Below, piece after piece: positions 1 to 64,000 of a stretch of 64,000 nucleotides of DNA. The translations under genes and the position numbers were made by a program. The stretch's first letter is position 1, and every line of letters begins with the position of its first letter. The notes beneath the pieces were generated by a model that saw only the letters and a list, made by a program, of their open reading frames with translations, did not search any database and was not told where the DNA came from. The stretch spans positions 1 to 64,000 of the forward strand of contig CACYPF010000004.1 in NCBI GenBank assembly GCA_902776195.1. The letters run 5' to 3'. Origin of the DNA: an uncultured Prevotellaceae bacterium. Lineage in GTDB: Bacteria; Bacteroidota; Bacteroidia; Bacteroidales; Bacteroidaceae.

Positions 1-1
1 A

Positions 2-118
2 GTGGGAGCCACAAGCATGAAGGAGATGGGAAAGGTAATGGGCACAGCCAGCAAGCAGTTGGCAGGAAAGGCTGATGGCCGAGTCATCTCTGAGATTGTA
101 AAGAAGCTCCTGACATAA
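2..118 (+). CDS. GatB/YqeY domain protein, C-terminal fragment
   Basis: Only the last 38 codons and the TAA stop are in the window; the gene enters from the left edge. The peptide contains MKEMGKVMG, then a Lys/Ala-rich helix and VISEIVKKLL. This matches the end of the YqeY/GatB tail domain, a helical domain related to the tRNA-binding part of the amidotransferase GatB. In many Bacteroidota a yqeY-like gene follows ftsZ, so the genes to the left may be ftsA-ftsZ; that is inference. A strong terminator follows within 140 bases. Confidence 0.6.
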   Translation: MGATSMKEMGKVMGTASKQLAGKADGRVISEIVKKLLT

Positions 119-254
119 TCTTTGATCTTATGTCTAGAATTCGTGGCACAATAATGGCACGGAGCATCGTAACTCGCTGGTACTCAGTATGTGCTTTAAA
201 CTTCAACGAGGATGAGTATTAGAGCCTCGTATTAGGCATAGACCATCTAAACAA

Positions 255-300
255 CAGCGAGATAAACAAGAACTGTTTGTCTCGCTGGTGTTTTTGTTTG
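255..300 (+). terminator. Rho-independent terminator after the yqeY-like gene
   Basis: A 14-bp stem (255-268 with 274-287, one G.U pair) around a 5-nt loop is followed by a T-rich run at 290-298. The 119-254 stretch between stop codon and hairpin shows no gene. It holds one further small hairpin, ACGAGG...CCTCGT, near 207-231, so a 3'-UTR small RNA is possible but unsupported. Confidence 0.8.
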
Positions 301-304
301 GGTA

Positions 305-346
305 TGTTAAAAAAGAACCAACTTGTGCAAATATTGCACAAGTTGG
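305..346 (-). terminator. Leftward rho-independent terminator of the TlpA-like gene
   Basis: A perfect 13-bp inverted repeat (318-330 and 334-346) with a 3-nt loop. Read on the minus strand it is followed by TTCTTTTTTAACA, so it fits termination of the leftward gene ending at 429. Together with the hairpin at 255-287 it separates two converging transcription units. Confidence 0.75.
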
Positions 347-428
347 ATAGAACTGTGTACAAGGTCTCACTCCCCTTTCTAAAAGTGGATTGAACAACTG
401 GAAGATAAGAGACGCAAGGCGTACCAGT

Positions 429-2042
429 CTACTTCTCTTCCAACAACTGCTCCACGGTAGCATCCTCGCGCTGCTTACCTTTCTTGTCAAAGAGCACGAC
501 GAAGGGGATGCCAGTGAACTGGAATTTCTCCTGCAGATATCCCCACTCTGAGCGAGTGATGTGGATATGCTCGCCCTTGATATTATTAGGCTCCAAGAAT
601 GATTTACAGTGTTCCGGGGTATCATCAGTAATGTAGAGATACTTCACAGGTTTGTCTTTGTTTGCCTCTATCTCGTCGCGCATGTGAAGCATGCCGGCTC
701 GGCAGGGACCACATGACATTTCCCAGAAATCGACATAGAGCACGTTGCCTTTGTACGGTTCTATGATACGTTGGAAAATACTGTCGCCCTTGGTCAGCGG
801 CTTGTCTTCTGTCACCTTGATTTCGTTCTCCTTCACATAGTCACGGAAAGTCAGAATGCCTTGGCGAATCAGTTCGGGGTGAGAGATGACGGTCATCGCC
901 GCCGCCACATCATCTGCTCCTTGGTCATAGTGGTCTTTATGATGTATTTTCAATGTACTGAAGATGTTACGCAACTGGCACACCTGAGCGCTGAAGTCTG
1001 TAGTACTGAGATGCAGTTTCTCCTGTATATCCTTCATCATGTTCATCCTTTCTTCCCGGCGATATGGAAGATTCTCCTTTTCTACCATCTCAGCTATGTT
1101 AGGGTCGTAGTCGAAAGGAAGGTATCGCGATATTCCGCCCTTGTTTATAGGCTGGAACAGGTCATATTCTATCCTGTTAAAGAAGAACTCGTCAGCACCT
1201 ATCATCAGCAAAGGATTGTCAGTCAGGTACTTTGACCGAGGCGCCACAAAACTAAAGAATTGCTGCCAATAAGCTTCATGATTGAACGTGCTATCCTCGC
1301 GCAGTCTGTATTCTCCACGCATATAGTAGTCGCAGATGTGCTGCAAGCGCTCTGCAAAGATGTGGGTGCGCAGAATGTCTGAAGCCAACGGTGAGCAGCC
1401 TGCCAGTTCAGGCAGTCCCTTATTCATTTGACGTACTAACTCATCCAACTGAGCCACCTGCTCGTCCTTCCACATCATCAGCGAGTCAGGGCCCTTCTCA
1501 TACGCATTATTCGACAAGTCAGGTCTGCAGTATTTCTCATCAATCACCTGCAACAATCTGGTTACTTCACCGCCAAGCCCAGTGCCATCAAATTTCAAGC
1601 CTTCCTCTTTCGTTCGTTTAGTCATGTCGATAGTCACATTGACAGTATCGCCAGGACAGGCATATACTGTGCCCAATGGATAGACGAGCACCTGCATGGG
1701 GTAGGGCACATAAACGTTGAGCGAGAAGGTGCCGTCGTTCTTGAACTCAATGACCGAGGTTTTCTCTTTGCGCACGATATAGTCGCGCATGATGACGGTG
1801 AAACGACCGTTCAACTGGTCGAGTACCTTCTGAGGAATCTTTTCGCCTTTTGCTTCTTCAGGAAGCGCGAGGCATCCCCGAATCGCCACGTTCCCGCCGT
1901 GCAGACGGTATTCGCTAAGCTTTGCACTCGGGTAGTTCAAGAGTTGTGGCACATTCGGTTCCTTTACTTTTTTCTTCGCCTCTATACTGGCAGGAGCCAG
2001 TAACATGGCAAGTAGGATGATTAAGATAGTTTTCTTGTTCAT
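429..2042 (-). CDS. TlpA-like thioredoxin-family protein
   Basis: A 537-residue exported protein. Residues 1-22 form a signal peptide (Lys-Lys-Thr, hydrophobic stretch, SIEA). The N-terminal part after that is beta-rich, resembling the DUF4369-type domain found on Bacteroidota TlpA proteins. The middle is helical. The last 130 residues are a thioredoxin fold with the redox motif CGPC in FWEMSCGPCRAG (about residues 442-446) and a cis-proline segment GIPFVVLFD. Such proteins reduce or isomerise disulfides in the periplasm; the partner is unknown. It appears monocistronic, with its own terminator. The upstream gap carries remnants of other genes, so it may once have been in a longer operon. Confidence 0.8.
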   Translation of the reverse strand: MNKKTILIILLAMLLAPASIEAKKKVKEPNVPQLLNYPSAKLSEYRLHGGNVAIRGCLALPEEAKGEKIPQKVLDQLNGRFTVIMRDYIVRKEKTSVIEFKNDGTFSLNVYVPYPMQVLVYPLGTVYACPGDTVNVTIDMTKRTKEEGLKFDGTGLGGEVTRLLQVIDEKYCRPDLSNNAYEKGPDSLMMWKDEQVAQLDELVRQMNKGLPELAGCSPLASDILRTHIFAERLQHICDYYMRGEYRLREDSTFNHEAYWQQFFSFVAPRSKYLTDNPLLMIGADEFFFNRIEYDLFQPINKGGISRYLPFDYDPNIAEMVEKENLPYRREERMNMMKDIQEKLHLSTTDFSAQVCQLRNIFSTLKIHHKDHYDQGADDVAAAMTVISHPELIRQGILTFRDYVKENEIKVTEDKPLTKGDSIFQRIIEPYKGNVLYVDFWEMSCGPCRAGMLHMRDEIEANKDKPVKYLYITDDTPEHCKSFLEPNNIKGEHIHITRSEWGYLQEKFQFTGIPFVVLFDKKGKQREDATVEQLLEEK

Positions 2043-2064
2043 TGTTTTCGTTTTTTTCGAGGTC

Positions 2065-2106
2065 TTAGAATGAGATGGCGAGGACCAGGTCTATTTCACA
2101 TTCTTT
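2065..2106 (-). pseudogene. Possible remnant of a beta-barrel protein C-terminus (minus strand)
   Basis: Thirteen codons between two in-frame stops read KECEIDLVLAISF then stop. The alternating hydrophobic residues with a terminal Phe look like the last strand of an outer-membrane beta-barrel. No start codon or upstream body exists in this frame. The segment lies directly upstream of the TlpA-like gene in the same orientation. The call rests on a very short peptide and could be chance. Confidence 0.25.
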
Positions 2107-2299
2107 TTATAAGCTGCTATTCTCGTGGCTACATTGGCTCATCTGGGCGACCCAGGAGCTGTCACTCAACATGGGACTGGGCATCAACGTTCCTTTCTAC
2201 AACAGGCTGCGTGAGAGCGGTTATAACAAGACCTACATGCGAATGTACGACCATGTGAAGCCCTTCGTGAAACTACAGTTGAAATACACGATCCGCTGA
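2075..2299 (+). pseudogene. Truncated gene tail, beta-barrel-like (plus strand)
   Basis: An open frame of 74 codons ends in HVKPFVKLQLKYTIR then stop, preceded by NMGLGINVPFYNRLRESG. The alternating pattern of the last 12 residues is typical of a barrel end strand, and the composition is protein-like. The first 20-25 codons, rich in Trp, Leu and Phe, do not fit and may be random read-through, so only the 3' end of an older gene may survive. It points against both neighbours. I do not recognise the family. Confidence 0.35.
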
Positions 2300-2303
2300 C
2301 GGA

Positions 2304-2801
2304 TTATTGTTTTTCCACATCAACCTTCTCACGCCATGGAGTGAAAAAGCGTTCGATGGCAGCATAGGCAGAGGCAGCCTCTGCCTTGACATGATGCCCA
2401 TTCCATACGGCATTCACCTTTTCACCAGAGACGTATTCCATATAGATACGATAGGTGGTACCGCCTTCCAACACCTCATCATGCTTATAGCCGTTCAACT
2501 TGTAGACCTCGAGTTCCGCCAATAGTTGCTGCATCCGCTCGACATCCTGCTCCTTGACATCAAAGGTTTTGTGGACAGCCTCCCTGTAGAAACAGTTGTT
2601 ATAGAGGCTGACCACCACCTGCGGACGCTTACCCACATCAGCAATCAATTCACAATAGCTCTTACCCTGTCCGGCATGGCGATCGCTGGCATAACTGCAG
2701 TAAATCAGTTTTCCCTTTGGAGCCACCGGCTCTTGTGCGAAACTTTCCATACACGTCATCAGTATAGTGCTCATCAATAAAAATATCCGACAATATCTCA
2801 T
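2304..2801 (-). CDS. Small secreted protein of unknown function
   Basis: A 165-residue protein with a signal peptide (about residues 1-22, ending SFA-QE). The mature part has a Gly-Lys-Tyr-Cys region near residue 48, an NNCFYREAV segment near residue 68 and a charged, helical C-terminus. I do not recognise the family. It lies 39 bases downstream of the DUF5020 gene on the same strand and is probably the last gene of the surE-lpxB-permease transcript. No lipoprotein box is seen, so a soluble periplasmic location is most likely. Confidence 0.55.
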   Translation of the reverse strand: MRYCRIFLLMSTILMTCMESFAQEPVAPKGKLIYCSYASDRHAGQGKSYCELIADVGKRPQVVVSLYNNCFYREAVHKTFDVKEQDVERMQQLLAELEVYKLNGYKHDEVLEGGTTYRIYMEYVSGEKVNAVWNGHHVKAEAASAYAAIERFFTPWREKVDVEKQ

Positions 2802-2840
2802 CCTTTTAAGGTTGCTGTGTCAGGTTGTTAATATCTACGC

Positions 2841-3575
2841 TCAGAACGTCCATTTAGCCGCAAGAGTAGGAATCACATAGAACTTATGGTTGTTACCATC
2901 GCTGTTGAAGACAAAGTTATTACTGATTTCCACCTCTGTACCTACACTTACATTAATACCCTTCATCCCCCTCAGCGTATTCAGGTTAAACCAGAACTGA
3001 GGCTCCGAAAGCATGATCAACTTACCACAGACATCCTTGTCATACCATACATCCAAGAATCCAGAGAAGGTGCAAAGTCCTTTGGCAAAGGTGTTACCCC
3101 ATACGGCAGTAGCCTGGAAACCATTGAAAGCACCACGTCCATGTCCCTTGAAGTAATATTTATACATCGCCTGCAAGGAGAAGGTCTTGGAGAAATCCTT
3201 GGAAGCCCAGTTCCATGCACCACCGGCAAGGAAGGCATGCTGGAAACGGTTTCCAATACCTGTATGCTCAATGGTCGTCGCACCACCGTCATACTCTATG
3301 TGGAAAGCCCACTGCTTATTCTTAGTCAGATTGAACTCACGGGAGATCTCCCAATAGGCACCTGCGGCACCGTCGCTGAAATAGTCGATATCAGTGAACA
3401 TGAAAGTAGAACCCCATTTGTCGGGTTTGAACATCTCAAATGTGGTAGTCACGTTAGGACGTCCCGTTAAATCACTGTAGAAAGAATGTCCCAAATCATA
3501 GTGAATCTGGATGTTCTGTGCTCCTACGGTCATACATGATGCGAGAAGCAAAAAGGATAAAATCTGTTTTTTCAT
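2841..3575 (-). CDS. DUF5020-family outer-membrane protein (Tsx-like)
   Basis: A 244-residue protein with a signal peptide (residues 1-19, ending GAQ) followed by IQIHYDLGHSFY and many aromatic-rich amphipathic strands, ending in AAKWTF with a terminal Phe, as expected of a beta-barrel. Length and motifs (TTFEMFKPDKWGSTFMF, FTDIDYF) match DUF5020, which is related to the nucleoside channel Tsx. It sits directly downstream of a purine/uracil-type permease gene, so I infer it passes nucleosides or bases across the outer membrane for that permease. The family call is fairly firm; the substrate is inferred. Confidence 0.75.
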   Translation of the reverse strand: MKKQILSFLLLASCMTVGAQNIQIHYDLGHSFYSDLTGRPNVTTTFEMFKPDKWGSTFMFTDIDYFSDGAAGAYWEISREFNLTKNKQWAFHIEYDGGATTIEHTGIGNRFQHAFLAGGAWNWASKDFSKTFSLQAMYKYYFKGHGRGAFNGFQATAVWGNTFAKGLCTFSGFLDVWYDKDVCGKLIMLSEPQFWFNLNTLRGMKGINVSVGTEVEISNNFVFNSDGNNHKFYVIPTLAAKWTF

Positions 3576-3589
3576 ATAATAAAATAATT

Positions 3590-3648
3590 AATGTTTCAAG
3601 ATTCAAGATTCATGTTTCAAGATTCATGTTTCAAGATTCAAGTTTCGT
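3590..3648. repeat. Short imperfect tandem repeat between permease and DUF5020 genes
   Basis: The 73-base gap is largely built from copies of GTTTCAAGATTCA, joined as TGTTTCAAGATTCA and AAGATTCATG. It contains no recognisable promoter and lies inside a presumed leftward operon. Simple repeats of this kind change length by slippage and could alter spacing or mRNA structure ahead of the DUF5020 gene. Confidence 0.6.
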
Positions 3649-4965
3649 TTACAACAATGGAGCCACATATTTCAGAATGAAGAAGACCGAGAGGATATAC
3701 ATCATTGCTGTGACATCACGGTAACGTCCTGTACATACCTTCACGATAACGTATGAGAGGAGACCAAGAACGATACCCTCAGAGATACTTGCTGTGAACG
3801 GCATCATCAGCATCGTCATGAAACAAGGCATTGCCTCGGAGAAGTCATTAAAGTCGATATGCACTATCTGACGCAGCATCATCACACCTACCAGGAACAG
3901 CGCACTTGTCGTCGCCGCTGATGGGATGATGAGGAAAATGGGGGAGAAGAACAAGGCGAGGAAGAACAGTCCTGCTACTGTCAGGGCTGTCAGACCCGTA
4001 CGTCCACCCTCGACGATACCTGTGGTACTCTCCACGTAAGTCGTCACGGTAGATGTTCCACAGAGCGCACCAACAGTAGTACCAATAGCATCTGCCATCA
4101 GCGACTTGTTGAGGTTGGGGATCTTCCCCGTCTTCTTATCCACCATACCTGCACCTGCAGAAGCACCGATCAGTGTACCAAGGGTATCGAAGAGATCCAT
4201 GAACAACAGGGTTGCCACGACAATATAGTATTCCACATCCAATGAGATAAAACGAGAGAAGTCCATCTTCAGGGCAATAGGCTCTATAGAGTGCGGGATA
4301 CTGAGAATGGTAAAGTTCTCAGGAATCTGCGTCACACCGAAAGGAATGCCCACCACCGTCATGATGAGAATCGTGTAAAACAAGGCACCACGTACATTCA
4401 GCTTCAACAGAATAGCACCCAGCAGGATACCGCTAATGGCAACGACAGAGGCTGGGGTCCAGGGACCCAGTCCTGTAACCGTCGCATTATTGACGACGAT
4501 GATACCACCATTCTTCAGTCCGATGAAAGCGATAAACAAACCGATACCCACTGAGATGGAGTAACGGATGTTCAAAGGGATGGAGTTGACAATCGCCTCG
4601 CGGATCTTCAGAACCGTCAGGATGATAAAAAAGATACCCTCCAACAGTACGGCGGCAAGAGCCTCCTGCCACGTGTATCCCATCACGATGACGAGGGTAT
4701 AGGCAAAGAAAGCGTTCAGTCCCATACCCGATGCAAGAGCGAAAGGCATTTTCGCATAGAACGCCATCACCATTGTAGCCATGACTGCCGCTATGACGGT
4801 CGCAGAGAACACGGCACCTTTCTCCATTCCCGCGTCACCAAGGATAATGGGATTGACTGCCAAAATGTAAGACATGGTAAGGAAGGTTGTCAGTCCTGCC
4901 ATCATCTCCACTTTGACAGAGTGTTTCTGGGCATCGAAGCCCAACCAAGTTAATAATGTTTTCAT
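3649..4965 (-). CDS. NCS2-family (AzgA/PbuG-type) purine permease
   Basis: A 438-residue polytopic membrane protein with about 12-14 hydrophobic segments. Diagnostic pieces are MMAGLTTFLTMSYILAVNP, GMGLNAFFAYT, the SAGAGMV stretch after MDLFDTLGTLIGA, and STTGIVEGGRTGLT. These belong to the AzgA-type branch of NCS2, whose members import adenine, guanine or hypoxanthine with protons. The frame is open 24 codons further upstream, but the ATG at 4965 (MKTLLTWLGFDA) fits the family start and lies one base after the lpxB stop codon. This favours translational coupling. Downstream is the Tsx-like outer-membrane gene. Confidence 0.9.
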   Translation of the reverse strand: MKTLLTWLGFDAQKHSVKVEMMAGLTTFLTMSYILAVNPIILGDAGMEKGAVFSATVIAAVMATMVMAFYAKMPFALASGMGLNAFFAYTLVIVMGYTWQEALAAVLLEGIFFIILTVLKIREAIVNSIPLNIRYSISVGIGLFIAFIGLKNGGIIVVNNATVTGLGPWTPASVVAISGILLGAILLKLNVRGALFYTILIMTVVGIPFGVTQIPENFTILSIPHSIEPIALKMDFSRFISLDVEYYIVVATLLFMDLFDTLGTLIGASAGAGMVDKKTGKIPNLNKSLMADAIGTTVGALCGTSTVTTYVESTTGIVEGGRTGLTALTVAGLFFLALFFSPIFLIIPSAATTSALFLVGVMMLRQIVHIDFNDFSEAMPCFMTMLMMPFTASISEGIVLGLLSYVIVKVCTGRYRDVTAMMYILSVFFILKYVAPLL

Positions 4966-4966
4966 A

Positions 4967-6094
4967 TTAGATATTTTGATTGTTTGATAACAACTTATAG
5001 ATTTGTTGTGCCGCCACATCCGGTGCATGACTGTCACCCAATCGGCGGTGTACCTCCTCGTAACCGTCTAACATGGCTTGCCGCTCTGTTCCTCCAGGAA
5101 GAATGGATTCCAAATGCTGTCGGATATTCTCTATGCTGAAGGTGTCTGCAACCAGTTCCGGAACGACCTCCCTGTCGGCTATCAGATTCACCAGAGAGAT
5201 ATATTTCACCTTGATGAAATGCTTCTTCAGGAAAGCGATCACCGTGGGGATAGGTGTCTCATAACATACTACCTGCGGAACACGGAACATGGCTGTCTCC
5301 AAGGTTGCTGTACCACTGGTCACCAAAGCCGCTGTCGCTTGGGAAAGCAACTTATAGGTCTCGTTAATCACAAGGCGGACAGCACTGTCTTGCAGGAACT
5401 GCTGGTAATAAGCGGGCTCAATGCTCGGAGCACCAGCCAGTACGATATCGTAATCCGTTGCCAGATGACGCGTCGCCGCTATCATCGCAGGCAGATTGTC
5501 TTTTATCTCCTGTTTCCGGGACCCCGCAAGCAAAGCGATGACTGGCCTCTCTGAGTCCCTTGCGCTCCCGGAACTCTCCATATACTCCCTGACTTCCTGT
5601 GCTGTCGGGTTACCGACATAATGGATCGGATAATGATGTTTCTTCTCGTAGAAGTCCACCTCGAAAGGCAGGATGGAGAACATCTCATCCACATCCCGCT
5701 TGATATTCTTGATGCGGTATTCCTTCCATGCCCATATCTTTGGAGAGATGTAATAGTAAACAGGTATCTTCGTGTTCGCCTTGACAAACTTCGCTATCTT
5801 CAGATTAAATCCCGGATAATCGACTAAGATAACTACATCAGGCTGCCACTGCAGGATATCCTGCTGACACATCTTCATATTCTGCAGGATGGTAGGAAGA
5901 TGGAGCAAAACAGGAATGAAACCCATATATGCCAAATCTTTGTAGTGCTTCACACGGGTACCACCCACTGCCGCCATCATATCGCCTCCGAAGAAACGGA
6001 ACTCCGCATGTACATCCTGTTTCTTCAGCGACTGCATCAGATGCGACGCATGCAGGTCACCACTCGCCTCTCCTACTATCAGATAATACTTCAT
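4967..6094 (-). CDS. lpxB: Lipid-A-disaccharide synthase
   Basis: A 375-residue GT19 glycosyltransferase. It joins UDP-2,3-diacylglucosamine and lipid X into the lipid A disaccharide at the inner face of the cytoplasmic membrane. Seen in the sequence: N-terminal YYLIVGEASGDLHAS, the YYISPKIWAWKEYR block, LLAGSRKQEI (the nucleotide-sugar region) and VTSGTATLE near residue 255. Length is normal. The start ATG overlaps the surE stop (ATGA), and the permease follows after one base, so all three are translated from one message. Confidence 0.95.
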   Translation of the reverse strand: MKYYLIVGEASGDLHASHLMQSLKKQDVHAEFRFFGGDMMAAVGGTRVKHYKDLAYMGFIPVLLHLPTILQNMKMCQQDILQWQPDVVILVDYPGFNLKIAKFVKANTKIPVYYYISPKIWAWKEYRIKNIKRDVDEMFSILPFEVDFYEKKHHYPIHYVGNPTAQEVREYMESSGSARDSERPVIALLAGSRKQEIKDNLPAMIAATRHLATDYDIVLAGAPSIEPAYYQQFLQDSAVRLVINETYKLLSQATAALVTSGTATLETAMFRVPQVVCYETPIPTVIAFLKKHFIKVKYISLVNLIADREVVPELVADTFSIENIRQHLESILPGGTERQAMLDGYEEVHRRLGDSHAPDVAAQQIYKLLSNNQNI

Positions 6095-6861
6095 AAGTCC
6101 CAGTTTTTCATCTGTTCTATCATCTCGTAGGAAGTAATGTCAATCTTAGTAGGAGTAATGGCGACATAACCATGCCGGAGTGCCCAGTTATCAGTATCCT
6201 CCGCCTCCGGCTCATCATTGTTGTATCGTCCCACCATCCACCAGTAGTCATAACCACGGGGATGACGGCATTTCACCACCTCGTTATCCCAGGTTCCTGA
6301 TGCCATGCGACAAACCCTGACACCCTGGAAGTGGTCAACGACAGGGAAATTCACATTCAGGCAGATACCCTTGGGCAGTCCGTCGTCCAACACCTTCCTT
6401 ACTATTTTGCGGATATAAGGACGTAGAGGCTCAAAATCAGCAAACCAGTCATGGGTACAAAGAGAGAAAGCCACAGAAGGAATATATTTCATACAACCTT
6501 CCAAAGTGACACCCATCGTACCACTGTAATGCGTGTTGACAGAAGCATTGTCACCATGGTTGATACCACCTATCACCATCTGAGGACGGCGCTCTTTGCA
6601 AAGCTCCTCCAATGCGAGTTTCACACAATCCACGGGAGTACCATTACATGACCAGACCTCCAGTCCCTCTTCCTGCTTTTGCGGAACAAGTACCAACGGT
6701 TCGTTGGCAGAGAAGGCACATGCCATTCCACTCCTGCCACTCTCCGGGGCACAGACCAGTATATCAGCCATGTCACGAATCATATCCACCAAGCTGTTGA
6801 TACCCTTTGCCTGGTAGCCGTCATCATTGGAAATTAATATGAAAGGTTTCTTATTTTCCAT
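6091..6861 (-). CDS. surE: 5'/3'-nucleotidase SurE
   Basis: A phosphatase of about 256 residues acting on nucleoside monophosphates in the cytoplasm. The metal-binding motif ISNDDGYQAKGI is at the N-terminus, with SGRSGM and GGINHGDNASVNTHYSGTMG further on. The frame is open to an ATG at 6885, but ATG 6861 (MENKKPFILISNDDG) is preferred: it places the family motif normally, and a leftward -7 box at 6883-6890 would put the transcript start downstream of 6885. It is the first gene of the leftward operon with lpxB. Confidence 0.93.
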   Translation of the reverse strand: MENKKPFILISNDDGYQAKGINSLVDMIRDMADILVCAPESGRSGMACAFSANEPLVLVPQKQEEGLEVWSCNGTPVDCVKLALEELCKERRPQMVIGGINHGDNASVNTHYSGTMGVTLEGCMKYIPSVAFSLCTHDWFADFEPLRPYIRKIVRKVLDDGLPKGICLNVNFPVVDHFQGVRVCRMASGTWDNEVVKCRHPRGYDYWWMVGRYNNDEPEAEDTDNWALRHGYVAITPTKIDITSYEMIEQMKNWDL

Positions 6862-6882
6862 GAAAATATTAGTATTTGCCTG

Positions 6883-6890
6883 CAAAATTA
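6883..6890 (-). promoter_or_regulatory. Probable -7 box of the surE-lpxB operon
   Basis: On the minus strand TAATTTTG matches the Bacteroidota -7 consensus TAnnTTTG and lies 22 bases before the surE start at 6861. No clear -33 TTTG is found at the usual spacing, so this is weaker than the opposing parA promoter. Confidence 0.45.
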
Positions 6891-6906
6891 CTAAAAAAGG
6901 TTGAGA

Positions 6907-6940
6907 TTTGGCAGATTCTCACAAGAAATTCGTAACTTTG
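6907..6940 (+). promoter_or_regulatory. Promoter of parA-parB
   Basis: TTTG (6907-6910) or TTGG one base on, then 21-22 bases, then TAACTTTG (6933-6940), a match to the Bacteroidota sigma factor consensus. The parA start codon follows 32 bases later. It diverges from the surE promoter. Confidence 0.7.
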
Positions 6941-6971
6941 CACCCTACTATATCAAGGTATAAGATAGATT

Positions 6972-7736
6972 ATGGGAAAGATTATTGCTTTAGCAAACCA
7001 AAAAGGAGGTGTGGGCAAGACTACAACCACTATAAACCTTGCCGCCTCTTTAGCCACTTTGGAGAAGACTGTTTTGGTGGTCGACGCTGACCCGCAGGCT
7101 AATGCCTCCAGTGGATTGGGTGTGAACATCCAGGAAGTGGAATGCTCATTATATGAATGTATCATCGACAAGGCGGACGTACGTGATGCCATCTACACAA
7201 CGGACATTGAAGGATTAGACATCATTCCGAGCCATATCGACTTGGTAGGTGCTGAGATAGAGATGCTCAACCTGAAGAACAGGGAGAATGTCATAGGACA
7301 ACTTCTGGCTCCTATCCGTAATGACTATGACTATATCCTCATTGACTGCTCTCCGTCCCTGGGACTGATTACGGTAAATGCGCTGACAGCAGCCAATTCC
7401 GTCATCATCCCCGTGCAGTGTGAATACTTCGCACTGGAGGGTATCAGCAAACTGCTCAATACCATCCGTATTATCAAAAGCAAGCTGAATCCAAAACTGG
7501 AGATTGAGGGATTCCTGCTGACGATGTACGACTCCCGCCTTCGCCTCGCCAACCAGATTTACGATGAGGTGAAACGCCATTTCCAGGAACTGGTCTTCAA
7601 AACCGTTATCCAGCGTAATGTCAAACTGTCTGAGAGTCCCAGTCATGGACTGCCCGTCATCCTCTATGACGCAGACTCAACCGGCTCAAAGAACCACCTT
7701 GCACTGGCAAAGGAGATTATCAATAAGAATAGTTGA
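6972..7736 (+). CDS. parA: ParA/Soj chromosome-partitioning ATPase
   Basis: A 254-residue P-loop ATPase of the chromosomal ParA (Soj) type. The deviant Walker A motif KGGVGKTT is at residues 11-18, followed by VLVVDADPQAN (A') and DYILIDCSPSLGLI (Walker B). No N-terminal DNA-binding domain is present, as in Soj rather than plasmid ParA. It works with ParB to move replication origins apart. parB starts eight bases downstream, so they are one operon. The position next to parB suggests the replication origin may be on this part of the chromosome, which cannot be tested here. Confidence 0.95.
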   Translation: MGKIIALANQKGGVGKTTTTINLAASLATLEKTVLVVDADPQANASSGLGVNIQEVECSLYECIIDKADVRDAIYTTDIEGLDIIPSHIDLVGAEIEMLNLKNRENVIGQLLAPIRNDYDYILIDCSPSLGLITVNALTAANSVIIPVQCEYFALEGISKLLNTIRIIKSKLNPKLEIEGFLLTMYDSRLRLANQIYDEVKRHFQELVFKTVIQRNVKLSESPSHGLPVILYDADSTGSKNHLALAKEIINKNS

Positions 7737-7744
7737 GGTAAGTT

Positions 7745-8674
7745 ATGGCAGTAAGAAAGAAATACGACAGGAGTGTCCTGGGACGCGGACTGGACGATAT
7801 CGGAGGAGGACGCGGACTGGACGCTTTGATAGACACAGGCAGTGAGGTAAGGACACAAGGCAGCTCCAACCTCAACGAGATAGAGATATCAATGATAGAG
7901 CCTAACCCCAACCAGCCACGTAGGGAGTTCGATCAAGAAGCATTACAGGAACTGGCAAACAGCATCAGCGAGGTTGGCATCATCCAACCCATCACCCTCC
8001 GTCAGATGGAGAACGGGAAATACCAGATTATCGCAGGAGAACGCCGATGGCGTGCCTCCCAACTGGCAGGTCTGACGACCATTCCTGCCTATATCCGTAC
8101 CGTTGAGGATGAGGGTGTCATGGAAATGGCTCTTGTGGAGAATATCCAGCGTGAGGATCTGAACGCCATAGAGGTAGCCCTCGCCTATCAGCACCTTGCT
8201 GAGACGACTGGTATGACACAGGAGAAGATCTCCAAGCGTGTAGGCAAAAGTCGTGCGGCGGTAACTAATTTCCTGCGTTTGCTGAAGCTCCCTGCACAGG
8301 TGCAGATGGCATTGAAAAACCATGAGATAGACATGGGACATGCCCGTGCCTTACTTGCCATTGACAGTCCTTCCGCTCAGATCAAGCTGTTTAAGGAGAT
8401 TCAGAAACAGCAATACTCTGTCCGTAAGGTGGAGGAGATGGTACAGGCTCTTAAGAACGGGGAGGACATCAAGACGGCAAAAGGAAAGGTCTCCGGGAAA
8501 TCTCAACTCCCCGAGGAGTTCAGCATATTGAAAGAACGTCTCTCCCAATTCTTCCAGACAAAGGTGCAGATGACTTGCTCCCCCAAAGGGAAAGGGAAAA
8601 TCAGTATTGTCTTCAACAATGAAGAGGAGTTGGAGCGAATCATGAATTCTCTCGATAATGTTAATAACAAATAA
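7745..8674 (+). CDS. parB: ParB/Spo0J chromosome-partitioning protein
   Basis: A 309-residue ParB. After a Gly/Arg-rich N-terminus (LGRGLDDI repeated as GRGLDALID) come the CTP-binding motif region GERRWRASQLAGL (about residues 98-110), ENIQREDLNAIEVALAY, and a helix-turn-helix with KISKRVGKSRAAVTNFLRLLKLP. The C-terminal 60 residues would form the dimer domain. It binds parS sites and slides as a CTP clamp. No parS-like 16-bp palindrome was recognised in the window, but only a visual scan was made. Confidence 0.95.
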   Translation: MAVRKKYDRSVLGRGLDDIGGGRGLDALIDTGSEVRTQGSSNLNEIEISMIEPNPNQPRREFDQEALQELANSISEVGIIQPITLRQMENGKYQIIAGERRWRASQLAGLTTIPAYIRTVEDEGVMEMALVENIQREDLNAIEVALAYQHLAETTGMTQEKISKRVGKSRAAVTNFLRLLKLPAQVQMALKNHEIDMGHARALLAIDSPSAQIKLFKEIQKQQYSVRKVEEMVQALKNGEDIKTAKGKVSGKSQLPEEFSILKERLSQFFQTKVQMTCSPKGKGKISIVFNNEEELERIMNSLDNVNNK

Positions 8675-8682
8675 TTAACGAG

Positions 8683-9432
8683 TTGAAACAGCATCACTTC
8701 ATAAATATGCTCCGAGTATCTGCCATCGCACTGCTGATGATGGCAGGAATGTCTGCCATGGCGCAAACAGAGCGTCAGGCAACATCCGCTGACAGCATTG
8801 ATATCATGATGGCACGTATCGACTCTCTCACCCGTGCCGACTCTGTGGTGACCCTCGAAGAGGAGCCTGTCCAGTCGGTGTTGATAGACTCCTCCCGTAT
8901 TGCCAAACCGAAGCGTGACTGGAACACATGGCGACCCAATCCCAAACGAGCTTTGTGGCTCGCCTTGGTATTACCCGGTGCAGGACAGATATACAACCGT
9001 AAGTACTGGAAACTCCCCATCATCTATGGAGGGTTCATCGGGTGTATCTATGCCCTCACATGGAATAATATGATGTACAAGGACTATTCACAGGCATATC
9101 TTGACATCATGGATAAAGACCCTAACACGGCAAGCTATAACAAATTCCTGCACTTAGGGGTGACGATTGACGATTCTAACAAGGAGCGGTATAAGGAGAT
9201 CTTCAAGAACCGTAAGGACAAATACCGTCGTTGGCGTGATATGAGTTTCTTCGTGATGTTAGGTGTCTATGCACTGTCTGTCATCGATGCCTATGTGGAC
9301 GCTGAACTGTCTGAATTTGACATCTCCAAGGACTTGAGCCTGAAGGTGGAGCCTGCCGTCATTCCCAACCATGGCGGAGGCAATCCTTTGCAAGCGCAGT
9401 CGTTGGGAGTTAATTGCAAATTGAATTTTTAA
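8683..9432 (+). CDS. DUF5683 membrane protein
   Basis: About 249 residues. An N-terminal signal or anchor (LLMMAGMSAMAQ) is followed by a charged stretch and then WNTWRPNPKRALWLALVLPGAGQIYNRKYWK, the hallmark of DUF5683. Two further hydrophobic segments are IYGGFIGCIYALTW and MSFFVMLGVYALSVIDAYVDA. The start is either TTG 8683 or ATG 8707; the ATG gives a shorter but complete signal peptide. Function is not known to me. In many Bacteroidota this gene sits between parB and a lytic transglycosylase as it does here, suggesting a cell-envelope role tied to growth; that is inference. Confidence 0.75.
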   Translation: MKQHHFINMLRVSAIALLMMAGMSAMAQTERQATSADSIDIMMARIDSLTRADSVVTLEEEPVQSVLIDSSRIAKPKRDWNTWRPNPKRALWLALVLPGAGQIYNRKYWKLPIIYGGFIGCIYALTWNNMMYKDYSQAYLDIMDKDPNTASYNKFLHLGVTIDDSNKERYKEIFKNRKDKYRRWRDMSFFVMLGVYALSVIDAYVDAELSEFDISKDLSLKVEPAVIPNHGGGNPLQAQSLGVNCKLNF

Positions 9433-9449
9433 ACAAAACCAAATAAAGA

Positions 9450-10751
9450 ATGATAAGCAAGAAATTACTGATGTTGCTCGCCATCCTTTTTGGCATGTCG
9501 ATCACCGTACAGGCACAGATTGTGACTGACCCAGAGGACGAAGTGGACGAAGAAGACGAGATTGTTGTCACTGACCAGAGTGGCAAGGAGGAAGTCATTG
9601 AGTTCCCTGAGGCGATGACCTATGACCTCGACAGTCTGCTGAATGAGTATATGGCAAAGACCTATCTCACCTCCAACGACTGTAACATGAAGAATGAGAA
9701 CCCCTATTTTCCCGAGGAGGTGTATATCGAACGCCTGTCGCGTATGCCGACCATCATGGAGATGGCACATAATAATGTCGTACAGCAGTTTATCGACCGC
9801 TATGCCTCCCGTTTACGTGGCACCATCTCCTATTGCCTTGGAGCAGGCAATTTCTATATGCCCATCTTTGAGGAGGCATTGGAAGCCTACCAGATTCCTT
9901 TGGAGTTAAAGTACCTCCCCGTCATTGAGTCGGCACTGAACCCCAAGGCTGTGTCTCGTGTGGGGGCTGCAGGACTTTGGCAGTTTATGCCTTCGACAGG
10001 AAAACAGTATAACCTGCAAATCAACTCGCTGGTGGACGAGCGCCGTGACCCCATCAAGTCATCCTATGCCGCTGCCCGTCTGTTAAGCGACCTTTATAAG
10101 GTGTTTGGCGACTGGAACCTGGTCATCGCAGCCTATAACTGTGGACCGGGCAATGTGAGCAAAGCTATCCAGCGCTCTGGCGGTTCCAAGGACTATTGGC
10201 ATATCTACCCTTACTTGCCCAGAGAGACTCGTGGCTATGTGCCTGCGTTCATCGCCGCCAACTACATGATGACCTATTACTCGCTGCACAACATCTGTCC
10301 GATGACCAGTCGTCTGCCTGCACAGACAGACACGGTGATGGTCACCAAGAAGATACACTTAGAGCAGATTGCCAAGGTTCTGGACATCGATATTGAGATG
10401 TTGCGTGCACTGAACCCGATGTACCGTCATGACATCATCCCCGGTAATTCAGAGCCTTATGCCCTGAGACTGCCCCTTGCTGACGTGAACCGGTTTATCG
10501 AGAACCAGGATGCCATCTGCAACTACAGAGCCAGTGAACTGCTGACCAACCGCATACAGGTGGAAGTGAATGACTACACCCCGACCTACTATCACAAGAG
10601 CAAGCGGTCTTACAAGAAAGGAAGGAAGGGACGCTTCGGTCGTCATAGCAAGGCACGCCGCGGTGGCAAGAGAGGCGCAGTGCGCAGTAAGGCTCGTGGA
10701 GGCAAAGGAAAGAAATCCAAAGGACGCAAGTCCAGGAGAAGACGCAGATAA
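9450..10751 (+). CDS. Lytic transglycosylase (MltD/SLT type) with basic tail
   Basis: A 433-residue exported murein lyase. Signal peptide residues 1-23 (ends VQAQ), then an acidic segment, then the SLT domain: PVIESALNPKAVSRVGAAG (catalytic Glu at residue 160), LWQFMPSTGKQY, and IAAYNCGPGNVSKAI. Residues 300-350 (LEQIAKVLDIDIEMLRALN) resemble one LysM-like module. The last 45 residues are almost pure Lys/Arg/Gly, which is unusual for this family and might bind murein, teichoic-like polymers or nucleic acid. It cleaves peptidoglycan between MurNAc and GlcNAc with 1,6-anhydro product formation. Confidence 0.88.
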   Translation: MISKKLLMLLAILFGMSITVQAQIVTDPEDEVDEEDEIVVTDQSGKEEVIEFPEAMTYDLDSLLNEYMAKTYLTSNDCNMKNENPYFPEEVYIERLSRMPTIMEMAHNNVVQQFIDRYASRLRGTISYCLGAGNFYMPIFEEALEAYQIPLELKYLPVIESALNPKAVSRVGAAGLWQFMPSTGKQYNLQINSLVDERRDPIKSSYAAARLLSDLYKVFGDWNLVIAAYNCGPGNVSKAIQRSGGSKDYWHIYPYLPRETRGYVPAFIAANYMMTYYSLHNICPMTSRLPAQTDTVMVTKKIHLEQIAKVLDIDIEMLRALNPMYRHDIIPGNSEPYALRLPLADVNRFIENQDAICNYRASELLTNRIQVEVNDYTPTYYHKSKRSYKKGRKGRFGRHSKARRGGKRGAVRSKARGGKGKKSKGRKSRRRRR

Positions 10752-10774
10752 ATCATAATAGTCACTATAATTCC

Positions 10775-10811
10775 TATAGTCCCTATAAGTAATTATAGTC
10801 CCTATAAATAA
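10775..10811. repeat. Two 18-bp direct repeats before relA/spoT
   Basis: TATAGTCCCTATAAGTAA (10775-10792) and TATAGTCCCTATAAATAA (10794-10811), with a degenerate third copy upstream (GTCACTATAATTCC). Each unit contains the partial palindrome TATAG...CTATA. They lie within 50 bases of the relA/spoT start and could form hairpins or bind a regulator. Confidence 0.5.
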
Positions 10812-10820
10812 GTAAGGTAT

Positions 10821-13088
10821 ATGGAGGACGAGAAAGACAAAATTCGCGAAGAGAATGATGAACAGCTGGTGAACGGTGCCTTCCAGCACCTGTTGGATAG
10901 TTATCTGGCATCACGCCACCGTAAGAAGGTCGACATCATCACCAAGGCATTCAATTTTGCACGTCAGGCTCACAAAGGAGTGCGCCGCCTGTCTGGTGAA
11001 CCTTATATCCTGCACCCTATCGCTGTCGCACAGATTGCCTGTGAAGAGGTAGGACTGGGATCTACCAGTATCTGTGCCGCCCTGCTCCATGACGTAGTGG
11101 AGGATACCGACTACACCACAGAGGATATCGAGAATATCTTCGGTCCGAAGATTGCGCAGATTGTCGACGGACTGACAAAGATCAGTGGTGGTATCTTCGG
11201 AGAGCAGGCATCTGCTCAGGCGGAGAACTTCAAGAAACTGCTGTTGACGATGAGCGAGGACATCCGTGTCATCCTCATCAAGATCTGCGACCGTCTGCAT
11301 AACATGCGTACCTTACAGTCGCAGCCTGCCAACAAACAATATAAGATTGCTGGCGAGACGCTTTATATCTATGCGCCACTCGCCAATCGTCTGGGACTGA
11401 ACAAGATCAAGTCAGAACTTGAGAACCTCAGTTTCCAATACGAACACCCGGACGAGTATAACAGCATCAAAGCAAAACTTGCCTCCACAGAGGCTTCCCG
11501 TCACGAACTCTTCGACCAGTTTACTGCCCCCATAGAGGAGTCACTCCGACAGATGGGTGTCAAGTATGAGATCAAGGAACGTGTAAAGACACCTTACTCC
11601 ATCTGGAACAAGATGCAGAACAAGCATGTCACCTTCGAAGAGGTCTATGACATCCTTGCCGTCCGCATCATCTTCACACCCAACAAACGGGAGGAGGAAA
11701 TCAACGAGTGCTTCAATATCTATGTTGCCATATCCAAGATTTACAAGTCACACCCCGACCGCTTGCGTGACTGGCTGAGTCATCCAAAGGCTAACGGCTA
11801 CCAGGCACTGCATGTCACCCTGATGTCGAAACAAGGACGATGGATAGAGGTGCAGATCCGTTCTGACCGCATGGATGAGATTGCCGAACAAGGGTTTGCC
11901 GCCCATTGGAAATACAAGGACGGTATGGAGAAAGAGTTTACGGAGGACGAGTCTGAACTGAACGAATGGCTGCGCACCATCAAGGAAATTCTTGACGACC
12001 CACAACCCGATGCCATGGATTTCCTCGACGCTATCAAACTCAACCTCTTCGCTTCTGAGATTTTCGTCTTCACCCCGAAGGGTGAGATCAAGACGATGCC
12101 TACTGGATGTACGGCTCTGGACTTTGCCTTCAGCATCCATACCTTCCTGGGGTCGCATTGTATCGGTGCCAAGGTAAACCACAAGCTCGTGCCTCTGAGC
12201 CATAAGCTACAGAGTGGTGACCAGGTGGAGATCATCACCTCCAAGGCTCAGCACGTACAGGCATCATGGATCAATTTCGTATCGACAGCGAAAGCAAGGG
12301 CAAAGATACAGGCTATCCTGCGCCGTAATGGTCGCGAGATACAGAAACGGGGTGAGGACATCTTAGACGATTTCCTTAAAAAGAATGATATTGAGAACAC
12401 TACTGCCATCGCAGATAAGTTGGCTGTATTCCACGAACAACGAAACCGGGAGGATTTCTTCCAGGCGCTGGGTGAGAAGTCTATCCTGCTGGGAGAGAAA
12501 GACCTTGATGAACTGCAAGGCAAGAATAATAATGAAGGGAAGAAAGGATGGAGACGCTTAGTTCCATTCCTGGGGAAGAACAAAGCGAAGAAAGAGGATA
12601 CCACACAAGAGTTCTTTGTGGTTCCTGAGAAATTCAATCGCAAGAAGCCCATCTTTATCAACGACGATAATATCAGTCAGTACAGGTTCCGCCATTGCTG
12701 CCACCCCATCCCTGGAGATGACATCCTTGGTTTTATCGACAACAAACAGCGCATTGAGATTCACAAGCGTGACTGTCCTGTCGCCAACAAACTCAAGACG
12801 AGCTACGGCAACCGCATCCTGGATGCGAAATGGGACATGCACAAGCGACTCTTCTTCGATGCTACGATTCATATCGAGGGTATTGACCGCATGGGTATGG
12901 TGATGGATATCTCCAAGGTCATCTCCTCACAGATGAATGTCAATATCCATAAGCTGACCATCACCAGCGAAGAGGGTGTCTTTGACGGCGATATAGAGAT
13001 CCGTGTCCATGACCGTGAGGACGTGAAGACGATTATCGACCAGCTCAAGACCATCGAGGATCTGCAGGAAGCCACACAAATCATGTAA
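10821..13088 (+). CDS. RelA/SpoT bifunctional (p)ppGpp synthetase/hydrolase
   Basis: A 755-residue long RSH enzyme. The HD hydrolase domain comes first, with LLHDVVEDTDYT (His90-Asp91) and KICDRLHNMRTL. The synthetase domain follows with IWNKMQNKHVTFEEVYDILAVR and HPKANGYQALHVTL. The TGS domain is near residues 410-470 (EIFVFTPKGEIKTMP). The zinc-finger-like region has HCCHPIPGDDILGF, and a C-terminal ACT domain ends the protein. Both active sites look intact, so it probably makes and degrades (p)ppGpp in the stringent response. The pectinesterase gene follows after four bases. Confidence 0.95.
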   Translation: MEDEKDKIREENDEQLVNGAFQHLLDSYLASRHRKKVDIITKAFNFARQAHKGVRRLSGEPYILHPIAVAQIACEEVGLGSTSICAALLHDVVEDTDYTTEDIENIFGPKIAQIVDGLTKISGGIFGEQASAQAENFKKLLLTMSEDIRVILIKICDRLHNMRTLQSQPANKQYKIAGETLYIYAPLANRLGLNKIKSELENLSFQYEHPDEYNSIKAKLASTEASRHELFDQFTAPIEESLRQMGVKYEIKERVKTPYSIWNKMQNKHVTFEEVYDILAVRIIFTPNKREEEINECFNIYVAISKIYKSHPDRLRDWLSHPKANGYQALHVTLMSKQGRWIEVQIRSDRMDEIAEQGFAAHWKYKDGMEKEFTEDESELNEWLRTIKEILDDPQPDAMDFLDAIKLNLFASEIFVFTPKGEIKTMPTGCTALDFAFSIHTFLGSHCIGAKVNHKLVPLSHKLQSGDQVEIITSKAQHVQASWINFVSTAKARAKIQAILRRNGREIQKRGEDILDDFLKKNDIENTTAIADKLAVFHEQRNREDFFQALGEKSILLGEKDLDELQGKNNNEGKKGWRRLVPFLGKNKAKKEDTTQEFFVVPEKFNRKKPIFINDDNISQYRFRHCCHPIPGDDILGFIDNKQRIEIHKRDCPVANKLKTSYGNRILDAKWDMHKRLFFDATIHIEGIDRMGMVMDISKVISSQMNVNIHKLTITSEEGVFDGDIEIRVHDREDVKTIIDQLKTIEDLQEATQIM

Positions 13089-13092
13089 CGAT

Positions 13093-14067
13093 ATGAAAAA
13101 ACTACTAACACTCATCCTCGCCTTACTGACGACAGCCGGTGTAAAGGCGGCAAACCCATACGATAATCCAGACACACTCGTCGTAGCTCGTGACGGTACG
13201 GGACAGTTCCGCAACATCGCAGAAGCGATTGAGGTATGCCGTGCCTTTATGGACTACCATAAGGTTATCTTTGTCAAGAAAGGCACTTACAAGGAGAAAC
13301 TCATCATCCCACAGTCGTTGACGAACATCGAGATATGTGGGGAGGACAGGGATAACACCATCATCACATGGGACGACCATGCCAACGTCATCTATCCCCT
13401 GACTGGCAAGCCCATGGGTACCTTCCGTACCTACACCTTGAAGATTGAGGGGGCGGACATCACCCTCAAGAACATCACGGTGGAGAATAATGCCGCACGT
13501 CTGGGACAGGCTGTCGCCCTGTTTACCACTGGTGATAAGATCGTATTCCTGAACTGTCGCTTCCTGGGGCATCAGGACACCATCTATACTGGTAATGCCC
13601 GCTCACGTCATTACTTCAAGGACTGCTATATCGAAGGAACGACCGACTTCATCTTCGGTCCTTCTACCGCATGGTTTGAGAACTGTGACATCTTCTGCAA
13701 GGCAGACTCCTATATCACGGCAGCCTCTACCCCTCAGGATGTTACTTACGGCTATATCTTCAACAACTGCCGTATCACAGCTGACGCTAACGTCAGCAAG
13801 GTTTATCTGGGTCGCCCATGGCGTGACTATGGCTATACATTATTTATGAATTGTGAACTGCCCCGTCAGATTCGTCCTGAGGGATGGCACCACTGGCAGA
13901 AAGAGCGTGAGAAGACGGCACGCTATCTGGAGTACAACAACCACGGAGAGGGAGCCAACACCAAAGGACGTGCCACATGGAGCCGGCAGCTCACCAAACA
14001 AGAGGCACAAAAAATAACGCTCAACGAAGTGTTCAGCGTTAATGATACGTGGAATCCCCAGCGTTAA
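13093..14067 (+). CDS. Pectinesterase (carbohydrate esterase family 8)
   Basis: A 324-residue exported enzyme with a signal peptide (residues 1-19, ending VKA). It has the right-handed beta-helix repeats and motifs of CE8: GQAVALFTTGDKIVFLNC, LGHQDTIYT, EGTTDFIFGPSTAWFE (the two catalytic Asp residues lie in QDT and TDFIFG), and VYLGRPWRDYG with the substrate-binding Arg-Pro-Trp. It removes methyl esters from homogalacturonan. Other pectin genes are absent here, and it is coupled to relA/spoT instead. This could simply reflect read-through at the end of a housekeeping operon. It is convergent with the MerR gene, eight bases apart. Confidence 0.9.
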   Translation: MKKLLTLILALLTTAGVKAANPYDNPDTLVVARDGTGQFRNIAEAIEVCRAFMDYHKVIFVKKGTYKEKLIIPQSLTNIEICGEDRDNTIITWDDHANVIYPLTGKPMGTFRTYTLKIEGADITLKNITVENNAARLGQAVALFTTGDKIVFLNCRFLGHQDTIYTGNARSRHYFKDCYIEGTTDFIFGPSTAWFENCDIFCKADSYITAASTPQDVTYGYIFNNCRITADANVSKVYLGRPWRDYGYTLFMNCELPRQIRPEGWHHWQKEREKTARYLEYNNHGEGANTKGRATWSRQLTKQEAQKITLNEVFSVNDTWNPQR

Positions 14068-14075
14068 CCGCTAAC

Positions 14076-14426
14076 CTATTGTAAGTAGTCCATCTGCTTT
14101 TTCAAGGCTTGCAGCTGCTCACGAACGTCAATCAGTCTCGTGAGCACTTGCATTCTTTTATCAGCACCATCACGATTGGCATTGATGATACGCTTGGCGG
14201 CAGCAAGCTTAAAGCCACGCACCTTCACCAGATTATGAATCAACTTAATCTGGTCAATATCCTTCTGCTGATACTGTCGTATCTTTGCCGGTCCGGATGT
14301 CTTAGGTTTCAGATAAGGAAACTCCGTCTCCCAGTAGCGTAACGTACTCTCGTTGACGCCAAACATCTCAGCCACCTCCTTGATGGAGTAGTAAAGCTTC
14401 AAGTTCTTGTTCAGATTCAATGCCAT
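14076..14426 (-). CDS. MerR-family transcriptional regulator
   Basis: A 116-residue protein. The N-terminal winged helix-turn-helix reads YYSIKEVAEMFGVNESTLRYWE, then KIRQYQQKDIDQIKLIHNL, then a C-terminal coiled coil (residues 85-116) for dimerisation. There is no effector-binding domain and no Cys cluster, so a metal sensor is unlikely. Small MerR proteins of this kind are common in Bacteroidota and their targets are not known to me. Confidence 0.85.
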   Translation of the reverse strand: MALNLNKNLKLYYSIKEVAEMFGVNESTLRYWETEFPYLKPKTSGPAKIRQYQQKDIDQIKLIHNLVKVRGFKLAAAKRIINANRDGADKRMQVLTRLIDVREQLQALKKQMDYLQ

Positions 14427-14453
14427 AATCGTCTTCGTTTAATACCGATGATG

Positions 14454-14485
14454 CAAAGATAGGAACTATTCCTGACATTTGCAAA
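14454..14485 (-). promoter_or_regulatory. Promoter of the MerR gene
   Basis: Minus strand TTTG (14482-14485), 20 bases, TATCTTTG (14454-14461). The match to the consensus is exact, and the MerR start codon is 28 bases downstream. Confidence 0.75.
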
Positions 14486-14580
14486 TTTCCACCCGTAATT
14501 TTATTCCACGAAGTTATCAGTCTTCGTGAAACATTTTCTTTTTAATTCCATTGGAGATTTACAAATATTTCTCGCAATTC

Positions 14581-14611
14581 TTTGTCGTTTCGTAAATAAT
14601 TCCTACTTTTG
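14581..14611 (+). promoter_or_regulatory. Promoter of the C10 protease gene
   Basis: TTTG (14581-14584), 19 bases, TACTTTTG (14604-14611), a full consensus match. The predicted transcript start near 14619 leaves a leader of about 150 bases before the start codon, long for this genome. Confidence 0.75.
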
Positions 14612-14614
14612 CAA

Positions 14615-14711
14615 GCGGAGTAGGTAATCGTCCCCAAAGGACGTTTCGCTAGTCGAAGAATGGAACTACTCCAGCAGAAGAAGCGTTATGCTCCCAACTT
14701 GCGAGATGGGA
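14615..14711 (+). ncRNA. Folded mRNA leader of the C10 protease, unidentified
   Basis: The leader can form a three-way junction. P1 is GGAGTAG (14617-14623) with CTACTCC (14666-14672), extended by GC pairs. P2 is CGTCC-GGACG (14629-14643). P3 is TTCG-CGAA (14645-14657). A further stem TCCCA-TGGGA (14692-14711) follows. It matches no riboswitch consensus I know. No T-run follows the last stem, so attenuation by termination is not evident and control of translation is more plausible. The folding was done by eye. Confidence 0.35.
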
Positions 14712-14769
14712 ACAGTTTCGTGTTTCTATTATAGTTGAGACCATAGTTTAATAACATAAGACTACTGAT

Positions 14770-17700
14770 ATGATGAAAAAATTCTACTCACTGATTACTG
14801 CATTCTTTGTTATACTGGCAATAAACGCAGGCGAGGTAACAGAACAACAGGCTTTGCTGAAGGCTCAACAGTTTATGCAGGGCAAGCAGTTCACGCTAAA
14901 GAATCTAAGACGTGCTGCTCCAACAGAGAACAATGCATATTATATATTTAATGTAGAGAACAATGGCGGCTTCGTCATCGTAAGCGGAGATGATAGAATA
15001 CCAGATATTTTGGCATACTCTGAAAGAGGAAACATAAATTCAGAAAAGGCTCCTTCTAATGTAAAATGGATATTGGATTATTATAAGAAGGTTTTTCTTC
15101 GACTAAAAGACAGCCCTCAAACAACTTGGACTACAAAAAGTGCATCTTTAGCACCCGTTAGTCCCATGATTACCACAACTTGGGGACAAGGTACACCCTA
15201 TAATGACTTATGTCCTATTTATAGAAATGAACGATGTCTCACAGGTTGCGTTGCCACAGCACTGGCACAGGTTATAAATTATAACCGTTGGCCCCAGGAA
15301 ATGACGAAATCCGTGCCTTCCTACACTTCTGCTAAACTCAATATTGAAATGCCTGCATTGGAGCCTACCCAATTTAATTGGGGCAATATGACTAACAATG
15401 ATATTGCACGTCTGATGCTTTACTGCGGACAAGCTGTACAGATGGACTATGGCATTGATGAATCTGGAGCTTCTTCATATATGGAGGCAGTTGCCCTGAC
15501 AAGTGTATTTGGATACAGTCAAACCGCTCATCAGGTGAGTCGTGACAGCTATAGTGAAGAAGAATGGGAGACATTGCTATATAATGAGTTGGCAGAAGGA
15601 CGTCCAATCATATATGACGGTCGTGGTAGTGGTGGAGGACACGCTTTTGTATTACATGGGTATGAGAATGGGCTGTTCTACGTCAACTGGGGCTGGGGAG
15701 GCGCTGAGGATGGATATTTTCGTCTGACAGGTCTTGAAACGAATATGGGTGACTATAATTCTGATCAGTCTGCGACAATCGGCATACGCCCCCCTACAGG
15801 TTTCACTCCTGACCGTCCAAGTGTGATAGTGAAAGAAGTTAATTATTACGGTACACGATTTATCTCACGTAGTGGAGATGGTTCTTTCGACATTGCGGTG
15901 CAGGCAAAACTTGTCTCTGACTTACAAGAAAGCACGACCTTAGCCATCGGATTGGGAATTTATAACGATTCTGGTCTGTTAAAGGTGTTGAGTCAAGAAT
16001 CTCATACTTTTATTCCTGCGGAAGAGTATGAAATGAACGCATCCTTCACCATAGATACCAGTCTTGAAGATGGTGTCTATCGCATTGTTCCCGTCAGTCG
16101 TGCTTCTGATAGCGACAATTGGAAGGCTGATGCTAATGCTTCCGACTATTATCTTGAAGCGAAGATTGATGGCGAGTGGATGCGTTTGCGCACATTCCAA
16201 TTGAACGCAGATGAACGTACCATTGAAGACATCGGAGTTACCACAGCAAACGGCATCTCGTATGCCCTGTACAAGCAGTACGGCAGGGAGAAGGCATCGG
16301 TATTGGGTGTTGCGAATGGCAAACTACGGGGTGATATATATATTCCCGACGATTTGGATTGTAATGGCTCAACTTATCATGTTGCTAAGTCAGAGTATAA
16401 CGCATTCTCCGATTGTCCCGAACTTATCTCACTTTCTATTGGTGCGACTGTCCTATATGGAATAAGCAACTGCCAGAATCTGACATCTCTTGACCTTCGA
16501 GAGGGTGTCTGCTCTCTTAACAATGCCATCATCAATTGTCCCAAGCTTAAGCAGATAGTCCTTCCTGCTACATTGACTAATATAGAGCATGCTGTAGAAT
16601 GGAACGACGGAATAGAGTCTATCAAATTCAACAATTCTCGTAATGTCATTTTTACATTCTATCCGCAGTGGCAGATAGAATCCATGCCTTCGCTGAAGGA
16701 TATCTACTTCGCATCCCCTGCTGCGAGCTTCAGATATGACGCAGGAGAAATAATCACTAACAATCAAGTAACCATCCATGTTCCAAAGGGAGCAAAAGGC
16801 AAGTATGAGACAATGGGGTGGCAAGGCTGGAAGATTGTTGAGGACCAGCCATTGCCAAGTAATCATGGAATAGAATGGGGCTATTGCAACGGCTGGCAAG
16901 TGACGGATAATACTGTTTACGATGAATGTGGAAACAATAATGGCGAATATGCGATTCATGTACCAGCGGAACAGTTGGCTCCCTATCAAGGTATGACGAT
17001 AAGCCATATCCAGTTCTATCAGCCTGCAGAGGGTTGCGACTATGTATTTATCACAAAGCCAGGCACAGACTATATTGTCAAACAGGCTGCTCCATTCTTA
17101 GAGGGAGCGTGGATGGATGTAGAATTAGCCGAACCTTATGTTATTACAGGCGAGGAAATATATGTTGGCGTGGGACGACGTGGCACCATAGTAACGCGCA
17201 TATCTGATACTGACACGCAGATTTCTGACGGTTTCTGGTATAGGACGATGGGGACAGACACCAGCCATGACATGACACCTGGTACGTGGAAATATGTACC
17301 AGACCAAAGCGAGGCCTTTGAGCGCCCTATCCCCTTGCGATTTGTTATAAGCGGTGAGGCAAAACCTGCTGATATTGCTGTTTTGAATATAGAGGTAAAT
17401 CGAATTGAAGGTGAAACAGATAAGTACAACGTGAAGATATGTGTCAATAATCGTTCAAAAGAAGCAATTTCTTCTTTCGACTTTGTATGGGATGTTGATG
17501 GAGGACAACAAAATACAAAATCATTTGATACGACCCTTCAACCTGGACAATCTTCTTTTCATGACTTTGACTTCACTGCATCTCTTCAAGGAAGATATCA
17601 TAAGTTTAGCTATGCCGTTTCCAACGTCAATGGAACTGAGGACTATATAGCAGCAAATAGTTCAGGGACGACCCCATTTGTATCTTCCGACACTCCTATT

Positions 17701-20067
17701 GATGACGGTCGTCAGATTGTAAACAATGTCGAATTGAAAGATGGAGAAGTTTGGTGGTATAACCATGACGTAAACGAATTAGGTGCCAATCAGAGCTGTG
17801 TAGGTAGTCAACGAGTTGGTGTAAGATATCATGTAGCAATATATATACCCGAAGGGCTTGCAGGAAGAAAAGGCACCACCGTAGATGGCTTTAGCTTCTA
17901 TAGGAACACACTTGCTTGCCAGAATGTTGCGGTATGGGTATCTACTCGCTTACCTAAAACGGAACTGGATGCTGATGTTGAAATCTTGGATATCCCTAAT
18001 AACCAGTTGTCAACAGAAATATTCAAATATCATCAGGTAGCATTTTCTCAGCCTCATGAAATACCCGAAGGGGGATTGTATGTGGGCTATTCATTCGATA
18101 TCACCGCTGATATGATGAACGCTGGATATCCTTGTGAATTCACCAATAGTGCGAAGAATCGGAATGGGGGATTCTGGCTAAAGGCATCAAATCACCCACA
18201 GTGGGATGATATGACCAATAATTATGGCAACCTTAGGGCACAAGTTCTTCTGGGAGGGAATGTATATAAAAACGCTGTAAAAATATCTGATTTCTCTTAT
18301 GCATCGGCTGTGGTAGGAGGCAAGACAAAAGCCCAAGTGACACTCTCTAATGAGGGTTCAAATCCTATGGATAATGTTACAGTGAGCATCGTTGGCGAGA
18401 ATGGAACGGAATATGAAAGAAATGTTACGCTCTCGATTCCCTTGAGCGTACGCATGAGGACCAATACTTCTTATGTACAGGCAACTGGCACATTTGAACT
18501 GGATGCTGATGTTACACAAGGTGCCGACAAAAAGACAATATCTGTGATTAAGGTAAACGGAGTTGACAACGAGTTACAGGAGGGAACCAGTACAACGGGT
18601 ATTCTTTATTCGCTTGTTCGTCAGCCCAAAACCACGGCTGTTCTTGAAAACAAGACTTCAACTTTGTCTGGTGAAGGTACTAGGAACTTGACTATCAGAG
18701 AAAAACTTTCGGACATTTTTGGCGATAAACTGATTCAAGTTGCCTTTCACCGCTTAGATATAATGTCTATTGACGAGTACCAAGTTTTGTCGGACAAGAC
18801 ATATAACCTTGAGCAGGGATTTTTAAACAGAAAGAAAATTGAAGACATGTACCGTGGCAACTATTCTGAAGCATGGGGTATAAAAAAAGACGTACAGGAT
18901 GCTCTGAACACTATTGTTCCTGGCTATGTCAGCGTAAAGGCATCATGGGCGGATGATGAAAAGAATATCATTAACATCCATGCAGATACACACTTTATGA
19001 TGGATGCTGATAAATTACCGTTCAGACTTGGATTTGTTCTCTTGGAGGATGGACTTCACGGAACGGGTTCTGCCTGGGCTCAGGCAAACCAATTGTCAGG
19101 ATATAATTACGAAGAGGAACAATTATTTGACTATTGGGCGGCACAGCCAAATCCTGTTGAGGGTTTGACCTTTAACAACGTGCCTGTAGCTGCATGGAGT
19201 CCTATATATGGTATAGAAAATTCCATCCCTGAGAAAGTGATAGCAGAAGCTACCAATCCATACGATCTTAAGGCTGATATAACTGACAACCGATTTATTC
19301 AGGATAAGGAAAACTTGAGTGTAATTGCTTTAATCGTTGATAAGAATACGGGAAAGATTATCAATGCCGCTAAATGTAAATTAGGAGACACACAATCTCG
19401 GGTAGTGACAGATGGCGATGCCAACGGCGACGGTAATGTGAACGTGTCGGATATCGTGGAGATGGTGAACTATATCTTGGGCAATCCGTCCGACAAGTTC
19501 AATAAGGTGGCTGCTGACGTGAATAATGATGGACAGGTGAACGTGACGGATATCGTCAGTGTGGTGAACATCATCCTGTCGCCGAACGCACGTGAGTTGA
19601 CGAACCGTGCGGCTGCCACTCATAACTTGGAGTTGAACGGTGGAACCATCAAGTTGAGAAATGCGGAACAGTATACCGCCGTTCAGTTTGACATCAACTT
19701 ATCGAATGGACAATCGGTTGTCAATATCACGATGAACGGTGCAAGTGACCATCATGTGATTTGGAAGATGGTTGACAAGAACACCTGTCGGGTGATCGTC
19801 TACTCGATGACAAGCGCTCCTTTCCGTGCCAACAAAGACGTGCTGTTGAATATCGCCCTAAAAGGTACTGCCACTATCAGCAATGAATTGCTGGTTGGTG
19901 TGGATGGAACGGTAACGGGTATCAACGAGGTACACCAGAAGAATGAGCCTGCCAATGTTTATGACCTCCGAGGTAATAAAATACGCTCGAATGTGACAGA
20001 CCTCCATGGACTTGCCAAGGGCATCTATATCATCAATGGCAAGACGGTCATTCACAACAAGTACTAA
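14770..20067 (+). CDS. C10-family (streptopain-like) cysteine protease, multidomain, secreted
   Basis: A 1765-residue secreted protein. Signal peptide residues 1-20, then an inhibitory Spi-type propeptide (about 21-120), then the C10 peptidase domain with catalytic Cys160 in LTGCVATALAQV and His291 in GGGHAFVLHGY, followed by YVNWGWGG. Residues about 490-700 contain BspA-like leucine-rich segments (SDCPELISLSIG, CPKLKQIVLPATL). Beta-sandwich modules follow, then an Omp28-like stretch (about 1310-1540). Two dockerin-like calcium repeats lie at about 1548-1615 (DANGDGNVNVSDI, DVNNDGQVNVTDI). The tail VYDLRGNKIRS...KGIYIINGK resembles a C-terminal sorting signal. Likely role: degradation of host or dietary protein outside the cell. 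Confidence 0.88.
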   Translation: MMKKFYSLITAFFVILAINAGEVTEQQALLKAQQFMQGKQFTLKNLRRAAPTENNAYYIFNVENNGGFVIVSGDDRIPDILAYSERGNINSEKAPSNVKWILDYYKKVFLRLKDSPQTTWTTKSASLAPVSPMITTTWGQGTPYNDLCPIYRNERCLTGCVATALAQVINYNRWPQEMTKSVPSYTSAKLNIEMPALEPTQFNWGNMTNNDIARLMLYCGQAVQMDYGIDESGASSYMEAVALTSVFGYSQTAHQVSRDSYSEEEWETLLYNELAEGRPIIYDGRGSGGGHAFVLHGYENGLFYVNWGWGGAEDGYFRLTGLETNMGDYNSDQSATIGIRPPTGFTPDRPSVIVKEVNYYGTRFISRSGDGSFDIAVQAKLVSDLQESTTLAIGLGIYNDSGLLKVLSQESHTFIPAEEYEMNASFTIDTSLEDGVYRIVPVSRASDSDNWKADANASDYYLEAKIDGEWMRLRTFQLNADERTIEDIGVTTANGISYALYKQYGREKASVLGVANGKLRGDIYIPDDLDCNGSTYHVAKSEYNAFSDCPELISLSIGATVLYGISNCQNLTSLDLREGVCSLNNAIINCPKLKQIVLPATLTNIEHAVEWNDGIESIKFNNSRNVIFTFYPQWQIESMPSLKDIYFASPAASFRYDAGEIITNNQVTIHVPKGAKGKYETMGWQGWKIVEDQPLPSNHGIEWGYCNGWQVTDNTVYDECGNNNGEYAIHVPAEQLAPYQGMTISHIQFYQPAEGCDYVFITKPGTDYIVKQAAPFLEGAWMDVELAEPYVITGEEIYVGVGRRGTIVTRISDTDTQISDGFWYRTMGTDTSHDMTPGTWKYVPDQSEAFERPIPLRFVISGEAKPADIAVLNIEVNRIEGETDKYNVKICVNNRSKEAISSFDFVWDVDGGQQNTKSFDTTLQPGQSSFHDFDFTASLQGRYHKFSYAVSNVNGTEDYIAANSSGTTPFVSSDTPIDDGRQIVNNVELKDGEVWWYNHDVNELGANQSCVGSQRVGVRYHVAIYIPEGLAGRKGTTVDGFSFYRNTLACQNVAVWVSTRLPKTELDADVEILDIPNNQLSTEIFKYHQVAFSQPHEIPEGGLYVGYSFDITADMMNAGYPCEFTNSAKNRNGGFWLKASNHPQWDDMTNNYGNLRAQVLLGGNVYKNAVKISDFSYASAVVGGKTKAQVTLSNEGSNPMDNVTVSIVGENGTEYERNVTLSIPLSVRMRTNTSYVQATGTFELDADVTQGADKKTISVIKVNGVDNELQEGTSTTGILYSLVRQPKTTAVLENKTSTLSGEGTRNLTIREKLSDIFGDKLIQVAFHRLDIMSIDEYQVLSDKTYNLEQGFLNRKKIEDMYRGNYSEAWGIKKDVQDALNTIVPGYVSVKASWADDEKNIINIHADTHFMMDADKLPFRLGFVLLEDGLHGTGSAWAQANQLSGYNYEEEQLFDYWAAQPNPVEGLTFNNVPVAAWSPIYGIENSIPEKVIAEATNPYDLKADITDNRFIQDKENLSVIALIVDKNTGKIINAAKCKLGDTQSRVVTDGDANGDGNVNVSDIVEMVNYILGNPSDKFNKVAADVNNDGQVNVTDIVSVVNIILSPNARELTNRAAATHNLELNGGTIKLRNAEQYTAVQFDINLSNGQSVVNITMNGASDHHVIWKMVDKNTCRVIVYSMTSAPFRANKDVLLNIALKGTATISNELLVGVDGTVTGINEVHQKNEPANVYDLRGNKIRSNVTDLHGLAKGIYIINGKTVIHNKY

Positions 20068-20072
20068 TCGGC

Positions 20073-20110
20073 AATACGACTGGCGGAATGAAAAATCTGC
20101 CAGTCGTATT
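20073..20110 (+). terminator. Hairpin after the C10 protease gene
   Basis: A perfect 12-bp inverted repeat, AATACGACTGGC (20073-20084) and its complement (20099-20110), with a 14-base loop. It is six bases past the stop codon. The tail GTTTCGTAAG has only a short T stretch, so termination may be inefficient or assisted. Confidence 0.6.
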
Positions 20111-20119
20111 GTTTCGTAA

Positions 20120-20242
20120 GATTCTACGGGAACTACTATCAATGACTTTATTAATCGGGCAGTGCAGAATGAATTGGCTCATAGCTATGAGTCTGGTTCC
20201 ATGCTTGCCTCTGAGCCATTACTTCCACCGGAAAAGGATTAA
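20120..20242 (+). pseudogene. C-terminal remnant of a lost gene
   Basis: Forty codons, closed upstream by a TAA at 20117, contain TINDFINRAVQNELAHSY and end LLPPEKD then stop. No start precedes the good part. Composition and helical pattern look like a real protein tail, reminiscent of ribbon-helix-helix antitoxin or small regulatory proteins, but I cannot name a family. It lies between the protease terminator and repeat copy 1, as if deletion removed the rest of the gene. Confidence 0.35.
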
Positions 20243-20273
20243 AAGGAGATTTAGGAGTGTCGGAATTCCTCTC

Positions 20274-20720
20274 GCGCACGCGCGCATACATAAAGTTTTT
20301 TACCCTTGCAACCGTTGCCGCCTTGCAAAACTATTTGATAATCAAGCAATTGCGGTAACAACGAGGTGACAAGGGTGACAACGAATGGCGTTTTTGACCT
20401 TAGAATGAGTGAAAAAACGAGGTGCATCCTCCTTGCGAAGCCTTAGGTTACGGGGACAGGAGCTTTATGCAACGAAGGTAGAAGCTTTAGGCGCCATGGG
20501 TCGAAGCTTTAGGCTCCGAGGGTCGAAGCCTTAGGCAACGCAAATGAAAACTCTATCGTACAGAATTGAAATCTAATATGGTTTACAATGTAATTCAATT
20601 TGATTTACTCAGCAAATCAATTTGATTTACTCGGTAATTCAATTTGATTTACAATGAAAGGAGGCATCCTTTACAAAGGTTGCCATTACGGATGGCAAAA
20701 GTAAGCGGCACCTCCTGCTG
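20274..20720 (+). repeat. Dispersed repeat element, copy 1 (447 bp)
   Basis: A near-identical partner lies at 53876-54326 in the opposite orientation. Order of parts, left to right: a GC-alternating start (CGCGCACGCGCGCAT), TTTTTTACCCTTGCAACCG, GAGGTGACAAGGGTGACAA and TTTTTGACCTTA; then a 22-nt-period array (20437-20657); then AAAGGAGGCATCCTTT and TTACGGATGGCAAAAG; and a closing hairpin around CACCTCCTGCTGAAGG. It sits between the ends of two convergent genes (C10 protease and HTCS). It encodes no transposase. The short open frame HARIHKVFYPCNRC is shared with copy 2, but the reading frames diverge soon after, so the element is probably non-coding. Confidence 0.85.
20437..20657. repeat. 22-nt-period tandem array within repeat copy 1
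   Basis: Ten units of about 22 nt. Five begin GAAGCYTTAGGC or a variant (20437, 20459, 20481, 20503, 20525). A 45-nt stretch (20547-20591) equals two units plus one base. Three A/T-rich units with core TCAATTTGATTTAC follow (20592, 20614, 20636). The core AAATCAATTTGATTT is itself near-palindromic. Unit sequence changes sharply at 20547 while the 22-nt spacing holds, about two turns of DNA. No constant repeat with variable spacers is present, so it is not a CRISPR array. Confidence 0.8.
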
Positions 20721-20746
20721 AAGGAGATGCCGTCATTGAATCTATC

Positions 20747-20817
20747 AATCTATCAGCCTATCTATCAGCGCACAATCGATTGTATGTCAGAGCGTTATAC
20801 CCTCTCCCTGATAGATT
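20747..20817. repeat. Inverted repeat near the 3' end of the HTCS gene
   Basis: AATCTATCAG (20747-20756) and CTGATAGATT (20808-20817) are exact complements about 50 bases apart. Extra copies of CTATCA lie between them. It could be a weak terminator for either converging gene, but no T-run adjoins it. I see no gene in 20721-20941. Confidence 0.4.
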
Positions 20818-20941
20818 GACAGATATTTCTTGATTTTAAAAACTTGGGTATATTTTATGCACCAGGACTTCCTGTAAGACGATGCCGGGGTCGAGGAAGT
20901 AGATGCACCTTACGCTTGTTTTATGTGCCATACTTTATTAA

Positions 20942-23900
20942 TTATTTTATTTCCTTAGGAGTCACCCCGAACTCCTCCTTGAAATACTTGGAGAAAAGCC
21001 GGGGAGAGTTGAAGCCTACCTGGTAGGCGACTTCGGAGACATACATCCCACTCTGCTCCAGCAACTGCTTACCACGCTTGAGACGTATCAAACGGACAAA
21101 CAGCACAGGAGTTTTACCTGTCAGATGGTAGAGTTTCTTATATAACTGAGAACGATGAACGCCCATCTCATTGCTTAACTCCTCGACACCAAAATCCGGG
21201 TCACTGATATGTGCCTCCACGATACTGATAGCATGTGCGATAAACTGCTCATCAAGGGATGTCACCGTAATCTCGGAAGGTTCTATATCCACCTCCTGGG
21301 CAAAGCGCTCATGCTGTTTCTGGTTTCTCTCCACTAATTTATGGATGCGCTGCCGGAGTATTTCCATACTGAAAGGTTTCGTGATATAGTCATCCGCACC
21401 AGCCTCCAAGCCTTGCAGCTCGTCACCAGCCATACTCTTTGCCGTCAGGAGTATCACGGGGATATGCGAAGTGTTAATATCCGTCTTTACACGACGGCAC
21501 AGTTCTAATCCATCCATCTCAGGCATCATCACATCACTGGTAATCATGTCTACATCCTTCTTGCTCAACAGATCAAGAGCCTCAGCACCATTGACAGCAG
21601 TCAATATATTGTAATCACCTTCCAGGCTCTGCCGCATATAAGCAAGGAAATCCTTGTTATCCTCAACAAGTAACAGTGTATGCAATCCCTCCTTTTCTGA
21701 CGACTGACAACCGGCACTCTCCTGTTTGCCAGCCATGGGGGAGATTTCTTCTGCCTGTCTTGACGGATCGCCATTCTTCTTTAAAGGAATGGTGAAACGG
21801 AACACTGTGCCCGTCCCCTCTGGTTGATCAGACACGGTGATGTCACCACCTTGTAGACGAACATACTCACGGACGATATGAAGACCGATGCCACTACCCA
21901 TAGACATGCGGTTTCCTGACGCTGACTGGAAGAAGCGGTCGAAGATACGCTCCTTGTCTGCATCCGGAATACCGACTCCAGTATCAGCCACCGTCACAAC
22001 AACCTGACGGTCGGCAATATCCACCCCTACGGTAACACTCCCTCCTGCATCAGTGAACTTAAAAGCATTCGACAAAAGATTCATCATAACCTTTGTCATC
22101 TTGTCCTTATCGAAGAAAGTATCCACATGCTCCACATACGACTGGAAGGAGAAACTGACCTGTTCTTTTTCTGCTTTCAGCTGGAAAGAGTTACAGACAT
22201 CCCGCAGCAAAGTAATAATATCGCCATAGGAAGAAACCAGTTTCTCACGTCCTGACTCCAGACGGCGGAAATCAAGAATCTGGTTTACCAAAGAAAGCAG
22301 ATGGTCCGCACTGCGATGAATCATCTGAAGGGTTGACAACTGCTGAGGGTCCTTCACTTGTTTAGACAGTTCCTCTACAGGACTGATAATCAAGGACAGA
22401 GGTGTCCGCAAATCATGACTGATATTGGTGAAGAAACGGAGTTTCATCTCATTCATCTGTTCCTGCTGCTCCTGTTGCAGCTGCAACTCATGAATCCGCT
22501 GTTTGTAAACACGACGATGATGATAGTAACGGACAACACCCCATACCGTCAGGACTACAATAACTATATATAAGAGGAAAGCCCACCAAGACAACCAAAA
22601 CGGCGGAGCGATATGTATTGCCAGCAACAGACTCGGTTGTGAGAATTGTGTACGGGTAAGTAACTGATAATCACCTGACGGCAGGTTGGAGAAGACGATA
22701 GTCCGTCCCTCTATAGGATGCCAGGTGTCTGAGAATCCTTTCAACTGATAATAATAGGCATCTGCAGAGAAACCATCATCATCAGGATTGGAACACTCTA
22801 TCACGAGATTGTTTTCATGGTAGCTCAAGGAAAGCTCATGAATGAAAACAATATCCTTTCCCAGAGTCTGAGGAGTTAACAGCTTGTCATTAACACTAAC
22901 CGCTCCCAGTAACAGCTGGTGTGACTCCTCCAGTTGATTAACCTGCGACAAGAGTTTATGGGTATCCACCCGCTGGTAGCCCGTTGTCGTACCCAGCCAG
23001 AGAATACCATTGGCATCTATCTCACTGGCACGGAAATTATAATATAGCTGCTTGCCATCAGGATTGATATTGAAAGAATAACGGTCAAACTTGCTCCTGT
23101 CCTCTAATTGATGACGCAGCATCAGTAATTCCGTGGGAGTGACTATCCATACATTCCCATCCTTGTCAACAGAGATATTTTTTAATGGGGCATGCTTTAA
23201 ATCGGCTAACACCTTCACTTCCCTGCCGTTGTTATCCAACAAGGTCAAACCCTCACAGCCCTCATTACCAAGCATCCAAACATAATCGTCTTTATCTACA
23301 CACAAGTAACGGAAACGTCCGTCACACACTTTCTCCCAGACAAGGTCTTTGCCTGCCTTATAAAGTCCCTCGGTGGTTGCTGCGTAGAGCTGATGTTTAT
23401 GATACGCTAAATCTAATGCGTATGATGGTTTCAAATGCGTGTTCATGGTATCACCTGTTACAGGGTTAAGCCACCACACACCTTTTCCTAATAAGGCAAC
23501 AAAGAATTCACCTTTGTCATTCTCAACGACGTCATAGGGTGAGCTGTCCTTGAAATAGCGAGTGGTATTTCCATTCTGTTGCCGGTGCCACAGCCCTTGA
23601 TAATAGAGTCCGATCCAAAGTGAGCCGTCTTTACCTGAATGAAGAGCAGTAGCAGAACCGTTACCCATGATGCTCTTGTCAGTATCCCCATCATGAAGGT
23701 ACACGCCACGATTTTCCATTCCAATCCACATGCCTCCGTTATGTGGAGCTGGTGCAAAAGTGAGAATGTCGGAAATGGACTCTTGTGTCGCCATGTCCAC
23801 AATTTTGTTGAGAGAATAGTTCTCCTGATGACTGGTACAAATTGACAAACCGCCTTTGGTATAGGATATCCACATCGTCTGCCGTTTCTTGTCATAATAG

Positions 23901-24793
23901 AGCATGTCTATTTTGTTACTCTGAAGACTATTGCCATCCCACGTGGAATGTAGTAAATGAGCAAGAACGTGTCCGTCCATATCACAAAGATAGATACCAT
24001 CCGAGTCCGTTGCTATCCATAATTGCTGCTTACCGTCCAATTGAAATCCCGCAATATTTGAGGGGATCTGAACGACCAACACCCATTGACGATGCAAATG
24101 GTCATATTTCCACACCTTATTATCAGACCATACCCAGACATTACCCGCCTCGTCCATATTGACAAGTTTATGAGCATGGTACCCCTCAGGAAGTGTCACC
24201 TGACGAATGATTCGCTTTTCTTTGATGGATAGAACATAAAGGCTCTTGTTGGAAATGAGAGCGTAACAGGACTCATTACGGCAGACAGCGATAATATACT
24301 CTTCTGCTCCTATAGAAAGACTTGTCACTTTTCCTGTCTTCTGATCCAACCAATAGAGTTTGTTGTCTTTGGTGGCAAGCGTATGCCCTTCCTCATCGGC
24401 ATTCACATCAAACTCTTTCCATACTTTGATGTTTTTTTTAGCAAACAGCGCAGGGACATCTTCTACAAACTCATTGCGCTGTGGATGATAATAATAAACA
24501 TCATTATCTATCGTTTTGATCCATAATCCACCTCCTGAATCACCAGTAATCTTATTGACGCTCATATTGATGTCGGAAGACAGCCGCTGGTAACTTCCGG
24601 GATTCCTGCTCTCCAACTGTGGCATGCTCAGTATTCCTGAGGAAGTACCTAACCATACTATGCCATTTGTGTCACGGTAGACGGCACGTACGCTATAGCC
24701 TTTTGTGTTTATATGACGGAATTGCAGGTTCTTCTGTGCGTGAATTGACAGAATACTTACAAAAAAGAAAATAAACGCATAGTATTTCCGCAT
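20942..24793 (-). CDS. Hybrid two-component system sensor/regulator (HTCS)
   Basis: A 1283-residue one-protein two-component system. Signal peptide residues 1-19; periplasmic two-component propeller repeats (GIVWLGTSSGI, GSLWIGLYYQGL, GILWLGTTTGYQ) to about 640; a Y_Y_Y-type domain to about 730; a transmembrane helix about 735-758 (WWAFLLYIVIVVLTVWGVV); HisKA with NISHDLRTPLSLI near 790; HATPase with VADTGVGIPD and GSGIGLHIV; a receiver domain with TSDVMMPEMDG near 1090; and an AraC-type DNA-binding domain ending GFNSPRLFSKYFKEEFGVTP. All catalytic residues are present. HTCS proteins bind oligosaccharides in the periplasm and switch on adjacent glycan genes. The divergent GH27-GH26-GH2 operon is the obvious target. 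Confidence 0.95.
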   Translation of the reverse strand: MRKYYAFIFFFVSILSIHAQKNLQFRHINTKGYSVRAVYRDTNGIVWLGTSSGILSMPQLESRNPGSYQRLSSDINMSVNKITGDSGGGLWIKTIDNDVYYYHPQRNEFVEDVPALFAKKNIKVWKEFDVNADEEGHTLATKDNKLYWLDQKTGKVTSLSIGAEEYIIAVCRNESCYALISNKSLYVLSIKEKRIIRQVTLPEGYHAHKLVNMDEAGNVWVWSDNKVWKYDHLHRQWVLVVQIPSNIAGFQLDGKQQLWIATDSDGIYLCDMDGHVLAHLLHSTWDGNSLQSNKIDMLYYDKKRQTMWISYTKGGLSICTSHQENYSLNKIVDMATQESISDILTFAPAPHNGGMWIGMENRGVYLHDGDTDKSIMGNGSATALHSGKDGSLWIGLYYQGLWHRQQNGNTTRYFKDSSPYDVVENDKGEFFVALLGKGVWWLNPVTGDTMNTHLKPSYALDLAYHKHQLYAATTEGLYKAGKDLVWEKVCDGRFRYLCVDKDDYVWMLGNEGCEGLTLLDNNGREVKVLADLKHAPLKNISVDKDGNVWIVTPTELLMLRHQLEDRSKFDRYSFNINPDGKQLYYNFRASEIDANGILWLGTTTGYQRVDTHKLLSQVNQLEESHQLLLGAVSVNDKLLTPQTLGKDIVFIHELSLSYHENNLVIECSNPDDDGFSADAYYYQLKGFSDTWHPIEGRTIVFSNLPSGDYQLLTRTQFSQPSLLLAIHIAPPFWLSWWAFLLYIVIVVLTVWGVVRYYHHRRVYKQRIHELQLQQEQQEQMNEMKLRFFTNISHDLRTPLSLIISPVEELSKQVKDPQQLSTLQMIHRSADHLLSLVNQILDFRRLESGREKLVSSYGDIITLLRDVCNSFQLKAEKEQVSFSFQSYVEHVDTFFDKDKMTKVMMNLLSNAFKFTDAGGSVTVGVDIADRQVVVTVADTGVGIPDADKERIFDRFFQSASGNRMSMGSGIGLHIVREYVRLQGGDITVSDQPEGTGTVFRFTIPLKKNGDPSRQAEEISPMAGKQESAGCQSSEKEGLHTLLLVEDNKDFLAYMRQSLEGDYNILTAVNGAEALDLLSKKDVDMITSDVMMPEMDGLELCRRVKTDINTSHIPVILLTAKSMAGDELQGLEAGADDYITKPFSMEILRQRIHKLVERNQKQHERFAQEVDIEPSEITVTSLDEQFIAHAISIVEAHISDPDFGVEELSNEMGVHRSQLYKKLYHLTGKTPVLFVRLIRLKRGKQLLEQSGMYVSEVAYQVGFNSPRLFSKYFKEEFGVTPKEIK

Positions 24794-24818
24794 AAGTCTC
24801 AGGTTCTTATTTCTGCTG

Positions 24819-24826
24819 CAAAGATA
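24819..24826 (-). promoter_or_regulatory. -7 box of the HTCS gene
   Basis: Minus strand TATCTTTG lies 25 bases before the start codon. A CAAA that would serve as the -33 box is at 24851-24854, 24 bases away, a little too far, so the promoter may be weak or need help. Confidence 0.5.
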
Positions 24827-24912
24827 GTGCTTTTTTCCGAATTACGACATCAAAACGTATAAGAGTATATGTCACAAATGTTGCAAAAATGTACCATAAC
24901 AACCGGGTGCTA

Positions 24913-24943
24913 TTGCATCTTTCAATTTTTAGAGTTATCTTTG
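24913..24943 (+). promoter_or_regulatory. Promoter of the GH27-GH26-GH2 operon
   Basis: TTG (24913-24915), 20 bases, TATCTTTG (24936-24943), then a 25-base leader to the GH27 start. The AT-rich 24827-24912 stretch between the two divergent promoters is where the HTCS AraC domain would be expected to bind. No clear direct repeat was picked out there by eye. Confidence 0.65.
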
Positions 24944-24968
24944 CAGCAAAATCATTAACACGTCAAAT

Positions 24969-26207
24969 ATGAAGAATCTAAAACAAAGACTCATGATGGG
25001 CGTTATCCTTGCCCTCATGGTAATGCCTGGAAAGGCACAGAAATGGGAACATTTAGCAGACACCCCGCAGATGGGATGGAGTACATGGAACAAATTTCAG
25101 GGAAATATCTCTGAAGACATCATTAAGGGTATAGCGGATGCCATGGTGGAAAGCGGACTGCGTGATGCTGGCTACACCTATATCAATATTGATGACTGCT
25201 GGCACGGCAAGCGTGATGCGGACGGTTTCATACAGGTGGACAGCAAGAAATTCCCTAATGGCATGAAGGCTGTTGCGGACTATGTCCACAGCAAGGGACT
25301 GAAACTGGGTATCTACAGTGATGCCGGGACAGGTACCTGCGCAGGAATGCCCGGTTCTTTAGGACATGAATACCAGGATGCCATCCAATATGCCCGTTGG
25401 GGAGTGGATTATCTGAAATACGATTGGTGTAACACAACCAATGTCAACCCACAGGGTGCCTACCAACTCATCAGTGACGCACTGCGTGCTTCGGGTCGCC
25501 CGATATTCCTCAGTATGTGTGAGTGGGGAAACAGCCGCCCTTGGAAATGGGCAAAGGAGATTGGTCACTCTTGGCGAACGACCCCCGACATCTGGTGCGA
25601 CTTCGACTCTCTGCGTGTCTTTGAGGCAGGGTACACGCAATTTGGTGTGATGCAGTGTATCCAGTTCAACGACTCCCTTCGTCAGTATGCCGGCAAGGGG
25701 CACTGGAACGACCCCGACATGCTGGAGGTTGGCAATGGAATGACTGAGAATGAGGACCGTGCTCACTTCACGATGTGGTGTATGATGGCGAGTCCTCTCA
25801 TCCTGGGAAACGACCTTCGTTCCATGAGTGAGGCAACACGAAACATCATCATGAATAAGGAGATGATAGCTGTTGACCAGGACACATTAGGTATTCAAGG
25901 GTTACACTATTGTGACCATGATGGACTGCAATTCTGGTTCAAGCCTCTTGCGGGAGGAGACTGGGCATTTACGATTCTCAACCCGACAAAACAAGATATC
26001 ACCTATGCGCTCAACTGGCAAGACTTTAACCTGACTGACAAAGAGGTGAGTGGTCTAAGCACTTCTTTTGATACGAAAGTCTATCAGGTATACAATCTGT
26101 GGACACATAAGATGGAAGGAAAGACCAATACCAAAAACAAGACAGAACGTAAACTGACGGTGAAAGCCCGTGACGTTGTCTCATATCGTTTAATCATAAA
26201 ACAATAA
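24969..26207 (+). CDS. Alpha-galactosidase, GH27
   Basis: A 412-residue exported enzyme with a signal peptide (residues 1-23, ending GKA). The (beta/alpha)8 barrel shows TPQMGWSTWN, YTYINIDDCWHG, GVDYLKYDWCN with nucleophile Asp152, HSWRTTPDIW with acid/base Asp207, and GHWNDPDMLEVGN. A C-terminal beta domain follows from about residue 310. GH27 enzymes release terminal alpha-1,6-galactose. With the GH26 mannanase two bases downstream, the expected substrate is galactomannan or galactoglucomannan side chains. Confidence 0.93.
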   Translation: MKNLKQRLMMGVILALMVMPGKAQKWEHLADTPQMGWSTWNKFQGNISEDIIKGIADAMVESGLRDAGYTYINIDDCWHGKRDADGFIQVDSKKFPNGMKAVADYVHSKGLKLGIYSDAGTGTCAGMPGSLGHEYQDAIQYARWGVDYLKYDWCNTTNVNPQGAYQLISDALRASGRPIFLSMCEWGNSRPWKWAKEIGHSWRTTPDIWCDFDSLRVFEAGYTQFGVMQCIQFNDSLRQYAGKGHWNDPDMLEVGNGMTENEDRAHFTMWCMMASPLILGNDLRSMSEATRNIIMNKEMIAVDQDTLGIQGLHYCDHDGLQFWFKPLAGGDWAFTILNPTKQDITYALNWQDFNLTDKEVSGLSTSFDTKVYQVYNLWTHKMEGKTNTKNKTERKLTVKARDVVSYRLIIKQ

Positions 26208-26209
26208 TC

Positions 26210-27775
26210 ATGAAAAGAACAACACTATCCCTTATCTTCCTTTTTTTCGCTACTATCGGCATCCTTGCCCAAACCAGTACGAAGTTAGAGGCAGAAAATG
26301 CTAATTACGTGAATTGCAAACTGATTCAAGATAGCAAGTATTCTGGTGGGAAAGCACTGGAAATAACAGAAGAAAATGCCAAAATCACCTTTACCTACAA
26401 TCAGTCGGAAAAAGGGAAATATATCGTCTATGTGGGCTATGACGGACTTCATGGCGACAAGGTGGTGAACCTTGCCGTGAACGGCAGTAACGGTACTTTC
26501 ACGACCAAGGGGAGAGCAGAGACAGCCGTTGGTACTTTCTTTATGAATAAAGGCAATAACACCATCATTATCACTCCCGGTTGGACATGGTTCCGCATTG
26601 ACTATATCCGCATCGAGAAGGATAATAGTATCTCTTTGCCTTTTAATATATCGCCAGCCCCTGTTGATCCTCAGGCAACAGCCAATGCTAAGAAAGTATA
26701 CTCCTTCCTCTATAACAATTTTGGAAAGAAGACCATTTCTGGTATGATGACTGGTGACATGTCGTCTGCCAATGGGAATGTCACACAGCATGACGACATA
26801 AAGGCTGTCTATGAAGCCTCCGGCAAATACCCAGCCCTCGTTGGTTTCGACTTCATGAATACGACTGGTGCTTACGAGAATGCCGATTGGACTAAATCAT
26901 ATACCAATAATGTCATTGAGCTGGCAAAAGACACCTACAAGCGTGGAGGCGTTCCAACCTTCACATGGCACTGGCGTGACCCCAGCCGCAGCACTGGCGA
27001 GTTCTATTCTGATCAATGTAACATGAAGATTACCAATGCCTTAAAGAATGACGGCACATGGAACACCTCTTCTTCTCTCTATCAGTACATCATCAAGGAC
27101 ATCGATGCCATTGCCGATCATTTCCTGGAATTACAGAATGCTGGTGTCGCCTGTATCTTCCGCCCTCTCCATGAATCAAGTGGCGGTTGGTTCTGGTGGG
27201 GACGAGAGGGAGCGGAACCTTTCAAGAAACTCTACCATCTGCTTTACGATGAGATGGTGAATGTCAAGGGTGTTCATAATGTCATCTGGGTATGGAATGC
27301 GGGAGAGTATGACCAAGACTGGAACCCGGGCGAAGCCTATTATGATGTCGTCTCAGCGGATATCTATAACAAAAGTTTCGACTACTCCAGTAATTATGTC
27401 TTGTTTGACAAACTCAAAGTACTCACTGGAGGCAAGAAGATTCTCGCTTTATCAGAGAATGGTCCCATCCCTGATATCGACAAGGAGTTTGACGAGGAGG
27501 CTGTATGGTCGTGGTGGATGCCTTGGTATCACACATGGAATGGCAAATTCGTCGACCAGACCAGCAAGGAAGAATGGACGAAATGTATGAACGACAGCCG
27601 TGTCGTCACCCTTGAGGACTTATCCGCCGGCTGGGAAGCATACACTGGTATTCAGTCACCCAAAGTCAGCAAGCATACCAATCTTGCCATCTATGACCTT
27701 CAAGGTCACCGCCTCTCTGAAATACCACGCAAAGGGATGTATATCAGAGGGGGTAGAATTCTAATCAATAATTAA
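26210..27775 (+). CDS. Beta-mannanase, GH26, with N-terminal CBM35-like domain
   Basis: A 521-residue secreted enzyme. Signal peptide residues 1-20 (ends LAQ). Residues about 22-140 are a CBM35-like sandwich (LEAENANYVNCK ... WTWFRIDYIRI). The GH26 barrel spans about 160-475 with acid/base Glu322 in FRPLHESSGGWFWWG and nucleophile Glu416 in ALSENGPIPD. The end (LAIYDLQGHRLSEIPRKGMYIRGGR) resembles a Prevotella C-terminal secretion tail, so it may be displayed on the surface. It cleaves internal beta-1,4-mannosidic bonds, and pairs logically with GH27 upstream and GH2 downstream. Confidence 0.93.
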   Translation: MKRTTLSLIFLFFATIGILAQTSTKLEAENANYVNCKLIQDSKYSGGKALEITEENAKITFTYNQSEKGKYIVYVGYDGLHGDKVVNLAVNGSNGTFTTKGRAETAVGTFFMNKGNNTIIITPGWTWFRIDYIRIEKDNSISLPFNISPAPVDPQATANAKKVYSFLYNNFGKKTISGMMTGDMSSANGNVTQHDDIKAVYEASGKYPALVGFDFMNTTGAYENADWTKSYTNNVIELAKDTYKRGGVPTFTWHWRDPSRSTGEFYSDQCNMKITNALKNDGTWNTSSSLYQYIIKDIDAIADHFLELQNAGVACIFRPLHESSGGWFWWGREGAEPFKKLYHLLYDEMVNVKGVHNVIWVWNAGEYDQDWNPGEAYYDVVSADIYNKSFDYSSNYVLFDKLKVLTGGKKILALSENGPIPDIDKEFDEEAVWSWWMPWYHTWNGKFVDQTSKEEWTKCMNDSRVVTLEDLSAGWEAYTGIQSPKVSKHTNLAIYDLQGHRLSEIPRKGMYIRGGRILINN

Positions 27776-27784
27776 ACCAACAAT

Positions 27785-30241
27785 ATGAACCTAAGAAAAC
27801 TGATGACGGTGATAACTGTCTGGATGACAGTACTCACCATGAACGCACAGAATGTGAGAGAGGTCATCCGACTGGACGAGGGGTGGAAGTTCGCTTTCGG
27901 CAACGCCGCTGACCCTGCCAAGGACTTCGGATGCGGAACGGAGTATTTCAACTACCTGACGAAGGCGAACTCGATACATAACGAGGGACCATATTCCCCG
28001 AAGTTCGATGACTCGAAATGGGAGGAGGTACGCATCCCCCACGACTGGGTGACCACCCTGTCGTATGAACAGAAAGCCAGTCATTCTCACGGTTATAAGA
28101 CCGTAGGCTATAAATACCCGGAGACCAGCGTGGGATGGTACAGGAAAATCGTGAAAATTGAAGAATTGAAAAGTGGAAGTACCGAAGACCTTCCCTGCAG
28201 GTATTATCTGCAGTTCGACGGTATCTTCCGCAATGCCCGTGTGTGGTTCAATGGGTTTTATATGGGCACGGAGCCCAGTGGCTATGCCACTCAGGTATAT
28301 GACGTGACGGAATATGTGAACTACGGAGGCGACAACCTCATCTGTGTACGTGCCGACGCTACCCTTGAGGAGGGTTGGTTCTACGAGGGTGCCGGTATCT
28401 ACCGGGATGCATGGCTTGTCAAGACGGGTAAGGTGAGCGTGGCTCCCTTCGGTACTTTCGTCTATGCCGACATGAAAGCACCTTACACGACTGCCACGAT
28501 GGTTGTAGAGACAGAGATCCATAACAGCACCCCCGCCACACAGTCCTGCCAGGTGGAGCAACGCCTGCTGGATGCCGACGGAAAGGAGGTTGGCAGGATG
28601 GCTGCAGCAACCATGCAGTTGAAAGGCAAACAGACCAGCAGTTGCAAACAACAGATGACGGTCAGTCACCCACACCTGTGGAGCACTACGGACCCTTACC
28701 TCTATCAGGTGGAGACCACGGTGAAGGTGGATGGCAAGGTGACGGATGTCTATACCACTACGACAGGTTTCCGTGAGGTGGTCTTCGATGCCGACAAGGG
28801 CTTCCTGCTGAATGGCAAGTCCATCGAGCTGAAAGGTGCCAATATGCACCAGGACCATGCGGGCGTGGGGGCTGCCATCCCCAATGCCCTGCAGGCATGG
28901 CGCATCCAACAATTGAAGCAGTTCGGGTGTAACGCCTACCGTGCCTCACATAACCCCATGACTCCTGCCCTGCTCGACATCTGCGACCGCGAGGGTATCC
29001 TCGTCATCGACGAGAACCGTCTCTCGGGTATCAACACCGAGCACCTGCGCCTCTTGGAGAATATGATCAAGCGTGACCGTAACCATCCTTCCGTCATCCT
29101 GTGGAGCGACGGTAATGAGGAATGGGGAATGGAGAATACCATCCAGGGAACACGCATCGCCGCTGCCATGAGGGAGTATACCAAACTGCTCGACCCCACC
29201 CGCCACTCTACCATCGCCAATGCCGGTGGCGGAGAGATGATCAAGGGACTTGACGTAGTGGGGTTCAACTATATCCTGCAGAATGATGTGGACAACCGCA
29301 AGAAGAACAACCCGACATGGAAGATTGTAGGTACGGAGGAGACGACGGGCTGTGGTACCCGTGGTGTCTATTACGACAATCCGGAATTCCCGGGACGCAT
29401 GGTATCGATGAACCGGAGCGCTGACAAGGACGGCACCTACAACCGTATCGAGCGTGGTTGGAAGTTCTATGCTGACCGTCCATGGGCTGCGGGACTCTTC
29501 TACTGGACCGGTTTCGACTACCGTGGCGAGCCCAACCCCCTGTCATTTCCTGCCCACGACTCAGAGTTCGGCATCCTCGACTACTGCGGTTTCTGGAAAG
29601 ACGAGGCGTGGTATCTGAAGTCATGGTGGACCGACGAGCCCACCCTGCATATCTTCCCCCACTGGAACCTGCAAGGTCATGAGGGTGAGGAAGTGGAGGT
29701 ATGGGCATACAGCAACTGCGACGAGGTAGAGCTGACGGTCAATGGCAAGAAACTGGGTCGTCAGAAGATGCCTAAGAACGGACACTTGAAGTGGAAGGCG
29801 GTCTACCAGCCTGGCAAGGTGGTTGCCGTAGGCTATAAGAACGGCAAGCGCATCCTCACGGAGACGATAGAGACCACCAAACCTGCCGACAGGATCATCG
29901 TGAAGAGCAACCGCCCCAGCATCACTGCCGACGGACGGGATGTCGCCATCGTCACCATCGAGTTGCAGGATGCCAAAGGACGTGTCGTTCCTGATGCCTG
30001 CCAGCCCCTGACCTTCCGTATTGAAGGCAACGGCCGCATCATCGGCGCGGGGAATGGTGACCCCTCCTATCCCGGTGCCGACCACCCGAAAGACAAGGAC
30101 TGCAAGGAGTTCAGCATTCCTGCCTTCAACGGTTACGCACAAGTCATCATCCAGAGTGAGAAGAGTGCCGGCAATATCCTGTTGCAATGCACCTCCACCG
30201 GACTGAAGAGCGGCACCGTCAATATCCGGTCTGCACAATAA
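27785..30241 (+). CDS. GH2 glycoside hydrolase (beta-galactosidase/beta-mannosidase type)
   Basis: An 818-residue exported enzyme. Signal peptide residues 1-21 (ends MNA). The N-terminal jelly-roll has RIPHDWVTTLSYEQ and GWYRKIV; Ig-like domains and the catalytic barrel follow with LKGANMHQDHAGVG, CNAYRASHNPMTP, and ILWSDGNEEWGM containing acid/base Glu445. The nucleophile is probably Glu518 or Glu519 in VGTEETTGCG. A DUF4982-like and an Ig-like domain (ITADGRDVAIVTIELQDAKGRVVPDA) close the protein. Family GH2 is clear; the specificity is not. Context favours an exo-enzyme on manno- or galacto-oligosaccharides. Codons are more GC-rich than in the two upstream genes. Confidence 0.88.
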   Translation: MNLRKLMTVITVWMTVLTMNAQNVREVIRLDEGWKFAFGNAADPAKDFGCGTEYFNYLTKANSIHNEGPYSPKFDDSKWEEVRIPHDWVTTLSYEQKASHSHGYKTVGYKYPETSVGWYRKIVKIEELKSGSTEDLPCRYYLQFDGIFRNARVWFNGFYMGTEPSGYATQVYDVTEYVNYGGDNLICVRADATLEEGWFYEGAGIYRDAWLVKTGKVSVAPFGTFVYADMKAPYTTATMVVETEIHNSTPATQSCQVEQRLLDADGKEVGRMAAATMQLKGKQTSSCKQQMTVSHPHLWSTTDPYLYQVETTVKVDGKVTDVYTTTTGFREVVFDADKGFLLNGKSIELKGANMHQDHAGVGAAIPNALQAWRIQQLKQFGCNAYRASHNPMTPALLDICDREGILVIDENRLSGINTEHLRLLENMIKRDRNHPSVILWSDGNEEWGMENTIQGTRIAAAMREYTKLLDPTRHSTIANAGGGEMIKGLDVVGFNYILQNDVDNRKKNNPTWKIVGTEETTGCGTRGVYYDNPEFPGRMVSMNRSADKDGTYNRIERGWKFYADRPWAAGLFYWTGFDYRGEPNPLSFPAHDSEFGILDYCGFWKDEAWYLKSWWTDEPTLHIFPHWNLQGHEGEEVEVWAYSNCDEVELTVNGKKLGRQKMPKNGHLKWKAVYQPGKVVAVGYKNGKRILTETIETTKPADRIIVKSNRPSITADGRDVAIVTIELQDAKGRVVPDACQPLTFRIEGNGRIIGAGNGDPSYPGADHPKDKDCKEFSIPAFNGYAQVIIQSEKSAGNILLQCTSTGLKSGTVNIRSAQ

Positions 30242-30265
30242 GGAACACGCACACATATACAAAAG

Positions 30266-30305
30266 TCGGGCAAATACTTTGCTATTTGCCCGATTTTATT
30301 TAATT
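30266..30305 (+). terminator. Terminator of the GH27-GH26-GH2 operon
   Basis: A perfect 11-bp stem (30266-30276 with 30283-30293), 6-nt loop CTTTGC, followed by TTTTATTTAATTTT. A textbook rho-independent terminator 25 bases after the GH2 stop codon. It overlaps the alaS promoter. Confidence 0.9.
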
Positions 30306-30308
30306 TTG
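30278..30308 (+). promoter_or_regulatory. Promoter of alaS, embedded in the preceding terminator
   Basis: TTTG (30278-30281) lies in the terminator loop; 19 bases later TAATTTTG (30301-30308) is part of its T-rich tail. The start codon is 29 bases on. Confidence 0.7.
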
Positions 30309-30337
30309 CACCAAATTTGTAAAAACTAAGAAGAAAG

Positions 30338-32962
30338 ATGATGACAGCTAACGAGATTCGTGAATCGTTTAAGAAGTTTTTCGAGCAGAAGCAGCATGCT
30401 ATCGTGCCCTCTGCTCCTATGGTGATTAAGGACGACCCTACCCTGATGTTCACCAATGCGGGAATGAACCAGTGGAAGGATATCATATTGGGCACACGTG
30501 ACCCTGAGCCACGCCGTCGTGCCGATACCCAGAAGTGCCTGCGTGTCAGCGGTAAGCATAACGACCTGGAGGAGGTGGGTCATGACACCTATCACCACAC
30601 CATGTTCGAGATGCTCGGCAACTGGTCGTTCGGCGACTATTTCAAGGAGGGTGCCATTGATATGGCATGGGAATACCTGGTGGACGTGCTGAAACTGAAT
30701 CCTGAGGATCTGTATGTCACCGTCTTCGAGGGTGATCCCTCTGAGGGACTGGAGCGTGACGACGAGGCTGCCGGCTACTGGCTGAAGCATGTGCCTGCCG
30801 ACCATATCATCAACGGCAACAAGCACGACAACTTCTGGGAGATGGGCGACACAGGTCCCTGTGGTCCCTGCTCTGAGATTCATGTCGACTCCCGCACGGA
30901 GGAAGAGAAGAAGAACGGTCCTACGGGTCGTGAACTGGTCAACAAGGACCACCCGCAGGTCATCGAGATATGGAACCTCGTGTTCATGCAGTATAACCGC
31001 AAGGCTGACGGCTCACTGGAGAAGCTCTCCATGAACGTCATCGACACCGGTATGGGCTTCGAGCGTCTGGTGCGTATGATGCAGGGGAAGCACTCCAACT
31101 ACGACACGGATGTCTTCCAGCCTATCATCAAGGCGGAGGAGCAGATCTGCGGCATGAAATATGGAGAGAAGGAAGAGACGGATGTCGCCATGCGAGTATG
31201 TGCCGACCACCTGCGTGCCGTCGCTTTCTCCATCGCTGACGGACAGCTGCCCTCAAATGCCAAGGCGGGTTATGTGATCCGCCGCATCCTGCGCCGTGCC
31301 GTCCGCTATGCCTACACCTTCCTCGGTCAGAAGGACGGATTCATCTATCAGCTCGTTCCCACCCTCGTTCATGAGATGGGTGATGCCTTCCCTGAGCTGA
31401 AGGCTCAGCAGATACTGATCACCAAGGTCATCAAAGAGGAGGAGGAGTCTTTCCTGCGTACCCTCGACAAGGGTATCGCCATGCTGAACGATGCAATGGA
31501 GAAGTTGAAGGCAGAAGGTAAGAACCAGCTGGATGGCGTACAGGCTTTCCGTCTGTTCGACACTTACGGATTCCCCCTCGACCTCACTGAGCTGATCTGC
31601 CGTGAGAACAACTTCACCGTTGACGAGGAGCAGTTTAATGTGGAGATGCAGAAACAGAAGGAGCGCGCCCGTAATGCCGCTGCTGTGGAAAACAGCGACT
31701 GGACGGAGCTGAAGGCTGGCGAACAGCAGTTCGTGGGCTACGACTATACCGAATACAACTGTCATATCCTGCGCTACCGCAAGGTAACCCAGAAGAAGAA
31801 CGAGTTCTATGAGCTGGTTCTCGACGCCACTCCTTTCTATGGCGAGATGGGTGGACAGGTCGGTGACTGCGGTGTGCTCTGCAACGAGAATGAGACTATC
31901 GAGATTATCGACACCAAGCGTGAGAACAACCAGAGCGTACATATCGTCAAGCAGCTGCCTAAAGACCCCACTGCGGAGTTCATGGCATGTGTGGATACCG
32001 ACAAGCGTGACGCTTCTGCCGCCAACCATACCGCTACGCACCTGCTCGACTATGCGTTGAAACAGGTACTGGGCGACCATGTGGAGCAGAAGGGTTCGTA
32101 TGTGTCACCTGACACCCTGCGCTTCGACTTCTCTCACTTCCAGAAGGTGACCGACGAGGAGTTGCGTCAGGTGGAGCGGATGGTCAATGACATGATCCGT
32201 CAGGACATTCATATCGACGAGCATCGTGACGTTCCGTTCGACGAGGCAAAGAAACTCGGTGCCATCGCCCTCTTCGGTGAGAAATACGGGGATAAGGTGC
32301 GTGTCGTACGCTTCGGACCGTCCTGTGAGTTCTGTGGTGGTATCCATGCCAGTTCAACAGGCCGTATCGGTTTCTTCAAGATTATCTCGGAGAGCAGCGT
32401 GGCTGCCGGCATCCGCCGTATCGAGGCGAAGACGGGTAAGGAGTGTGAGGACTTGCTGTACGTGATGGAAGACCACATGAAGGCTATCAAGGCTTTGTTC
32501 AATAACGCCAAGGACTTAGAGAGTGTCATCCAGAAATACATCGACGAGCATGATGCCATGAAGAAGGAGATAGAGTCGTTCCAGGCTCAGGCTGTGGAGC
32601 GCACGAAGAACTATCTGATGAAAGAGATCCGCACCATCAATGGTGTCAATGTCATCTCACGTGTCGTGGAGATGCAGCCTGCCGCTGTCAAGGACCTCGT
32701 CTTCCAGCTGCGTGCCGCCGTGGAGCCTCCCTTCCTCTGTGCCATCGGCTCGAAGTTCCAGGACAAGCCTCAGCTCAGTATCATGATGAGTGATGACATG
32801 GTGAAAGACCATGGACTGAATGCAGGACAGATGGTTCGCGAGGCGGCAAAACTCATCCAGGGTGGTGGCGGCGGTCAGCCCCACTACGCACAGGCTGGCG
32901 GTAAGAATGCCGACGGACTCAGCGCTGCTGTCGACAAGGTCATCGAACTGGCGAAACTCTAA
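30338..32962 (+). CDS. alaS: Alanyl-tRNA synthetase
   Basis: An 874-residue class II synthetase charging tRNA-Ala in the cytoplasm. Motif 1-2 region: [28 protein letters not shown]. tRNA recognition: [12 protein letters not shown]. Editing domain: HTATHLL (metal-binding His pair) and [13 protein letters not shown]. The C-Ala domain at the end includes [15 protein letters not shown]. Length is normal. Two adjacent ATGs (30338, 30341) could start it. Strong codon bias fits a highly expressed gene and explains the long meaningless antisense frames. Confidence 0.97.
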
Positions 32963-33044
32963 AATAATATTCTGTCCGCCAACTGTATTACCCTCTTTGT
33001 CAAGAAAACTTGCCGAAAAACGTGTATGTTTTTTTGCACCTTCT

Positions 33045-33172
33045 AGGATTTCAGGGGGCACCTTTGAGGGATAAAACTGGCTGTTTCGGAGCTTGAACGT
33101 ACCTTCGAGGGACGAAGGCGGCACCTTCCCACCCGTTAGGTGGCACCTTCCTCCCTCGAAGGTGCCACCTAA
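33045..33172. repeat. GGCACCTTCGAGG-type repeats with a perfect 15-bp hairpin
   Basis: The 606-base gap after alaS (32963-33568) has no convincing gene. It holds degenerate copies of GGCACCTTyGAGGG in both orientations (near 33055, 33098, 33118, 33142, 33158). Two of them form a perfect inverted repeat (33136-33150 with 33158-33172, 7-nt loop CTCCCTC). No T-run follows, so it is not an ordinary terminator. The pattern is what one expects of a dispersed intergenic repeat family in this group. From 33180 to 33500 nothing is recognised. Confidence 0.6.
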
Positions 33173-33509
33173 ATCAGTAAAAGAAAGCACTAAAAACTGT
33201 GATTTTCGGTGGTTTTCAGGGGCTTTTCAGAGTGCAATCAAGAGCGTAAACAGCTTAAACGTTTGACGCACAACGCATTACGAAAACCGCTGTATTTTCG
33301 CGTATTTGAGACCAACTTAGGTCTTGATGGATTCTACGCGAAACTACAGTGACGTTTTGTCAAAAAGTTTCACTCCTAAATAATTATAGGTAGGAGAAAC
33401 ATATATTTGGGGGAGTTGAAGATGGTATTATAATATCTATAACCGAAGAGTTATGACATGGTTATAAACGTAAGAGCAGGACTGCCTGATTTATTTTGTC
33501 GTTCAATCA

Positions 33510-33541
33510 TTTGGTCAGATAAGAAAAAAAAATTATCTTTG
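33510..33541 (+). promoter_or_regulatory. Promoter of the HerA/DUF853 gene
   Basis: TTTG (33510-33513), 20 bases, TATCTTTG (33534-33541); the start codon is 27 bases downstream. Exact consensus match. Confidence 0.75.
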
Positions 33542-33568
33542 CAAAAATATTAATAAACCTATAAACTT

Positions 33569-35143
33569 ATGTACGACAAAGAACGCGGGCTTTACATTGC
33601 CCATTGCGCCAATGGGGCGCTTTCGATTCAAGGTAAGATGGCGAACCGCCATGGACTCATCGCCGGTGCCACAGGTACTGGTAAGACAGTCTCCCTGCAG
33701 GTGATGGCAGAGACCTTCTGTCAGGCAGGTGTTCCCTGTTTCATGGCAGATATGAAGGGCGACCTCAGCGGTATCTCACAGGTAGGTAAGATGAGTGGAT
33801 TCATCGAGAAACGTCTCCCGGAGTTCGGTGTTGAGAACCCGGAGTTCCAGGCATGTCCCGTCCGCTTCTATGACGTATTCGGCGAGCAGGGTCATCCCAT
33901 GCGTGCCACCATATCGCAGATGGGACCGCTGTTGCTCTCCCGCATCCTGCAGCTGAACGAGACGCAAGCCGGTATTCTCAATATCCTGTTCCGCGTAGCC
34001 GATGAGCAAGGGCTACTGCTTGACGACCTCAAGGACCTGCGCTCGATGCTCAACTGGATGGGAGACCACGCGAAGGAGATTACCCTGAAATACGGTAATG
34101 TGACCACCACGAGTATCGGTGCCATCCAGCGTTCGATATTACAGTTGGAGAACCAAGGAGCGGACAAGTTCTTCGGACTGCCCTCCTTCGACATACAGGA
34201 CCTGCTGGCAGTAGAGGGCGGCAAGGGTGTGATGAGCGTGCTGGCTGCTGACAAGTTGATGATGCAGCCCAAGCTCTACTCCACCTTCCTGCTGTGGCTG
34301 CTCTCTGAGTTATACACCACCCTCCCGGAGGTGGGCGACCTGCCCCAGCCGAAACTCGTGTTCTTCTTCGACGAGGCACACATGCTCTTCACCGACACCT
34401 CGAAGGCATTGCTCGACAAGATAGAGCAGGTCATCCGTCTGGTACGCTCGAAGGGAGTGGGTATCTATTTCATCACACAGAGTCCTGCCGATATCCCAGA
34501 GAACATCCTCGGACAGCTGGGTAACCGTGTGCAGCATGCCCTCCGTGCCTATACCCCGAAAGACCAGAAAGCGGTGAAGACGGCTGCTGACACGTTCCGC
34601 GCCAACCCTGCCTTCAAGACCGACGAGGCTATCATGAACCTGGAGACGGGTGAGGCTCTCGTCAGCTTCCTGGACGAGAAAGGTGCTCCCACGATGGTGG
34701 AGCGTGCGAAGATACTCTTCCCTCTCTCGCAGATCGGTGCCATCACAGAAGGACAGCGCATGGACATCATGAAGCAGAGTCGTATCTATGGGAAATACGA
34801 CAACCCCGTTGACCGTCAGAGTGCTTTCGAGGTATTGCTGGCGCAAGCTGAGCAGGCAGCTCTTGCCGAGACAGAAGAGACAGAAGCCGCTGAGGTGGAG
34901 AAGCAAAAGGAAGAGAAGAAGAAACCCGGTATCATGAGTAAGGTATGGAAAGCGGTACTCACCGCCATCACCTCTACCCTCGCCACCATCCTCGGCACCT
35001 ATGTCAGCGACAAGATAACGGGTAAGAAGACGAAGTCAAGGACATCGGCGACAGGTAGAGTGGTCAAGAATGCCACGAGTGCTGCTACCCGCTCCGTGAC
35101 GAGGGAACTCACCCGTGACATCCTCGGTAACCTGATTAAATAG
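33569..35143 (+). CDS. HerA-like ATPase (DUF853 family)
   Basis: A 524-residue cytoplasmic P-loop ATPase. Walker A is GATGTGKTVSLQ (about residues 31-42), then FMADMKGDLSGIS, and Walker B is LVFFFDEAHMLF near residue 268; IYFITQSPADIPENILGQLGNRVQHALRA is the HerA/FtsK-like sensor region. This is the stand-alone DUF853 type that lacks the HAS-barrel N-terminus, and no NurA nuclease is adjacent. The C-terminal 110 residues are Glu/Lys-rich and then Ser/Thr/Arg-rich, and likely flexible. The role of DUF853 proteins is not settled; DNA translocation is inferred from the fold. Confidence 0.85.
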   Translation: MYDKERGLYIAHCANGALSIQGKMANRHGLIAGATGTGKTVSLQVMAETFCQAGVPCFMADMKGDLSGISQVGKMSGFIEKRLPEFGVENPEFQACPVRFYDVFGEQGHPMRATISQMGPLLLSRILQLNETQAGILNILFRVADEQGLLLDDLKDLRSMLNWMGDHAKEITLKYGNVTTTSIGAIQRSILQLENQGADKFFGLPSFDIQDLLAVEGGKGVMSVLAADKLMMQPKLYSTFLLWLLSELYTTLPEVGDLPQPKLVFFFDEAHMLFTDTSKALLDKIEQVIRLVRSKGVGIYFITQSPADIPENILGQLGNRVQHALRAYTPKDQKAVKTAADTFRANPAFKTDEAIMNLETGEALVSFLDEKGAPTMVERAKILFPLSQIGAITEGQRMDIMKQSRIYGKYDNPVDRQSAFEVLLAQAEQAALAETEETEAAEVEKQKEEKKKPGIMSKVWKAVLTAITSTLATILGTYVSDKITGKKTKSRTSATGRVVKNATSAATRSVTRELTRDILGNLIK

Positions 35144-35155
35144 AATTAAACAAGA

Positions 35156-35197
35156 AACAAAAGAAAGCGGTTGATATCTCAACCGCTTTCTTTTGTT
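35156..35197. terminator. Bidirectional terminator between convergent genes
   Basis: A perfect 19-bp inverted repeat (35156-35174 with 35179-35197) and a 4-nt loop. The arms end in A/T-rich AACAAAAG and CTTTTGTT, giving a U-tail on both strands. It ends the HerA-like gene on the plus strand and overlaps the stop codon of the thioredoxin-esterase gene on the minus strand. Confidence 0.9.
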
Positions 35198-36500
35198 ATC
35201 TCAGTGTCCGTATCAGGAACTCACTGACATAGTCTGTCGTGCGATAGATGTTCTGTGAGAAGCCGTGATCGAAATACTCCTGCAACACATACTCACTGCC
35301 CTTCCACAACTGGTGGAAACGTTCGCCATAAGTATAAGGTACCACACGGTCACCATTACCGTGAATGATCAAGGCTGGTCCCTGATACTTTGCCGCCGTC
35401 TCATAGATGGGCAGTGAGAAAGCTGTCTGTATATACTTGCGCCCCAAGCGCTGGTTTCCCCACAACTCCACATACTCCGGTGGGTCGAGCGGGTTATACA
35501 TCTTTCCGAAGGTAGAGCCACGGATGGCATCGTCACGCAGCACGGCGGCAGGAGCCATCAGTGCCACGGCAGCGATATCTGGTGCCAGTTCTCCTGCCGT
35601 CATAGCAGCGACCACCCCACCCTGTGAGTGACCTACCAAAGCGACCTTAGAGACATAACGCAGGTCACGGACATACGCAACGACCTTCTTGGCATCTTCT
35701 ATCTCGTTGGGTACCGTCATATCCTCAAACTTACCCTCGCTCTCACCGTGTCCATTGAAGTCGAAACGGACAGAGGCAATGCCATGCTTCTGTAGGGAGT
35801 CGGTGATAAGCTCAAAGAGCGGACCGTCCTTCGTTCCCCCAAAACCATGACAGAACACGACCATCGGACATTGCTCTCCCTGTTTCAGAACCGGTTTCTG
35901 GATGACAGCCTGCAGTTTCCCATGGTCACCGTCTATCATCACACGCTCCCTGACAGGCTGGTACCCAGTAGGACGCAACTCCTTCAGGTATTTGTCTACC
36001 TTATAGGTCAGTACGGTCGACAGAGCCACCTTGCCGTCCTTGCCGATGACCACCATGGAGGGAATCCACTTCACCCCATATGCCTTGGCGATATCCGTCT
36101 CCTTGAATTTCTTCAGTTCGCTGACCTGCGTATAGGTGATGCCATACTGCTCACAAGCCTTCTTCCATGCGGCGATATCAGTATCCATCGAGACACCGAC
36201 GAACTCCACACCCTGCGGTGCATACTCCTTATACATCCGCACCACCTCAGGAGCATCCTTGCGGCAGTCTGGGCACCATGATGCCCAGAAGTCAAGCACC
36301 ACCGTCTTGCCCTTCAACTGCGAGAGCTTAAACGTCTTACCATCGATGGTCTTCATCTTGAAGTCGGGAGCTACCGTCCCTGCCTTTACCAGTTCTGTGG
36401 CATACTTAGCGTCGAAGTCGGGCTCTGGTCCGAACTGCGCCTTGACAATAGTGGCACACAGCAACAATGCCACACATAAGAATCGTCTCACGTTCTTCAT
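35196..36500 (-). CDS. Exported thioredoxin-alpha/beta-hydrolase fusion protein
   Basis: About 434 residues. Signal peptide 1-22 (ends VKAQ). Residues 40-175 are a TlpA-like thioredoxin domain with CPDC (Cys76-Cys79) in FWASWCPDCRKD and GVKWIPSMVVI containing the cis-Pro. Residues 185-434 are an alpha/beta-hydrolase with VVFCHGFGGTKDG (oxyanion region), LVGHSQGGVVA (nucleophile Ser near 290) and a catalytic His in FDHGFSQN near 411; the closest type is feruloyl/cinnamoyl esterase-like. Both active sites appear complete. The frame is open to ATG 36521, but a -7 box at 36519-36526 would place the transcript start after it, so ATG 36500 is chosen. Joining a disulfide reductase to an esterase is uncommon. 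Confidence 0.85.
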   Translation of the reverse strand: MKNVRRFLCVALLLCATIVKAQFGPEPDFDAKYATELVKAGTVAPDFKMKTIDGKTFKLSQLKGKTVVLDFWASWCPDCRKDAPEVVRMYKEYAPQGVEFVGVSMDTDIAAWKKACEQYGITYTQVSELKKFKETDIAKAYGVKWIPSMVVIGKDGKVALSTVLTYKVDKYLKELRPTGYQPVRERVMIDGDHGKLQAVIQKPVLKQGEQCPMVVFCHGFGGTKDGPLFELITDSLQKHGIASVRFDFNGHGESEGKFEDMTVPNEIEDAKKVVAYVRDLRYVSKVALVGHSQGGVVAAMTAGELAPDIAAVALMAPAAVLRDDAIRGSTFGKMYNPLDPPEYVELWGNQRLGRKYIQTAFSLPIYETAAKYQGPALIIHGNGDRVVPYTYGERFHQLWKGSEYVLQEYFDHGFSQNIYRTTDYVSEFLIRTLR

Positions 36501-36518
36501 AATCATATATATTTTCTG

Positions 36519-36526
36519 CAAATATA
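36519..36526 (-). promoter_or_regulatory. -7 box of the thioredoxin-esterase gene
   Basis: Minus strand TATATTTG, 18 bases before the chosen start codon. No good -33 box is visible at 19-21 bases. Confidence 0.45.
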
Positions 36527-36691
36527 CAAAGAATCAAAGAAATGTATCGCAATGCCCAAAGTTTTTTACATCTTTTTCACTTTCGGTTTTGATAACCACC
36601 CCAGGGGTGACATGACAATTTCTGCTAAATACCACAATCGTGGTATGCGGAATGCCCCATTTGTGCTATTTCGGGTATGAGGATTTCGCCG

Positions 36692-36829
36692 TACCTTTGC
36701 AGTGTGATTCGTTCACACTGCGAAATCAGGCTGCGCCTCAGCATAGAGCAAGCTCTCTGCGTTCGACTTGCACTGACTTTGCACTCGTGATAAAGAAGAC
36801 TAAGTATTAACATTAAAAAATAAAAGATT
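36692..36829 (+). promoter_or_regulatory. Promoter and hairpin-rich leader of metY-cysK
   Basis: TTTC (36669-36672), 19 bases, then TACCTTTG (36692-36699) form a likely promoter; a second -7-like TGACTTTG is near 36774. The 130-base leader holds CAGTGTGA-TCACACTG (36700-36720) and a paired region built from CTGCGCCTCAGC, GAGCAAGCTC and CTCTGCGTTCGACTTGC. From memory, a sequence of the form GAGCAAGCTC...CGACTTGCACT recurs before genes in Prevotella, but only one copy is in this window. No SAM-riboswitch consensus was recognised. The rest of the gap (36527-36668) shows nothing. Confidence 0.45.
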
Positions 36830-38119
36830 ATGAGCAACAAGAAACTACACTTCGAGACATTACAACTGCATGTGGGACAAGAACAGCCCGACCCCGCAAC
36901 AGATGCACGTGCAGTACCCATTTACCAGACAACCTCCTACGTGTTCCGTAACTCACAGCATGCCGCCGACCGTTTCGGACTGCGTGACGCTGGTAACATC
37001 TACGGTCGTCTGACCAACTCGACACAGGGCGTATTCGAGGACCGTGTCGCCGCCCTGGAAGGTGGTGTCGCCGGTCTTGCCGTGGCAAGTGGTGCCGCTG
37101 CCGTGACCTACGCCTTGCAGAACATCGCACAGGCTGGTGACCATATCGTAGCCGCCGACAACCTCTATGGCGGTTCCTTCAACCTCATCACCCACACCTT
37201 ATCGACACAAGGTATCTCGAACACCATCGTGAAGGTGAACGACCTCGCCGCCCTGGAGGCTGCCATCCAGCCCAACACCAAGGCGGTGTATGCGGAGACG
37301 TTCGGCAACCCTAACTCTGACGTGACGAATATTGAGGCTGTTGCCGAGGTAGCCCACAAGCACCACATCCCCCTGATTATCGACAACACGTTCGGTACCC
37401 CCTACCTTATCCGCCCTATCGAGCACGGTGCAGATGTTGTGGTACACTCCGCTACAAAGTTTATTGGCGGACACGGCTCCTCACTCGGCGGTGTCATCGT
37501 GGACGGAGGTACCTTCGACTGGAAGGCGAATGCTGACAAATTCCCCACACTGGCAAAACCAGACCCCTCCTACCATGGTGCCGTCTTCGCCGACGTTGCC
37601 GGTGCCGCCGCCTTCGTGACCCGCATCCGTGCCGTCATCCTACGCGACACCGGTGCCACCATCTCCCCCTTCAATGCGTTTATACTATTACAAGGACTGG
37701 AGACGCTGAGCCTGCGTGTAGAGCGTCACGTGGAGAATGCCCTGAAGGTGGTAGATTTCCTGAAGAACCATCCGAAGGTAGCTAAAGTCAACCATCCGTC
37801 ACTGCCCGACCATGAGGATCACGCCCTCTACCAGAAATACTTCCCGAAAGGTGGTGGCAGCATCTTCACTTTCGAGATTAAGGGCGGTGAGAAAGAGGCT
37901 TGGAAATTTATTGACTCTTTGGAAATATTCTCCCTGCTTGCCAATGTTGCTGACGTGAAGAGTCTGGTGATACATCCGTACACCACCACGCACTCACAGA
38001 TGACACCTGAAGAACTGGAGCAGCAGCATATTACGCCATCAACTATCCGTCTCAGTATTGGCACGGAGCATATCGACGACATCATTGATGACCTCCAGCA
38101 AGCGTTTGAGAAGATTTGA
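36830..38119 (+). CDS. metY: O-acetylhomoserine sulfhydrylase (PLP-dependent)
   Basis: A 429-residue Cys/Met-metabolism PLP enzyme. Seen: TLQLHVGQEQPDPATDARAVP, IYQTTSYVF, NIYGRLTNSTQ, GGVAGLAVASGAAA, and the PLP-binding Lys210 in HSATKFIGGHGSS. The length and the TKFIGGHG motif point to O-acetylhomoserine aminocarboxypropyltransferase rather than cystathionine gamma-synthase. It makes homocysteine from O-acetylhomoserine and sulfide. cysK starts 36 bases downstream, so the operon covers sulfide assimilation into both homocysteine and cysteine. Confidence 0.93.
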   Translation: MSNKKLHFETLQLHVGQEQPDPATDARAVPIYQTTSYVFRNSQHAADRFGLRDAGNIYGRLTNSTQGVFEDRVAALEGGVAGLAVASGAAAVTYALQNIAQAGDHIVAADNLYGGSFNLITHTLSTQGISNTIVKVNDLAALEAAIQPNTKAVYAETFGNPNSDVTNIEAVAEVAHKHHIPLIIDNTFGTPYLIRPIEHGADVVVHSATKFIGGHGSSLGGVIVDGGTFDWKANADKFPTLAKPDPSYHGAVFADVAGAAAFVTRIRAVILRDTGATISPFNAFILLQGLETLSLRVERHVENALKVVDFLKNHPKVAKVNHPSLPDHEDHALYQKYFPKGGGSIFTFEIKGGEKEAWKFIDSLEIFSLLANVADVKSLVIHPYTTTHSQMTPEELEQQHITPSTIRLSIGTEHIDDIIDDLQQAFEKI

Positions 38120-38155
38120 AGGATTGAAGAACTGAAGTTTAAGCATTGAAATATT

Positions 38156-39103
38156 ATGACAAAGATTGCAAAACAACTGACCGAGCTTATTGGGAGAACT
38201 CCCTTGCTCGAACTGAACAACTACTCTGCATCGAAAGGACTGCAGAGCCCCATCATCGCCAAAGTGGAATTTTTCAACCCCGGCGGTAGTGTGAAAGACC
38301 GTATCGCCCTCGCCATGATAGAGGACGCGGAGCAGAAGGGACTGCTGAAACCCGGTGCCACGATTATCGAGCCGACCAGTGGCAACACCGGTGTGGGACT
38401 CGCCCTCGTCTCCGCCGTCAAGGGCTACAAACTCATCCTGACGATGCCCGAGACGATGAGCGTGGAGCGTCGCAACCTCGTCAAGGCATACGGTGCAGAG
38501 GTACGACTGACCAGTGGCAAGGACGGTATGGCAGGTGCCATCCGTGCCGCCGAGGAACTGCGTGACAGTATTCCTGGCTCCATCATCCTGCAGCAGTTTG
38601 AGAACCCCGCCAACCCCGCCAAGCACTATGCCACCACGGGACCTGAGATTTGGAAGGACACCGATGGTAAGATTGACATCTTCGTGGCAGGTGTCGGAAC
38701 AGGCGGTACCATCTCCGGTATCGGTAAATACCTGAAAGAACAGAATCCCAATATCAAGATCATCGCCGTGGAGCCAGCCTCCTCCGCCGTCCTGAACGGA
38801 AAGCCAAGCGGTCCACACAAGATACAAGGCATCGGTGCCGGTTTCGTACCCAAGACCTATGACGCCAGTGTGATTGACGAGGTATTGGATATCGACAACG
38901 ACGATGCCATCCGCACTGGACGTGAGCTCGCTCAGAAGGACGGGCTGCTGGTAGGAATCTCCTCCGGAGCCGCCGCCTATGGCGCCACTCTCATTGCCCA
39001 GCGCCCGGAGAATGCAGGCAAGACCATTGTAGCATTATTGCCTGACACGGGTGAGCGTTACCTGTCGACCGTGCTCTACGCTTTTGACGAATATCCACTT
39101 TAA
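38156..39103 (+). CDS. cysK: Cysteine synthase A
   Basis: A 315-residue O-acetylserine sulfhydrylase. PLP Lys47 lies in GGSVKDRIA; the substrate loop is [13 protein letters not shown]; the phosphate-binding loop is [26 protein letters not shown] is near the C-terminus. It makes cysteine from O-acetylserine and sulfide. No serine acetyltransferase gene is nearby. A terminator follows immediately. Confidence 0.95.
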
Positions 39104-39124
39104 AACCTCTTTTTCTTCCACTGC

Positions 39125-39158
39125 CAGCCACGGATGCATGACATTCGTGGCTGTTTTT
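39125..39158 (+). terminator. Terminator of metY-cysK
   Basis: A 12-bp stem with one G.U pair (39125-39136 with 39142-39153), a 5-nt loop and TTTTTAT immediately after. It separates cysK from the kinase operon promoter. Confidence 0.85.
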
Positions 39159-39177
39159 ATAAAAACAGACAAAAAAA

Positions 39178-39209
39178 TTTGGAATAATGGCTGAAATAAC
39201 CTATCTTTG
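39178..39209 (+). promoter_or_regulatory. Promoter of the four-kinase operon
   Basis: TTTG (39178-39181), 20 bases, TATCTTTG (39202-39209): a perfect consensus, 29 bases before the first kinase start. No other promoter was spotted in the gaps up to 52.65 kb, which are all 15 bases or shorter. Confidence 0.75.
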
Positions 39210-39238
39210 TGGGCAGATAGAAAAATAAGCTAATAACG

Positions 39239-41386
39239 ATGAGCCTACAAAATCTACATAACCGATCTTACCGACTACTGACACTTGCCGCTACTGCCCT
39301 AATACCAGTCATGGCACAAGCACAGGAGTTCCATTTTGAAAAAGCATTTGACGCAACCCATCTGCTTACCTATCTCATAGCAGGGATGTTCATCTCTATT
39401 TTCGTCCTTTTGTTTTACAACCGGCTCTACGCATTCAAAGAGCAAGAGGGGGATAATGAGCTAAAGAGCCAGAATGCACGCTTAGGACTTGTCATGCAGG
39501 CTGGCAGGCTCCAGCTGTGGATATACAATACGGACACGCGGCATTACAGGTTCATTACGGAAAATGGAGACTACTCCCGAGAATACAACCCCGTGGAGTT
39601 TGCCCGTTTCTTTCATTATGATGACTTCGAGAATTTGCGTACCGCCATCTTTGACATTTGTGAAGGGAGAAGGCTGACAGCCACCGTGAATCTCCGCAGC
39701 AACGAGGATGATGGGAAAGCGCTCAATTATTATGAGACGTACATTTCGATTGCCAAGAAAGATGCTCGCGGGAATATCCATCAGATATTAGGAGTGCAAC
39801 ATGACATTACTGCCGAGCAGGTGAAAAAGAACAACGCCAATGAGATTCTCATGCGCTACCATACCGTCTTCAACTCCTCTTTGATTGACGTGTTCTATTA
39901 TGACAAAGAGGGTGTGTTGAAAGAGATTAACGAAACAGCATGTAACTCTTTAAAAATACATGACAAAAAGGAGTTGTTACAGCATAGAGTAGCCTATGAT
40001 GACAATCCCCTGTTCAACCACATCGACTACCGCCAGACAAGACATACTGTGACCTCTGGCTTCGTGGACTTCGCCAAATACAAAGGCACGCGGTTCTTAG
40101 ATGAGGCGTATAAGGACAAGAAACTCTATTACGAGGCATCCATCAACACCATTCATGACAAGCATGGGAATCTGGATGGCATTTACATCATCGGGCGCGA
40201 CATCACCGAAATGGTAGAATCGTTCCATCAGCAACAACAAGGTGCCATCCAATTAAAGAAAGCGACACAGCATATCCAGAAATATATTAACAACATCAAC
40301 TACGCACTTCGCATCAGCAATGTCCGACTGGTTAATTATTACCCGGAAAGCTACACGCTGGATGTGTCAAACATTGTCGGCAAACCACAGATACGCCTTT
40401 CGCAACTGCGGTGTATCCGTCTTGCCGCACCGCAAGACCGAAGGAATGTATCCAGCGTACTGAACCGCATGGACCACCTGAGCCGCTACCCTATCACCCA
40501 GACGATAGCGACAGAGTTTCACGACAAGCAAGGACGACAGTCGTACCTGATGTTCAACCTCATCCCCATCATCAATCGACAAGGGCAGGTTGAACGTTAT
40601 TTCGGCATGTGCCTGGAGCAAACAGACATCGTAGAGACCGAGCGCCGGCTTGCCATTGAGACCAAGAAAGCACAAGAGGCAGAGATGTTGAAAGAATCGT
40701 TCCTCACGAACATGAGTTATGAGATAAGGACTCCGCTGACAGCTGTCCTTGGATTCGCAGAACTCTTCGAGCAAGAGCATGACGAGAGTGATGAGCCTGT
40801 ATTTGTCGAAGAGATTAAAAAGAGCACCAATTCACTGCTCCAGCTGATCAATGACATTCTGTTCCTTTCACGTCTGGATGCCGATATGGTGGAGTTCAAA
40901 CACGACGAATTTGACTTTGCAGAATATTTTGACGCCTACTGCCAGATGGGTTGGAGCAGTGTCCGTCCGAATGTGAAGACATACATAGAGAATCCTTATG
41001 AGCACCTGGTATTTGAAGGTGATATTGAGCAATTAGGAAAGGCTATCAACATGCTTTGCCAGAATGCGGCTTTCTACACGAAGGAAGGAAGTGTCCGAGC
41101 CAAGTATGAGTATCGAAGAGGAGAGTTAGTTATCAGCATCGAAGACACAGGTGTCGGTATTGATGCAGACAATCTGCCACACGCCATGGAGCGTTTCAAT
41201 CGCAACAAGGATGAGGAGCTCTGTGGGACTGGTCTGAACCTGCCTATCATTGAAGCTATAATCCAGAAGATGGGAGGATCCATTGAACTACAGTCGGAGA
41301 TTAACAAAGGTACGACAGTATGGATTTTCCTCCCCTCCCAAGCAAAGACAGTGGTGAAGAAGAGTGAAATAATCATTAACGAATAG
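39239..41386 (+). CDS. Membrane PAS-sensor histidine kinase homologue 1 (type A), phosphoacceptor His replaced by Tyr
   Basis: 715 residues. Signal-like segment 1-29, short periplasmic stretch, transmembrane helix about 41-61, then three PAS-like modules (about 75-200, 205-340, 345-480), a HisKA region and a HATPase domain. The H-box reads NMSYEIRTPLTAVLGF: Tyr494 (codon TAT, 40718-40720) stands where the phosphorylated His belongs. The N-box (LCQNAAFYT), G1 (DTGVGI) and G2 (GTGLNLP) look intact. Its cytoplasmic part closely parallels the kinase at 43439 (FAELFE..., LINDILFLSRLDA, EYFG/DYFG-LC). It lacks that kinase's periplasmic solute-binding domain. It may act as a regulatory or heterodimer partner. 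Confidence 0.88.
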   Translation: MSLQNLHNRSYRLLTLAATALIPVMAQAQEFHFEKAFDATHLLTYLIAGMFISIFVLLFYNRLYAFKEQEGDNELKSQNARLGLVMQAGRLQLWIYNTDTRHYRFITENGDYSREYNPVEFARFFHYDDFENLRTAIFDICEGRRLTATVNLRSNEDDGKALNYYETYISIAKKDARGNIHQILGVQHDITAEQVKKNNANEILMRYHTVFNSSLIDVFYYDKEGVLKEINETACNSLKIHDKKELLQHRVAYDDNPLFNHIDYRQTRHTVTSGFVDFAKYKGTRFLDEAYKDKKLYYEASINTIHDKHGNLDGIYIIGRDITEMVESFHQQQQGAIQLKKATQHIQKYINNINYALRISNVRLVNYYPESYTLDVSNIVGKPQIRLSQLRCIRLAAPQDRRNVSSVLNRMDHLSRYPITQTIATEFHDKQGRQSYLMFNLIPIINRQGQVERYFGMCLEQTDIVETERRLAIETKKAQEAEMLKESFLTNMSYEIRTPLTAVLGFAELFEQEHDESDEPVFVEEIKKSTNSLLQLINDILFLSRLDADMVEFKHDEFDFAEYFDAYCQMGWSSVRPNVKTYIENPYEHLVFEGDIEQLGKAINMLCQNAAFYTKEGSVRAKYEYRRGELVISIEDTGVGIDADNLPHAMERFNRNKDEELCGTGLNLPIIEAIIQKMGGSIELQSEINKGTTVWIFLPSQAKTVVKKSEIIINE

Positions 41387-41393
41387 AACGAGC

Positions 41394-43436
41394 ATGAACA
41401 CTATATATATGACTACTCTGCTGCAAGCGGAACCCTCTCTGTTGATTCCAGTGACGATATCGATACTGACAGGAGTTTTACTGGCTGGAGTTATCTTAAT
41501 CAACAGAATTATCTTGCGCAGGATACGCCGCATGTCACAGATGACCAGCGACAAGCATGCCATCATGCAACAAGCACTGAAAATCAGTTCGAGCAATGTG
41601 GTATACTATGACATTTCCAAACGCTATGTCACACAACTTTATGGTCACATGATGCCTGATGAAGGATTAACAGCAGAAGAGTGGCAGCAACACGTACATC
41701 CTGACGATGTCGAAAAGGCTCTTCACTATATCAGAGAAATTATCAATGGCGAGGAGAAATCACAGGAATTCCATTACCGCTGGAACTTTGAATATAATGG
41801 CGGAGAACCTCGATGGGGATATATGCACAACGTCAGTGTGGGTGAGTACTTGCCAGGCATCAAGCGCCCGGTAGGAGTCATTAGTACGTTAGTGGACGAG
41901 ACGACCATCCTGGAACAGCAGGAGAAAGAGATGGAACTCACAGAGAAATACAAATTGATTTTCGAACAGTCTATCATCGGTCTGTCGTTCTATAGTCCTG
42001 ACGGATGGTTGTTGGATGCCAATAAAGTGATGCGGGACATCTGCCATTTCGACAGCGAGGACAGCGATGGCTTCTTCTCAAACACCAACCTTTTCGACAC
42101 GAATCCTTTCCGGGACTGTATCGACAAATATAATGTAGAGGAATTCTGGGCATGCTCACGCAGTGACATCCCAGAGCGAGACATACACGTCTATCTGGAA
42201 ATCCGACTCCACCCCATCCGTAATGAAGAAGGCAAACTAATTTATATCGCCTTGGCGGTACGTGATGTCACAGAAGAGCGTGAGATGTATCTCCAATCGA
42301 AGCTCAATGACATCCAGATACAAAAAGCAAACGAAGAGATTCAGCGCTACGAGATGGAGCTTCAGTATATGATGGAAGGTTGTGACATGCGTGCCTGGCG
42401 AATGACTTATGAAGAGGGGACCGTCCAGTTCCTGAAAGGACTTAGCGGTATTGAGCGGGAGATTCCTTTCGAGGAATATGTCAAACACTTCATTGACGAC
42501 GAGGAAGAACTGAGAGAGAAGTTCAGTCATCCTGAGAAATACTTCACCCAGCCAATGACCGTCCTTCGCAAGATGCGCCCTATCTTCCACGAGACCGAGG
42601 ATGTGCAGTGGAACCAGATCAACAGTGTGCCTATCTATGACGAGAAAGGCGACCTGGTCGGCGGCTTCGGACTGATCCGTAACATGACGAAGTTCATCCA
42701 AGCACAGGAGAGACTTAAGATGGAGACACAGCGTGCCAATGAGTCGGGACGACTGAAGAGTGTCTTCCTTGCCAATATGACCCATGAGATCCGTACCCCA
42801 CTGAATGCCATCGTAGGTTTTTCTGATCTGCTGCAGATGATGACAACTACGGAAGAGAAGCGTGAACTCATTCATGTCATCCATAACAACTGTGATATGT
42901 TACTCCGACTCATCAATGACATCATGGCGATCTCCGCAATGGATGCCAATGGTCTCACCATGAATCCAATAGACACAGACTTTGCCAAAGCTTTCAACGA
43001 GATGTGTCAGACATTGGCACAAAGGGTGGAGAATCCGAACGTACAATTTATCAAAGAGAATCCTTATCAGACACTGCAGACACATCTGGATGTTGGACGA
43101 ATGACGCAGGTGATGACGAACTTCGTTACCAATGCCGTCAAATATACTCAGAACGGACATATCAAAGTAGGATACCGCCTGCAAGACAGTGGCATATATA
43201 TGTATTGCGAAGATACGGGCACAGGTATTCCCAAGGAGCAATGCGCTAAAGTGTTCGAACGATTCGTCAAGTTGAATGACTATGTTCAGGGAACAGGATT
43301 GGGACTATCTATTTGTAAGGCGATTGCTGAGCGTTGCAACGGCAAGATCGGAGTAGACAGTGAAGTAGGACAAGGCTCCACTTTCTGGATATGGATACCT
43401 TGTGTCATTGATCAAATAGAAGCTATCGGTGAGTAA
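41394..43436 (+). CDS. Membrane PAS-sensor histidine kinase 2 (type B)
   Basis: 680 residues. One transmembrane helix about 16-41 with almost no periplasmic part; then PAS-like modules (about 55-180, 185-300, 315-430), HisKA with [20 protein letters not shown] (His464), and HATPase with FVTNAVKYT (N-box), [10 protein letters not shown] and [11 protein letters not shown]. All kinase motifs are present. It closely parallels the kinase at 46263 ([51 protein letters not shown]). It starts seven bases after kinase 1 and is followed by kinase 3 after two bases. There is no receiver or DNA-binding domain, so its target is elsewhere. Confidence 0.92.
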
Positions 43437-43438
43437 AG

Positions 43439-46261
43439 ATGATTAACAGAACCTATGCCATTATACTAACAGTCGTGATGCTGTGGTGTACGAATATCAT
43501 TGTACAGGCAGCCTCACAAGATGAGAACATCAGAGTGTACACGAAGGAGAATCCCTTGGTATATGAGGATGTGTTCGACTTGTGGCCCTACTCTTTCCTC
43601 AATGAGAACGGTGAGCCCGACGGCTATAATGTAGAGCTGGTCCATATGATGCTCAAGGAACTGGATATTCCCTATGTCATCAGGATGAAGCCCAAACAGG
43701 AATGTTTCCAGGACCTGAGAGACGGGAAGTCTGACTTGATGTTCGGGCTGGCGGCGGGATTCAATGACGGGTTCGGACGATACAGTAGCAATATCATCAC
43801 CCTGTTCACGCAAAGTGTGGCAACACCCATCAACAAGCCCATTAAGATCAAGACTTTCCGTGACTTAGGAGAATACCAGGTCACCGTATGGGAAGGCAGT
43901 ATCTGTCACCACCTGATGAAGGACTACGGATGGGAAGACAAGGCAATGCCGACGAAGTACATGAGGGACGCTATCGAGAAACTGAGCCTGACAGAAGACG
44001 GACAGATTGTGTGGAACACACTCTCCCTGCAATGGTTGGTGAAGAAATACAAGATTGACAACATACAGATCACACCCGTTGACATGCCACACGGGGAATA
44101 CAAGTTCATGTCGAACAACCCCCATCTGCTCGCCCGTCTGGACAGTATCTATACCGTACTCAATTCTGCCAATAAGTTCACTGAGATACAGAACAAATGG
44201 TTCTATCCTGAGCGCAGCGAGAAGAAGATAGCCCCATGGGTATGGTATGTCACTTCCGTCGCCGCCATCATCATCCTGCTTTTTCTGGTATATGCCATCA
44301 ACTACCGGACGAAGGAGCACAGGATTACCAAGCTCAACAATAAGAACAACCAGCGTCTGGCACTCATTCTGGAAGCAAGCAATGTACGTATGTGGACTTA
44401 TGACATCAGCACCAAACTCTTTACGTGGCGTAACGAGAAAGGACAGGCGTCCTTTACCTATACGGTCGAAGAGTTTGCCCAGCGCTACCATGCCGGTGAC
44501 TTTGAGCGCTTGCGCGAAGCCGTCCATAAACTGACGAACAGCAAGGGACTCACCGCAGAGGAAGAGGAAATCAATTTATACCTCAAGGCGAAGGACGTAG
44601 AAGACGGTGACAAGCAGGAGCATGAGTTCATGATCTCCTTATCTGTCCTGCAACGTGACAAGGAAGGACGACCACTCGTCATCCTCGGTACTAAGAAAGA
44701 CATCACCCAAGAACAGATTCAGAAAAGACTGGATGAGGAACGCACCATGCGGTATTGGGCAATTTTCAACACCCCGCTGGTAGGTATCATGTGTTTCAAC
44801 AGGGAGGGTATCCTGACCAACATCAACGAAAAGGCTTGCCAGACCTATGAGTGTGACCGTCAGGAACTGATAGACGAAAGAATATCCTATCACGACATGT
44901 TCGATATCGAGTTGCCCATGGAGGAATTAGACGGTTTCTATTTCACACAGGTTATCGACATCGACAAGATAGCAGAGAAAGAGAGGAAACTGAAAGCCTG
45001 CAAGCGGAAAGGAAGACTCCTGCATGAGGTACATCTGATGACTGTTTATGAGGAAGACGGTCAACTGATGGGTATGTTTGCCGTCGGAAGAGATATGACA
45101 GACCGTATGAATGCCACCAACCAGCAACAAGAGCAGGCTAACCGCACCAGAAAGATTGTCAAGGACCTGACAGAGCATATCAACAATATGAACTATGTCC
45201 TCCAGTCGGGTGGTATCCACATGGTCACCTACTCTCCCAGGTCTCATACGCTGATTATCTATAGTGGCATCAATAAGGTACAATATGAGATTACACAGAC
45301 ACGCTGCATGACATTGGTGGACGACAAATACAGGAGAAAAGCGATGCATCTCCTGAACAACATGGACAACCGGATATCCAAGCACATTGACACGGATATC
45401 CTGACCAGTATACATGTCTCGGGCAAGAAACTGATGCATCTGCACTTCAATCTCGTACCTACCTTTGACACCAACGGTAAAGTGGAAGACTACTTCGGAC
45501 TATGTCGCGACGTGACAGAGCAGATGTATAATGAACAGCAGCTGGAACAGAAGACCCTCAAGGCACAAGAGGTGGAGAATACCAAGAACAGTTTCCTGAA
45601 GAATATGAGCCATGAGATCCGCACGCCACTGAATGCCGTCGTCGGTTTCGCAGAGCTTTTTGAGACAGAACACACGCCTGAGGACGAGGAGATTTTCGTT
45701 CAGGAGATCCTGGACAACTCCGACCACCTGCTGCGACTGATCAACGACATCCTTTTCCTCTCACGACTGGATGCACATATGATTAAGATACAACATCAAC
45801 CATGCGACTTCGCCATGATTTTTGATGGCAACTGCCAACAGGGGTGGGAGCGTTACAAGCGTGAAGGAGTAAACTATATCGTGGATAGTCCATACCAGCA
45901 ACTGGTTGTGGACATCGACGCTACCAATCTCGGACATGTCATCGAGCAAGTTGCGGCAAATGCAGCGCAATATACCCTTAGTGGAACAGTACGAGCACGT
46001 TATGACTATATCGGCCGCCGACTGATGATCTCCATTGAGGATACAGGACAAGGAATCAGTGAGGACATTCAGAAACGTATCTTTGAACGGTTTGCCGCAG
46101 GTTCCAACAAAGGAAGCGGACTGGGGCTCCCTATCTGCAAGGAACTGGTAGAGCAGATGGGAGGCACTCTGGAGATCAACTCCGAGGAAGGTCTGGGCAC
46201 CACTGTATGGATCATGATACCATGTCAGGCAACTGTTATAAAACGAAAGAAGTTTATCTAA
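43439..46261 (+). CDS. Sensor histidine kinase 3 (type A) with periplasmic solute-binding domain
   Basis: 940 residues. Signal peptide 1-25; an SBP_bac_3-like periplasmic domain about 30-262 (NENGEPDGYNVELVHMMLKEL, DLRDGKSDLMFGLAAG, FRDLGEYQVTVWEGS); transmembrane helix about 266-286; three PAS-like modules; HisKA with [16 protein letters not shown] (His725); HATPase with AANAAQYT, EDTGQGISE and GSGLGLPICK. SBP_bac_3 domains usually bind amino acids or other small polar ligands; the ligand here is unknown. The cytoplasmic half is the paralogue of kinase 1, but it retains the phosphoacceptor His. Kinase 4 starts one base after its stop. Confidence 0.92.
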   Translation: MINRTYAIILTVVMLWCTNIIVQAASQDENIRVYTKENPLVYEDVFDLWPYSFLNENGEPDGYNVELVHMMLKELDIPYVIRMKPKQECFQDLRDGKSDLMFGLAAGFNDGFGRYSSNIITLFTQSVATPINKPIKIKTFRDLGEYQVTVWEGSICHHLMKDYGWEDKAMPTKYMRDAIEKLSLTEDGQIVWNTLSLQWLVKKYKIDNIQITPVDMPHGEYKFMSNNPHLLARLDSIYTVLNSANKFTEIQNKWFYPERSEKKIAPWVWYVTSVAAIIILLFLVYAINYRTKEHRITKLNNKNNQRLALILEASNVRMWTYDISTKLFTWRNEKGQASFTYTVEEFAQRYHAGDFERLREAVHKLTNSKGLTAEEEEINLYLKAKDVEDGDKQEHEFMISLSVLQRDKEGRPLVILGTKKDITQEQIQKRLDEERTMRYWAIFNTPLVGIMCFNREGILTNINEKACQTYECDRQELIDERISYHDMFDIELPMEELDGFYFTQVIDIDKIAEKERKLKACKRKGRLLHEVHLMTVYEEDGQLMGMFAVGRDMTDRMNATNQQQEQANRTRKIVKDLTEHINNMNYVLQSGGIHMVTYSPRSHTLIIYSGINKVQYEITQTRCMTLVDDKYRRKAMHLLNNMDNRISKHIDTDILTSIHVSGKKLMHLHFNLVPTFDTNGKVEDYFGLCRDVTEQMYNEQQLEQKTLKAQEVENTKNSFLKNMSHEIRTPLNAVVGFAELFETEHTPEDEEIFVQEILDNSDHLLRLINDILFLSRLDAHMIKIQHQPCDFAMIFDGNCQQGWERYKREGVNYIVDSPYQQLVVDIDATNLGHVIEQVAANAAQYTLSGTVRARYDYIGRRLMISIEDTGQGISEDIQKRIFERFAAGSNKGSGLGLPICKELVEQMGGTLEINSEEGLGTTVWIMIPCQATVIKRKKFI

Positions 46262-46262
46262 T

Positions 46263-49052
46263 ATGAGACACATACGCTATACAAGATACATCATCATGGC
46301 GATGACCCTCATCCTCTGTCTGCCAGCATGGGCACAGCCAAGGGTATACGATGAGCGGCACCCTGTCATCATTGCCGGTGACTGGGATAAGCCTCCTTAT
46401 GAATACCAGAATGACAAGGGAGAGCCTGCCGGTTCAAACATAGACGTGATGAGAGCCATCATGGAACAACTGGGACTCCCGTGTAAATTCGTGCTCAAAG
46501 AATGGGGTAATGCCATCAAGGCGTTTGAACGGGGAGAGGCTGATCTGATTTTTGCCAATACCAGCAGATACCGTAAGGCGCCTTACCACAGCACCCGCAA
46601 CGTCATCAACTACAACCGTATCCGTGCCTTGATGATTGGTGACAGTGTTCCCTCACTCTCCATACAACAGTTAGTGAAGGAAGGAGTCGTCCTCAAGCCC
46701 TCCGATTTCACGCTGGCTTATTTCCTTGCCAAGGACTCGTCCTACATCAACCACATCGACTTCCAGTCACCTAAAGTGGCACTTCTGGGACTGCACGACA
46801 AAGACTATAAGTATTTTGTATGGGGAGAGGAACCCTTGAAATGGAAAATCAGGGAGTTCAATATGGAGAACGAGGGCTTCATCCTCAATGATGTGAATAT
46901 TCCTGTCAGTCAGGTTCATATCATCGGACGCGACGAAGACCTCATCAATGACATCGATGATGTCTACTCCCGCCTCAAACAGAGCGGTGAGGTGGAAGAC
47001 ATCAAACAAAGATGGCTGCACCCCGAGAAAGTGAGCGGTCTGCCAGACATTTCCCTAACGGCATATATCATTCTTGGAATCATCTTATTGACACTGTTCT
47101 GCTATCTGCTCAACCGACTGGCACAGTCACATGTCAAGAGAGCGTCACGCCATTCCAGAGAACTGAATGAGATGATGCTGAAGGCTCTTCACATGGGACG
47201 TTTCTATGTGATGCAATACGACATCGCCCATCAGCATTTCACAAACCATTACGGCTCTTTCCTCCCAAAGAACGGTATGTCCTTAAAGGATTTCGTCGAT
47301 CATATCCATCCTACGGAACAGCAAGAATTCATGAAGAAGATGGACCAGATGATAAAGGGACTGGAACAAAAGACCGCTATTGAGAAACGATGGAACATCG
47401 GAACACCTGAGCATCCCCAATGGCTCAACTTCAAAGGACACTCCATGGTGGAGTATGATGACTACGGACATCCTGTCTACATTGTCAACACCATCCATGA
47501 TATCACCAATGATGTGGAGGGTGAGAGGACGGCACATGAGCTGATCAGGAAATATGACCGGCTGAAGAACATCCCCGGTCTCTCCATGTCGTTCTATGAC
47601 CAAAAAGGGGGATTGATTGCCGTTAATGAGTCCATGAAAGAACTCTGCGAGTTCGACAAACCAGAAAACGAACGGTTCTTCCGCTTGTCCAATATGTTCG
47701 AGATACCAGTCTTCCGTGACATCTTCCCTCATGACCACAAAGAGGCAAGGTCTGCGTGTCACCGGATGGAGAAGCCTAACAAAGACGGGAAAGATACCTA
47801 TATAGAATATGATGTCCGTCCGTTGCTGGATGACCATGGGGAAACTTTCAACTATATCATCTCTGCCGTTGACGTGACAGAGGCACGCGACCGTGACCTG
47901 GACATGCACAAGATGAACAGGGAGATCCAGGAAGCCGTCAAGCAGACCAACCATCTGGAGTTACAGTTGCAGTATATCCTTGAGAACACGAATATGTATG
48001 TGTTCCAGATTGATTTCCAGCAACGCCTGATATCCTATACCCGACAGTTAAGCACCCCAGAATATGTCAAGACCTTTGAGGAGTATTACGACTGCGTTTT
48101 CGAAGCAGAGAAGGAGCAAGCAGTCAAAGGGTTAGAGGACAAAGAGGTGTGGAGGAAACAGATGTCCTTCGACCGTCATTTCAAGAAACCGCTGGTAGGT
48201 GAAGGTGATGCTGACCACTGGTATAATATCTCCAGCATACCCATCTTGGATGAACAAGGACAAGTCAAGGGCGCGTTTGGTATTCTGCGCGACATCACCC
48301 AGCAACTGGAAGCCCAGCGTAAACTCAAAGAAGAGACACTGCGTGCTGAGAGCAGTGGACAACAGAAGAGCATGTTCCTTGCCTCCATGACACATGAGTT
48401 ACGTACTCCCCTCAACTCCATCGTCGGTTTCTCTGACCTGCTCCGCACCATTGATACCCCCGAGGAACGGAAGGAATTCATCCATATCATCCGCACCCAC
48501 TGTGATATCCTGCTACGACTCATCAACGACATCCTGGAGGCTTCCAATATCTCGGACACGCTGATGCAGATCATCCCGAAGGAGGTAGACTTCGCACAAG
48601 CGTTTGACATGATGTGTCAGACGCTGGAACAACGTGTGGACAATCCCAACGTGGCATTCCAGAAGGACAATCCATATCAGAAACTCATCACGGTCTTGGA
48701 TATGGGGCGTATCCAGCAGATTGTCACCAATTTCGTCACCAACGCTGTGAAATACACTACAGAAGGACATATCCGTGTAGGATACCGGGAGGAAACAAGA
48801 GAGAAAGACGGAGAGAAGAGGACTGGTATCTACGTGTATTGCGAGGACACCGGAAGTGGTATCCCGGAGGAGAAAAAGGATGCTGTCTTCGAGCGTTTCG
48901 TCAAACTCAATGAGTTCGTTCAGGGCACGGGTCTCGGACTTTCTATCTGCAAGAATATTGTAGAACGCTGTGAGGGACAGATTGGTGTGAACAGCGAGAT
49001 AGGTAATGGTTCCACCTTCTGGTTCTGGATTCCAGTAAGTATTTATAACTAA
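46263..49052 (+). CDS. Sensor histidine kinase 4 (type B) with periplasmic solute-binding domain
   Basis: 929 residues. Signal peptide 1-24; an SBP_bac_3-like domain about 32-262 (DWDKPPYEYQNDKGEPAGSN, FERGEADLIFANTSRY); transmembrane helix about 266-285; PAS-like modules to about 690; HisKA with [20 protein letters not shown] (His711); HATPase with [19 protein letters not shown] and [11 protein letters not shown]. The cytoplasmic part parallels kinase 2. All kinase motifs are intact and, like its neighbours, it has no output domain. The GH36 gene begins two bases downstream, so kinase and alpha-galactosidase are made from the same message. Confidence 0.92.
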   Translation: MRHIRYTRYIIMAMTLILCLPAWAQPRVYDERHPVIIAGDWDKPPYEYQNDKGEPAGSNIDVMRAIMEQLGLPCKFVLKEWGNAIKAFERGEADLIFANTSRYRKAPYHSTRNVINYNRIRALMIGDSVPSLSIQQLVKEGVVLKPSDFTLAYFLAKDSSYINHIDFQSPKVALLGLHDKDYKYFVWGEEPLKWKIREFNMENEGFILNDVNIPVSQVHIIGRDEDLINDIDDVYSRLKQSGEVEDIKQRWLHPEKVSGLPDISLTAYIILGIILLTLFCYLLNRLAQSHVKRASRHSRELNEMMLKALHMGRFYVMQYDIAHQHFTNHYGSFLPKNGMSLKDFVDHIHPTEQQEFMKKMDQMIKGLEQKTAIEKRWNIGTPEHPQWLNFKGHSMVEYDDYGHPVYIVNTIHDITNDVEGERTAHELIRKYDRLKNIPGLSMSFYDQKGGLIAVNESMKELCEFDKPENERFFRLSNMFEIPVFRDIFPHDHKEARSACHRMEKPNKDGKDTYIEYDVRPLLDDHGETFNYIISAVDVTEARDRDLDMHKMNREIQEAVKQTNHLELQLQYILENTNMYVFQIDFQQRLISYTRQLSTPEYVKTFEEYYDCVFEAEKEQAVKGLEDKEVWRKQMSFDRHFKKPLVGEGDADHWYNISSIPILDEQGQVKGAFGILRDITQQLEAQRKLKEETLRAESSGQQKSMFLASMTHELRTPLNSIVGFSDLLRTIDTPEERKEFIHIIRTHCDILLRLINDILEASNISDTLMQIIPKEVDFAQAFDMMCQTLEQRVDNPNVAFQKDNPYQKLITVLDMGRIQQIVTNFVTNAVKYTTEGHIRVGYREETREKDGEKRTGIYVYCEDTGSGIPEEKKDAVFERFVKLNEFVQGTGLGLSICKNIVERCEGQIGVNSEIGNGSTFWFWIPVSIYN

Positions 49053-49054
49053 TA

Positions 49055-51253
49055 ATGTATATGATGAGAAAAACAATCTTTTCAACGCTATTGCTTTGTC
49101 TGTCATCCACTATGGCATGGGCAGAGCAAGTCATCATCGAGACACAGCATGTCTCCATGGTACTTGACGTCGTTAAGGGGGCACAACCTCAGTATGTCTA
49201 TTTCGGTGCCAAACTTAGTGCCAACGAACTTCAGCACCTGCAGAAACCCGAGATGTTCGGACGTATGGATGCTTATCCTGCCTATGGGTTGAACACCCCT
49301 GCCGAGGCAGCTCTTGCCATGCGCCACTCGGACGGCAACCTCTCCACGGCATTGGTGGTGGAAGGGGTACAACGGAATGGTAACATCACGACGATACAGT
49401 TGAAGGATCCTGTCTACCCTATCCTCGTCAACCTGAAATACAGAACCTATCCGAACGAGGATATGATAGAGGCTTGGACGGAGATTGTCAATAACGAGAA
49501 GCAAACCGTCACCCTGACGACTTTCGCCTCGGCAATGCTACCCATCCGTCGCGGCAACGTATGGCTCAGTCATTTCTATGGCTCTTGGGCGAATGAGACA
49601 CAACTGGTGGAGGAGCCGCTGACTCCAGGGCAGAAAGTGATTGTCAATAAGGATGGTACCCGCAACTCACACACCGACCATGCCGAGGTGATGTTCTCGC
49701 TCGACGGAAAAGGACAGGAGAACAGCGGACAGGTGATTGGTGCCGCATTATGCTATTCGGGTAACTACCGGCTGAAGGTGAATACGGACGATACAGAGTA
49801 CCACTATTTCTTCGCTGGTATCAATGAGGATAACTCTGAGTATCACCTGAAGAAGGGGGAGACGTTCGTCACTCCTAAGTTGGCGCTGACATTCTCCCAA
49901 CAGGGACTCTCGGGTGTTTCCCGTAACTTCCATAAGTGGGGACGTAAGTACATGCTGATGCATGGTGACAAAGAGCGTAAGATATTGCTGAACTCTTGGG
50001 AGGGTGTCTATTTCGACATCAACCAGAAGGGCATGGACCAGATGATGGCAGACATCGCCTCCATGGGTGGCGAGCTCTTCGTGATGGACGATGGCTGGTT
50101 TGGTGACAAATATCCCCGTAAGACGGACAACTCCTCACTGGGTGACTGGGTCGTCGACAAGAACAAGTTGCCTGAGGGTATCGAGGGACTTCTCCGTGAT
50201 GCCAAGAAACACGGTATCAAGTTCGGAATATGGATAGAGCCCGAGATGTCGAACACAACCAGTGAACTCTATGAGCAGCATCCTGACTGGATCGTCAAGG
50301 CTCCCAAGCGTGATGCCGTATTAGGACGTGGCGGTACGCAGGTGGTCCTCGACCTTGCCAATCCTAAGGTGCAGGACTTCGTCTTCGGTGTCGTAGACAA
50401 CCTGATGACGAAATATCCGGAGATAGACTATATCAAATGGGATGCTAACATGCCTATCCTGAACCATGGCTCACAATACCTTACGATGAACGACCAGAGC
50501 CACATGTATATCGAATACCATCGTGGTTTCGAGAAGGTTTGCCAGCGCATCCGTGCCAAGTTCCCTGATGTCACTATTCAGGCATGTGCCTCTGGCGGTG
50601 GACGTGCCAACTGGGGCGTACTCCCCTACTTCGACGAGTTCTGGGTCAGCGACAATACCGATGCCCTCCAGCGTATCTATATGCAATGGGGCACCAGTTA
50701 TTTCTTCCCTGCCATCGCCATGGCAAGTCATATCTCCGCCACGCCCAACCACACCGTGTTCCGCACGACAGCATTGAAATACCGTATCGACGTGGCAATG
50801 AGCGGACGACTGGGAATGGAGATACAACCCAAGAACATGACGGATGCCGAGAAGGAGCTCTGTCGCAAGGCGATTGCTGAGTACAAGCAGATACGTCCTA
50901 TCGTGCAGTTTGGTAATATCTACCGTCTGGTGTCTCCTTACGACAAGAAGGGACTCGCCTCTATGATGTATGTCACCGACCAGCAGGACAAGGCGGTGTT
51001 CTATTGGTGGAAAACGGAGTCGTTCCAGAACGAGCACCTGCCCCGTGTCAGAATGGCAGGACTCGATGCCAACCGTATGTATAAGGTGAAGGAGCTGAAC
51101 CGCATCGACCTCAAGCCGATGAGTGTGGAGGGTAAGTCGTTCAGCGGTGCCTACCTGATGAACCATGGTCTGGACATGCCATACCGCAATGAGCCAGAAT
51201 GGTCGAAGAAGACCGACTGGTCAAGTCGTGTCCTTCTGCTGGAGGCAGAATAA
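49055..51253 (+). CDS. Alpha-galactosidase, GH36
   Basis: A 732-residue exported enzyme. Signal peptide about 1-24 (ends AWAEQ). An N-terminal beta-supersandwich is followed by the catalytic barrel with MDDGWFGDKYP, FGIWIEPEMSN, and IDYIKWDANM holding nucleophile Asp463. CASGGGRANWGVLPYFDEFWVSDNTD carries the acid/base Asp, probably in SDNTD at 533-536. A C-terminal beta domain ends it. It removes alpha-galactose from melibiose, raffinose-type sugars or galactomannan fragments. Its position inside a sensor-kinase operon suggests the kinases respond to, or prepare the cell for, galactosides. Starts at 49055 (MYM) and 49061 (MRK) are both possible. Confidence 0.92.
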   Translation: MYMMRKTIFSTLLLCLSSTMAWAEQVIIETQHVSMVLDVVKGAQPQYVYFGAKLSANELQHLQKPEMFGRMDAYPAYGLNTPAEAALAMRHSDGNLSTALVVEGVQRNGNITTIQLKDPVYPILVNLKYRTYPNEDMIEAWTEIVNNEKQTVTLTTFASAMLPIRRGNVWLSHFYGSWANETQLVEEPLTPGQKVIVNKDGTRNSHTDHAEVMFSLDGKGQENSGQVIGAALCYSGNYRLKVNTDDTEYHYFFAGINEDNSEYHLKKGETFVTPKLALTFSQQGLSGVSRNFHKWGRKYMLMHGDKERKILLNSWEGVYFDINQKGMDQMMADIASMGGELFVMDDGWFGDKYPRKTDNSSLGDWVVDKNKLPEGIEGLLRDAKKHGIKFGIWIEPEMSNTTSELYEQHPDWIVKAPKRDAVLGRGGTQVVLDLANPKVQDFVFGVVDNLMTKYPEIDYIKWDANMPILNHGSQYLTMNDQSHMYIEYHRGFEKVCQRIRAKFPDVTIQACASGGGRANWGVLPYFDEFWVSDNTDALQRIYMQWGTSYFFPAIAMASHISATPNHTVFRTTALKYRIDVAMSGRLGMEIQPKNMTDAEKELCRKAIAEYKQIRPIVQFGNIYRLVSPYDKKGLASMMYVTDQQDKAVFYWWKTESFQNEHLPRVRMAGLDANRMYKVKELNRIDLKPMSVEGKSFSGAYLMNHGLDMPYRNEPEWSKKTDWSSRVLLLEAE

Positions 51254-51268
51254 CTTCGAGAAAGAAAA

Positions 51269-52651
51269 GTGAGCATCGGAAAAAGCGAAAGTCTTCTGGC
51301 AAGCATCCGCGAGGGTCGCGAGATGACGCAGGCAGAGAAACTCAGGCTGATCATCAGCCTGAGTATTCCTAGTATATTGGCACAGATCTCTGCCACGGTC
51401 ATGTTCTTCATCGACGCATCGATGGTAGGACATCTGGGTGCCAAGGCATCTGCCGCCATCGGACTGGTAGAGACGACAGGATGGCTGATGGGAGGACTCG
51501 GTTCCGCTGCCAACATGGGATTCTCGGTGCAGGTGGCGCATGCCATCGGTGCCAATGACTTCAAACGGGCACGTCGCATCTTACGCCAGGCACTGGTCTG
51601 TTGTCTGATTTTCAGTCTTGTCATCTCGATAACCGGCATTCTCATCAGTGGTCCACTTCCCTATTGGCTGGGAGGCTCTGAGGAGATTGCCCATGACGCT
51701 TCCGTTTATTTCGCCATTATCGGATTCTGCGGCATCTTCTTCCAGATGAACGGTCTGGGCAGCTCGATGCTGAAATGTTCCGGCGACATGAAGATTCCCT
51801 CCATACTGAACATCATGGCTTGTGCATTGGACGTGGTCTTCAACTACTTCTTTATCTATATCGCTGACATGGGAGTGACTGGCGCAGCCATTGGTACCGG
51901 GCTCGCTGAGTTCGTGACGGCTTCGCTGATGCTCTACTTCCTGCTCTGCCGTTCTGACATCCTGCGACTGAAAGGAAGGCCACGCCGCTCTTTCCGTCCA
52001 CATGCAGATATCGTCAACAATGCTTTCAAGATCGGGGCACCGATGGGACTGCAGCACATGCTGATGGGCGGTGCACAGATTGTGAGTACCATCATCGTCG
52101 CACCCCTTGGCACCATCGCCATCGCAGCCCACTCCCTTGCCATCACGGTCGAGAGTCTGTGCTACATGCCTGGCTACGGTATCGCTGATGCCGCCACGAC
52201 ACTGGTAGGACAGAGTTTTGGTGCCGGCAAGCGATTGCTCACACAGTCTTTTGCCCGTATGTCCGTAGGACTGGGCATGGTGGTGATGACCATCATGGGT
52301 GTCATGATGTGGATATTCGCACCAGAGCTGATGTCACTGCTGACTCCCGTGGAGGAGATTATCGCCATTGGTGCGCAGTCGTTGCGCATCGAGGCTTTCG
52401 CTGAACCGATGTTCGCAGCGTCCATCGTCTGCTATGGTGTCTTCGTGGGTGCCGGCGACACACTGAAACCGTCTATCATGAACCTCACCAGTATGTGGGC
52501 GGTCCGCCTGACCTTTGCCGCCTATCTGGCACCTACCTACGGACTGCCCGGTGTATGGACGGCAATGGCGGTAGAACTCACTTTCCGTGGTACCATCTTC
52601 CTTTTGCGCCTGTTCTTTGGTAATTGGGCAAAAGGAATCAAGAACGATTAA
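51269..52651 (+). CDS. MATE-family efflux transporter
   Basis: A 460-residue inner-membrane protein with about 12 hydrophobic segments in two MatE halves. Typical pieces are SIPSILAQISATVMFFIDASMVGHLGA, GFSVQVAHAIGA, and TTLVGQSFGAGKR in the second half. MATE proteins export organic cations, drugs or other small molecules with Na+ or H+. The frame begins with a GTG at 51269, 15 bases after the GH36 stop; an ATG at 51323 (MTQAEKLRLI) is an alternative. It is the last gene of the kinase-GH36 transcript; a functional link is unproven. Confidence 0.9.
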   Translation: MSIGKSESLLASIREGREMTQAEKLRLIISLSIPSILAQISATVMFFIDASMVGHLGAKASAAIGLVETTGWLMGGLGSAANMGFSVQVAHAIGANDFKRARRILRQALVCCLIFSLVISITGILISGPLPYWLGGSEEIAHDASVYFAIIGFCGIFFQMNGLGSSMLKCSGDMKIPSILNIMACALDVVFNYFFIYIADMGVTGAAIGTGLAEFVTASLMLYFLLCRSDILRLKGRPRRSFRPHADIVNNAFKIGAPMGLQHMLMGGAQIVSTIIVAPLGTIAIAAHSLAITVESLCYMPGYGIADAATTLVGQSFGAGKRLLTQSFARMSVGLGMVVMTIMGVMMWIFAPELMSLLTPVEEIIAIGAQSLRIEAFAEPMFAASIVCYGVFVGAGDTLKPSIMNLTSMWAVRLTFAAYLAPTYGLPGVWTAMAVELTFRGTIFLLRLFFGNWAKGIKND

Positions 52652-52657
52652 ACAGGG

Positions 52658-52890
52658 ATAAAAAACAAAGCAGCCGGGAGATCACTCTTCCGGCATGCTT
52701 ACTTTCCTTTTCCTATTAATAACTAAAAACTTGCTTTCTCTACAAAACTAATACCTTACTACTAACCTAAAACTACTAACAAACCAAAAACTTATGTCCT
52801 ATTCGTTATCCTCAATCTTTTCCTTACTACTAACCTATTGTCTGTTATCCTTAATCTTATTTACCTTTGTGTGTTCCTCTGAATCACGAT
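52658..52890 (-). ncRNA. Candidate small RNA between MATE and rsmA genes
   Basis: On the minus strand a promoter (TTGC near 52918-52921, 19 bases, TACCTTTG at 52892-52899) is followed by about 225 bases with no good gene. They end in a terminator: stem GCATGCCGG-CCGGCTGC (about 52671-52697) and TTTGTTTTTTATCCC. The transcript contains AGGTTAGTAGTAAGG twice. It could equally be the 3' end of the rsmA message. A plus-strand TACCTTTG (52862-52869) faces the minus one. A 48-codon plus-strand frame at 52794 is probably chance. Confidence 0.35.
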
Positions 52891-52969
52891 GCAAAGGTAA
52901 GCAGATTTCATCATCCTGCAATGAAATCTTTCTGTTTTGAGCGAAAAAAGGGATTATTCTTGACTTACA

Positions 52970-53764
52970 TCAACTTTTTGTGTTCGCACACAACAACTGA
53001 CTACCTACCCAGTTCGTCAGCTCCACAAAATCCGTAACTGTCAGTTGTTCAGGACGTTTTGTAGCGAAAGGAGCATCATCCGACCCTTGTGTCAGTTGTC
53101 GCAAGGAAACACGCAACATTTTGCGACGTTGGTTGAATACTGTTTTCACCACTCGCTTAAACAAATTCTCGTCGCAATCCAGATGTTGCACCTTGTTACG
53201 GGTCATGCGGATCACGGCACTCTGCACCTTGGGAGGAGGATTGAAGACTGATGGCTCTACGGTGAAGAGGTACTCCACGTCATACCATGCCTGTATCAGA
53301 ACAGAGAGGATGCCATACGCCTTCGTACCGGGTTGCGAGGCGATGCGCAGTGCCACCTCCCGCTGTATCATACCCGTACAGCAGGGTATCAGATCACGGT
53401 TATCAAGCATCTTGAAGAATATCTGCGACGAGATATCATAAGGGTAATTACCCGTCAGCACAAACTGCTGTCCGTCAAACACCTTCTGCAAGTCCATGCG
53501 AAGAAAGTCCTCACCTAAGATATTCTCCCGCAACCGAGGAAAACGCTCGTTCAGGTACGCCACACTCTCCCTGTCAATCTCCACCACCTTGAAAGGACGG
53601 TCTTTCTCCACCAGATACTGCGTCATCACACCCATACCTGGTCCCACTTCCAGTACAGGGATGTCACTATATGGCTCATCCACCGTATCAGCGATACGCT
53701 TGGCTATCGACAGGTCAGTCAGAAAATGCTGACCCAGATTTTTCTTCGGTCGTACTTGTTTCAT
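52970..53764 (-). CDS. rsmA: 16S rRNA (adenine(1518)-N6/adenine(1519)-N6)-dimethyltransferase
   Basis: A 264-residue methyltransferase (KsgA) that dimethylates two adenines in the last helix of 16S rRNA. It starts KQVRPKKNLGQHFLTD, the SAM site is LEVGPGMGVMTQYL, the acidic ribose contact is VVEIDRES, and the catalytic motif is TGNYPYDIS. The frame stays open upstream to 53869, but ATG 53764 matches the family start and lies just after the -7 box, so the upstream part is promoter DNA. Confidence 0.95.
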   Translation of the reverse strand: MKQVRPKKNLGQHFLTDLSIAKRIADTVDEPYSDIPVLEVGPGMGVMTQYLVEKDRPFKVVEIDRESVAYLNERFPRLRENILGEDFLRMDLQKVFDGQQFVLTGNYPYDISSQIFFKMLDNRDLIPCCTGMIQREVALRIASQPGTKAYGILSVLIQAWYDVEYLFTVEPSVFNPPPKVQSAVIRMTRNKVQHLDCDENLFKRVVKTVFNQRRKMLRVSLRQLTQGSDDAPFATKRPEQLTVTDFVELTNWVGSQLLCANTKS

Positions 53765-53769
53765 TGGTG

Positions 53770-53801
53770 CAAAGGTACGATTAAGTGAGCAAAATGCCAA
53801 A
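53770..53801 (-). promoter_or_regulatory. rsmA promoter, proximal copy
   Basis: Minus strand TTTG (53798-53801), 20 bases, TACCTTTG (53770-53777). The -7 box is only five bases from the ATG, so the message would be nearly leaderless. A 19-base copy of TCACTTAATCGTACCTTTG recurs at 53845-53863. Confidence 0.65.
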
Positions 53802-53844
53802 TTTATTTGAGCATTTTCGAACGTGAATACCTTCGACCGAAGGT

Positions 53845-53863
53845 CAAAGGTACGATTAAGTGA
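53845..53863 (-). repeat. Duplicated rsmA -7 region, distal copy
   Basis: An exact 19-base repeat of the proximal rsmA promoter segment (53770-53788). It lacks a TTTG -33 box. Between the copies is the palindrome ACCTTCG-AC-CGAAGGT (53829-53844). It abuts the end of repeat copy 2. Confidence 0.6.
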
Positions 53864-53875
53864 CGACATCTACAT

Positions 53876-54326
53876 CAGCAGAAGGTGCCGTTTGCTTTTG
53901 CCATCCGTAACGACAACCTTTGTAAAGGATGCCTCCTTTCATTGTAAATCAAATTGAATTACAAAGTAAATCAAATTGATTTGCAAAGTAAATCAAATTG
54001 AATTACCGAGTAAATCAAATTGATTTGCAGTGTAAACTAAGGTAGATTGCAATTCTACATGATATAGTTTTCATTTACGCTGCCTAAGGCTTCAACCCAC
54101 GAAGCCCGTACCTTCGACCCTCGGCGCCTAAAGCTTCGACCCATGGCGCCTAAGGCTCCGTAAGGAGGACTTTACCCGTTTTTATACGTATTTTAAGGTC
54201 AAAAACACCAATCCTTGTCACCCTTGTCACCTCGTTGTCACACGTAACATACTGATTTTCAATAAGTGTTGCAAGGTGGCAACGGTTGCAAGGGTAAAAA
54301 ACTTTATGTATGCGCGCGTGTGCGCA
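53876..54326 (-). repeat. Dispersed repeat element, copy 2 (451 bp, inverted relative to copy 1)
   Basis: Read on the minus strand it reproduces copy 1 (20274-20720) from GCGCACACGCGCGCAT through TTTTTTACCCTTGCAACCG, GAGGTGACAAGGGTGACAA and TTTTTGACCTTA to AAAGGAGGCATCCTTT and TTACGGATGGCAAAAG. Most blocks are identical or nearly so, with divergent stretches of about 30 bases between them. It fills the gap between divergent rsmA and etfB. It has four GAAGC-type and four TCAATTTGATTTAC-type 22-nt units, against five and three in copy 1. No transposase and no clear target-site duplication were found. Confidence 0.85.
53937..54159. repeat. 22-nt-period tandem array within repeat copy 2
   Basis: Minus-strand order: four units of the GAAGC...GGGTC type, then a 45-nt stretch (two units plus one base, exactly as in copy 1), then four A/T-rich units alternating AAATCAATTTGATTTAC and AATTCAATTTGATTTAC. 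The period stays 22 nt across the change of unit. The total is about ten units, as in copy 1, although the split between the two types differs. Confidence 0.75.
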
Positions 54327-54354
54327 AGGGAATCTGAGTTTAAAGTCATTAGAT

Positions 54355-54399
54355 TGCACAAAACGACGGAATTGTGCACAAAGCGGTCGTTTTTGTGCA
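54355..54399. repeat. Inverted repeat upstream of the etfB promoter
   Basis: TGCACAAAACGAC (54355-54367) and its complement with one extra T (54386-54399) flank TTGTGCACAAAG, itself partly palindromic (TGTGCACA). It ends seven bases before the etfB -33 box and could be an operator. Confidence 0.45.
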
Positions 54400-54405
54400 T
54401 TTTAT

Positions 54406-54436
54406 TTTGCCGTGTGCGGAAAAAACCTTACCTTTG
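54406..54436 (+). promoter_or_regulatory. Promoter of etfB-etfA-acyl-CoA dehydrogenase
   Basis: TTTG (54406-54409), 19 bases, TACCTTTG (54429-54436), followed by a 48-base A/T-rich leader to the etfB start. Confidence 0.75.
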
Positions 54437-54484
54437 CAGCGCTTTTTTTGAAATTTCAATATTATACATTATTAATATAATAAT

Positions 54485-55357
54485 ATGGCTTTAAAGATTG
54501 TTGTGCTGGCCAAGCAAGTGCCAGACACCCGTAATGTGGGTAAGGATGCAATGACTGCCGAAGGAACGGTCAACCGTGCTGCCCTACCCGCTATCTTCAA
54601 TCCCGAAGATTTGAATGCCTTGGAGCAGGCTCTTCGCCTGAAGGAGCAGAATCCAGGCTCTACAGTAGGAATCCTCACGATGGGTCCTCCACGTGCTGGT
54701 GAGATTATCCGTCAAGGACTGTATCGTGGTGCCGATACGGGTTGGTTGCTGACTGACCGTCTGTTCGCCGGTGCCGATACGCTTGCCACCTCTTACGCAC
54801 TTGCCACTGCCATCAAGAAGATTGGTGACGTAGACATCGTGATTGGCGGTCGTCAGGCTATCGACGGTGATACCGCACAGGTAGGTCCTCAGGTAGCCCA
54901 GAAGTTAGGACTTAATCAGGTGACATACGCTGAGGAGGTCATCAGCGTGAAGGACGGCAAGGCTACTATCAAGCGTGTCATCGACGGTGGTGTGGAGACC
55001 GTAGAGGCTCCCCTGCCCGTAGTGATTACAGTTAACGGAAGTGCCGCTCCCTGTCGCCCACAGAACGCCAAGCTGGTGATGAAGTACAAGCGCGCCACCT
55101 GTCCGATGGAGCGTCCTGCCGAGGGCACGCCCTATGACAACCTCTATGAGGAGCGTCCTTACCTGACGCTCAACCAGTGGAGTGTTGCCGATGTTGATGG
55201 CGATGTGAACCAGTGCGGTCTGAGTGGCTCACCCACCAAGGTGAAGGCCATCAAGAACATCGTGTTCCAGGCAAAGGAGTCGAAGACCTTAACGGCTTCA
55301 GATGCTGATATCGAGGGAATGATTAAGGAATTGTTGGACGAGAAAATCATTGGTTAA
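54485..55357 (+). CDS. etfB: Electron transfer flavoprotein, beta subunit
   Basis: A 290-residue ETF beta subunit. Seen: KIVVLAKQVPDTRN at the N-terminus, NRAALPAIFNPEDLNALEQALRLKE, the nucleotide-binding GGRQAIDGDTAQVGPQVA, and the conserved PLPVVITVNGSAAPCRPQ region. It carries electrons from the acyl-CoA dehydrogenase encoded two genes downstream. The alpha subunit follows after nine bases. Codon use is strongly biased, suggesting high expression. Confidence 0.95.
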   Translation: MALKIVVLAKQVPDTRNVGKDAMTAEGTVNRAALPAIFNPEDLNALEQALRLKEQNPGSTVGILTMGPPRAGEIIRQGLYRGADTGWLLTDRLFAGADTLATSYALATAIKKIGDVDIVIGGRQAIDGDTAQVGPQVAQKLGLNQVTYAEEVISVKDGKATIKRVIDGGVETVEAPLPVVITVNGSAAPCRPQNAKLVMKYKRATCPMERPAEGTPYDNLYEERPYLTLNQWSVADVDGDVNQCGLSGSPTKVKAIKNIVFQAKESKTLTASDADIEGMIKELLDEKIIG

Positions 55358-55366
55358 TATAGGATT

Positions 55367-56392
55367 ATGAACAACGTATTTGTATATTGCGAGATAGAAG
55401 GTACTCAGGTACAGGAAGTATCTCAGGAGCTGCTGACCAAAGGTCGCAAACTCGCCAATGAACTGAATGTAGAGCTCCATGCCGTTGTTGCCGGTACAGG
55501 TATCAAGGGTAAGGTAGAGGACCAGATACTGCCCTACGGTGTCGACAAGCTGTTTGTCTTCGACGGCGAGGGACTGTTCCCCTATACTTCAGCTCCCCAC
55601 ACCGACATCCTCGTCAACCTCTTCAAGGAGGAGCAGCCGCAGATCTGTCTGATGGGTGCTACGGTGATTGGTCGTGACCTCGGTCCCCGTGTCAGTTCCT
55701 CACTGACCTCCGGTCTGACCGCCGACTGCACAGAGTTAGAGATTGGTCCGTATGAAGACAAGAAAGCCGGTAAGGTTTATGAGAACCTGCTCTACCAGAT
55801 TCGTCCTGCCTTCGGTGGTAACATCGTGGCAACAATCGTGAATCCTGAGCACCGTCCACAGATGGCTACCGTCCGCTCCGGTGTGATGCAGAAGGCTATC
55901 TACGAGGGTAAAGCTAAGAATGATGTCGTATATCCTGAGGTTAGCAAATATGTGGATATGGCTGTTGCCGGCGTGGTAAAGGTACTCGACCACCATGTGG
56001 AGGCTGCCAAGCACAACCTGAAGGGGGCTCCCATCGTCGTTGCCGGTGGTTACGGTATGGGTTCGAAGGAGAACTTCGACATGCTGTTCCAATTGGCTAA
56101 GGTGCTGCATGGTGAGGTCGGTGGTTCTCGTGCCGCTGTCGATGCCGGCTGGCTCGACCACGACCGTCAGATTGGTCAGACGGGTGTCACCGTTCATCCG
56201 AAGGTATATATCGCCTGTGGTATCTCTGGACAGATTCAGCACATCGCTGGTATGCAGGATTCTGGTATCATCATCAGCGTCAACAGCGACCCCGATGCTC
56301 CTATCAACCGCATCGCCGACTACGTGATTGTGGGTACTGTGGAAGAGGTTGTTCCGAAACTCATTAAGTATTACAAGCAAAATTCGAAATAA
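55367..56392 (+). CDS. etfA: Electron transfer flavoprotein, alpha subunit
   Basis: A 341-residue FAD-binding ETF alpha subunit. The C-terminal FAD domain shows IVVAGGYGMGSKENF, AAVDAGWLDHDRQIGQTG, HPKVYIACGISGQIQHIAGM and ISVNSDPDAPINRIADYVI, all typical. It pairs with EtfB and passes electrons on from the acyl-CoA dehydrogenase. The acyl-CoA dehydrogenase ATG is one base after its stop codon. Confidence 0.95.
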   Translation: MNNVFVYCEIEGTQVQEVSQELLTKGRKLANELNVELHAVVAGTGIKGKVEDQILPYGVDKLFVFDGEGLFPYTSAPHTDILVNLFKEEQPQICLMGATVIGRDLGPRVSSSLTSGLTADCTELEIGPYEDKKAGKVYENLLYQIRPAFGGNIVATIVNPEHRPQMATVRSGVMQKAIYEGKAKNDVVYPEVSKYVDMAVAGVVKVLDHHVEAAKHNLKGAPIVVAGGYGMGSKENFDMLFQLAKVLHGEVGGSRAAVDAGWLDHDRQIGQTGVTVHPKVYIACGISGQIQHIAGMQDSGIIISVNSDPDAPINRIADYVIVGTVEEVVPKLIKYYKQNSK

Positions 56393-56393
56393 C

Positions 56394-58127
56394 ATGGCAA
56401 ACTATTATAGCGATCATCCTGAGATCGGGTTCTACTTGAACCATCCCCTTATGGCTCGTATCGTTGAGCTGAAAGAAAAGGGTTTCGCTGATGCGAAAGA
56501 ATATGACTATGCTCCCGTTGACTTGGGCGATGCCATCGAGAACTACAAGCAGATTCTCGACATCACCGGCGACGTTGCCGCTAACATCATCGAGCCAAAC
56601 TCTGAGGCTGTTGACCTGAAAGGTCCGCACCTCGAGAACGGTCGCATGATCTACGCCTCTAAGACTTACGAGAACCTCGACGCCACCCGCAAGGCTGGTC
56701 TGTGGGGTGTCTCCATGCCCCGTCGCTACGGCGGTCTGAACCTGCCTAACGCAGTGTTCTCCATGCTGAGTGAGATGATTTCAGCCGCTGATGCCGGTTT
56801 CCAGAACATCTGGAGTCTGCAGAGCTGTATCGACACCCTCTATGAGTTCGGTTCAGAGGAGCAGCGCCAGAAGTATATCCCCCGTGTTTGTGCCGGTGAG
56901 GGTATGTCTATGGACCTCACAGAGCCTGATGCCGGTTCTGACCTGCAGCGTGTCATGCTGAAGGCTACCTTCGACGAGAAGGAAAACTGCTGGCGTCTGA
57001 ACGGTGTGAAGCGTTTCATCACCAACGGTGACTCAGATATCCACCTCGTACTCGCCCGCTCTGAGGAGGGTACCAAGGACGGACGTGGTCTGTCTATGTT
57101 CATCTACGACAAGCGCCAGGGCGGTGTTGACGTTCGTCACATCGAGCATAAGTTGGGTATCCACGGTTCACCTACCTGTGAGCTGACCTATAAGAATGCC
57201 AAGGCAGAACTCTGCGGAAGCACCCGTCTGGGTCTGATTAAGTACGTGATGGCACTGATGAACGGTGCCCGTCTGGGTATCGCCGCACAGTCGGTAGGTG
57301 TGGAGCAGGAGGCTTACAACGAGGGTCTTGCCTATGCCAAGGAGCGTCAGCAGTTTGGTGACAAGATCATCAACTTCCCCGCTGTCTACGATATGCTCTC
57401 CCGTATGAAGGCAAAGTTGGACGCTGGTCGTTCACTGCTCTATGAGACAGCATGCTACGTGGATGTCTACAAGTGCCTGGAGGATATCGAGCGTGACCGT
57501 AAACTGACACCTGAGGAGAAACAGGAACTGAAGAAGTACCAGCGTCTTGCTGATGCCTTCACTCCACTTGCCAAGGGTATGAACTCCGAGTATGCCAACC
57601 AGAACGCCTACGATGCCATCAGCATCCACGGTGGATCCGGTTTCATCATGGAGTATAAGAGTCAGCGTCTGTTCCGTGATGCCCGTATCTTCTCTATCTA
57701 CGAGGGTACCACCCAGTTGCAGGTAGTTGCTGCCATCCGCTATATCTCTAACGGTACCATGCTCAGCAACATCAAGGACATGCTCGCTGCCCTGCCTGCC
57801 GAAGCCGATGCTGCTCTGAAGGCTCGGGTGGAGAAACTCATCCCCGTCTACGAGGATGCCCTCAACTATGTAAAGGCACTCGACAATCAGGATGCACACG
57901 ACTTCCTCGCTCGTCGTCTCTACGATATGACTGCCGAACTCGTAATGAGTCTGCTCATCATCCGCGATGCCTCAAAGGCTCCTGAACTTTTCAAGAAGTC
58001 TGCCAACGTTTATGTTCGTATGACCGAAGAGGATGTTTGTGGTAAGGCTGCCTACATCAAGAACTTCAAGGTAGAAGACCTGGAGAACTTTAAGGCTGCA
58101 GAACCCGAGGCAGAAGTTGAAGCATAA
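56394..58127 (+). CDS. Acyl-CoA dehydrogenase family protein
   Basis: 577 residues. The start at 56394 (MANYYSDHPEIGF) is chosen over an open extension inside etfA because it follows that stop codon directly. The protein has the three-part acyl-CoA dehydrogenase fold: LTEPDAGSDLQRV (FAD/substrate loop), RFITNGDSDIHLVLARS, AKERQQFGDKI, and IYEGTTQLQV with the likely catalytic base region. A C-terminal helical extension of about 120 residues makes it longer than a standard enzyme. With EtfAB it may reduce crotonyl- or acryloyl-CoA-type substrates during fermentation, or oxidise short acyl-CoAs; the direction is not readable from sequence. Confidence 0.92.
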   Translation: MANYYSDHPEIGFYLNHPLMARIVELKEKGFADAKEYDYAPVDLGDAIENYKQILDITGDVAANIIEPNSEAVDLKGPHLENGRMIYASKTYENLDATRKAGLWGVSMPRRYGGLNLPNAVFSMLSEMISAADAGFQNIWSLQSCIDTLYEFGSEEQRQKYIPRVCAGEGMSMDLTEPDAGSDLQRVMLKATFDEKENCWRLNGVKRFITNGDSDIHLVLARSEEGTKDGRGLSMFIYDKRQGGVDVRHIEHKLGIHGSPTCELTYKNAKAELCGSTRLGLIKYVMALMNGARLGIAAQSVGVEQEAYNEGLAYAKERQQFGDKIINFPAVYDMLSRMKAKLDAGRSLLYETACYVDVYKCLEDIERDRKLTPEEKQELKKYQRLADAFTPLAKGMNSEYANQNAYDAISIHGGSGFIMEYKSQRLFRDARIFSIYEGTTQLQVVAAIRYISNGTMLSNIKDMLAALPAEADAALKARVEKLIPVYEDALNYVKALDNQDAHDFLARRLYDMTAELVMSLLIIRDASKAPELFKKSANVYVRMTEEDVCGKAAYIKNFKVEDLENFKAAEPEAEVEA

Positions 58128-58139
58128 ACAACAGTTTAT

Positions 58140-58188
58140 TCCATAAAAAAGAATCCGATGGGTCACACAGACTCATCGGATTTTTCTT
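58140..58188. terminator. Bidirectional terminator between acyl-CoA dehydrogenase and symporter genes
   Basis: A 12-bp stem with one G.U pair (58152-58163 with 58171-58182), 7-nt loop. A T-run follows on the plus strand (TTTTTCTTT), and AAAAAAGAA before the stem gives a U-tail on the minus strand. It overlaps the stop codon of the symporter gene. Confidence 0.88.
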
Positions 58189-59107
58189 TCATGCTATAGA
58201 TTTTTGCCACCAAGGCACCACTGATATTATGCCATACGCTGAAGATGGCACCAGGAATAGACGCCATGGGGAATGCGGCAAAGTGGATGGTCGCCAAGGA
58301 TGAGGCAAGACCACTGTTTTGCATACCTACTTCGATGGAGATGGCAGTACGCTTGGGATGTGTCAACCGTAACAACTGTCCTATGCCATAACCCAAAGCC
58401 AGTCCGCAAAGGTTATGCAGAACAACAACGGCAACGACAATCAGTCCGCCTGTGAGAAGTTTGGAGGCATTATGTCCCACAATGATCGCTACCAGTGAAG
58501 CAATCATCACGGAGGAGAACGCAGGAAGATACGCCACCATACGTCGTGTCAACTCTGGCATATAATGCTGAATCAAGAAACCGACAAGGATGGGGGCTAT
58601 CACCACATAGACAATAGACAACAGCATACCTACGGCATCCACATCCACGAAAGTTCCCGCCATCAGCCATGTCAGCAACGGTGTCAACAACGGAGCAAGC
58701 ACCGTCGAGGTTGCCGTCATACCCACAGACAACGCCAAGTCGCCCTTGGCAAGATAGGTAATGACATTAGAGGCAGTACCGCCAGGACAACAGCCTACGA
58801 GTATCACACCCAGTGCCAGATCGGGTGGCAGGGAGAAAGCCTTAGTCAATAGCCAAGCGAACAAAGGCATAATCGTGAACTGCGCCAGACAACCTATCAG
58901 CACATCTTTCGGACGACTGAACACTATACGGAAATCATTGGGATTAAGTGTCAGTCCCATTCCGAACATAATCAATCCGAGCATGGGATTGACTACCCAC
59001 GTTCCTACAGCGGCAAACGGAGCAGGAACCAGTAAAGACAATAGTGCCATGACCAAAACCAAGGCACCCATCCAACGGGCGATGAAATCACAAATTCTCT
59101 TCATCAT
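58163..59107 (-). CDS. Bile acid:sodium symporter (SBF) family protein
   Basis: About 314 residues with nine or ten hydrophobic segments. Typical pieces are NPMLGLIMFGMGLTLNPNDFRIV, LVGCCPGGTASNVITYLAKGDLALSVGMTATSTVLAPLLTPL, and EVGMQNSGLASSLA, which belong to the BASS/SBF fold (two Na+ sites, crossover helices). Bacterial members carry bile acids, pantoate or other organic anions; the substrate here is unknown. The frame extends to 59137, but the Met-Met at 59107/59104 gives a better start and avoids overlapping yraN. Confidence 0.9.
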   Translation of the reverse strand: MMKRICDFIARWMGALVLVMALLSLLVPAPFAAVGTWVVNPMLGLIMFGMGLTLNPNDFRIVFSRPKDVLIGCLAQFTIMPLFAWLLTKAFSLPPDLALGVILVGCCPGGTASNVITYLAKGDLALSVGMTATSTVLAPLLTPLLTWLMAGTFVDVDAVGMLLSIVYVVIAPILVGFLIQHYMPELTRRMVAYLPAFSSVMIASLVAIIVGHNASKLLTGGLIVVAVVVLHNLCGLALGYGIGQLLRLTHPKRTAISIEVGMQNSGLASSLATIHFAAFPMASIPGAIFSVWHNISGALVAKIYSMKEKSDESV

Positions 59108-59120
59108 CTTCTTATTCTTA

Positions 59121-59474
59121 TCAGAATGCGTCAACAATATGTTCTATCTCTGGCTCCATCCCGACAGAGCCTATGACACTGACAATATCAAAGCGTATCT
59201 CGCCATCGAAATGACGGTATTTCACATAATGATTAGCAGCCAACTGCAGATGACGTATCTTCTGATAGCCTACGGCATCAACAGGATCGGTGAACAGACG
59301 GTTGCTGCGGGTCTTCACCTCCACAAAGACAACGGTGTCACCGTCCAAAGCAATGATATCCAAGTCGCGGTGCCCGCTTTTCCAGTCGCGCTCCAGAATC
59401 TGATATCCTTTGTGAAGCAGATAATCCACTGCCATCTGCTCTCCCCATTTGCCCAAGTCATTATGTTCTGCCAT
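59121..59474 (-). CDS. yraN: YraN family protein (UPF0102)
   Basis: A 117-residue protein with the restriction-endonuclease-like fold signature GKWGEQMAVDYLLHKGY, RDWKSGHRDLDIIALDGDTVVFVEVKTR. The Asp and Glu-x-Lys of the nuclease core are present. Function is not established in general; a role in DNA processing is inferred from the fold. The symporter gene follows 13 bases downstream. Confidence 0.9.
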   Translation of the reverse strand: MAEHNDLGKWGEQMAVDYLLHKGYQILERDWKSGHRDLDIIALDGDTVVFVEVKTRSNRLFTDPVDAVGYQKIRHLQLAANHYVKYRHFDGEIRFDIVSVIGSVGMEPEIEHIVDAF

Positions 59475-59495
59475 TAATCATATATTTTTCGACTG

Positions 59496-59532
59496 CAAAG
59501 ATACAAAATTCCCAGAAAATACAGTATCTTTG
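59496..59532. promoter_or_regulatory. Back-to-back -7 boxes (yraN and an orphan plus-strand promoter)
   Basis: Minus strand TATCTTTG (59496-59503) fits yraN; plus strand TATCTTTG (59525-59532) points toward the truncated frame at 59557. Together they form an inverted repeat (TGCAAAGATAC ... GTATCTTTGCA). Neither has a clear -33 TTTG. Confidence 0.5.
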
Positions 59533-59556
59533 CAAAGCACTAAAAACAGAAGACTT

Positions 59557-59589
59557 ATGAAAATACTTTTTATCGGAGGCAAAGGCTAA
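59557..59589 (+). pseudogene. Ten-codon 5' remnant of a lost gene
   Basis: ATG at 59557 opens MKILFIGGKG then TAA, 25 bases after an orphan -7 box. The peptide is the classic first beta strand and Gly-rich loop of an NAD-dependent epimerase or related Rossmann protein (commonly MKILFIGGTG). The frame ends over the stop codon of purN, which runs the other way. It looks like a gene whose body was deleted. Confidence 0.45.
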
Positions 59590-60173
59590 GATATAGGGAA
59601 TGTCTCGTTAAGCACTTGCTCTACGACCTTCGGGAAATACTGCATTTCCAACTGATGCTCTTTCTCTGCGATATCTTCTACGGTATCTGTCGGAGAAAGA
59701 GCAACTTTATATTGTGCTATCATCTCACCTGAGTCACAAACGGGGGTCACCCAATGGACAGTCATGCCTGTCTCTTCCTCGCCTGCCGCTTTCACTGCCT
59801 CATGCACATGATGTCCCCACATGCCTTTGCCCCCATATTTAGGGAGGAGGGCTGGATGGATATTGATGATACGACGGGGAAAAGCGTCAATCAGGAAATT
59901 GGGGATAAGAGGCAGGAAACCTGCCAGTACAATGAACTGGATGTCATATTGCTGAAGCAAAGATATCATAAATGACGCGTCATTGAGTTGCGGCTTGGGG
60001 GCGACAGCAGTGGGCACGCCCAAACGCTCAGCACGAGTCAATGCATAGGCTTCTGGTTTGTTGCTCACCACCAAGGCACAACAATACCGTGATGATGGTT
60101 CAAAATATTTGATTAAGTTCTCACAGTTCGAGCCGCTACCTGAAACGAAAATGGCAATATTGATCTTTTCCAT
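59586..60173 (-). CDS. purN: Phosphoribosylglycinamide formyltransferase
   Basis: A 195-residue GAR transformylase for step three of purine synthesis, using 10-formyl-tetrahydrofolate. Seen: NIAIFVSGSGSNCENLI (phosphate site), VVSNKPEAYAL, and the catalytic NIHPALLPKYGG with DSGEMIAQ carrying the Asp of the Asn-His-Asp set. Normal length. One base separates it from mutY, so the two are co-transcribed. Confidence 0.94.
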   Translation of the reverse strand: MEKINIAIFVSGSGSNCENLIKYFEPSSRYCCALVVSNKPEAYALTRAERLGVPTAVAPKPQLNDASFMISLLQQYDIQFIVLAGFLPLIPNFLIDAFPRRIINIHPALLPKYGGKGMWGHHVHEAVKAAGEEETGMTVHWVTPVCDSGEMIAQYKVALSPTDTVEDIAEKEHQLEMQYFPKVVEQVLNETFPIS

Positions 60174-60174
60174 A

Positions 60175-61173
60175 TTATCTGTCTAGTTTCTTTAATAGTA
60201 TTTCTATCAATCTGGGGACGCCATACTGGTCAATGTCGCTTTCACGTATCCAGATATAATCATCTGGCAATGCCGGTTTGTTCCTGGGTTCCCATAAAAA
60301 GAAGTCCGCAAAGAGTATGCGATGGGTAAGGACATGCTTCACATTATGACACAACAAAACAGCCTCAGAAGGAACTGCCTCCGTCAGCCAAGGTTCATAG
60401 AGTCCTTGCCAGATATCACCTCCCATGCGACGATGGATGGCTGTCATCCCCTTATACCTTATATATATATAAGTCAGATGCCGTTCTTTGACCTTCAATG
60501 TTCTACGCTTGACGGGCAGTTGCTCTATCCTACCCTCTCGCAACGCAACACAACTTTCCTGCAATGGACATGAGGCACATAACGGACTGGAGGGAGTACA
60601 TTGAATAGCGCCAAAGTCCATCATCGCCTGATTAAAGAGACCAGCCCCCATCCCATCCTTGTTGAGGGCGGGGAGCAACAGTTCTTGTGCCAAAGCTGTA
60701 AACTCCTTTTTACCCTCGGTGGTATTGATGGGAGTGGCTATCCCATAATGACGGGCAAGCACACGATACACATTACCATCAACAACAGCAGCAGGTATAT
60801 TGAAAGCGATGGAGCCTATAGCGGCAGCCGTATAGTCGCCTACTCCCTTCAAACTTTTGATTCCTTCCAATGTGGTAGGGAATTCCCCCATCGCCACAAT
60901 CTGTTTTGCCGCATAGTGCAGATTTCGGGCACGACTGTAATAACCCAGTCCCTGCCACTCACGCAGAACCTCATCCTCAGAAGCGGCAGCAAGTTCCTCC
61001 ACAGTATGCCACCGTCGCATAAAACGCTCCCAATAGGGACGTCCCTGCTCGATGCGTGTCTGCTGCAGGATAACCTCAGACAACCATATCGCATACGGAT
61101 CACATATCTCCCGCCAGGGAAGCACTCGTCCATTCTCCTGAAACCACTGCAATATCGTTGTCGTAAAACTCAT
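60175..61173 (-). CDS. mutY: A/G-specific adenine glycosylase
   Basis: A 332-residue base-excision repair enzyme removing adenine opposite 8-oxoguanine. The helix-hairpin-helix is LKGVGDYTAAAIGSIAFN with catalytic Asp in VVDGNVYRVL; the catalytic Glu lies in SEVILQQTRIEQG. The 4Fe-4S cluster motif is C-x6-C-x2-C-x5-C (CTPSSPLCASCPLQESC). The C-terminal NUDIX-like domain recognises oxoguanine (GGDIWQGLYEPWL). A minus-strand -7 box TACCTTTG is at 61192-61199, 19 bases before the ATG. Confidence 0.94.
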   Translation of the reverse strand: MSFTTTILQWFQENGRVLPWREICDPYAIWLSEVILQQTRIEQGRPYWERFMRRWHTVEELAAASEDEVLREWQGLGYYSRARNLHYAAKQIVAMGEFPTTLEGIKSLKGVGDYTAAAIGSIAFNIPAAVVDGNVYRVLARHYGIATPINTTEGKKEFTALAQELLLPALNKDGMGAGLFNQAMMDFGAIQCTPSSPLCASCPLQESCVALREGRIEQLPVKRRTLKVKERHLTYIYIRYKGMTAIHRRMGGDIWQGLYEPWLTEAVPSEAVLLCHNVKHVLTHRILFADFFLWEPRNKPALPDDYIWIRESDIDQYGVPRLIEILLKKLDR

Positions 61174-61219
61174 TTAACTGACTTTTGGCTGCAAAGGTAC
61201 TACTTTTTTCTTATATTTG

Positions 61220-61284
61220 GTCGAAAGACTGAGGGTATTTCGTCGAAAGTCATTTGGTATGTACAATAGTTATACCTACCTTTG
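61220..61284 (+). promoter_or_regulatory. Promoter of the beta-barrel gene with an upstream direct repeat
   Basis: TTTG (61253-61256), 20 bases, TACCTTTG (61277-61284): a perfect match. Just upstream TCGAAAG occurs twice within 61221-61250, each followed or preceded by ATTTGG/ATTTCG. The spacing of about two helical turns suggests a regulator site, which is inference. It diverges from mutY. Confidence 0.7.
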
Positions 61285-61315
61285 CAGTAGAATAAAGAAC
61301 AAAACGAAACAGAAT

Positions 61316-63556
61316 ATGAAAAAATCAATCCTCACTTTCATGATGAGCCTCATCGCTACAATGGTGATGGCACAGGACAACAAAAACGTCAATGACAGTA
61401 TCACATGGGATAAGCAACTGGATGGTGTCACCGTGACCCGTATGCGTCGTAACGTGAAGGCTGATGTCGACAAAATCAGCTATGACGTGAAGAACGATGC
61501 CGATGCCAAGGCTTCCACCGTACTGGATATGTTGCGTAAGGTACCTATGGTGACAGTAGACGGCGAGGACAACATCACCGTCAATGGATCAAGCTCTTTC
61601 AAGGTCTATGTGGACGGAAAGCCCAATATGATGATGTCTTCAGCCCCCAGTCAGGTATTCAAGGCGATGCCCGCCTCAATGGTGAAGAGTATCGAGGTGG
61701 TCACCAACCCTGGTGCAAAATATGACGCTGAGGGTGGCGCAGGAGTGTTGAACATCATCATGAATAAGGAAATGGCTGCCACAATGGGTGGTACAATGAA
61801 CGGATATAACGGTAACGTCCGAGCCCAGGCAGGAAACAAAAGCTGGGGTGGCAGTGCCTTCGTCAGTGGACAGCAAGGAAAACTGACCTATAGTGCCAAT
61901 GTGATGTTCAACCATTCGAACCCTGGAACGACGACCACGACCATGGAGCAAGAGCAATTTGGGACAATATCATCGAAGATCATAACGGAATCAACTTCAA
62001 AACCCAAGACTCCGTTCACTATGGGCAACCTCTCTTTGAGCTATGATGTTAACTCAATGAGTACATTAGGTCTGACAGCAGGTATCACGTCCTTCCGTGT
62101 GAAGAACCACGGCTATAGCACCACCAATATGGGTGGCGGACTGTATGGCAACGGCTATTCCTATGGTACCACTACCGATATGAAGATGGGACGTACCTCC
62201 TTCAACGGTAGCATCGACTACCAGCGGTTCTTCAACAAGGAGCGTACCAGCAGTTTGGCATTGACCTACCAGTTGACATATGCTCCTACCAATAATGAAA
62301 TGGACAATAAGTTCGACCTCAGTAATACGACAGGTAGCTCGTGGCTGAACCTTACAGACCGCTTCTCCGACAATAAGGAGCGTACCACCGATCATATCTT
62401 CCAAGCCGACTACACCACACCACTGAGCAGGAGCACCACCCTGAATGCCGGTCTCAAGTTCAGTCATCGTAAGGCGACCTCTGACGCGAAATACTATCTT
62501 GCCGATGTCTATAGTGAGGACCTCAGCTCGGAGTATGACTATAAGAACAGCATCCTCGCAGGCTATGCCGAGTTTGTCAGCAAGTTTGGGAAATGGAGCG
62601 GAAAGGCAGGACTCCGTTATGAACAAACCTGGCAGCGTGTGAACTACCACCTCGGTAACGGTGATGACTTCACGACAAAGTACGGCAACCTGGTACCCTC
62701 GGCAAGTCTGTCTTACAGTTTCGCTCCTGCCACCAACCTCGGACTGACCTACAACATGCGCATCTCACGACCCGGTATCAGTTACCTGAATCCTTACGTG
62801 GATCGTTCGAATCCCACGGCACTGACCTATGGTAATCCTGACTTAAATACCGAGAAGACCCACAGTGTGGGACTGGTGTTCAACACCTTCACCTCGAAAC
62901 TGATGCTGAATGTCAACCTACGTCACAGTTTTACAGACAATGCCATCGAACAGTATTCTTTCTACGATGATGCCAACCTGTTGAACACAACCTACGACAA
63001 TACGGGAAAGAACCATGTCAGCAGTCTGAATGTCTATGTCCAGTGGATGCTGCATAAGAATACCAGACTATTCCTTAACGGTGGCGTAGACTATAGCGAC
63101 ATGCGTTCCAAGGCGCTCGACCTGAAGAATAACGGATGGCATGCCAATGCGATGGTGGGACTCCAGCAGACACTGCCTGCCGATATCAAACTCGGTGCCT
63201 ACCTCATCACTTCCACCAAGCGGTATACCCTGCAGGGATGGAGCACGGGTTTCAACATTCTGACCGCCAACCTCTCAAAGACCTTCCTCAACGACAAACT
63301 GACACTCACCTTGTCGGCAATGACGGGACTGGGTAACGGTGGCAAACTGAATATCGAGACCTACAGCCACGGCAAGGACTTCACCAATCACATGCAGATC
63401 AGAGTGCCGATGCAGAGTTTCTCTTTCAGCATCGCCTACAACTTCGGAAACACCAAGAAACAGTTCCGTCAGCACCAGAGCCGTGTGGAGAACGACTACA
63501 TCGAGCACCAGTCTCAGAGTGAGAGCATCAATAATGCCCAGATGGGACAGCAGTAA
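61316..63556 (+). CDS. Outer-membrane beta-barrel family protein (TonB-receptor-like)
   Basis: 746 residues from the ATG at 61316, chosen because the promoter start near 61291 excludes the open extension upstream. Signal peptide 1-18 (ends VMAQ). A plug-like domain has LDGVTVTRM, VLDMLRKVPMVTVDGEDNITVNGS, VYVDGKPN and IEVVTNPGAKYDAEGGAGVLNIIM. A long barrel follows with many Tyr/Ser-rich strands (SRPGISYLNPYVDRSNPTALTYGNPDL, FSIAYNFG). It matches the OMP beta-barrel family (PF14905 type) but lacks the usual N-terminal carboxypeptidase-regulatory-like domain. A Gln/His-rich tail ends the protein. The substrate is unknown. Confidence 0.85.
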   Translation: MKKSILTFMMSLIATMVMAQDNKNVNDSITWDKQLDGVTVTRMRRNVKADVDKISYDVKNDADAKASTVLDMLRKVPMVTVDGEDNITVNGSSSFKVYVDGKPNMMMSSAPSQVFKAMPASMVKSIEVVTNPGAKYDAEGGAGVLNIIMNKEMAATMGGTMNGYNGNVRAQAGNKSWGGSAFVSGQQGKLTYSANVMFNHSNPGTTTTTMEQEQFGTISSKIITESTSKPKTPFTMGNLSLSYDVNSMSTLGLTAGITSFRVKNHGYSTTNMGGGLYGNGYSYGTTTDMKMGRTSFNGSIDYQRFFNKERTSSLALTYQLTYAPTNNEMDNKFDLSNTTGSSWLNLTDRFSDNKERTTDHIFQADYTTPLSRSTTLNAGLKFSHRKATSDAKYYLADVYSEDLSSEYDYKNSILAGYAEFVSKFGKWSGKAGLRYEQTWQRVNYHLGNGDDFTTKYGNLVPSASLSYSFAPATNLGLTYNMRISRPGISYLNPYVDRSNPTALTYGNPDLNTEKTHSVGLVFNTFTSKLMLNVNLRHSFTDNAIEQYSFYDDANLLNTTYDNTGKNHVSSLNVYVQWMLHKNTRLFLNGGVDYSDMRSKALDLKNNGWHANAMVGLQQTLPADIKLGAYLITSTKRYTLQGWSTGFNILTANLSKTFLNDKLTLTLSAMTGLGNGGKLNIETYSHGKDFTNHMQIRVPMQSFSFSIAYNFGNTKKQFRQHQSRVENDYIEHQSQSESINNAQMGQQ

Positions 63557-63596
63557 GAGTTGATGCGATGGGTTCTTGAGATTTTGTCCTTTTTCC

Positions 63597-63627
63597 TTTG
63601 ATATTTTACTGAAATGAACTAATTTTG
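63597..63627 (+). promoter_or_regulatory. Promoter of the last, partial gene
   Basis: TTTG (63597-63600), 19 bases, TAATTTTG (63620-63627); the start codon is 22 bases downstream. Confidence 0.7.
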
Positions 63628-63648
63628 TACGCAAATGTGCTTTATAGG

Positions 63649-64000
63649 ATGAATAAAGAAAATATCAAAGCCTTTATTGGCAAATCAAAAAAAGGTATTG
63701 TGCTGATTGTTGCCGCTGCCCTCCTGTCGCAGTTGCTCAATATAGCACAATACGTTTATACTCGCAAAACCGTCAAAGAGCAAACTGAGAGAAAGACTAC
63801 CAACGACCTTCGGGAGATACAGCGTGTCGCAAACTTAAAGACAACGGTAGAGACCGCTGTACAGAATGCGATGGGCGACGTGTTAGCAAACATCAACGAG
63901 CCAGACAATTTCTATAGTATTGTAACACGTCTCGTCTCACGGAACCGCTATATAGTGGGTAGCACCGTTGCCATGACTCCTTGTTTCTATGCGCAGAAAG
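63649..64000 (+). CDS. Membrane-anchored sensor protein, 5' part only
   Basis: The first 117 codons are in the window and the frame is still open at the edge. Residues 1-15 are charged, residues 16-36 form a membrane helix (GIVLIVAAALLSQLLNIAQYVY), then a helical stretch RKTVKEQTERKTTNDLREIQRVANLKT and the start of what looks like a Cache-type extracytoplasmic domain (SRNRYIVGSTVAMTPCFYAQK). In Bacteroidota such N-termini are found on SpoIIE-type phosphatases and on histidine kinases. Which output domain follows cannot be seen. Confidence 0.55.
   Translation, partial: MNKENIKAFIGKSKKGIVLIVAAALLSQLLNIAQYVYTRKTVKEQTERKTTNDLREIQRVANLKTTVETAVQNAMGDVLANINEPDNFYSIVTRLVSRNRYIVGSTVAMTPCFYAQK

Follow-up and report, generated by a model that had tools for sequence, protein, structure and literature searches.

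An operon that encodes four sensor histidine kinases in a row raises the question of whether its products are four equivalent kinases or the members of a receptor whose halves do different work. Such an operon lies in a 64,000-nucleotide stretch of DNA, referred to here as the window, from contig 4 of a draft genome (2.97 Mb in total) of an uncultured Prevotellaceae bacterium. An earlier note on this DNA had recognised two kinase types in the order A-B-A-B (K1 to K4) and had proposed a two-kinase sensory unit, duplicated in tandem, whose A and B proteins work together. We found that this note had missed the main point, which is that the members of an A-B pair are, judged by the residues at their catalytic sites, not equal kinases.

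The kinase operon and its four products

The operon and its landmarks are as follows.
39125..39153, plus strand: terminator-like hairpin after cysK, a 12-pair stem then a T run; upstream boundary of the operon
39178..39209, plus strand: match to a Bacteroidetes-type promoter pattern, TTTG-N20-TATCTTTG, preceding K1
39239..41386, plus strand: K1, small A, 715 aa; predicted membrane helix, three PAS-like domains, DHp and CA
40718..40720, plus strand: Tyr494 (TAT) of K1 at the phosphoacceptor His position, in the motif NMSYEIRTPL
41394..43436, plus strand: K2, small B, 680 aa; catalytic residues canonical
42783..42785, plus strand: His464 (CAT) of K2, the phosphoacceptor by alignment
43439..46261, plus strand: K3, large A, 940 aa; SBP_bac_3, PAS, HisKA and HATPase_c
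43583..44203, plus strand: periplasmic binding-protein (Venus flytrap) domain of K3 (Pfam SBP_bac_3, 2.8e-9)
45611..45613, plus strand: His725 (CAT) of K3, a residue that few A proteins have
46263..49052, plus strand: K4, large B, 929 aa; SBP_bac_3, PAS, HisKA and HATPase_c; catalytic residues canonical
46368..47021, plus strand: periplasmic binding-protein domain of K4 (Pfam SBP_bac_3, 3.7e-19; best phmmer match 3h7m, 2.2e-14)
48393..48395, plus strand: His711 (CAT) of K4, the phosphoacceptor by alignment
49055..51253, plus strand: GH36 alpha-galactosidase, beginning 2 bases past K4

The four complete open reading frames are separated by gaps of 7, 2 and 1 bases, in agreement with the tight coupling (one to seven bases) described before. 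The hairpin behind cysK was the sole site of such strength among the sites listed; the scan of the window returned 8 hairpin sites against a shuffle mean of 10.6, so there is no excess. The promoter match follows the pattern TTTG-N19-21-TANNTTTG, which we take to be the Bacteroidetes promoter consensus and which has 10 exact matches in the whole window against 0.44 expected in shuffles. The GH36 gene, which is not part of the A-B unit, is probably co-transcribed with K1-K4; among the loci whose neighbours were listed, it directly follows the last B in the window and in a sister genome (L048) only. As the earlier note had stated, no response regulator was found in or next to the operon, a Pfam domain search having detected no receiver domain there; the nearest receivers found belong to a hybrid sensor at 20942-24793 and to a regulator at contig position 66233, beyond the end of the window. 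This hybrid two-component sensor (Reg_prop, kinase, receiver and HTH_18 domains) is encoded on the minus strand beside plus-strand GH27, GH26 and GH2 genes, and the region 20942-30241 is presumably a galactomannan-use locus. At 14770-20067, the window also encodes a 1765-aa protein with a Spi inhibitor, a peptidase C10 and a type I dockerin domain.

The HisKA and HATPase_c domains exceeded the Pfam cut-off in each of the four proteins, and annotation would name all four genes sensor histidine kinases, which is probably wrong in function for K1. The phosphoacceptor His was found in K2, K3 and K4 but not in K1, where Tyr494 takes its place, and the K1 counterpart in L048 likewise carries Tyr at this position. 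In the ATP site of K1 the N-box Asn is retained and Asn replaces the third Gly of the G2 box; the catalytic residues of K3 are canonical. K1 is thus probably the sole pseudokinase in the window, and K3, with its intact His, may be a competent kinase. By Pfam, a periplasmic SBP_bac_3 domain is present in K3 and K4 and was not detected in K1 and K2, and neither a C-terminal receiver nor an Hpt relay domain was detected in any of the four. Among the best 25 of the 64, 82, 80 and 76 NCBIfam families for K1 to K4, respectively, no named kinase equivalog scored over its curated cut-off. The AlphaFold2 model of K1 (pLDDT 80.3, pTM 0.38), whose arrangement of domains is uncertain, shows an extended N-terminal region of membrane helix, three PAS-like domains, DHp helices at residues 462-547 and a CA domain at 556-707, and it resembles many solved kinases, with DivL (4q20) at rank 19 by fold. 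The binding domain of K3 was modelled with a pLDDT of 89.6 and matched best a histidine kinase sensor domain in the PDB (3h7m), followed by amino-acid-binding proteins; this modelled fold of the amino-acid-binding type is only a lead to the ligand.

A-B pairs in relatives and the phosphoacceptor histidine

BLASTP comparison bore out the A-B-A-B order: K1 and K3 are 37.8% identical over 678 aa and K2 and K4 40.6% over 648 aa, against 23-28% for the cross pairs (K1-K2 25.9%, K1-K4 24.7-26.4%, K2-K3 27.1-27.5%, K3-K4 23.2-23.7%), and every shared motif on which the two types had been defined is present in the K1-K4 translations. Relatives were collected in two samples. For the genus sample, 120 genomes were searched with the PAS region of K3, an A protein with His, and A was found in 52 of them. 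The named-genome scan, with patterns that exclude the H-box, used the best 80 of 254 loci ranked by likeness to Tyr-bearing A; the record titles of these best 80 read Prevotella, Prevotellaceae, Bacteroidales, Xylanibacter ruminicola and uncultured bacterium, many being from ruminant samples. The combined set holds 245 A and 249 B genes, duplicate contigs from the two samples still included.

B follows within 1000 bases downstream of A in 237 of the 245 cases, with a median gap of 9 bases and 229 of them within 60 bases, so A and B are linked in relatives as they are in the window. The eight A genes with no called B were sorted by our own inspection into four at a distance of 902-1364 bases from the end of their contig, two whose B is fused to the next A and two with over-long ORF starts; barring such ORF-calling and fusion cases, no A without B was seen among the 245 where the sequence sufficed. 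Twelve B genes have no called A upstream, and these are mostly pieces or fusions. One genome with A-B pairs at other sites also encodes a full-length, diverged B relative of 915 aa (L118:6344-9091) that no A precedes. The order small A - small B - large A - large B recurs in 64 of 136 non-redundant loci, other arrangements being one large pair (39), one small pair (7) and two large pairs (6). Across a wider family sample, A was found in 12 of 301 genomes and in 3 of 30 genera; a second genus has it in 8 of 45 genomes.

The residue at the phosphoacceptor position was read from an alignment of non-redundant cores, 494 proteins having given 481 cores, of which 419 were kept after cores under 420 residues and copies more than 95% identical had been dropped. 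His is present in all 207 B cores and in 22 of the 212 A cores; the other A cores carry Tyr (154 of the 190 losses), Phe (20), Gln (10), Ser (2) or, once each, Glu, Lys, Gly and Asn. The genus sample alone, although found with the PAS region of the His-bearing K3, gave the same A/B split, and in the second genus every readable A (6 of 6) has Gln at the H-box position, where every readable B (7 of 7) has His. As a control, we read 18 of the remaining 19 HisKA proteins in the window's own genome; His is present in every one of the 18. HisKA domains without His number 722 of 76,471 (0.9%) in the available text of one source (PMC12632262), and that of another gives a background of about 1% (PMC5361649). 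The Tyr codons (TAT, TAC) and the His codon (CAT) are one transition apart.

The ATP site separates the two A classes. Small (K1-type) A lack His in 69 of 78 cores, keep the N-box Asn in 14 and have the third G2-box Gly in only 2 (Asp in 61), and large (K3-type) A lack His in 121 of 134 cores, with the N-box Asn kept in 120 and the third Gly in 121. The A family therefore includes full kinases, proteins with His lost and the ATP site kept, proteins with both lost, and apparent His regains. These intermediate states make it testable whether the catalytic domain acts in trans on the partner, and why such a pair should retain a pseudokinase half. Pseudo-histidine kinases are known as scattered single cases, such as DivL; the A family supplies hundreds of natural cases, each encoded beside an active sister kinase.

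History of the pair and a proposed division of labour within it

In a tree of 182 cores, built by a quick method with the His column omitted, A and B lie on opposite sides of one branch, so that the A/B split takes one change; the four size classes need 8. A grouping of K1 with K2 and of K3 with K4 is ruled out by this single branch. K1 falls in the small-A clade and K3 in a separate large-A clade, which differs from that of the large A in many other tetrads; both clades are deep, and each is also known from lone pairs. With both kinds also existing as lone pairs, the window tetrad did not have to arise by local tandem copying; its origin may lie in the joining of two old pairs. The tandem duplication proposed earlier thus stands as far as the two families and the widespread tetrad order are concerned but not as a recent local event, and the unit is not simply duplicated, as K1-K2 differ from K3-K4 in being without the binding-protein domain. 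By this tree, the A-B duplication is old and the duplication of the pair predates most of the genus. Every one of the deepest branches of A is of the large class, so a loss of the binding domain by the small class is most likely. The His state requires at least 9 changes by parsimony, which in our reading would be a single basal loss in A followed by about 8 regains, including one by K3 with its sister; regain through conversion from the adjacent B is possible.

Between the window and L048, dN/dS was 0.124 for K1, 0.081 for K2, 0.065 for K3 and 0.076 for K4, and the low value for K1 indicates that the pseudokinase is maintained under purifying selection. In the same comparison dS climbs along the operon (K1 0.13, K2 0.41, K3 1.35, K4 1.17), a gradient suggesting that the K1-K2 part was recently exchanged between lineages.

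Co-variation was analysed by mirror-tree on 61 loci with one member of each class, as partial distance correlation with the other two classes regressed out. Over these 61 tetrads, partners gave a partial r of 0.73 (small A-small B) and 0.71 (large A-large B), with 0 of 1000 permutations in each case. The equally adjacent non-partners small B and large A (the K2-K3 type) gave 0.17 (2 of 1000 permutations), small A and large B (the K1-K4 type) gave 0.20 (3 of 1000), and the remaining class combinations gave 0.07 and 0.00. Gene order, pairing, loss of His in A with its retention in B, selection on both and pair-specific co-variation are thus observed. The proposal that A and B work together is supported by the pairing and by the co-variation of A with its own B, but the two cannot be taken as equivalent members, most A being without the phosphoacceptor His. 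Residue covariation between the DHp helices of A and B had an effective depth of 7-22, and mispaired controls scored equal or higher. In five distinct ORFs (L151, L156, L172/L082, L179 and L168/L080), a small B core is fused with that of the large A behind it; as these fusions join mirror-tree non-partners (the K2-K3 types), they indicate at most that two pairs can sit together.

Because A mostly lacks the phosphate-carrying residue while B looks functional, a pair in these Prevotella-type gut bacteria probably acts in signalling as a single receptor made of two proteins. The reading that we prefer, with moderate confidence, is a heteromeric A-B receptor with a division of labour, in which B would be the phosphate carrier and A a DivL-like pseudokinase or half-kinase. 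A single ancestral gene for a binding-protein, PAS and histidine kinase protein would have been duplicated in tandem to give A and B; A would then have lost the phosphoacceptor His, mostly to Tyr, with B retaining all catalytic residues. The pair would later have been duplicated, the K1-K2 type losing its periplasmic binding domains and its A additionally losing most ATP-site residues. We infer physical A-B contact, trans-phosphorylation, receivers and a ligand: A and B would heteromerise via their DHp helices, with phosphate carried on the His of B and A as the sensing and gating half. K3-type A, which keeps its ATP site, could use its catalytic domain to phosphorylate the His of B in trans; for K1-type A, solely allosteric control or docking would be left. 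B would hand the phosphate to unlinked receivers.

Against a heteromer stand the weak non-partner correlations, the K2-K3 fusions, the His in 22 of 212 A including K3, and the L118 B with no A. A and B could instead be separate homodimeric receptors that stay together only through joint transfer and duplication, A being a stand-alone allosteric sensor or a response-regulator-binding protein that makes no contact with B. Joint transfer of pairs would likewise yield pair-level co-variation, the strong variation of dS along the operon (K1 0.13 and K3 1.35 against L048) implies that segments recombine, and DivL itself is described as a homodimer-forming pseudokinase in the available text of PMC4211667. 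Yet the K2-K3 types lie as close together as partners and co-vary little, and A without B was not seen where the sequence sufficed, ORF-calling and fusion cases aside, so that we hold separate homodimers to be rather unlikely.

The other two alternatives concern A itself. Were A a live kinase with phosphorylated Tyr as an alternative acceptor, Tyr would be expected as the commonest replacement, which it is (154 of 190), and phosphorylation of the Tyr in DivL was reportedly once proposed, going by the title of a 1999 paper. This is very improbable given the Phe (20), the Gln (10) and the six other non-acceptors found in A, the Gln of the second genus and the ATP site mostly gone in K1-type A, to which may be added that DivL is without autokinase activity according to the available text (PMC4211667). 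The loss of catalytic residues, heavier in K1-type A, would also be seen if A were a decaying, pseudogene-like leftover of the duplication, but 245 A genes with long open frames, dN/dS of 0.065-0.124 and the repeated keeping of A beside B across the genus and in the second genus speak against decay, which was ruled out by dN/dS and to which we give next to no credence.

Unlinked candidate partners and comparison with known systems

Two proteins encoded elsewhere in the window's own genome are candidate partners: a 116-aa single-domain receiver (C3:64922-65269) and a 417-aa soluble hybrid kinase (C1:108617-109867). Receiver presence was scored as single-domain frames at 58% identity or more, a threshold set by inspection. 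The receiver occurs in 48 of the 120 genus genomes (45 of 52 with A, 3 of 68 without; Fisher p 7.7e-22) and the hybrid kinase in 50 (47 of 52 and 3 of 68; 7.1e-24), the five A-bearing genomes without the hybrid kinase being each 50-80% complete. In a PorX tree of 81 genomes, with PorX named by NCBIfam, all 41 A-bearing rows lie within one clade of 47, so most of the association across the 120 genomes is shared ancestry. Inside the clade, A, receiver and hybrid kinase are jointly absent from G041 (61% complete), G058 (80%) and G059 (99%), A alone is absent from G100, G103 and G119 (55-82% complete), and G034, G066 and G116 have A and the hybrid kinase but no receiver. Within the clade, Fisher tests gave p 0.0012 (hybrid kinase) and 0.021 (receiver), and an independent-pairs sign test gave a median p of 0.125 for both. 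No ortholog of either was found in the 8 A-bearing genomes of the second genus.

Phosphate may flow to this receiver and hybrid kinase as one network with A-B, which would not exclude the heteromer; we regard such a flow as possible but tentative. The skewed presence of both proteins in A-bearing genomes, the joint losses with their within-clade p values, and an AraC gene that stands beside many tetrads and does not track A (within-clade p 1.0) argue for it. These are offset by the clade that covers most of the association, the sign test, the incompleteness of two of the three joint-loss genomes (G041 and G058), the three genomes with A and the hybrid kinase but no receiver, and the second genus, where 0 of 8 A-bearing genomes have an ortholog of either. 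The link to the two proteins is therefore a lead, not a result. A bolder and unlikely version would be a convergent DivL-DivK-CckA-like circuit in Prevotella, in which a Tyr pseudokinase A and an active B in one membrane receptor would read or feed the unlinked receiver and soluble hybrid kinase, all of these having been acquired jointly by the ancestor of one clade and later lost as a set.

The AraC gene (cupin and HTH_18) lies directly downstream of the last B in 42 loci (L049, L052, L054, L057 and 38 others). As a dedicated output, this regulator was rejected, since it occurs in 23 genus genomes without A and has a within-clade p of 1.0; in the window's own genome it was not found at E <= 1e-70.

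Among known systems, A is most readily compared with DivL of Caulobacter, which works with CckA and DivK. In the available parts of the sources, DivL has Tyr for the phosphoacceptor His with the remaining kinase fold kept, contains PAS domains, and acts on a second, active kinase with the single-domain receiver DivK involved (PMC5361649; PMC4211667; PMC12189002). The same feature, Tyr in an otherwise kept H-box, is seen in NMSYEIRTPL of K1 and in 154 of 212 A cores. Unlike DivL, A and B are sister paralogs that one operon encodes as fixed pairs, and a periplasmic binding domain is often present. DivL is alphaproteobacterial, its homologs there share the Tyr, and it binds an ATP analog weakly, as far as the available text goes (PMC4211667), whereas K3-type A keep the ATP site; CckA, moreover, is a hybrid kinase. 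DivL (4q20) was not the nearest solved relative, ranking 10th of 37 with the A profile and 19th with the K1 model fold. Orthology of A to alphaproteobacterial DivL looks unlikely, and we do not assign A to the DivL family.

In RetS-GacS of Pseudomonas, two histidine kinases heterodimerise and one modulates the other, which resembles the A-B contact that we infer and that the mirror-tree supports indirectly; RetS differs from A in siphoning phosphate from the GacS DHp site, according to the part of the source available (PMC12189002), and A is mostly without His. K3 and K4 share with Venus-flytrap kinases of the BvgS and EvgS type the succession of periplasmic SBP_bac_3, membrane helix, PAS and histidine kinase, with 3h7m as the best solved match, but differ from BvgS and EvgS in having one binding domain each, with none in K1 and K2, and no C-terminal receiver or Hpt; the EvgS NCBIfam model stayed far below its cut-off. 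A ChrS variant of Corynebacterium glutamicum is a histidine kinase acting as a pseudokinase, and the available portion of that source indicates no paired, conserved pseudokinase family (PMC9491836). A search of the open-licence PMC literature turned up nothing published on pseudo-histidine kinases of Prevotella or on pairs of this kind.

Several further genes were noted around the A-B pairs. Some 2.4 kb downstream, 24 loci have a gene for a rhamnulokinase-like FGGY kinase, with RhaA in 14 and RhaT in 9. A SpoIIE-phosphatase gene, its identity resting on Pfam for the L062 member (L062:6492-8405), adjoins the pair in 7 loci (others being, for example, L051, L053, L065, L066 and L070) and is on the opposite strand in 6. 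Just upstream of the A-B pair, an extra histidine kinase of about 470-500 aa is encoded in L111, L112, L113, L114 and L115.
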